This document shows, piece by piece, positions 1 through 29,398 of a DNA stretch of 29,398 bases. How positions within the stretch are numbered: the stretch's first letter is position 1; each line of letters opens with the position of its first letter. Below the pieces are notes generated by a model. The model saw nothing but the letters and a program-made list of their open reading frames with translations, searched no databases and was not told the DNA's origin. The DNA is from a virus, in the IMG/VR virus record IMGVR_UViG_3300030419_003553, positions 1-29,398 of that record; one strand, written 5' to 3'. The position numbers and the translations under genes are program-made.

Positions 1-944
1 GTATATCCAGAACCAGCTTCTGTTAAAGTAAGAACTCCAACAACTCCTTGATCTGTTGATATACCTACTGTGGCAGCGGCTCCAGAACCATATCCACTAG
101 AGTCATTTATAGTAATTAAAGGAGCAACTGTATAACCAGCACCAGCATTGGTTAATCTAATAGCCGATATCTTATTACCAGTTAATCCATCAGCATTTAT
201 CCAATAATTGGTCATAGAAGCTATGCCAGAAGCAGTAGTTCCTCCATCAGGTGCAGAACCTATTCCAATTACAGGAGGGTAAACATATCCATTACCCATG
301 TTAGTCATGGTAATGTGGGTGACTCCTCCAGTAGGAACATAAGATGCAGTTGCAGTTGCCTGAACAGAAGATCCTACCATTGAAAGTGTTTGAATATATC
401 CAATCTGTTCTATCTCATCGTCAATAGCTTCCACACCAGTATCAATAACCTCATCCTCATAACGGAAGAGTTCACATCTCAATTCATAGATATAATTCTT
501 TTTGAGTTGATAGAATGGTTGTTCATGCTCAACATACTTAATTTCAAATAATCTATCTCCCAATGGGAAATAAATGATATCTCCTTCTTTAGGACGTGTA
601 TACAATTCTATATCAGAAAGACCTTTCATTAAAGGACTAATATAAGTTTCAAATCTTTCTCTTGAGATGATCAATGTTAGATCATCCATTTCTTGAATAC
701 CAAATTTAGATAGAAGGGTTCCTTGTCCTCCATATCCTTCATAATTATCTACATATGCTTCTATAGGATATGCATCGTCAAATTTAGATTCTATTACTTC
801 CTTAATAACAGTATTTTTCTTAACATATTTACGAGGAATATAATAAACCTCGATCCCATACATCTTAATCTGCTCATTCATGAGAGATTGAAGCAGACCT
901 TGTTCTCCTTGAGATCCGTTAAGAAAGAAAGAATTAAGAGTCAT
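1..944 (-). CDS. gp14: Neck protein gp14, C-terminus cut by window edge
   Basis: Head-to-tail neck (head completion) protein that acts with gp13 to seal the filled head and receive the tail. I translated this by hand: ATG at 942-944 opens a frame with no stop through 314 codons to the left edge. The product begins MTLNSFFLNGSQGEQ, followed by a conserved block with YGIEVYYIPRKYV and ERFETYISP, which matches gp14 of T4-like cyanophages as I know the family. Residues about 1-180 are the gp14 core. After that comes a Gly-rich extension with at least two GxGY units (GNGYVYPPVIGIG and GAGYTVAPLITI), and a third, EAGSGY, runs into the edge. T4 gp14 is 256 residues, so this one is already longer and the excess is the repeat extension. 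It starts 4 bases after the gp13 stop, with only a weak AGG before the start, so translation is probably coupled to gp13. Identity is firm; the full length is unknown. Confidence 0.86.
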   Translation of the reverse strand, partial: MTLNSFFLNGSQGEQGLLQSLMNEQIKMYGIEVYYIPRKYVKKNTVIKEVIESKFDDAYPIEAYVDNYEGYGGQGTLLSKFGIQEMDDLTLIISRERFETYISPLMKGLSDIELYTRPKEGDIIYFPLGDRLFEIKYVEHEQPFYQLKKNYIYELRCELFRYEDEVIDTGVEAIDDEIEQIGYIQTLSMVGSSVQATATASYVPTGGVTHITMTNMGNGYVYPPVIGIGSAPDGGTTASGIASMTNYWINADGLTGNKISAIRLTNAGAGYTVAPLITINDSSGYGSGAAATVGISTDQGVVGVLTLTEAGSGY

Positions 945-948
945 ATTC

Positions 949-1797
949 TTAACCTATCAGATCTAATGGTGGAAGTTCATAAGTAGAAGACATTTGATTC
1001 CTAATATCATCAAGTTCTTTTTGAGCATCATCATAAATTTGTCTTCCATTAAACTCTATACCACCAGGTAATTTGACTCCTTGGAATTTAATTAAATTTT
1101 GTCCCCACTGTTTCTTTATAAGAGCAGTAGTATATTTCTTTAAAAATGTATCGTTCCATACACCACCATAAGTATTTCCATCTAATGCTTGCCAACAATC
1201 AATAATTAAATAATCACCCAATTCCACATTATCCCAATCCACATCTATATACAACCTATCCATTCTTTGATTAAATCTACATGCTTTATGAGTATTGAGA
1301 AGAAAATTCAAAGTCTCAATATAACTCATAGCCATTGAATAACCCAATAAATCAGCATTACCCCAATAATAAACATCATTAAGAAATAGCTGATATTTAA
1401 AGCTAAACATATTAGACATGCTCATAGACTGAGCATCATCATATTGCCATATTTTATTAACTCCTATAATATTTGATGGAACCTGGATAAAATTAGAACT
1501 CTCATAATAAGTAGATGTAAAAGTTCCAGTACCAGTATCCACAGATGTGGCTGTAGTGGTAGTAATACCTGTTCCAGTAGGTGCTTTTGCTCTTCCCCTA
1601 TCCAAATCACCTTGAGTGATTTTATACTTCAAATAGACCTGAGCAACCCCATCATAATGTCTCTCATTATAAATTTGAATAGCATCATCAATGAGATCCT
1701 CACATTGTTCTGTAGCAACATTAATCTCTAGTACAGGAGCTCCTAACTGCCTGAGGCAATACTGCTTTAATTCGTCTCGCGAGGTAGGCTTCGCCAT
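949..1797 (-). CDS. gp13: Neck protein gp13
   Basis: Head completion/neck protein, 282 residues (T4 gp13 is 309), which together with gp14 forms the collar joining head and tail. The N-terminus MAKPTSRDELKQYCLRQLG, then CEDLIDDAIQIYNERHYDG, is the typical opening of gp13 in T4-like cyanophages. The middle contains a Thr/Gly-rich loop (TGTGITTTTATSVDTGTGT, residues about 75-93) that looks inserted, then a conserved aromatic-rich part (FSFKYQLFLNDVYYWG, DVDWDNVELGDYLIIDC) and a C-terminal KKYTTALIKKQWGQNLIKF segment. The ATG at 1795-1797 follows a 33-base gap holding a late-promoter-like CATAAATA, so this gene probably heads its own late transcript as well as being read from upstream. No clear Shine-Dalgarno precedes it. 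gp14 follows after 4 bases, which supports the assignment. Confidence 0.9.
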   Translation of the reverse strand: MAKPTSRDELKQYCLRQLGAPVLEINVATEQCEDLIDDAIQIYNERHYDGVAQVYLKYKITQGDLDRGRAKAPTGTGITTTTATSVDTGTGTFTSTYYESSNFIQVPSNIIGVNKIWQYDDAQSMSMSNMFSFKYQLFLNDVYYWGNADLLGYSMAMSYIETLNFLLNTHKACRFNQRMDRLYIDVDWDNVELGDYLIIDCWQALDGNTYGGVWNDTFLKKYTTALIKKQWGQNLIKFQGVKLPGGIEFNGRQIYDDAQKELDDIRNQMSSTYELPPLDLIG

Positions 1798-1818
1798 TTT
1801 ACACTACTACTATTTTTA

Positions 1819-1826
1819 TATTTATG
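1819..1826 (-). promoter_or_regulatory. Putative T4-type late promoter before gp13
   Basis: The minus strand reads CATAAATA here, in the 33-base gap between the 139-residue gene and gp13, 21 bases before the gp13 ATG and followed by an A-rich run (TAAAAATAG). The T4 late promoter is a lone -10 box, TATAAATA, read by a gp55-type sigma factor, so this differs by one base. The same octamer sits before gp8 in the only other 33-base gap. Confidence 0.6.
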
Positions 1827-1830
1827 GTCA

Positions 1831-2250
1831 TTAAGGAGCTGATGATACTCCTGAGATAACCAATACATTTCCTTCTACAATTCTATAAATGGTAGCACCA
1901 GAACTTACTAAGATATCATAAACATACCTTCCATTATTTAAAGCGCTAGTAGCGGTAGAGCCCAAAGATATATTAAATTGACCATCTGCAGCACTAGTAA
2001 ACCCTACAGTAAAAGTAGCTGCTGGATAGGCAGAAGATCCTACAGCAACAGTTTTTGTCATTTGGGAAGAACCAGTCCATCCAGTAGTTGTAGCAATACC
2101 TACAGCATTGGCTGTTGAAAAATCAAAATTTGTTTTATCATTGTTTAATATTTGAAAACTGGATTGAAAGTTTGCTCCTGTATTAATGACTACATTAACA
2201 CCATAAGCCACTCCATCATCGGGATCAAAAGTAATAGTGTTATTTGCCAT
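1831..2250 (-). CDS. Small structural protein, 139 residues, probably virion-associated
   Basis: Function not recognised. The protein starts MANNTITFDPDDGVAYGVNVV and is rich in Thr, Ser, Gly, Ala and Val with alternating hydrophobic residues, suggesting an all-beta fold. It has no membrane segment and no cysteine. The C-terminal half has GRYVYDILVSSGATIYRIVEG, resembling small beta-sandwich proteins encoded just upstream of gp13 in T4-like cyanophages. The wording of its loops (GIATTTGWTG) matches the Gly-Ile-Thr style of the giant proteins in this operon. It lies between a 66-residue coiled-coil protein (1 base away) and gp13 (33 bases away). This is the region where T4 encodes baseplate, short-fibre and whisker proteins, so a role as an accessory tail or neck decoration is an inference from position only. 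It ends before a promoter-like site. Confidence 0.75.
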   Translation of the reverse strand: MANNTITFDPDDGVAYGVNVVINTGANFQSSFQILNNDKTNFDFSTANAVGIATTTGWTGSSQMTKTVAVGSSAYPAATFTVGFTSAADGQFNISLGSTATSALNNGRYVYDILVSSGATIYRIVEGNVLVISGVSSAP

Positions 2251-2251
2251 T

Positions 2252-2452
2252 TTACTTGTTTAGTAGGGTTTGAAGCATTTGTTTAATATCACCTATTTCA
2301 TTTTCAAGATGATCTAGCCTCTCCTTTTCAGCTTGGAGAGAATCTCTATGAGCAATATAAGATTGATAGTCAGAGGTATTTGTATTTACAATAGCACCTG
2401 TCTGACTATCTCTATAAAAACCTTTTTGGTCTTTTACTGGAATCAAATCCAT
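2252..2452 (-). CDS. Small coiled-coil protein, 66 residues
   Basis: Not assigned to a named family. The N-terminal half (DQKGFYRDSQTGAIVNTNTS) is polar and compact. From residue about 36 to the end the chain is a clean heptad coiled coil, with hydrophobic positions L39, L46, L49, I53, I56, L60 and L63. The length and the motif GFYRDSQTGAIVNT resemble small proteins found between the large tail gene and gp13 in cyanophages. Its ATG overlaps the stop of the 2587-residue gene by one base (TAATG), and its own stop is one base before the next ATG, so it is almost certainly translated by coupling. An oligomerising adaptor or chaperone for one of the neighbouring structural proteins would fit, but nothing in the sequence proves it. 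Confidence 0.75.
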   Translation of the reverse strand: MDLIPVKDQKGFYRDSQTGAIVNTNTSDYQSYIAHRDSLQAEKERLDHLENEIGDIKQMLQTLLNK

Positions 2453-5400
2453 TATGCTAATGCAAACACTCTAAGGTTTTTAAGTTGAGGTGGATAAGCC
2501 TGATTAGTAGAAGCACCAATAATTTTTATCCTAAATGTTCTGAAAGATTGTAATCTATCAGCACTAAACTTATATTCTTTGAAACTCTGAGCTTGAGGAA
2601 CTAATAAGAAATTATCAGATTTAGACACTTTTATGTCTTCTGTTCCATCATTGTTAGCTGAATCAACTACAATGCCAGGTCTACTTGGATTAAGATTTCC
2701 ATATCCTGGGAATGGAGTAAACACAGTTTCATCTGCTTCCACATCTTGATTAATGGCGTAAAATACTCTCAGATCAGCAGAATTGTTAACATACCCCTCA
2801 AGATAAACTTGTAATGATGTTGCTGGGTTTTCTACCTCCACATTCTTAGTAACATAGAAGAATCTACTAGGATCATCATCAGTACTATTAACTCTAAAAT
2901 CAGTTGCATAATTAGCAATAGGTGAATTAACCCTATTAGAAACAAATATCATTGAAGTCTGATCAATATCAATAGCTGGAGAAAGTCTGTTATCATTACT
3001 AGTGAGATTTAAGTTCACTGTCAAAGATTTATTTCCTGGAAGAGTTGTGAGATATTGATCCTCATTATCCTTGGAAGCCACTATTCTTGGAGAATCAAAA
3101 TAATTCTCTTGATTTAGTGATAAATCTTCAAATCCTTTGTCTACAAAAGAACCTTCACTACCATCAATACTAGTCCCTGAAGTAGTTCTTACTGAAGCTC
3201 TGAGAGAAGTTCCAGTAGGAGTTGTTGTATTGAACTTAGGAACAACTAATTCAAAAGGAACATTATAAGTAGACTTAGCTTCTACTCCACCACAACTTAT
3301 TCCTGAATTGAATTTCAATGGAGGGAAACTTGTGCCAGATGTTCTATTAAGACCCTGTGTAGTATCACTCATATCAATCTTAATATGATAAGTATCTAAA
3401 GTAATTGGATCATCTATAGTCGCCTCATTAAGGTTATGAGTTGCATTAATTCTCCTAAGAGAAACACCATTTAGTTGATACTTATAAACTAAATCATCTG
3501 CAGTGTGTGAAGCAGTAACAGTATTATCAATTCCCCTAGTAATACCAGTTAAATCATTACCAGAAGTTCCAGTATAAGAAATAATCTCATCACCAATCTT
3601 AATATAACCAGGGTTACTTACAGCAACTCCAACACCTTCAAAATTTGTAAAGTCAGATACACTGTCCAAAGTAATATTGCCAGTACCTGTATTGGAGTAA
3701 TCACTACTTAGAACAGTAGGAGTTATGTTAGATCCAACATCACTTAAGGTTACTATATTACCTGTAGCATGCATCCCATGATTTCTACAGAAGACCTTCA
3801 TATGAAGACCATCATTAACACTAGTAATTGAATCTATAGTAACATTTCCACCAACATTATCAGCTCCATTCAATTCAGTTCTTCCTACACCAACACCAGG
3901 AGATTCCCAGAAAACAGAACTACCTGCAGCCACTGTTGTAAAATCACCTTGAACATTATTAAGAACCAAAAGATTATTACCTTCAAGTGTTCCAACACTC
4001 CATCTTAATCCAGATCCTAATTGACTACTTCCCATTGTAGTGACGCCTAATACATCACCCACAACATATCCAGTACCACCAATAGCAATGGTAGAAGCAG
4101 TTGCAACACCATTTTCTATGCTAATATTAGCAGTTGCATAAAGACCAGATCCACTAATACTAGTAAGTTCTACTCCAGTATATGAAGCCTTTCCAACTAA
4201 AGGAGTATATCCAGTACCAACATTAATAGTAGTAATACCAGCTGATGGAGTGAAATTACCAGAACCATCAAATCCAGATTGTATGGATCCACCATATCCA
4301 ACAAGATCACCACGAACTGCTGAATATGCTGGTTGAATAATGGTTCTTCCTAACCTAAGATCATCATCCTCTATTATACTACTTAAACCAATCCTTACTT
4401 CATTAGCCAAAGGAGTAATTGGGTTGTTTGAAAGTAATTTATCATCTTCTGGAAGACCTGGATTAAAGAATTGAACAGAACCACTAGCTTTGAAATTAGC
4501 CCTATGAACCTGGAAAGTTAAATCTTCATACTGGCTTGGAGTCCATGTACTAGCATTCTGTGACTTAAATAAGGATCCAAGTAAAGGTTGAGTAGAAACA
4601 ATAATCTGTCCTGCTTCTCTTCCCAATGTTCCTATATCAGATTCACCCATTCTAGCAATCCATACTCTATATTCAGTAGATGTAGAAAGAAGAACAACAC
4701 AATATTCTCTTTGAGGTGCCAAATAAACAGGAGATGAGAACTTAAAGTTAGTAGCTACACTAGCATCTGTAGAGAGTGTAATCCTTTCAGGATCCATTTC
4801 TACCTCTGAATATTCCAAAATAACATCACTAGGAGTTCCCAGTTTCATTTCACGAACTTGCATAGTAACTGGAATTCCAGCAGTATCTTTAGCCTGGAAA
4901 TAAACATCTACACTAGTAGCATAAATTCCAGTTTCATCATCTACAGAGAAAGATTGTGCTAGAGGGTCAGTATATACACCTGTCAATCTTGTAGATACTG
5001 AAGTAACAGCACTAGCAGTTGCTGCACCTGGATCTGACTGTGCATTTAAATTACGGGTTTGTGTTTCTGTTCTACGACTTACTCTGGCATTTCTCAAAGA
5101 TAAAGTAACTTCTTGAGCGTTATCAAGATCACCTTGTGAATAGAAGATTTCTTCTGCAGCAGTTGTAGCAACACCCTCAATCCTACTATCAATAGGACTA
5201 CTTGTAAGTCTCATCCTGGTTCTACCAGTCTCAAAAGTAGGATTGCTAGGATTAGCAGAACTAGGAACTCTAAAAGAACCAACTAATGTTCCTAATCTAT
5301 TAGTCATTAGTCTTACATTAGAAACTGTTGCCTGAGCTCCATTTTCACCAGTTAGACGCATTCCTGTCTGAACGTTTCCAGACCACTGAGGGTTTGATTC

Positions 5401-8400
5401 ATCAGCTAAACTAAATGTATCTACATTCAAAACAGTACTAGTTTCTGAATATGAGGCGGGAAGAGTATTCTCCCTATCATAGGGATTTCTATCAAAAGTA
5501 TCAGTAGGATTATTATAAGGACCAAATAAATGATTTGCAGATGCAACTCTAAAACGAATTGATTGTTGAACTCTTTGTCCGTTATTTCGTCTGGTATTAA
5601 CAGCAGAAGGCATTACACCAGTCACAGTTTCACCAACCACAAATGTACCAGAAACCATAGTAATTTCTATCAATTTACTCATACAGAATCTAGAAACATT
5701 TACACCATCAAAGAAAGGATAAACTTCAGTAAAAGGCTTCATCCTTCTCGCGGTCATTTGAATGTTGCGAGATCTCATAAATCTAACAATGTTTCTATTA
5801 ACAATCCTACTACCCATAGAAGAGGTATCAATGGTTTGATTTACTGTGGTTTGAGTTCCTCGTCTTCTCTGATTTAAACCAACACTAGCTCTACCACCAA
5901 TGGTTGTTGTAGTTGCATCCGATGCTTCTTGTACAGTGAATGTGCTAGGAACATTTCCTGAAGGATTATTTGGGTTATCACCGGTGGTGGCCTGAAGGTG
6001 AGAAATTGCATCTGCTGATGACCAAACTGTTCCATTAGGTCTTTGCCTACCAGGCATCATGTCTATAAATTCACTAGCAGTTCCTTGTCTACTTGATAGA
6101 GTGGTGCTAGTAGTAGCATCAATACTTAAATCTAAGCCAACACTTACACCAACAGTTTCCCAAGATTGCCAATCCATAGGACTTACTCCTACTCTTGACC
6201 CATCAGCAGTATCCCTCACAGTAGCATTCATGGCTTGAGCAACACCACTAAATGAACCTTCTGCTAAGACGTCCCTCACTTGCATTTGATTAACATCAAT
6301 CCAAACATCAGTAGTTGGACTGAATGCCAATGATCCTTCCCAGAATCTAACAAGGAAAGGAGTTACACTTTCAGATCTAGTGGCAAAAGGCTGTCTCAAC
6401 CACCTTTCCTCAGTGTAATCTAACATTAAGACGTCATTATCTCTCTTTACATTAGTTCCAAGAATATCAGCATATCTAGAATCTTGATTAGCCACTGTTG
6501 TAGTACCAAGACCAGCTATACTAGTATTCCCCACATCCATATTCAACTGAGTGGTATACAGTGCGGGTCTTAGAATATTCTTGGATTTATCAATAGCATT
6601 TCTAATTCCAACAGTAGTATCTTGAGGTCCTGGATTAGAGAAATCATCTACATAAATTCCAGACTTAAACCTATTCAATCCATTGGCATCAACAATTTGT
6701 TGACTTAAAGCATTAGACTCAACTGTATTAAGTGAACTATAATATTCTAAATTTTTAATTCTTTGTTCCAACTTAGAAATATCATTCATTTGATATCTCT
6801 TATGGGTAATAAAGGATACACTTACGTCGGATGAATTATACAAATAAGGAGGAAGACCTATATTTGCAATATTCATAGCTCCAGGAATTTCTCCTGGTAG
6901 AGTTGGATTCTCAGCAGGTGTACCATAATTAACTACAAAATTTCCCTCTACATTCAAATAGATTCTATCCATTCTTCCCAGATAGAAACTATAATCTACA
7001 GTCATAGATTCATCTGAAGCCAAAACCCACTTAGAGCTATTTTGACCATCATTAAATAGTCTTCCATCAAATTCAAACGGAGAAGCTGTATCTTCAGCTA
7101 CCACATAAGGATTAACTCTAGGTCTACCATCAATAATCTCAGTCACTCTAATACCATCTACTAGTGGTAGAAATTTACTATATTCAAAATTACTATATGA
7201 GTTTACAGTAGTAATATCTCCAGTATCAGCAGAATCATAAGAAGCACTTTGATAATAGATCTTCAGTCTTTTAGAAGGAACATCACTATCACCTCTCCTT
7301 ATTAGTCTAGAATAGTCGAGAATCGTACTCCTCTGTCCACTATTGAATTTAAATCTCTTTATAATATTATCACTTCCAGAAGTAATATTTGAAATTATTG
7401 ATGTTACTCCTGAATCCGAAAAAGTAACTGTTTCTCCACTTTCAAAGACTGCATCAGTCTCATAAATGAATTCTACACTTGTGTCACTTTTTTTGGCAAT
7501 ATAAAGTCCCTTCGCTCCACTACTTGCTCCTACAATCTCTTCTCCAACAGAAACATCAGCAGTTGTAGCAGTAGAACCACTCATAGATCCAGTAGTCATG
7601 GATGGAGAAACTGGGTCTGAAGCATCAAGTGATTCATATACAGCATAAACCATCACCACATCTGGAACATTTAAACAAAGTGAAGAATCCTGAACTCTTG
7701 TTCCAAAAGGATAATTACCAAAAGTTAATCCATCATTTAATGTAGTAGTACCAATACCAGATGCTGAATTATTTGATTTATTAATTACAACAGATTGTAC
7801 AACATTATTAAGTTTAGATTTGGCAGTAACACTACTCTTACGTTGTGTAGTAATTACCACTGTATCGGTATCAGCAGCACTGAGTCCACTAAAGTAAACA
7901 TTACCACCAACTTCAAAGAAAAGCTTATCACTTGTAAGTGATTCTAATTGTCCATTAGAACGAATTACCGTATACCTTTCTTCGTCAAATGGTAAAAATG
8001 TACAACCAGGTTCTGGAGTCAGGGACCCAGTAGAATATACTCCATCAGATGAAGTTATAGTTGTATCATATGCTTTTCTAACAACAATATTTGCATCTGT
8101 TAGATCTACGTCTGAAATATTTTTCTTAGGTAAAATACTGTAAAGAGTATCACTTCCAGCAGCATTTCCACTTCCAGTCTGAGATGTTCTTTGTGGAGCA
8201 ACAATAGTAAAATCTGTTGATGTTGTTTCAGCAGCAGTTGGAAGATTTCCCGTATATACCCCAGGAACAGTTTGAACCCCTACTATCTTAATTGAATTTG
8301 TATTAACTTCTGATATTTTAGCTAGAGTAGGCTCAAAAACAGTAGCACTTGGATTACTAAATCTAACCAAATTTCCTACAGTAGCAATACCTGGCCACGT

Positions 8401-10215
8401 TCCAGAAGCACCAAATTGACTTGAGAATCCAACAGCATTAGTGGTTACTGTACAAATACCACCCTGATGTGTTCCCATAATAGAAACAATTCCTACCGTT
8501 TGACTAGGGGCAAGAACTAAGTCAGCAGTAAACGTAGCGGCAGTACCAACAATCCCATAAACAGATTGAACATCAGATATACTATAATCTGTAACCGCTA
8601 TAGCAGTTCTGGTGTTAGTACTAATACCATTAAATTCTAATCTCTCGCCAACGTGGAAACTTCCTTTAACATCATAAGCAGTCATTGCAGTACCAGCAAC
8701 GACATTTGTTCTTACAAAGGCAGTTGCTCCACTCTGTGTTCCTTTAATGTGAACTGGAACAGTTAAATTGATTGAATCACTAAGAGTAAATTTTGAATAA
8801 GGTTGAACATCATACAGAGAAAGATCCCATACATTAGAAGATGGAAGGGTTCCTCCAATAGCCACCATACTACCAGATTCTAAAGCACAATCATAAATTC
8901 TGGCTACACCAATTTCAGTTCCAGGAGCTGTCTTCCTATTAAGTCCTATTCTTTCATCTCTTAAACTAAGTGTATTTGTATTATTAAATCCTATAGTAGG
9001 AGAACCATAAACATTGTTAATTGAAAGTGTAGGACCAAACCCAAAATTAACTGGTTGAGTTTTTAAAGTTTTAGTAGTTCTTGGTTTATTAAAATCCAAG
9101 AAAGTTGGGCCTCTTACATCAACTTCATATCCTCTCACATAAGCCTTTCCTGGAGAAATCTTATAGACACCTAAATCATCAGATGGAGTAGCTCCACTAG
9201 GAGTAGTCTGAGTTGCATCAAAAAGTCCTCTATTACCAAATCCAGTATTTAAACTATCATGAGCAGAAGTAACGAATTCATTAATATAATAATGACCAGA
9301 TTCATCATAAGTTCTTCTTGCTAATTCATTACCTAACTCATTATACTTGGTAGTATCTTGAATACTCCTTAGAACACCACTATAAACTTCAGCTAATTGA
9401 ATAAAATTCTGATCATTAAAATCATCAGCATCTTTCTTAAATAAAACAGCTTCAATCTTAAGTCTATCTGCACCTGGAGCAGTAAAATTATTAAATCCTT
9501 GAGAATTATCATTAAGAGTTTGATCAATATCAGAAGAAACAAGAGTTTCTTGAACTTTTAATCCAATTCTATAACTAGGTTTATTACTGTATTGATCCAG
9601 AATTAAAAGTTGGGTATCAACATCTACAAAATACCCTCTTAAAAAATAAACACCTTGGCTAATTGCAAAAGCAGATCCAATAGCATTTGCATCAGTGCTT
9701 AATGTTTTTGCAAACCCCTCATTAGCTGCAATAAATGTGGTGGAATATGAAATACTCTCCTCTAATAAAAGAACTTCATCATCATCAAAAACAGCTGAAT
9801 TGCCAGAAGTAGATGAATTATTATATTCCAGATATAAAGTATAATTTTCTCTCTCAGATTGTGAATTAGTAATATAATTTACAACTTTAGCAGTAACTCC
9901 AGAAGTTTCTCCCTTAATCCTTTTTCCAACTAATTGATCCAAATATAAAGAAATAGGAATGCCAAGAAATTCTTCTTCAACCTGAATAGCAGGATAATTG
10001 CCAATATAATCCACCCCTCCAGGTATGACCATAGATCCTTCTTTAAAAAGATGAGATCCTACATCTTCAACTTGATCTTGCAAAATAGATTGAAGATTAT
10101 TTAATTCTCTTGCTTGTACTGGAAAAGCTGGTTTGAATAATACTTTGTAATAATTGCTATCCGATTCAAAATCATCAAAATAAGGAGCAATATTAAGGTT
10201 AGTTTCCTGTGGCAT
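2452..10215 (-). CDS. Very large baseplate/tail structural protein, DUF4815-like N-terminus
   Basis: 2587 residues, in the position where T4 has genes 9-12 between gp8 and the neck genes; probably a peripheral baseplate or fibre-anchoring protein. The N-terminus (APYFDDFESDSNYYKVLFKP, then PVQARELNNLQSILQDQVE) is the DUF4815 opening known from phage tail proteins, and KISPGKAYVRGYEVDVRGPT near residues 345-370 belongs to the same block. A predicted coiled coil (NDISKLEQRIKNLEYYSSLN) lies near 1135-1160. Further on are conserved blocks FMRSRNIQMTARRMKPFTEV with YPFFDGVNV (about 1470-1505) and TDPLAQSFSVDDETGIYATS (about 1740-1760). After them come GxGY, HG and IGDEII-type modules (about 2000-2240) shared with the giant protein upstream, and a C-terminal jelly-roll-like end finishing LKNLRVFALA. 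The ATG is 6 bases after the gp8 stop, without a Shine-Dalgarno. Structural identity is firm; a direct match to T4 gp9, gp10 or gp12 is not. Confidence 0.85.
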   Translation of the reverse strand: MPQETNLNIAPYFDDFESDSNYYKVLFKPAFPVQARELNNLQSILQDQVEDVGSHLFKEGSMVIPGGVDYIGNYPAIQVEEEFLGIPISLYLDQLVGKRIKGETSGVTAKVVNYITNSQSERENYTLYLEYNNSSTSGNSAVFDDDEVLLLEESISYSTTFIAANEGFAKTLSTDANAIGSAFAISQGVYFLRGYFVDVDTQLLILDQYSNKPSYRIGLKVQETLVSSDIDQTLNDNSQGFNNFTAPGADRLKIEAVLFKKDADDFNDQNFIQLAEVYSGVLRSIQDTTKYNELGNELARRTYDESGHYYINEFVTSAHDSLNTGFGNRGLFDATQTTPSGATPSDDLGVYKISPGKAYVRGYEVDVRGPTFLDFNKPRTTKTLKTQPVNFGFGPTLSINNVYGSPTIGFNNTNTLSLRDERIGLNRKTAPGTEIGVARIYDCALESGSMVAIGGTLPSSNVWDLSLYDVQPYSKFTLSDSINLTVPVHIKGTQSGATAFVRTNVVAGTAMTAYDVKGSFHVGERLEFNGISTNTRTAIAVTDYSISDVQSVYGIVGTAATFTADLVLAPSQTVGIVSIMGTHQGGICTVTTNAVGFSSQFGASGTWPGIATVGNLVRFSNPSATVFEPTLAKISEVNTNSIKIVGVQTVPGVYTGNLPTAAETTSTDFTIVAPQRTSQTGSGNAAGSDTLYSILPKKNISDVDLTDANIVVRKAYDTTITSSDGVYSTGSLTPEPGCTFLPFDEERYTVIRSNGQLESLTSDKLFFEVGGNVYFSGLSAADTDTVVITTQRKSSVTAKSKLNNVVQSVVINKSNNSASGIGTTTLNDGLTFGNYPFGTRVQDSSLCLNVPDVVMVYAVYESLDASDPVSPSMTTGSMSGSTATTADVSVGEEIVGASSGAKGLYIAKKSDTSVEFIYETDAVFESGETVTFSDSGVTSIISNITSGSDNIIKRFKFNSGQRSTILDYSRLIRRGDSDVPSKRLKIYYQSASYDSADTGDITTVNSYSNFEYSKFLPLVDGIRVTEIIDGRPRVNPYVVAEDTASPFEFDGRLFNDGQNSSKWVLASDESMTVDYSFYLGRMDRIYLNVEGNFVVNYGTPAENPTLPGEIPGAMNIANIGLPPYLYNSSDVSVSFITHKRYQMNDISKLEQRIKNLEYYSSLNTVESNALSQQIVDANGLNRFKSGIYVDDFSNPGPQDTTVGIRNAIDKSKNILRPALYTTQLNMDVGNTSIAGLGTTTVANQDSRYADILGTNVKRDNDVLMLDYTEERWLRQPFATRSESVTPFLVRFWEGSLAFSPTTDVWIDVNQMQVRDVLAEGSFSGVAQAMNATVRDTADGSRVGVSPMDWQSWETVGVSVGLDLSIDATTSTTLSSRQGTASEFIDMMPGRQRPNGTVWSSADAISHLQATTGDNPNNPSGNVPSTFTVQEASDATTTTIGGRASVGLNQRRRGTQTTVNQTIDTSSMGSRIVNRNIVRFMRSRNIQMTARRMKPFTEVYPFFDGVNVSRFCMSKLIEITMVSGTFVVGETVTGVMPSAVNTRRNNGQRVQQSIRFRVASANHLFGPYNNPTDTFDRNPYDRENTLPASYSETSTVLNVDTFSLADESNPQWSGNVQTGMRLTGENGAQATVSNVRLMTNRLGTLVGSFRVPSSANPSNPTFETGRTRMRLTSSPIDSRIEGVATTAAEEIFYSQGDLDNAQEVTLSLRNARVSRRTETQTRNLNAQSDPGAATASAVTSVSTRLTGVYTDPLAQSFSVDDETGIYATSVDVYFQAKDTAGIPVTMQVREMKLGTPSDVILEYSEVEMDPERITLSTDASVATNFKFSSPVYLAPQREYCVVLLSTSTEYRVWIARMGESDIGTLGREAGQIIVSTQPLLGSLFKSQNASTWTPSQYEDLTFQVHRANFKASGSVQFFNPGLPEDDKLLSNNPITPLANEVRIGLSSIIEDDDLRLGRTIIQPAYSAVRGDLVGYGGSIQSGFDGSGNFTPSAGITTINVGTGYTPLVGKASYTGVELTSISGSGLYATANISIENGVATASTIAIGGTGYVVGDVLGVTTMGSSQLGSGLRWSVGTLEGNNLLVLNNVQGDFTTVAAGSSVFWESPGVGVGRTELNGADNVGGNVTIDSITSVNDGLHMKVFCRNHGMHATGNIVTLSDVGSNITPTVLSSDYSNTGTGNITLDSVSDFTNFEGVGVAVSNPGYIKIGDEIISYTGTSGNDLTGITRGIDNTVTASHTADDLVYKYQLNGVSLRRINATHNLNEATIDDPITLDTYHIKIDMSDTTQGLNRTSGTSFPPLKFNSGISCGGVEAKSTYNVPFELVVPKFNTTTPTGTSLRASVRTTSGTSIDGSEGSFVDKGFEDLSLNQENYFDSPRIVASKDNEDQYLTTLPGNKSLTVNLNLTSNDNRLSPAIDIDQTSMIFVSNRVNSPIANYATDFRVNSTDDDPSRFFYVTKNVEVENPATSLQVYLEGYVNNSADLRVFYAINQDVEADETVFTPFPGYGNLNPSRPGIVVDSANNDGTEDIKVSKSDNFLLVPQAQSFKEYKFSADRLQSFRTFRIKIIGASTNQAYPPQLKNLRVFALA

Positions 10216-10221
10216 GATTTT

Positions 10222-11775
10222 TTAGAACTGCAAGATAATTTTGACGTCTTCTTTTTGGGATGAGGACCTTGTTACTGAAGGTCTATTGTCAACAAAAACG
10301 ATGTTTCCAGAATATTTTTTAGATTCTGGTTGGGATACACCTTCTGTAAAACTTTGGCCCAGATAATATGTTCTATTATTTATTTCAGTCGAGAGACCAG
10401 TAAAGGAAGTCTCAATATTTAAAGAAATGTCTCCACCTGTAATTGCTACACTACCTCCACTACCAGGACTAGATGTAAAAGGAAAATCATTATATCCTGT
10501 AGTAGTAACACCGGCTGCACCAGCAAAAGTAAATCCATTGTTAGTTCTATCTTGCCAGTACTTCAGAACACCAGTAGTTTGATCATAAGAAGCTACTCTC
10601 CCAACTGCAGTAGAACCTAAACCTACTGTTTGTAAAATCTTAGCATCTGCTGTAAAACTAGCTGTACTATATCCAATACCAGTTAATTTAAGAGCATATA
10701 AAGCACTTACACTATTACCTTGTAATAATGTAGTAGTACCGTCCTGAAGAGGATTTTCTACAAGACCTACTCTTGCAAATTGATTTCCAGTAATGAAATC
10801 TGGATTTTCACTGTCATTTTCAAATCTAGCATAAACTAAAACATTGAATGCACCCAACTCCCTATAAATGTCTTTACCATGACCACCATCAGGAGGAATA
10901 ATAACATTAAATGTAGGAGCTGTAGTTCCTGTAGGAACACCACCAGCTGCTAAGTCCACTGTTCCATAGGTATATCCTGATCCACCATTAGATACAGTAA
11001 TAGAGTCCACTGTAGAATCATTACTCATAACAATAGTTGCTTCAGCGCCGCTCCCATCTCCTTCAATAGGAACTTTAGTGTAAGTTGCATTAGCAGTACC
11101 TAATCCAACTCCACGACTTCTAATGGTTACAATTTTTAATTGACCACTAGTAGCAGCATTATCTCTAACAGCAGCATCAGTACTATTAGTATCCCAATCT
11201 GTTGGAACAGGAATATAATTAGTTGAATCAAACTTAATAGCTTGGCTTGGTTTAATAGTGTAAAGATATTTCCAAATATAACCGTCCCCAGAACTTCCAG
11301 CTTCTCTAGGTTCTAAATCAGTAAAAGTAGGTTGATCTAAAGATGGACCCCCTTGGAAATCATTTTCTGGCTTAGCATTATTATAAAGACAAATATAAAC
11401 CCTATAATCCTCATTCATTACATAATAATCAGCAAAATAGATGTCAGTGGCGTTTGATGGGTAGGATTGATTATCTCTATTAATATCATTCCTCCACATA
11501 TCGTAAGTAGTACCAGAAGTCCAAGTATTCTTCCTAACTACCTCACTAACATCAGCACTAGCAATCTTCTTCAACGCCAACATAGTATCCCAATACTCAT
11601 TGGATTGATTTAAACTATCCTTTGGTGAAGGAGGGTCTACATCCCAATCTGACTGATAACTAGTAGCATTAGGTAATCCAATCCATGCATAATATGAATT
11701 TTGACTAGACTGAACTCCAGCTACAAAGTTCTTCGCATTCAATATACGAAGTTGATCAGTAATTATTGCCGCCAT
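10222..11775 (-). CDS. gp8: Baseplate wedge protein gp8
   Basis: Baseplate wedge subunit, 517 residues against 334 in T4. The N-terminal half holds the conserved gp8 blocks of marine T4-like phages: ITDQLRILNAKNFVAGVQSS, YYAWIGLPNATSYQSDWDVD, EVVRKNTWTSGTTYDMW, YYVMNEDYRVYICLYNN and SSGDGYIWKYLYTIKPSQAI. The extra length is largely a central insert (about residues 220-300) with a VSNGGSGYTYGTVDLAAGG unit of the GxGY type that recurs across this operon, followed by a return to conserved sequence (HGKDIYRELGAFNVLVYARF). The C-terminus ends VTRSSSQKEDVKIILQF. The gene follows the giant gp7-position gene after 33 bases that contain a CATAAATA late-promoter-like box, and has no evident Shine-Dalgarno. 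Assignment rests on both sequence blocks and position. Confidence 0.88.
   Translation of the reverse strand: MAAIITDQLRILNAKNFVAGVQSSQNSYYAWIGLPNATSYQSDWDVDPPSPKDSLNQSNEYWDTMLALKKIASADVSEVVRKNTWTSGTTYDMWRNDINRDNQSYPSNATDIYFADYYVMNEDYRVYICLYNNAKPENDFQGGPSLDQPTFTDLEPREAGSSGDGYIWKYLYTIKPSQAIKFDSTNYIPVPTDWDTNSTDAAVRDNAATSGQLKIVTIRSRGVGLGTANATYTKVPIEGDGSGAEATIVMSNDSTVDSITVSNGGSGYTYGTVDLAAGGVPTGTTAPTFNVIIPPDGGHGKDIYRELGAFNVLVYARFENDSENPDFITGNQFARVGLVENPLQDGTTTLLQGNSVSALYALKLTGIGYSTASFTADAKILQTVGLGSTAVGRVASYDQTTGVLKYWQDRTNNGFTFAGAAGVTTTGYNDFPFTSSPGSGGSVAITGGDISLNIETSFTGLSTEINNRTYYLGQSFTEGVSQPESKKYSGNIVFVDNRPSVTRSSSQKEDVKIILQF
10970..11015 (-). repeat. GxGY module inserted in gp8
   Basis: This stretch encodes TVSNGGSGYTYGTVDL, one copy of the Gly-Gly-x-Gly-Tyr unit that also occurs in gp14, in the 2587-residue protein and many times in the 4658-residue protein. 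It lies in the part of gp8 that has no counterpart in the shorter T4 protein, so it looks like a shared decoration added to an older core. Limits are approximate. Confidence 0.6.
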
Positions 11776-11794
11776 TGTTTGAAGGGTTTTTTCT

Positions 11795-11802
11795 TATTTA
11801 TG
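11795..11802 (-). promoter_or_regulatory. Putative T4-type late promoter before gp8
   Basis: The minus strand reads CATAAATA, 19 bases before the gp8 ATG and followed by AGAAAAAACC. It is identical to the octamer before gp13 and sits in a gap of the same size (33 bases), while neighbouring junctions have 0-9 bases. It differs by one base from the T4 late box TATAAATA. Confidence 0.6.
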
Positions 11803-11808
11803 AGTTAA

Positions 11809-14800
11809 TTAAGTATAATTTGAATATTTAAGGGGTTTACTCCTAATTACAATTCCAGAAGTAGAAATTCCAGTAACTCCATTCTCACCATAGAAATTAT
11901 AAGTATTTTGAGGATAAGGAGTATCAATATTAATTTTACCCCAACTAAAGTCACCATGAACAAAAGGACTTGCAGTAGAACCAATTCCTGTACCACCAGC
12001 AGTTACAATTCCTGAGCCTACATCATCCACATTAACAAATATTCTCTTAGCCCAAGTGGATACTCCCACAACGGAAGTATCTGTGACTTCAAATACTTCG
12101 AAAGATTGTACTTGATAAACACAATCAGCCCATGTAGTGCCTATTCCAACAGTAGTAGTGCCAGTGGATATTTGACTTGCAAAAGTTTGTCCTATTCCTA
12201 TATCAGTATTAAAGATTGTGAGATAATCACTTGTAGAAATTCCACTAATTGTTATAGCTGTTCCTACATATGTTGCATCTCTCATATAAGAATCAGAAGG
12301 AATATAAAGATCAAAGAAGAATTGATCAAAAGAACCAGTTGTAGTAGTTCCTATCCCAATAACTGTTCCATAATCACCTTCATATCCTCCACTAGAAGAA
12401 ACAGTAAGAGTCTCTCTAATAAGAGAAGGAGGTTCAATAAGAACTTCAGGAACACTAGTAGTAGTATATGCTAAACCAGTGGTAGTTCCACCATAAGAAA
12501 CTGTGAGACTATCCACTACTCCTCCACTTATGGTTGAAGTGGCAGTAGCTCTAGTTGTAGTAGCAGCCCCCACAAGAGAATTAGTTCCTATACCAGATGC
12601 ATTAGCAATGGTAACTACAGGTGCAGAAGCATATCCAGCACCACCCTCAGTTATATCAAGTGAAGAAACTGTTCCTGATGTTGAAACAATTGCAGTTGCT
12701 GCAGCTGCGGTAAGTGTATCTTGAGATTGAATTGAAATAGAATTTTGGAAGGTCAATATTGCAGATTCATTCTGAGAGTCAAATAAAGGTCTAATATCAC
12801 TTACATAGAGATTACTGGTATTAACTCCAACAGATTTTAAAATATATGCTGTTGGGTACATTAAAGGTTCATAATGAATTCTATCTTTTCCTATTGGTTG
12901 ACCATCAACAATCTTATCAACTTCTTGTTTACACCAGTTTACTGGTCTTGTTAGAAGAGTATCAGCTGTAATGCCAGGGCCAGGATAAATGACAGTAGTT
13001 ACAGCATCAATAGTAGTAATGCCTGTTACAACTCTAGAATTTTCATTCAAACCAGCGGATTGACCTCTTGCAGAATCATGATTAATATCCAACAAATCAC
13101 CAGTCTTAACTGTTTCTAAAACATCTGTAAGAACAACATCAACATCACCACTACCTTTATAGAATAGAATCTTACAGGAATCTCCAGCCTTAGGTGCTGT
13201 TGTAAATGTAAGAGTGCTACCCCCATTAAAGATATAAGCTACACCTGGTTCTTGTAAAATATCATTGATAAAGACCAAAAGGACCATATCAATTCTTATT
13301 AAAGAACCTTTCTTAGCTTGAATAGAAATAACATTATCTTCTAACTTTAATCCAAAAGTCTTTGTAACTCCATCAAAACTAGAATGAATTTCATCCAATA
13401 CTTCAAGTGTTCCAACAACCCAACCATTAAACTTATCACGATAAGTTTCTAAGATATTAAGTTGGAACTCATTAAATGTTAGGGATGGATCAGTAGGAAT
13501 TCCAGTAAGACCACCAACAGGAACAGTAAGAATTTCACTATTACCGTAACCAACTCCGGTTTGATCAATACTAAATTCAACTACACTAGATCCTTGGCCA
13601 ACAACTATGTCAACGGTTGCAAATTGTCCACTACCAGAAGCGGAATCTGAACTATATTCTAGAGCAATATTTTCATAACTGTATGGATCATCAATTACCA
13701 CTTCTAAAGGCCATTGTACACTACCACCTCTAGCGTAGAAGTGATCTAGTGTTGAAACTCCTGTATTAACCTCAAACTTCTTAGTATCAATGACACGAAG
13801 AACTTCAGATCCCATAATAGCTGGATCTCTTTCCAAGTTTCTAGGAACTATAAGAACCTTCTGTACTTTTCCACCAGTCTTATAGAAAGTAGGTACAGTA
13901 GAAGTACCGACATTAACTACAAATGTATTAAGACCAACAACACTACTAATTTCTACTCCAGCATAATATGGATCAGGTTTTCTAGGATAGGTGTGAGTAC
14001 TAAGTCCAGAATCTTTACTACATGTAAATGTGAGGGAATCTGTTGCTATCTTAATATTCTCTCCTACTGCTAAACTATGAGAACCTATGGTCATAGTCAT
14101 AATACCAGTAGAAGCTGTGTAATCAGCTGCAGTTGGAACAAAATAAACGAAAGGAGTTGTACCAACATTAAGAGTTACTGTAGTACTTGATGTAGCAGCT
14201 ATAGCAACACTGGTATCATAATAAGGGTCAGTTGATCTAGGATAACTATGTAATGAATTATAATTATCCAGTGAACATCTAAAGTCCAGACCACCATTCC
14301 TCAATTTAACATAAGGTATAGTAGTTCCTCCAGTTGCGGTAGAGAATCCATGAGAAGCACCAATAGTAAGTTCTAAGAATCCAGTAGTACCAGAATAAGT
14401 AGCATCAGTAACTTCTAATTTATTTTCAGTTGTTGTACCTACATTAACTGTAATCTTATTACCACTCACATTAGTAATAGCCAAATCAGTATTATAAGCT
14501 GGATCAGTTTCCCTAGGATATGAATGCTGAGTAGCATAGTTATCCATAGCACAAGTGAATGTGATGGAACTGGTAGCTATTCCAACAGTATTGCTAGTTG
14601 TAGCACTAGTACCACCTTCAATAGTTAAGACTAAATCACCTGTTGATGGATTATAAGTTGCATCAGTTGCAGTTGTTGTACCAACTCCCACCACCGTGAT
14701 ACTTCCCACACCAGCACTTACGAAATTATGAGTATAGTTACCACCACCAATTAATGCTCCAGGTAATGCACTTACAAACTGATGGGTATAAGCCCCTCCA

Positions 14801-17800
14801 GAAATTATTGCACTAGCTGCAGCTCCTACAAAAGTGTGTGTATATTGGTCATTGGCTCCAGCTGTACCAACATCAACTGTAATCTTAGTAGAATCAACTT
14901 CTGTAATAGTGAGGGCGTTATCATATGCGAAATCCCTTCCTCTTGGATAATAATGAGTAGTAACCCCTGAATCTATATCACAGGTCATTCCAATTCCAGT
15001 AAAGATGACATCTGTACCAACTCCCAATCCATGACTACCAGAAGTAGTCACAGTCATCACACCAGTAGTGTAACTATAATCTGCGTTAGTAATAGTCTTA
15101 GGAGCGGAATACTGACAAGTAAATGCTATTCCTGATAATTGAATAGTATCTCCCTGAGACAATCCATGTGGGAGAATTGTAGTAACAGTAGTTACTCCAG
15201 TTACTGATGAATATCCAACATTTATTATATCTCTGGGTTTGTAGAATACTTCTGGATTTGTAATGTTAATAGCTGTAACATGTCCATCAGTAACAGTACA
15301 AGTTCCAATATTTGTAATACTAGCTATTCCTGCACTATAAGTCTGAATACCAACGTTAGGTGTTTGAACTCCTTTTCTATATCCAGCTCCACTATTTCCA
15401 ATACTAATAGAACCAACTGTACCTGATGTTGCAACTATAGCTGATCCTCCAGCACCTATTAAAGGTTGATATCCAAATCCAGCACTAGAACCTACAGAAA
15501 TAATAACACCACCAAGAGGATAATGAGTCTTGTTGGGATCATACCCTTCAGCTACAGTATCTCCTCCAGTAAAGCGAATACTAGAAACTCCAGGATTAGA
15601 TTCAGTGAAAGTATAAGCGGATTCTTGATTCTGGCTCCCTAATGGTTTTTGGAAGATTCCTTTAATTAAGACAATTCCATTAAAAGTAGAGAAACCTGTA
15701 ATATTACTACTATTCTCTGTTAATGTAAATTCTGTAGTAATTCCTGTAAATTGATTAGAAATATCATCAAAAATAGCATTTTCATTATATGCTTGAACAG
15801 TAGTATCTACAGCATTTCTTCTCATAAACACTCTACCTTGGAAGGTAGAGCTAGTAGTAATTCCCACCCAATCCCTATTATCTGGATCCTTAGCATTAGG
15901 ATTAGACAGTGGAACATTTCCATAAGGATGGGAAGAGAATATAACCTTACTATCAACAATATTATATTCCCCACTCATCTTAGTAACACCTATTCCAGAA
16001 TTATGAGATACCATTGTGGTTCCCATTTGTCCTCTAAGAACAGTAAGTTGACTACTACCAGCATATCCTACATGAATAACCTTTGTAATCTCATCACCAA
16101 TCTGAAGCAAATCTCCAGAGAAGAAAGATGTAAGTCCAGTAACTGGTATCTGTTGTTCATAAATGATGCTAGTACTGAGTCCAGTAGTAATGGTAGTAGG
16201 TGATAAAGGAGATTGAATCATATTATCAACCGCCATCAATGCCCTTTGATTAGGGTTAATAGTACTAAGTACATGAGAATTTCCAATACCAACATCATCA
16301 ATATCAAATACTGTTGGTATCTTAGCTAAAGCTTTAGTTGGTGTGTCAGTAAACTTAAGATATCCTTCTCCAGATTTCACAACATAAAGAGTAGTAGGAA
16401 GTTTAGTAGTTACACCAAGACCACTCACATTGGTTGATGCTATACTAATTGCATTAGTAGTAGAACCAGAGGCATCATTGTTACTTCCCTCATAACTATA
16501 TGTTACCTTTTCACCAGTTACAAAGAAATGAGTTCCTATAGCAACAGTATTACTACCAGTTGTATTAGCTATAGAAGTGCTAGAACCATCAAATACTTTT
16601 CTGAAAATAGGAGTGTTATCATGCTTCAATAGGAAGGTATCTTCCATCTGAGCCTGAGTCCCTGTAAACAATCCACTCTTACTTGTAACAGCAGCGTTGT
16701 TTAAATTAATTTTGGTACTAAATGAATTCTCATCATATAAGAATTCATCGATCTTAAAGACTCTTACTTGAACATCAATACTAGCATTAGGAGTATAAAC
16801 AAGCTCCAGATAATCACCAGTAGATGTGATTCCTACAGTACCAATACCACCAACTACATTACCAACTGTACCAAATTCAATCCATGATTCATTTGTAGAA
16901 GAATTTAAGGCACAAACCTCAGTTAGTTCATAATTATCATTAGTCGTATCATGAATAGAAAGAAGATAATAAGCTGCTGCAGTAGCACCAGTTCCAACTC
17001 TATAATGTGAAGTTATTCCAACTGCAGTTGGTGATGTAGTGGATCCAATAGCTGTATATGCTGAAGAGACTATCGCTGTGCTCATGGATGTAGTCCCTAT
17101 TCCAGTAGCAGTAGTAGCAACTCCAACTATTGAAACATTAGAAGTAAGAGCAGAAGTAACAGAAGAATATGGAATGAAATCTATATTAACATTACTTCCA
17201 CTAATATAAGAATTATAAGTTCCAAATCCTAAATGAGAACCTGAGGATGTATATAAATTCCCATACTCAGTAATATAAACCTCAGTACCATCATGAACAT
17301 AATTGATTTGACTTCCTGAGAAATTACTATCAGAATCTTCAAGTTGAAGTAAAACAGTAGCACCTCTCATAGTTATAGGAATCTCAGCCACAGTAGTTGT
17401 GGTTCCAGCAGCAACACTTTCATGTGAACTAGTAATACTACTAATAGTACCTACTGTCTGAATTCCTGTTGATGTAGAATCACTTAAAATATTAAAGGCA
17501 ACAGATGATATTTGATATTCATTATAGGTAGACTTATGAGGATAGAATTCTAACTCCCAACCAGTACTAGTAGGTCCATAATCAAAACTACCTAATTCAG
17601 GATATGTTGTGTCATCAAAGTTATCTGCAATAGGATAACTAGACTGACTAGCATATTGGTTTATATACCCAACATTATTATGTTGAAGAACATTTACCAA
17701 TCCAAATTGTCTTTCATCTGTATATGTTATATCTCTTACTAGAACAAATATTTTATTATACTTTTGATTATCATCATAAGTAGCAACAGCAGAGAATTTT

Positions 17801-20800
17801 TCACCATTACTGCTACTATCAAAGTCTATACTAATATCATCAATACTTAATACTCTATTTCCTACAGATTGATAGTAATCAGTAAGAATCTTATTCTCAA
17901 AGAATATCTCATCAGAATAAAGTTTTCCACCAAGATCAATAGTTCCTTCAGTAACAAGATCAAAATCATAGAAGCAATGAAGACTTGCTTCCCCAACAAT
18001 ATCAGTCAGAGTTTCAATATCACCTTCAGCTTGCTCTACTTTTGCCTCAGCTGTTCCAATTATCTGTAAATCTGCATATCTATCAAAACCTGCAGTATGA
18101 GTAAGTGTATTTACAGGATCATCCCAATCCTTTAAAGGAATTTCAGACTGAAGAGAATAAGAGAAATTCTGATAATATTCATTATTTGGAAGTCTCTGTA
18201 AACTATCATTTAAGAAACCAGTATCTCTTTGCCAACCACCAATAAAGGTAGCACCAGCTCCTGTTTTAATTTCTGAGTTAAAGTTAACTTTACTTCTAAC
18301 TATAGCCTGAGCTTGAGAAACTTTTCCTTTAATCTTATCACCTGCTTTAATTTCTTTATTAACTGAAACTTTTAATTGTCCAATACGAGGATCCCAATGT
18401 TCGATCTCTCCTTGATTAACTCCAACAAGTATAGCGTTTTGAGGAGTAATTACTGCTGCTTCATTCTTTAAGAAATCATTTGGTATAAGTTGAGGATCAA
18501 ATAGAGGCATATCCCTTACAGGAATAGCTCTACCACGAGAATTAGAATAATCTACTGTACCAGGAACTTGGCCATCAAGTAGAAGACCATCTAAACTATA
18601 TTCAATATATGCTCCAGTTCCTCCTATCTGACCTTCTGCAGCTGTCAATGGGAAATAAGTATATCCATACTCAGTTGCACTGTTAGTTTCATTTGTAGGA
18701 TAATTGGAAGAATTATAACCCTTACCAGTAGTTCCAATACCTACACTAAGATTTTCTATTAAAACTCCTTCTCCAACAGCAAAATGGAAATCATCAGCAT
18801 CACTAAAAGTAGCACCTAAATTAATCTTTACTGTCTTGGTTGCTTCAGTCCATTCAACTGTAGAAATTGAAATTCCATTATTATTGTTTATAGGAACTAT
18901 TCTAGGAGTAATATCATACATCCCAGTAGTATTCTTGAGGATAGTAACTTCTTCATCACCCAACTTATATTCCAAATCAATTCCATCAATTTTCCTCTTA
19001 GTAAATCCATCAACTACAACTAAATCAGGAGCACTAATATAATTAACACCTCCAGAAGTAATACCAATACGATCAAAAGAAGTTAAAGATTCTACCTCTA
19101 CAATTTCAGGGAGATTAGCTACAACCTTTAACGTCTTATCACTAGGATAATTCCAACCAATTCCATTAGCATTAAATTTAGTACCTGTAATTTTTCCAAT
19201 ATTAGTACTTTCAGCAAATAGAATAGCATCAGTTCCAATCCCACTTATTACTGATGAAATACCTGGAAGAGACTGATATCCAAATCCACTATCAATTACT
19301 TTAATTTTGGAAATAGATCCATAAGCAGAAGATGAATTAGTTTCATAAGTAGAAGAAGCAGTCGTGGAGGTATATCCAGAAACAAGAGGAGCTGAAGGGA
19401 CAATATAAGTAAAAGTATTAACCCCTACTGGAGTAACATTATATTGACCAGAATAAACAACTTTTGTTAAATTAATTTGATTATAAGAATCTACATCTTT
19501 ATCAATTATAAGTTCTTTCTTGATATCAGGAATATCACTTATATTAGTTAAATTAAATTTATACCACAGATTTAAAGGAGTATTATCATCTACAGTAAGA
19601 GTTAGATGTGCATTAGCATCAATTCCAGCCCTTCCTGTGGTAGTAACAGCAAATCCAACTTCTTTACCATTAGTGAGATAATCTTCTCCAAACTCCCTAT
19701 CCTCATAAAGAGCCATTTTAAAGGCTGACTTTACACCATTTGCGAATGAAAGGGAAGAATCTGAAAGATCAAATTTAAGAGTATTATTTCTCTGAAGTTC
19801 AACTAAAGGATTAATCTTAGATAAAGTTCCATCTGATATACTACTAGTAATATCCACAAATGATGGATTAGCCGCAGTTAATTGAACCTTTTCTGTAACT
19901 AATCTAATTTTATCCTTACTATAAGGGAAAACATAATATAATCCTTCATTAGTAAGTCCACCACCAGTTGTACCTGTGTGAATAACTTTATCACCTTTTT
20001 TGAAGGTATGATCATTAAAGGTAAGAGTATTATAAGAAACATTAGCGCCAGTAGAAGTAAATCCTACAGGATCAAATACTATTCTCCTATTATAATCATC
20101 ATACTTAACAGTAACAGTAGTAACCCCTGTAGGTTTAACTGTCATCCAAATTTTATCATTTAAAGTTAACCCATGAGTAGAGCCAGTTGAAACAGTGACA
20201 ATAGTCCTATCTACATCCCCAGTAACTACATCAGTAATAGCTGTTTTAAAACTATGAGTATCTCCAGCACCAACATTAGTGAAATATAAGAGACCTGTGG
20301 AAGTTCCAATTCCAACAAAATTAGGAGCACCAACACTAAGAGCAGTACCAACAAGAGTTGTAGTAGTTCCTATACCAACTTTATTAGTAGCTATTCCTAT
20401 AAAGTTGTCACCTAAAGGAGCAACATAGAAAGTGTCTCCTGCATTTGAGAGGGTAGTAGTGCCAATTCCAGCAACTCCATCCCAAACAACCATAGATGTT
20501 CCACCATTAACATTATAATAAACTTGATCATTTAAACTCAATCCATGTCCTGGAATATAAATGTGTTGTAATGGGACAAAAACATTGGTATTACCTGTTC
20601 CCGGATTAGAGAATACAAGAGTAACTCCAGAACCAACATTATCGTTATAATAAGTACCTAGTCCTACAGATTCTGATGGATCAAAATATAACTCATTATT
20701 AAGAGGTAAAGATTTAGTAGTCTTAATAGTACCAATTTCTATTGTAAATTTCTTAGGATCTTCAAACAGAACTTGTCCTTCGAAATATGATACTCCCATT

Positions 20801-23800
20801 CCAGCAGTTCCATTCTGTTCTCTTAAAACACGAATTCTTTGCTGTTCCTTATCGATATTAAGAACTTTGACTTTTTCAGTTCCTATTCCCAAAATATCAT
20901 TAGGACGAATATCTGGATATTCTAAATTACCACTAACACCAAAATAAGTTACTATACCAGTAGTAGCAGTACTTGCAACTCCTACATTTAAAACAAAAGT
21001 ATCTGAACTAACTCCAATATTATAAGTTCCATCAAATCCATTAAAGTATTCGGAAAGTCCATTTACCCTTAAAGTTTGATCATTTGTAAAGTTATGAGGA
21101 GAAGAAGCAAAACCAATAAATTCATTTTTATTTTTATGTGCTCCAAATTCAACAAATTCAATAGATGTAGTGGCAGCTGATATATTAACAATATCTTTCC
21201 CTAATATTCTATCAACCTTGGCATTTGCATCAGTACCCTTAGTTCCTTCATTATTAAATGCTATCCTATCTTTATATTGATAATTAGATCCTCCGGTTAG
21301 AATTCCAACCCCTTCTATATTACCTACAGTAGCAGCAGTAATGTCTACACTTTGCTTTCTAATTTTATTAGAATTGAAGAAATAATTATATCTGCTCCTA
21401 TTATTATTTGTATGATAATCTGTAGTGTTTCTAAACCATCCACCTGCTTCTATATCATAATCAGTCTGATTGGAGCTATATTTAAGATTAAAGCTATTTG
21501 GTTCTGATGCAAATGTATCACCAATAACATATGGGAAAGTTGGTTTTTTCAGTCTAACAAAAGGACCAGTTGATGCTGTGTCTTCTGATATAGTAGTAAA
21601 ATAAGCATAAACTCCTTTTGGAAAATCAGGAGTTACACAGAATCTTCCATTATGTTCATCTAGATCACCAGTTCCCGTAAAAAGATGATCTTCAACAAAG
21701 AATCCCATCGGATAGGTTGTTATCGGAGGTCTTTGTTCCAAATCATCAAAGGATAATTCCTTATATCCAGACTTCATCTGTTTGGTATTACCACCTTCAA
21801 TAGAACTATACCCATAATTACCATAAATTGGATGACCATCATATGCATATCCCAGAATAGGAGAATGATGATTAGCAGCACTTGGAGAATCTTCTTGACC
21901 CCTCGATGTCATCTTTAAATCTGGATCTCCATAATGAACTTGGGGATAAATCGCTTCCTCCCAATTCGCAGAAATCATATAAGAACTTTCTCTTAATGGT
22001 CTAGGAGCATAAAGAGATCCATACTCTAAAGAAGAATTATTATTATTTTGAACTAAAATTCCATCATCATCTCCAATAAGACCTATGGAATTAGCATTAT
22101 TATAATATTTTTCAAAATTATTAATTCTCCAGGGTTTAATTCTAAGATCAACTTTAGCCTCAGAACCAGCAGCTTTTACCTCAATTGATATTTCACCTGC
22201 AGTATATCCTACTCCACCATTAATAATATTAACCGAAGTAATTACTCCTCCAGTTATAATTGGAGTAATTTGTGCATTTTTTCCATTAGGATCTTTAATA
22301 ATTAAATCTGGAGGAGAATTATACCCAGATCCACCCGCTTGAACAACAATATTAGTAATTTTGCCATTAGAAATAATAGGTTCAAGTTGAGCCTTTTCTC
22401 CACTCTCTAAAGTAACCTCTGGTTGTCTATTAAAGTTAACAACTTCAGAAGCACCATAACCTACTCCACCAGCAGTTATATCAATAGAATCAATAGATCC
22501 TCTAAAGATTGGTTGAACCTTACATCTGAAATCTTGACCACTCGTAGTTTGAACTCCTATTACACCCTTAACTTCTAATGTAATTGGCTCATAATTAAAA
22601 GAACCTCCTCCAGTAGATGCAAGAGAAACAAGTGTATCCAGAGAAGAAACTGAACTTAAAGAGAAAACATTATCATCAATCTTTTTCACATAATAATTTT
22701 GAGATTCAGAAAGTCCAGAAACAGAAGATGTACCTGCAGTATACTGAACAATCTCTCCACTCAAATATCCATGATTTGTAATAGTAATCCTATTGTTAGA
22801 TGTATTAATACCAGCACTAGGTATAGTTTTTTGATTATTCTTATATCCAGAACCAGAATCTGTTACAACAATACTAGAAACTATATTCTTTCTTGATGAT
22901 GACTTAATATACTGAACTCCTGTTCCATAACCTGACAAATATACTGTATTAATTCCCAATCTAGCATCAGTTGCTGTGGGGTGCAATCTAATAGTACTAT
23001 TATCTACTTTTCCAACATAATAATATGCATTAGTAGTTAATCCTGTTATTCCAGATAAATCTCTTGAATCATAAATTACTTTTTCTTCTGAATCAAATTT
23101 ATGAAAAGTACTAAAACCAATAGTACTGGAATTTACACCTAAAAGAACTTCTGCTTGAGTTTTTCCTATTCCTATAGTTCCCTCAGCATTAAAAGGCATC
23201 GAATGAATTGCTGGAGATATATTAGGTCTTGCAACAGCGCCAGATCCACTACCTCCCTTAATTTCAATAGTAGGAGTACCAACATAATCAAAACCAGAAT
23301 CAATAATATCAACTCTTTCTAATTGACCACTAACTGAACAAGTACCCGTTGCTCCTGTGCCTACAGAATCCTCTAGATTTAAAATAGGAGGATTTATAAC
23401 ATCATAATTTTTACCACCTCCACTAACAACACAGGATTGAATATCTCCATAATAAACAATATCAGTTGATTTATAATTAACAATTTCTACGCCATTATTC
23501 AATATACCAACAAATCCAGGGTCGGTAATATAATTTCCAGATTTAGTAGATGGAGAAGATACTTCTCTATAAATTGATTGAGCCTCAAAGTTTTTTCCAT
23601 AAAAATCATAATAAATGAATTTATTATTAGTTACTGTTCCAGATACAGTAATAAATTTATCCGCAAAAAGATTAGCTCTACTTCTAGCAAGTTTAATTTG
23701 ACTACTACTTACATTCTTAACATAATAAACACCTTCTGCTAGTTTTCCACTCTCACTATCAAGCTGACTCTTTACTTGCGTTCTAGTATTAGATGTTCCA

Positions 23801-25785
23801 TAATCAGTGATAGTTTCATATTCCGCTTCATACCAAACAGCATCTCCAGTCAAGAATCCATGATTATTTGAAGCTCTAGGATTTGTAGATGATCCTTGAG
23901 TTACCGTAAGAGTGTCTGTAGAAGGAATAATGCCATTAAGATATACTGTCTTATCATAAGGATTAATTTCTTGACTATAATATGTTGGAAGAGAATTTGA
24001 AGCAACTAAAACATCATTATTAAATCTCAAATATGTATTTTGTACGTTTGATGTATAATTCTCTAGGCTAGGATAATCAGAAGAATCCCCCAAAGTAAGA
24101 AGATTATTTAATCTAACATCATCTAATGTAGTATCAATTTCTGAAGTAAATTTAACATCACAACCAGTTAAGGAATGTATTCCAACAACAGTACCTTCTC
24201 CCTTAATAACATTATTAACAGTTAAATTTACCTTATATCCTCTCTTCAAGAATTGTGAATCATAAGTATTGACTTGATAGAGTCTTTCTGACTTATCAAG
24301 TATTTCTATATTCAATACATCCCATTGGGTTTGAATATTAGAATACCAATTAAGTGTAGAAGTATTCTCTGATTCTATCCCTAATGATTTAATCTCAACA
24401 GTATCACCAGGATTATAGAGATAAGCATCATCTTCTAATTCAAAATCCTTTAAAGTAGAAACAATTCTAACTTGAATTTGTTCATCAGTATTAGTTCCCA
24501 CATACGCATAAGAATAATCATCTAAACAAATATCTGTTAAATCACTTAATTGAATTAATTCACTAATACCACTAACATTAAAGAATTGATTTATACTTTT
24601 TCCAGTATAAGCTAAGGAAACTGGATCATCATTAATATCTCTTACGGCAAGTAATCCCGTCTCTGGGAACCCAACAGTAGAATCAACATCAAGAACAGTA
24701 GATCCTATACTAGTTTTACTTAATAGTCTAGTTTTAGGATTAGGTTTAAAATCATCAATAGAAGATCTCTCATCAATAGAATTATCATCTAAACTAATCT
24801 GATAATATTGACTTGCTGTTTTTTGATCTACAACTGCAACAGTAGTAGCTCCTGCTCCTACTTCTGCATCATATATGACTTTTTGTACATTAGAAACAGC
24901 ACCTCTTGCTCCAGTAGATTTTTGAAATAGTGTTAAATTCTTTAAATCTAAAGGATCTCCCTGAACACTCTCTATTACATAATCTCTGGTTATCCTATAA
25001 TCGGCATCAGAAGGACGTATGAGGAAATTACTAGGACGAATTATTTCACAATCCTTCCCATACAAAGCATTAAATAAAATCTTAAAAGAATTATCAGTTC
25101 CCTTTGAACTATAAAAACTCTCTAAATTAAAAATAAAATTTCTCTTATCAATTCCACTATAAAGATTTCTTTCTTCAAATCCTGGAGCAACTTGATTTTT
25201 AAGCTTCTTAAAAAATTCTTGTAAGAAGATAATATTTAAATTATAGATAATTGAGCCTTTTTTATGCTCATTAATTGAAGTTGTTTCAAATACTAGTTGA
25301 TCAGGATTACTAGGATTAATATAAGAAGTAATTCCACTAAATCCTCTACTACAATTTACAAAAGAAGTGCTAGTTTTGGATTCATATTTAATAATTTCAT
25401 CATTTATCTTAATTAGACCATTAGTTTCTGGAAATCCTTCAGTATTACTTCCTTCATTTACAAGATAAAGTACATTATTAGATTCTTCTGTAATATCAGA
25501 AGCAACCGTTGTAGTAATACCAGTTCTTCCATGATTCTCAGTAACAACAGTAGTCGAATTAAAATCAATATCTTCTTTAAGAAGTGTACTATTTGTTAAA
25601 GTACATAATTGATCAACTTTTACATATTGATCAATATTTTGAATCAAATCATAGGATCCACCTTGATTTTCTTGAGAACTATAATACTGCTCTAGAAAAT
25701 CAGAAAGAAGAGGAAAATCCTCCCTAACAAATCTAGGAAGTTGAGTAGCAACAACGTCCTGAAATTTAACTCTATCTACTGCCAT
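11809..25785 (-). CDS. Giant structural protein in the gp7 position, YHYH-like domain
   Basis: A single open frame of 4658 residues, between gp6 and gp8, which is where T4 places gp7 (1032 residues), the baseplate wedge scaffold. I infer a wedge or peripheral baseplate protein; large repeat-rich proteins in this slot are known in T4-like cyanophages. The N-terminus (VATQLPRFVREDFPLLSDFL, residues 12-31) is a compact conserved block. Downstream are many Gly/Thr-rich beta modules: GxGY units (for example near 1100-1200, 2165, 2245, 3465, 4380), HG-x-x-x-GD units (near 640, 1000, 1745, 1870, 3540), IGDEI units (near 125, 3225), a YHYH-like domain near 1280-1400, a tandem YPR repeat near 3565-3960, and a LQEPGVAYIFNGGSTLTF block near 4180-4200. 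There is no signal peptide or membrane segment. It starts 9 bases after gp6 without a Shine-Dalgarno. Structural identity is firm, equivalence to gp7 is by position, and function of the repeats is unknown. Confidence 0.88.
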   Translation of the reverse strand: MAVDRVKFQDVVATQLPRFVREDFPLLSDFLEQYYSSQENQGGSYDLIQNIDQYVKVDQLCTLTNSTLLKEDIDFNSTTVVTENHGRTGITTTVASDITEESNNVLYLVNEGSNTEGFPETNGLIKINDEIIKYESKTSTSFVNCSRGFSGITSYINPSNPDQLVFETTSINEHKKGSIIYNLNIIFLQEFFKKLKNQVAPGFEERNLYSGIDKRNFIFNLESFYSSKGTDNSFKILFNALYGKDCEIIRPSNFLIRPSDADYRITRDYVIESVQGDPLDLKNLTLFQKSTGARGAVSNVQKVIYDAEVGAGATTVAVVDQKTASQYYQISLDDNSIDERSSIDDFKPNPKTRLLSKTSIGSTVLDVDSTVGFPETGLLAVRDINDDPVSLAYTGKSINQFFNVSGISELIQLSDLTDICLDDYSYAYVGTNTDEQIQVRIVSTLKDFELEDDAYLYNPGDTVEIKSLGIESENTSTLNWYSNIQTQWDVLNIEILDKSERLYQVNTYDSQFLKRGYKVNLTVNNVIKGEGTVVGIHSLTGCDVKFTSEIDTTLDDVRLNNLLTLGDSSDYPSLENYTSNVQNTYLRFNNDVLVASNSLPTYYSQEINPYDKTVYLNGIIPSTDTLTVTQGSSTNPRASNNHGFLTGDAVWYEAEYETITDYGTSNTRTQVKSQLDSESGKLAEGVYYVKNVSSSQIKLARSRANLFADKFITVSGTVTNNKFIYYDFYGKNFEAQSIYREVSSPSTKSGNYITDPGFVGILNNGVEIVNYKSTDIVYYGDIQSCVVSGGGKNYDVINPPILNLEDSVGTGATGTCSVSGQLERVDIIDSGFDYVGTPTIEIKGGSGSGAVARPNISPAIHSMPFNAEGTIGIGKTQAEVLLGVNSSTIGFSTFHKFDSEEKVIYDSRDLSGITGLTTNAYYYVGKVDNSTIRLHPTATDARLGINTVYLSGYGTGVQYIKSSSRKNIVSSIVVTDSGSGYKNNQKTIPSAGINTSNNRITITNHGYLSGEIVQYTAGTSSVSGLSESQNYYVKKIDDNVFSLSSVSSLDTLVSLASTGGGSFNYEPITLEVKGVIGVQTTSGQDFRCKVQPIFRGSIDSIDITAGGVGYGASEVVNFNRQPEVTLESGEKAQLEPIISNGKITNIVVQAGGSGYNSPPDLIIKDPNGKNAQITPIITGGVITSVNIINGGVGYTAGEISIEVKAAGSEAKVDLRIKPWRINNFEKYYNNANSIGLIGDDDGILVQNNNNSSLEYGSLYAPRPLRESSYMISANWEEAIYPQVHYGDPDLKMTSRGQEDSPSAANHHSPILGYAYDGHPIYGNYGYSSIEGGNTKQMKSGYKELSFDDLEQRPPITTYPMGFFVEDHLFTGTGDLDEHNGRFCVTPDFPKGVYAYFTTISEDTASTGPFVRLKKPTFPYVIGDTFASEPNSFNLKYSSNQTDYDIEAGGWFRNTTDYHTNNNRSRYNYFFNSNKIRKQSVDITAATVGNIEGVGILTGGSNYQYKDRIAFNNEGTKGTDANAKVDRILGKDIVNISAATTSIEFVEFGAHKNKNEFIGFASSPHNFTNDQTLRVNGLSEYFNGFDGTYNIGVSSDTFVLNVGVASTATTGIVTYFGVSGNLEYPDIRPNDILGIGTEKVKVLNIDKEQQRIRVLREQNGTAGMGVSYFEGQVLFEDPKKFTIEIGTIKTTKSLPLNNELYFDPSESVGLGTYYNDNVGSGVTLVFSNPGTGNTNVFVPLQHIYIPGHGLSLNDQVYYNVNGGTSMVVWDGVAGIGTTTLSNAGDTFYVAPLGDNFIGIATNKVGIGTTTTLVGTALSVGAPNFVGIGTSTGLLYFTNVGAGDTHSFKTAITDVVTGDVDRTIVTVSTGSTHGLTLNDKIWMTVKPTGVTTVTVKYDDYNRRIVFDPVGFTSTGANVSYNTLTFNDHTFKKGDKVIHTGTTGGGLTNEGLYYVFPYSKDKIRLVTEKVQLTAANPSFVDITSSISDGTLSKINPLVELQRNNTLKFDLSDSSLSFANGVKSAFKMALYEDREFGEDYLTNGKEVGFAVTTTGRAGIDANAHLTLTVDDNTPLNLWYKFNLTNISDIPDIKKELIIDKDVDSYNQINLTKVVYSGQYNVTPVGVNTFTYIVPSAPLVSGYTSTTASSTYETNSSSAYGSISKIKVIDSGFGYQSLPGISSVISGIGTDAILFAESTNIGKITGTKFNANGIGWNYPSDKTLKVVANLPEIVEVESLTSFDRIGITSGGVNYISAPDLVVVDGFTKRKIDGIDLEYKLGDEEVTILKNTTGMYDITPRIVPINNNNGISISTVEWTEATKTVKINLGATFSDADDFHFAVGEGVLIENLSVGIGTTGKGYNSSNYPTNETNSATEYGYTYFPLTAAEGQIGGTGAYIEYSLDGLLLDGQVPGTVDYSNSRGRAIPVRDMPLFDPQLIPNDFLKNEAAVITPQNAILVGVNQGEIEHWDPRIGQLKVSVNKEIKAGDKIKGKVSQAQAIVRSKVNFNSEIKTGAGATFIGGWQRDTGFLNDSLQRLPNNEYYQNFSYSLQSEIPLKDWDDPVNTLTHTAGFDRYADLQIIGTAEAKVEQAEGDIETLTDIVGEASLHCFYDFDLVTEGTIDLGGKLYSDEIFFENKILTDYYQSVGNRVLSIDDISIDFDSSSNGEKFSAVATYDDNQKYNKIFVLVRDITYTDERQFGLVNVLQHNNVGYINQYASQSSYPIADNFDDTTYPELGSFDYGPTSTGWELEFYPHKSTYNEYQISSVAFNILSDSTSTGIQTVGTISSITSSHESVAAGTTTTVAEIPITMRGATVLLQLEDSDSNFSGSQINYVHDGTEVYITEYGNLYTSSGSHLGFGTYNSYISGSNVNIDFIPYSSVTSALTSNVSIVGVATTATGIGTTSMSTAIVSSAYTAIGSTTSPTAVGITSHYRVGTGATAAAYYLLSIHDTTNDNYELTEVCALNSSTNESWIEFGTVGNVVGGIGTVGITSTGDYLELVYTPNASIDVQVRVFKIDEFLYDENSFSTKINLNNAAVTSKSGLFTGTQAQMEDTFLLKHDNTPIFRKVFDGSSTSIANTTGSNTVAIGTHFFVTGEKVTYSYEGSNNDASGSTTNAISIASTNVSGLGVTTKLPTTLYVVKSGEGYLKFTDTPTKALAKIPTVFDIDDVGIGNSHVLSTINPNQRALMAVDNMIQSPLSPTTITTGLSTSIIYEQQIPVTGLTSFFSGDLLQIGDEITKVIHVGYAGSSQLTVLRGQMGTTMVSHNSGIGVTKMSGEYNIVDSKVIFSSHPYGNVPLSNPNAKDPDNRDWVGITTSSTFQGRVFMRRNAVDTTVQAYNENAIFDDISNQFTGITTEFTLTENSSNITGFSTFNGIVLIKGIFQKPLGSQNQESAYTFTESNPGVSSIRFTGGDTVAEGYDPNKTHYPLGGVIISVGSSAGFGYQPLIGAGGSAIVATSGTVGSISIGNSGAGYRKGVQTPNVGIQTYSAGIASITNIGTCTVTDGHVTAINITNPEVFYKPRDIINVGYSSVTGVTTVTTILPHGLSQGDTIQLSGIAFTCQYSAPKTITNADYSYTTGVMTVTTSGSHGLGVGTDVIFTGIGMTCDIDSGVTTHYYPRGRDFAYDNALTITEVDSTKITVDVGTAGANDQYTHTFVGAAASAIISGGAYTHQFVSALPGALIGGGNYTHNFVSAGVGSITVVGVGTTTATDATYNPSTGDLVLTIEGGTSATTSNTVGIATSSITFTCAMDNYATQHSYPRETDPAYNTDLAITNVSGNKITVNVGTTTENKLEVTDATYSGTTGFLELTIGASHGFSTATGGTTIPYVKLRNGGLDFRCSLDNYNSLHSYPRSTDPYYDTSVAIAATSSTTVTLNVGTTPFVYFVPTAADYTASTGIMTMTIGSHSLAVGENIKIATDSLTFTCSKDSGLSTHTYPRKPDPYYAGVEISSVVGLNTFVVNVGTSTVPTFYKTGGKVQKVLIVPRNLERDPAIMGSEVLRVIDTKKFEVNTGVSTLDHFYARGGSVQWPLEVVIDDPYSYENIALEYSSDSASGSGQFATVDIVVGQGSSVVEFSIDQTGVGYGNSEILTVPVGGLTGIPTDPSLTFNEFQLNILETYRDKFNGWVVGTLEVLDEIHSSFDGVTKTFGLKLEDNVISIQAKKGSLIRIDMVLLVFINDILQEPGVAYIFNGGSTLTFTTAPKAGDSCKILFYKGSGDVDVVLTDVLETVKTGDLLDINHDSARGQSAGLNENSRVVTGITTIDAVTTVIYPGPGITADTLLTRPVNWCKQEVDKIVDGQPIGKDRIHYEPLMYPTAYILKSVGVNTSNLYVSDIRPLFDSQNESAILTFQNSISIQSQDTLTAAAATAIVSTSGTVSSLDITEGGAGYASAPVVTIANASGIGTNSLVGAATTTRATATSTISGGVVDSLTVSYGGTTTGLAYTTTSVPEVLIEPPSLIRETLTVSSSGGYEGDYGTVIGIGTTTTGSFDQFFFDLYIPSDSYMRDATYVGTAITISGISTSDYLTIFNTDIGIGQTFASQISTGTTTVGIGTTWADCVYQVQSFEVFEVTDTSVVGVSTWAKRIFVNVDDVGSGIVTAGGTGIGSTASPFVHGDFSWGKINIDTPYPQNTYNFYGENGVTGISTSGIVIRSKPLKYSNYT
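12600..12665 (-). repeat. GxGY module near the C-terminus of the giant protein
   Basis: Encodes ITEGGAGYASAPVVTIAN (about residues 4375-4395), the most canonical GxGY copy in the window: Gly-Gly-x-Gly-Tyr, then a short loop ending in a proline and a beta strand. A diverged copy follows at once (VSYGGTTTGLAYTTTSVPEV). Limits are approximate. Confidence 0.6.
13905..15090 (-). repeat. Tandem protein repeat with cysteine and YPR motif, four copies
   Basis: Four consecutive units of about 77-84 residues share the pattern YxxxTGxxxxTI ... FTCxxD ... HxYPRxxDPxY ... VNVGT. Their key lines are MTCDIDSGVTTHYYPRGRD (near 14935-14990), FTCAMDNYATQHSYPRETD (near 14505-14560), FRCSLDNYNSLHSYPRSTD (near 14230-14285) and FTCSKDSGLSTHTYPRKPD (near 13970-14030). 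Unit ends fall near 14858, 14433, 14158 and 13905, so spacing is roughly 253 and 275 bases, stretched to about 425 where a short YTH repeat is inserted. A fifth, truncated unit with FTCQYSAPKTITN precedes the array near 15095-15215. I know this motif as recurring in marine phage structural proteins; its role is not established. One cysteine per unit is conserved, in an otherwise cysteine-poor protein. Confidence 0.8.
14719..14844 (-). repeat. Triple 18-residue YTHxFV repeat, 54-base period
   Basis: The three anchor hexapeptides are YTHTFV (14827-14844), YTHQFV (14773-14790) and YTHNFV (14719-14736). They begin exactly 54 bases apart, so the unit is 18 residues (consensus YTHxFVSAxxGAxIxGGx). 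The array sits between the first and second YPR units and accounts for the wider spacing there. The exact period suggests recent tandem duplication or slippage, although codons differ between copies. Confidence 0.85.
21590..21955 (-). other. YHYH-like domain inside the giant protein
   Basis: This part encodes residues about 1277-1398 of the 4658-residue protein. It contains QVHYGDPDLKMTSRGQ, then HHSPILGYAYDGHPIYGNYG, then RPPITTYPMGFFVEDHLF, GDLDEHNGRFCVTPDFP and KGVYAYFTTI. The line HSPILGYAYDGHPIYG is the hallmark of the YHYH family found in bacterial and phage proteins of unknown function. The clustered His, Asp and Glu residues (HH, DGH, EDH, DEHNGRF) are an arrangement that could bind metal. 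I did not see the literal YHYH tetrapeptide in this stretch, so the family name is given with some caution. Confidence 0.75.
22180..22500 (-). repeat. Three close GxGY modules in the giant protein
   Basis: Three copies of Gly-Gly-x-Gly-Tyr are coded at 22456-22470 (ITAGGVGYGASEVVNF), 22321-22335 (VQAGGSGYNSPPDLIIKD) and 22204-22218 (INGGVGYTAGEISIEVK), so they begin 135 and 117 bases apart (45 and 39 residues). Each is followed by a short loop and a beta strand. This is the densest run of the module and looks like a small beta-repeat domain just before the YHYH-like domain. Confidence 0.75.
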
Positions 25786-25794
25786 TCTTTTGAG

Positions 25795-27696
25795 TTATCT
25801 TGTAAGAGATGTGGTTGAATAACTTGAAGTTACGGTATAGTTACTACCAGAAACATCATTTCCAGAAGCTATTTCATCAGGAACCATGGTAATTGATGTA
25901 TTATTAGAATCTAACTGTAAATAGAGATCTTGCAATCCAATTACATCATTAGAATAAGGAGCCATGGAGACTTCAATAAGAGAAGAATCACCACTAGTCA
26001 CATTTGTAGAAATAATATTTAGTGGATTTAATTTAATCTCACCTTTAACATAATCAATAGTTCCAATACTACTCTTTATAACAACTGGTTCAGTAGGAGA
26101 ATTCAATTTAAATAAGAAAATAGTACCTTTTAGAAGAGTTGAATCTGGAAGATCTGCCATGTATACAGTATCACTGATACCACTCACTTTAAATCCAGAA
26201 GATTTAATATTATATCCATCTTCACTTCCAACATAAAAACGATTACCATAACAAAGTTCATAATCAGCAAATTTATTCAATTCTACTTTTAAATCCCTTC
26301 TCATGTTAATAAAGGTAATGTTGGAAGTAATTGAAGAATTACTTTCATCAATAATTTTAAGGAATTTACTGTATTTGAAGCGTGCCCCAAACTTATTTAA
26401 CTCACTTGAATCGGAGTACTTTATGACATTATCTGTGACAATGGTTTTTACAAAATCAGAATTAGGAGCTAAATTTGTATTATAATAAGCAGTAATTCTT
26501 GGTTCGAGATAGAGATATTTTAAATCAACAATTTCTGGGTTAATACCAGCTACAGAATATTTTTTAAGTTCATTTTTAATGTTATTTTTAACAGCATCAG
26601 GGATATAAACACCATTATGGGGTTTAATACTAATAAAAACTCTACCAAAAGAAGGAGGAGTTAATTGTTCACCCCCATAAGCAGAAACTGACTCAGCTTC
26701 TGGATAAATTGTTGGAATTAGAGCTTCATAATCTGCTGTTGTCACTGCTCTATTCTGAGAAGCATAAATTCTAGGAGCATATCTCTTTACAGAATCAATA
26801 CTTTCAATTGCTTTTCCACCATAAGAATATTGCTCTGTAGTAAGAAGAGAAACTCCTGAAGTTACCGAAGTCCCATCATTAGCCTGAAGTCTACCTGCAT
26901 AAACGAATTTATTAATATTATTTCCATCTACACCCTTAGAAACAATATAATCAACTTCTATAACTTGATCATCTTGTAATTTTTCTCCAAATACACCATC
27001 TCCAAACAGAAGTTCATACCTTTCATTATCAGTTTCTTGAATAAAGTAGATTTTAGACTTATTATCTACTCCAACAAAACTGTTAAATTGCTTAAATTGA
27101 TGAGTAACAGTAGAATTTGCGTTATTTCTTACTACTACATTGATTAATGAGGTATCAATTCCACTATTAGGAAGAATATATCTTTGATAAGGAGTTCTAG
27201 AACTTACAGTAAAGGATTGTTTGATATAAGATCCTTCATAAATGTCGATATTGTCAAATATTGCTGTTCCATCTGATCTTACAGGAGTGGTAATATCATT
27301 AGGAATGGAAAATGAAAAAGTTTCTTTTCCAAAGGTTTGACTAGAAACTGCAACTATACCTTTTCTAAGTGTTAATGAAGATATTGATGTATCAGCACTT
27401 ACAATGAAAGTAATGGTAGCTTTAGCTGATTTCCTTGACCTTGGAACATACCCTATATTCCTTGCCAGAGACACCACGTTCTCCCTGAGAGTGGCGGAAT
27501 CAATGAACACCTCATTAGTAGCCATGTTGGCGTTATATGAGGTAATATAAGTATTATATGCTAATGTGTCTATTATAGTCGATAAATTAGACCCTTCAAA
27601 ATCATAATCAGTAAAATTAGAGTTTGATCGTAGATAATCTATAATCGAAACTTTTATTTGGTCAAAATCGACGTTGCTAAAATTTACTAAAGGCAT
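25795..27696 (-). CDS. gp6: Baseplate wedge protein gp6 (baseplate J-like)
   Basis: Baseplate wedge subunit that forms the iris-like ring joining wedges around the hub; 633 residues, close to 660 in T4. The N-terminus (PLVNFSNVDFDQIKVSIIDY, then LAYNTYITSYNANMATNEVF and ARNIGYVPRSRKSA, residues 1-90) is the conserved gp6/baseplate J opening. The motif LLFGDGVFGEKLQDDQVIEV (about 227-247) is the typical FGDGxFG signature of this superfamily, and TTADYEALIPTIYPEAESV (about 315-335) is the next conserved block. The C-terminal part contains VTSNITFINMRRDLKVE-like sequence and ends in a Ser/Thr-rich tail. The ATG follows the gp25 stop with no gap (TAAATG), a strong sign of coupled translation. gp25-gp6 pairing is usual in T4-like marine phages. 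No Gly-rich inserts are seen, unlike in gp8 and gp14. Confidence 0.92.
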   Translation of the reverse strand: MPLVNFSNVDFDQIKVSIIDYLRSNSNFTDYDFEGSNLSTIIDTLAYNTYITSYNANMATNEVFIDSATLRENVVSLARNIGYVPRSRKSAKATITFIVSADTSISSLTLRKGIVAVSSQTFGKETFSFSIPNDITTPVRSDGTAIFDNIDIYEGSYIKQSFTVSSRTPYQRYILPNSGIDTSLINVVVRNNANSTVTHQFKQFNSFVGVDNKSKIYFIQETDNERYELLFGDGVFGEKLQDDQVIEVDYIVSKGVDGNNINKFVYAGRLQANDGTSVTSGVSLLTTEQYSYGGKAIESIDSVKRYAPRIYASQNRAVTTADYEALIPTIYPEAESVSAYGGEQLTPPSFGRVFISIKPHNGVYIPDAVKNNIKNELKKYSVAGINPEIVDLKYLYLEPRITAYYNTNLAPNSDFVKTIVTDNVIKYSDSSELNKFGARFKYSKFLKIIDESNSSITSNITFINMRRDLKVELNKFADYELCYGNRFYVGSEDGYNIKSSGFKVSGISDTVYMADLPDSTLLKGTIFLFKLNSPTEPVVIKSSIGTIDYVKGEIKLNPLNIISTNVTSGDSSLIEVSMAPYSNDVIGLQDLYLQLDSNNTSITMVPDEIASGNDVSGSNYTVTSSYSTTSLTR

Positions 27697-28098
27697 TTAC
27701 CTAGTGGGCAGTAACGCAAAGGTGAGTTCTTGTTGTGGCACATCCATGCCAACAATAATATAATTAAGAGTTACATGAAATTCATTCCTATCGAATTCAG
27801 GTTTTACACTAACATCCTCTAATTTAATACGAGGTTCATAATTTTCTAGTGTATTTTCAATTTCACTCTTAATTGCTGATGCAGTTAGGTCATCAAAGTT
27901 CTCAAATAGTAGATTATAAACATTTGACCCCAATGCAGGAGCAAAAGGTCGTTCACCAGGTATAGTAAGAACCAAATTTCTAACAGAACGAGCTATAGCA
28001 GTCTCATTTTTAAGCGCAATAAGGTCCGAATTAAGAGGATTAGATTGGAAAGAGGCACTTATGTCCTTAAATCCTTGACTAACTAACTGAACTGGCAC
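27697..28098 (-). CDS. gp25: Baseplate wedge protein gp25, GTG start
   Basis: Baseplate wedge component of the gp25/TssE family, 133 residues (T4: 132), which binds the sheath-initiating face of the baseplate with gp6. Diagnostic parts are LIALKNETAIARSVRNLVLT (26-45), the PGERPFAPALGSNV segment (47-60), and EPRI (88-91), the conserved EPR motif of this family. The start is GTG at 28096-28098: a TAA stop lies immediately upstream in frame, and the conserved SQGFKDISASF segment begins within the first residues, so no ATG start can replace it without losing conserved sequence. No Shine-Dalgarno is visible. An AATAAATA box 22 bases upstream could be a late promoter. The gene is joined to gp6 without a gap. 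Confidence 0.92.
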   Translation of the reverse strand: MPVQLVSQGFKDISASFQSNPLNSDLIALKNETAIARSVRNLVLTIPGERPFAPALGSNVYNLLFENFDDLTASAIKSEIENTLENYEPRIKLEDVSVKPEFDRNEFHVTLNYIIVGMDVPQQELTFALLPTR

Positions 28099-28120
28099 TT
28101 AATTACACTAATACTGCTGT

Positions 28121-28128
28121 TATTTATT
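28121..28128 (-). promoter_or_regulatory. Possible late promoter before gp25
   Basis: The minus strand reads AATAAATA, 22 bases before the gp25 GTG and overlapping the stop codon of the 58-codon gene. It shares seven of eight bases with both the T4 late box TATAAATA and the CATAAATA boxes before gp8 and gp13, and the spacing to the start codon is similar (19, 21 and 22 bases). AT-rich sequence makes chance matches likely, so confidence is limited. Confidence 0.4.
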
Positions 28129-28303
28129 ACACTAACGGTAGCGTTCTTGAGTCAAACTCAAAGAGTGGTGTCGAATCCTTCTTTTTATCAGTAAAATCCT
28201 CTACGGATGGTAATTCTTCAAATATTTCAGTCTCTTTTAGAGATTTCCGGGACGGAGTTAGTCTATCGTTACTAATTTCGCGGAGAAATTCGTCGTTTTT
28301 CAT
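28127..28303 (-). CDS. Hypothetical protein, 58 residues
   Basis: Not recognised. I read it by hand: ATG at 28301-28303, stop TAA at 28127-28129. The product begins MKNDEFLREISNDRLTPSRK and ends LFEFDSRTLPLV. It is highly charged (many Lys, Glu, Asp), has no cysteine, no membrane segment and no obvious globular core, so it may be disordered. Support for a real gene: it fills most of the space between an intrinsic terminator and gp25, runs in the same direction as its neighbours, and its stop sits 28 bases before the gp25 start. It is the first gene after the terminator, so it may lead the gp25-gp6 transcript. A GGTAAATA box lies 23 bases before its ATG. Only a weak purine run (AAAAAAAG) precedes the start. 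Confidence 0.6.
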   Translation of the reverse strand: MKNDEFLREISNDRLTPSRKSLKETEIFEELPSVEDFTDKKKDSTPLFEFDSRTLPLV

Positions 28304-28326
28304 CTTTTTTTACACTCTTTACACCC

Positions 28327-28334
28327 TATTTACC
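28327..28334 (-). promoter_or_regulatory. Weak late-promoter-like box before the 58-codon gene
   Basis: The minus strand reads GGTAAATA, 23 bases before the ATG at 28303, just after the terminator hairpin. The last six bases match the T4 late box except for its middle context (TAAATA present, first two bases different). Position after a terminator and spacing like the other boxes are the only reasons to list it. Confidence 0.25.
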
Positions 28335-28347
28335 ATGAATTTGCATT

Positions 28348-28376
28348 AAAAAACCCCTCCGAGACAGAGAGGCGGG
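28348..28376 (-). terminator. Intrinsic terminator between small genes
   Basis: On the minus strand a GC-rich hairpin lies in AT-rich sequence and is followed by six T (complement of 28348-28353). The stem pairs CCGCCTC (75-69 of 283xx) with GAGGGG (59-54), with one bulged G and a 9-base loop (28360-28368), giving about six pairs, five of them G-C or with G-C neighbours. It sits in the 112-base gap between the 48-codon and 58-codon genes and would end the transcript from the glycosyltransferase before the baseplate genes begin. Confidence 0.6.
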
Positions 28377-28415
28377 TAATTTTATAAAAAAATCATAAAA
28401 ATTCAATAAAATTCA

Positions 28416-28562
28416 CTATTTTCCTTGCCCTCTATAAGGTTTCTTCTTACGATTTCTACTAGTTGCTGCATATTTGGTATGTTTCCCATTACCCTGGCGG
28501 GTATTTTTGGGAACAGACTCCACAAAACTAGTACCAGATAGAGAAGTTTTAAGAATTGCCAT
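28416..28562 (-). CDS. Small basic protein, 48 residues
   Basis: Function unknown. Read by hand from ATG (28560-28562) to TAG (28416-28418). It starts MAILKTSLSGTSFVESVPKN and ends in a strongly basic tail, with NRKKKPYRGQGK as the last residues; there is little acidic charge. Such a tail suggests binding to nucleic acid or another polyanion, or a virion-internal role, but there is no recognised domain. Short basic proteins of this general look occur near structural genes in T4-like cyanophages. It begins 4 bases after the stop of the 59-codon gene, which supports a coupled pair, and the terminator follows about 40 bases after its stop. It has no Shine-Dalgarno of its own. Confidence 0.65.
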   Translation of the reverse strand: MAILKTSLSGTSFVESVPKNTRQGNGKHTKYAATSRNRKKKPYRGQGK

Positions 28563-28566
28563 AAAT

Positions 28567-28746
28567 TTACAGTAGTTTTACTTTATCATAGAGAGAAATC
28601 ACCTCATTAGAAGGATCAGGAACATGAGATAACAAATCTCTTAATGCTACTACCTCTTCTGCAGTTAGTGTGAGACCTCTATTAGTTGTATAAGTCTCAA
28701 TAGGTGGTCTATAATCACTACCTAATGCTGGATACGGATCTGCCAT
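28567..28746 (-). CDS. Hypothetical protein, 59 residues
   Basis: Not recognised. Read by hand from ATG (28744-28746) to TAA (28567-28569). The product begins MADPYPALGSDYRPPIETYT and continues with a likely amphipathic helix, LTAEEVVALRDLLSHVPD, then SNEVISLYDKVKLL. The helix and acidic character suggest a small soluble protein that binds a partner. The ATG follows the glycosyltransferase stop with no gap (TAAATG). A GAGGG sequence eight bases upstream of the ATG, inside the end of the glycosyltransferase gene, is the best Shine-Dalgarno in the window, which supports expression. It forms a short operon with the glycosyltransferase and the 48-codon gene. Confidence 0.65.
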   Translation of the reverse strand: MADPYPALGSDYRPPIETYTTNRGLTLTAEEVVALRDLLSHVPDPSNEVISLYDKVKLL

Positions 28747-29398
28747 TTAAATAACCCTCGTTTTTTCATGTCCTACTCTAATTCTTGGATCACACCAAAT
28801 CTCAAAACCAGCATCCATGGCATCTAAACAGAAGGAGACATCTTCACCACACATATCTTGTACAGCTCCAGATTCAAATACTTGCATCTTAGGAGCAAAC
28901 CAAGGATACTTCATCTCTGGATGTTCAAATACACCATTCTTAATCATGACCCAACCAAAGCCAGTATAATCAACAGTAAAAGGCTTCTTACGCTTTTGAA
29001 TACCATCTACCATCTCATGATTCATGACTCCACCATTAGATCTGAAATCATCTTCATCTAACCAGTGAGCAACACTAGTAGTTCTTCCATCTTCTGTACT
29101 ATACCATCCAGCAGCTATCCTTCTTTCCTTTGTACTATCAATACCATACTCAACAGTACCATCTTCCTTAGTATTCTCTACCACAGCCTCAGCAGGTAAT
29201 GCTAAATCACACAATTGCCAAAACTTATCAGCATTAAAAACAATATCACTATCAATCCATAACTGATAATCATAAGGTAACTTACCATCCCATGGTACTT
29301 GATCAGGACCACGTAATACATTAGCTCCTAGACACTTACATCTAGCAAAGTTAACCATAGAAGAGTAATCTTGACTAATCTGAATACTCATCTGGTTC
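28747..29398 (-). CDS. GT-A fold glycosyltransferase, N-terminus probably beyond window
   Basis: Probable nucleotide-sugar glycosyltransferase. Counting from the internal ATG at 29391 gives 214 residues: YDYQLWIDSDIVF contains a DxD-type metal/nucleotide-sugar motif (D47-S-D49), GFGWVMIKNGVF (144-155) is a typical acceptor-side strand, and GEDVSFCLDAMDAGFEIWCD (182-201) carries the ED pair expected of the catalytic region, followed by VGHEK (207-211). These features fit the GT-A superfamily, near family 2 or the Anp1-like group. The frame has no stop between 29391 and the right edge, and a usual first Rossmann strand is missing before the DxD block, so I think the true start lies outside the window. 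In phages such enzymes modify virion glycoproteins, host envelope or DNA; the substrate cannot be told here. Confidence 0.75.
   Translation of the reverse strand, partial: NQMSIQISQDYSSMVNFARCKCLGANVLRGPDQVPWDGKLPYDYQLWIDSDIVFNADKFWQLCDLALPAEAVVENTKEDGTVEYGIDSTKERRIAAGWYSTEDGRTTSVAHWLDEDDFRSNGGVMNHEMVDGIQKRKKPFTVDYTGFGWVMIKNGVFEHPEMKYPWFAPKMQVFESGAVQDMCGEDVSFCLDAMDAGFEIWCDPRIRVGHEKTRVI

Follow-up and report, generated by a model that had tools for sequence, protein, structure and literature searches.

What does a protein of 4,658 residues do at the gp7 position of a wedge operon, and is it a gp7 at all? The window analysed here, 29,398 bases long, is an IMG/VR record in its entirety and covers part of a larger virus, a T4-like marine phage that belongs to the cyanophage group (Kyanoviridae-like) or is closely related to it. 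The minus strand holds an open reading frame (11809-25785) that begins with ATG, contains no internal stops and encodes a giant gp7-type baseplate wedge protein with a computed mass of 500.7 kDa and a pI of 4.65; phrog_2885 ('baseplate wedge subunit') matches it with E=0 over residues 4-3826 and over a second stretch. Read along the coding strand, the gene order is gp25, gp6, the giant, gp8, a VrlC-like protein of 2,587 aa, a 139-aa protein, gp13 and gp14. Three baseplate wedge genes on the same strand, gp25 (27697-28098, 133 aa; PF04965, E=1.1e-16), gp6 (25795-27696, 633 aa; PF21379, E=1.1e-17; phrog_219, E=2.3e-195) and gp8 (10222-11775, 517 aa; PF09215, E=1.7e-13; phrog_438), define the surroundings, and the giant between gp6 and gp8 occupies the gp7 gene position. 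The stop-free frame of 13,977 bases that a preliminary description had placed in the gp7 slot is thus confirmed by the reading frame and by its neighbours. An assembly artefact joining several genes, which that description had considered, is rejected because closed frames of similar length recur in 23 further IMG/VR contigs (3,992-4,801 aa in relatives of the giant gp7; two of these contigs are identical or near-identical copies of others) and in isolated cyanophages, where the frames of relatives span 3,048-8,573 aa.

At the margins of the operon, the 139-aa protein (1831-2250) directly before gp13 matches phrog_3304 (L-shaped tail fiber protein assembly). The T4-type late promoter motif is TATAAATA, and AATAAATA, one base removed from it, lies on the minus strand at 28121-28128, about 25 bases ahead of the gp25 start. 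The minus strand at 28100-28740 is free of ORFs of 80 aa or more and has what appear to be a few short unlisted frames; within it, near 28350-28380, an apparent G+C-rich hairpin is followed by a T run. The frame at 28747-29397, open at the window end, matches phrog_1574 (unknown function) and, weakly, a glycosyltransferase family.

Kinship with gp7 is carried by the N-terminal core, residues 1-260 (25006-25785, minus strand), which is delimited by BLASTP, hhalign, PF23786 and model helices and contains the FYSSKGTDNSFKILFNALYG motif near residues 224-243. In BLASTP, residues 205-248 align with T4 gp7 residues 710-758 at 43% identity (E=8e-6). In hhalign, using a profile of relatives, residues 217-355 correspond to T4 gp7 residues 727-829 (E=1.6e-7), and a second comparison of the core with T4 gp7 gave E=3.5e-6. 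PF23786 (Baseplate_wedge) is matched by all 41 relatives at E<=1, the best value being 8.7e-8 and that of the window protein itself 0.0036, its score falling short of the curated cut-off. Bridging families link the two proteins further: phrog_2885 is matched by the 503-aa protein of Stenotrophomonas phage Ps15 (2.7e-30) and by the short gp7 of BUCT-ZZ01 (6e-24), and T4 gp7 residues 646-759 match phrog_2885, phrog_26741 and phrog_17744. These comparisons support a core homologous to that of T4 gp7; kinship of the N-terminal part with gp7, for which the preliminary description had suggested a comparison of residues 1-300 with T4 gp7, is thus supported, and so is its notion of a wedge scaffold that has grown. 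Direct sequence similarity to T4 gp7 spans only about 50-140 residues. T4 gp7 has a helical domain at 643-689 followed by Pfam domains V and VI, and neither these two domains nor the N-terminal ~640 residues of T4 gp7 were recognised in the giant, where only PF14240 and a weak PF23786 match were found. Because the T4 domain architecture is absent, the giant is a gp7-type homologue and not a T4-type gp7. The shared core lies at ~643-830 of 1,032 residues in T4 and at residues 1-355 in the giant, and since small gp7 forms exist, the two lineages may have grown in opposite directions from a small core, T4 by about 640 residues before it and cyanophages by thousands after it.

AlphaFold models of residues 1-600 (pLDDT 66, pTM 0.34) and 985-1560 (pLDDT 49, pTM 0.25) are too weak for fold assignment. 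In the former, core helices are predicted at residues 8-60 and 183-254, and a strand-rich domain at residues 61-182 (25240-25605, minus strand; model strands 66-182) is placed between two helical core parts. Foldseek of this N-terminal model against the PDB returned no match at E<=0.001, T4 gp7 included; matches to lambda tail tip, V-ATPase and antibodies lay above this threshold and were treated as noise, and those in BFVD comprised only cyanophage relatives and other phage proteins. Against PDB chains, phmmer found nothing for the whole giant at E<=1 or for residues 1246-1445 at E<=10, and no solved structure of any giant gp7 was found in this analysis.

Beyond the core, the preliminary description had taken only the first part of the protein to be conserved, which proved wrong. 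Residues 1-3500 (15286-25785, minus strand) and the C-terminal region, residues 4030-4658 (11812-13698, minus strand), are colinear with S-SM2, S-B05 and P-TIM68 at roughly 30-60% identity, and about 4,040 residues form a colinear, conserved scaffold. Similarity to the giant cyanophage gp7 proteins of phrog_2885 is colinear over the whole length, and in the comparisons with these three phages and with P-SSM2 it extends from either side up to the one variable block. The description of the remainder as a chain of Gly/Thr-rich modules fared better: the enrichment in Gly, Thr and Ser is real, and modules recur internally, a GxGY module near residues 776-852, 1137-1212, 2105-2200, 3441-3504 and 4357-4425 and an HGL-type module near 632, 883, 995, 1914 and 3074. 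The gp14 of the same phage also matches the GxGY modules (E=1e-7, against a best shuffled-sequence score of 4e-4), as does gp8 weakly. A consistently fast-evolving C-terminal tip was considered and rejected, being suggestive at best: of eight informative close pairs, only three have their greatest divergence in the last ~260 residues. When the close relatives G013-G015 are compared, divergence is clearly higher at residues ~1401-2200 (numbered as in the window protein) than elsewhere, which suggests mosaic exchange inside the gene.

Variation in length is concentrated at one place, a cassette at residues 3501-4029 (13699-15285, minus strand). It consists mostly of repeats of ~85 residues, found at 3521-3558 (partial), 3564-3643, 3705-3787, 3791-3877 and 3885-3964; the repeats are a feature of the protein level, since tandem arrays in the DNA are only short and weak. 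Among 28 complete relatives, two of which are identical or near-identical copies, this insertion site accounts for 97% of the length variance, total length follows cassette length with r=0.987, and length minus cassette is 4,039 +/- 65 aa. Between the equivalents of residues 3500 and 4030 the block measures 24-1,096 aa, and in 18 of the 28 the site is bridged by a linker no longer than 30 residues. The window has 530 aa here, compared with 24 in S-B05, 115 in S-SM2 and P-TIM68, where the block lacks recognisable repeats, and 1,096 in P-SSM2. Mapped on a tree of the relatives' N-terminal parts, the presence of a block of more than 100 aa requires five state changes, four of them forced by well-supported branches, and sister sequences can differ at this site (213 aa in G017, 24 aa in G018). 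To judge from a reading of the sequence, a GxGY-like module seems to be interrupted by the block. Cassette repeats were found in 291 cyanophage or marine records. These include other gp7 proteins (P-SSM4, P-RSM6) and giant proteins elsewhere that their depositors label tail fibre or short tail fibre; the 'tail fibre' giants of S-CAM4 (4,057 aa) and Sf-CH1b (3,473 aa) share the ~85-residue repeats of the cassette but lie at other genome places than the gp7 slot. In P-RSM6 (1-12664), whose gp7 slot is filled by a protein of 8,573 aa, cassette repeats were matched at 16 places in the genome. A tentative suggestion is that the cassette is a swappable, length-variable spacer of tail-fibre-type repeats at one loop of the wedge scaffold, where gain or loss of repeats might alter, in all wedges at once, how far they reach or how they contact the host, and leave the scaffold unchanged.

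The probable reading of the whole protein is a gp7 wedge core with a long modular arm that has taken over the outer baseplate and carries a length-variable, fibre-like cassette. In T4, gp7 is monomeric and present in six copies, and gp7 and gp8 form a platform for gp6 (PMC3004832). By analogy, residues ~1-260 of the giant, with homology reaching to ~355, would be the core that joins gp6 to form the wedge, and the other ~3,700 conserved residues would leave it C-terminally, as beta-rich modules strung together in one long chain. Most likely this arm would build each wedge's share of the middle and outer baseplate and take on the tasks of T4 gp10 and gp11 and, in many cyanophages, those of gp9 as well; its length would be tuned at the one loop (~3501-4029) by gain and loss of fibre-like repeats. 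The gp11 found in T4 was found in none of six cyanophage genomes, and the gp9/10 N-domain, present twice in T4, was matched once, over a short stretch directly behind gp7, in three of the six. T4 gp9-gp12, of 31.0, 66.2, 23.7 and 55.3 kDa, are present in 18 copies each (PMC3004832), from which about 3.2 MDa is computed, and six giant chains, if six copies are assumed, would exceed six T4 gp7 by about 2.3 MDa; this mass balance is an argument of plausibility only. The fibre-shared repeats, the absence of gp11 and the reduced gp9/gp10 are also consistent with an arm that, as the preliminary description envisaged, forms an external fibre or shell and adds host contact, which might be made by the cassette and the C-terminus.

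An arm of purely architectural function, which stiffens or enlarges the baseplate or links the wedges and makes no host contact, would retain the gp7-type scaffold and is rather unlikely. Conservation is uniform over most of the length, unlike that of a typical receptor-binding protein, and the GxGY modules are shared by two proteins without a receptor-binding role, gp8 and gp14; against this, the cassette repeats are common to proteins labelled tail fibres, and the C-terminal end is divergent in the three close pairs mentioned above.

It is improbable that the giant is a polyprotein from which post-translational cutting releases a small gp7 and, separately, fibre proteins. Relatives of only 503-607 aa illustrate that a short gp7 is able to occupy the slot, but the colinear single frame is kept in all 28 complete relatives. 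The slot protein of S-CREM2 (ORF122, 1,937 aa), which belongs to another cluster and is less than half as long as the window giant, was detected in the virion with 91 unique peptides and 27.2% coverage (PMC10665884); mass spectrometry lists a single protein there, but cuts cannot be placed at 27% coverage. The giant itself would likewise be expected in the virion.

Within the arm, residues 1300-1401 (21583-21888, minus strand) match the C-terminal half of the YHYH domain (PF14240, E=1.2e-23). In jumbo phages this domain is predicted to be a metal-dependent hydrolase acting on the cell wall, a prediction based on three histidines and one aspartate (PMC7824862), and the giant could by extension be a tail-borne enzyme of this kind. 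The strength of the match, the presence of the partial domain inside the giant protein of seven of seven cyanophages tested and the invariance of H1307, D1316, D1366 and D1376 would fit such a role, which is nevertheless highly improbable, as only profile positions 86-184 of 193 are covered and a single invariant histidine lies in the matched part. The window protein does not contain the full domain with its motif; no YHYH motif was seen upstream of the partial domain in gp7, and the motif lies in the profile half missing from the gp7 copies, judged from the 532-aa protein just after the giant in P-RSM6, which has a fuller domain with QYHYH. The sequence 'GVYAYF' (1391-1396) was rejected as a degenerate motif, for the fuller P-RSM6 domain holds both YHYH and YAYF. 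Because only half of the domain is present, the motif half is missing and one invariant histidine stands in place of the predicted three, the partial domain probably serves a structural or binding role, not that of a working enzyme.

The second giant of the wedge operon, the VrlC-like protein (2452-10215, minus strand; phrog_358, E=0; DUF4815, PF16075, E=1.1e-50), is syntenic with S-SM2 VrlC. It shares a short module with the giant gp7: the strand-rich domain at residues 61-182 carries NDEIIKY...CSRGFSG, for which hhalign finds a weak counterpart in VrlC (giant 121-168 against VrlC 2201-2246, E=2e-4, probability 46). VrlC has been proposed as the gp7 substitute in pelagi- and cyanomyophages, in which T4 gp7 was reported absent (PMC7029224), and a corresponding reading of the giant as a separate adhesin is scarcely tenable given the gp7 core found in it, the lack of a match between VrlC and T4 gp7 (hhalign E=0.42, best BLAST 0.24) and the short gp7-type protein that adjoins VrlC in Ps15. 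The present results argue against the published view, which is not supported because VrlC lacks similarity to gp7.

Giant gp7s rank with the largest proteins that abundant marine phages encode and are an already known type, of which the window protein is a further case. A search with residues 1-600 gave 467 matching phage records (E<=1e-5), most of them from Synechococcus and Prochlorococcus phages and many labelled 'baseplate wedge initiator' or 'subunit', in agreement with the preliminary statement that large slot proteins are known in T4-like cyanophages. Proteins in the slot after gp6 span 503 to 8,573 aa: Stenotrophomonas phage Ps15 has 503 aa, Synechococcus phage BUCT-ZZ01 607, Methylophilales phage Melnitz 896, Escherichia phage T4 1,032, Ah1 1,163, K566 1,164, S-PM2 3,048, ACG-2014e 3,495, S-B05 4,024, S-SM2 4,156, P-TIM68 4,307, MED4-213 4,458, P-SSM2 5,195, P-SSM4 7,312 and P-RSM6 8,573. 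The window's 4,658 aa are mid-range among giant gp7s, and the exceptional size attributed to the protein is not borne out, P-SSM2, P-SSM4 and P-RSM6 all being larger. The comparison locates the core, delineates a colinear scaffold of ~4,040 residues, and adds one insertion site holding fibre-type repeats as well as a partial YHYH domain that is limited here to giants. It yields testable statements: which residues make up the wedge core, which the conserved arm, and that length in this subfamily varies almost exclusively at one site, which fibre-type repeats fill. T4 gp7 shares with the giant a homologous core and the gp6-gp7-gp8 order, but its core follows ~640 residues that are absent from the giant. 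The short gp7s of Ps15, BUCT-ZZ01 and Melnitz resemble the giant in that the core is N-terminal and the gene is placed after gp6, yet they lack its thousands of extra residues; the YHYH domain is absent from these three and from T4. The giant gp7s of the Kyanoviridae (S-SM2, S-B05, P-TIM68, P-SSM2) share with the window protein the slot, the colinearity, the partial YHYH domain and the insertion site; for the named phages listed, identity over the first 600 residues is ~48% at best.
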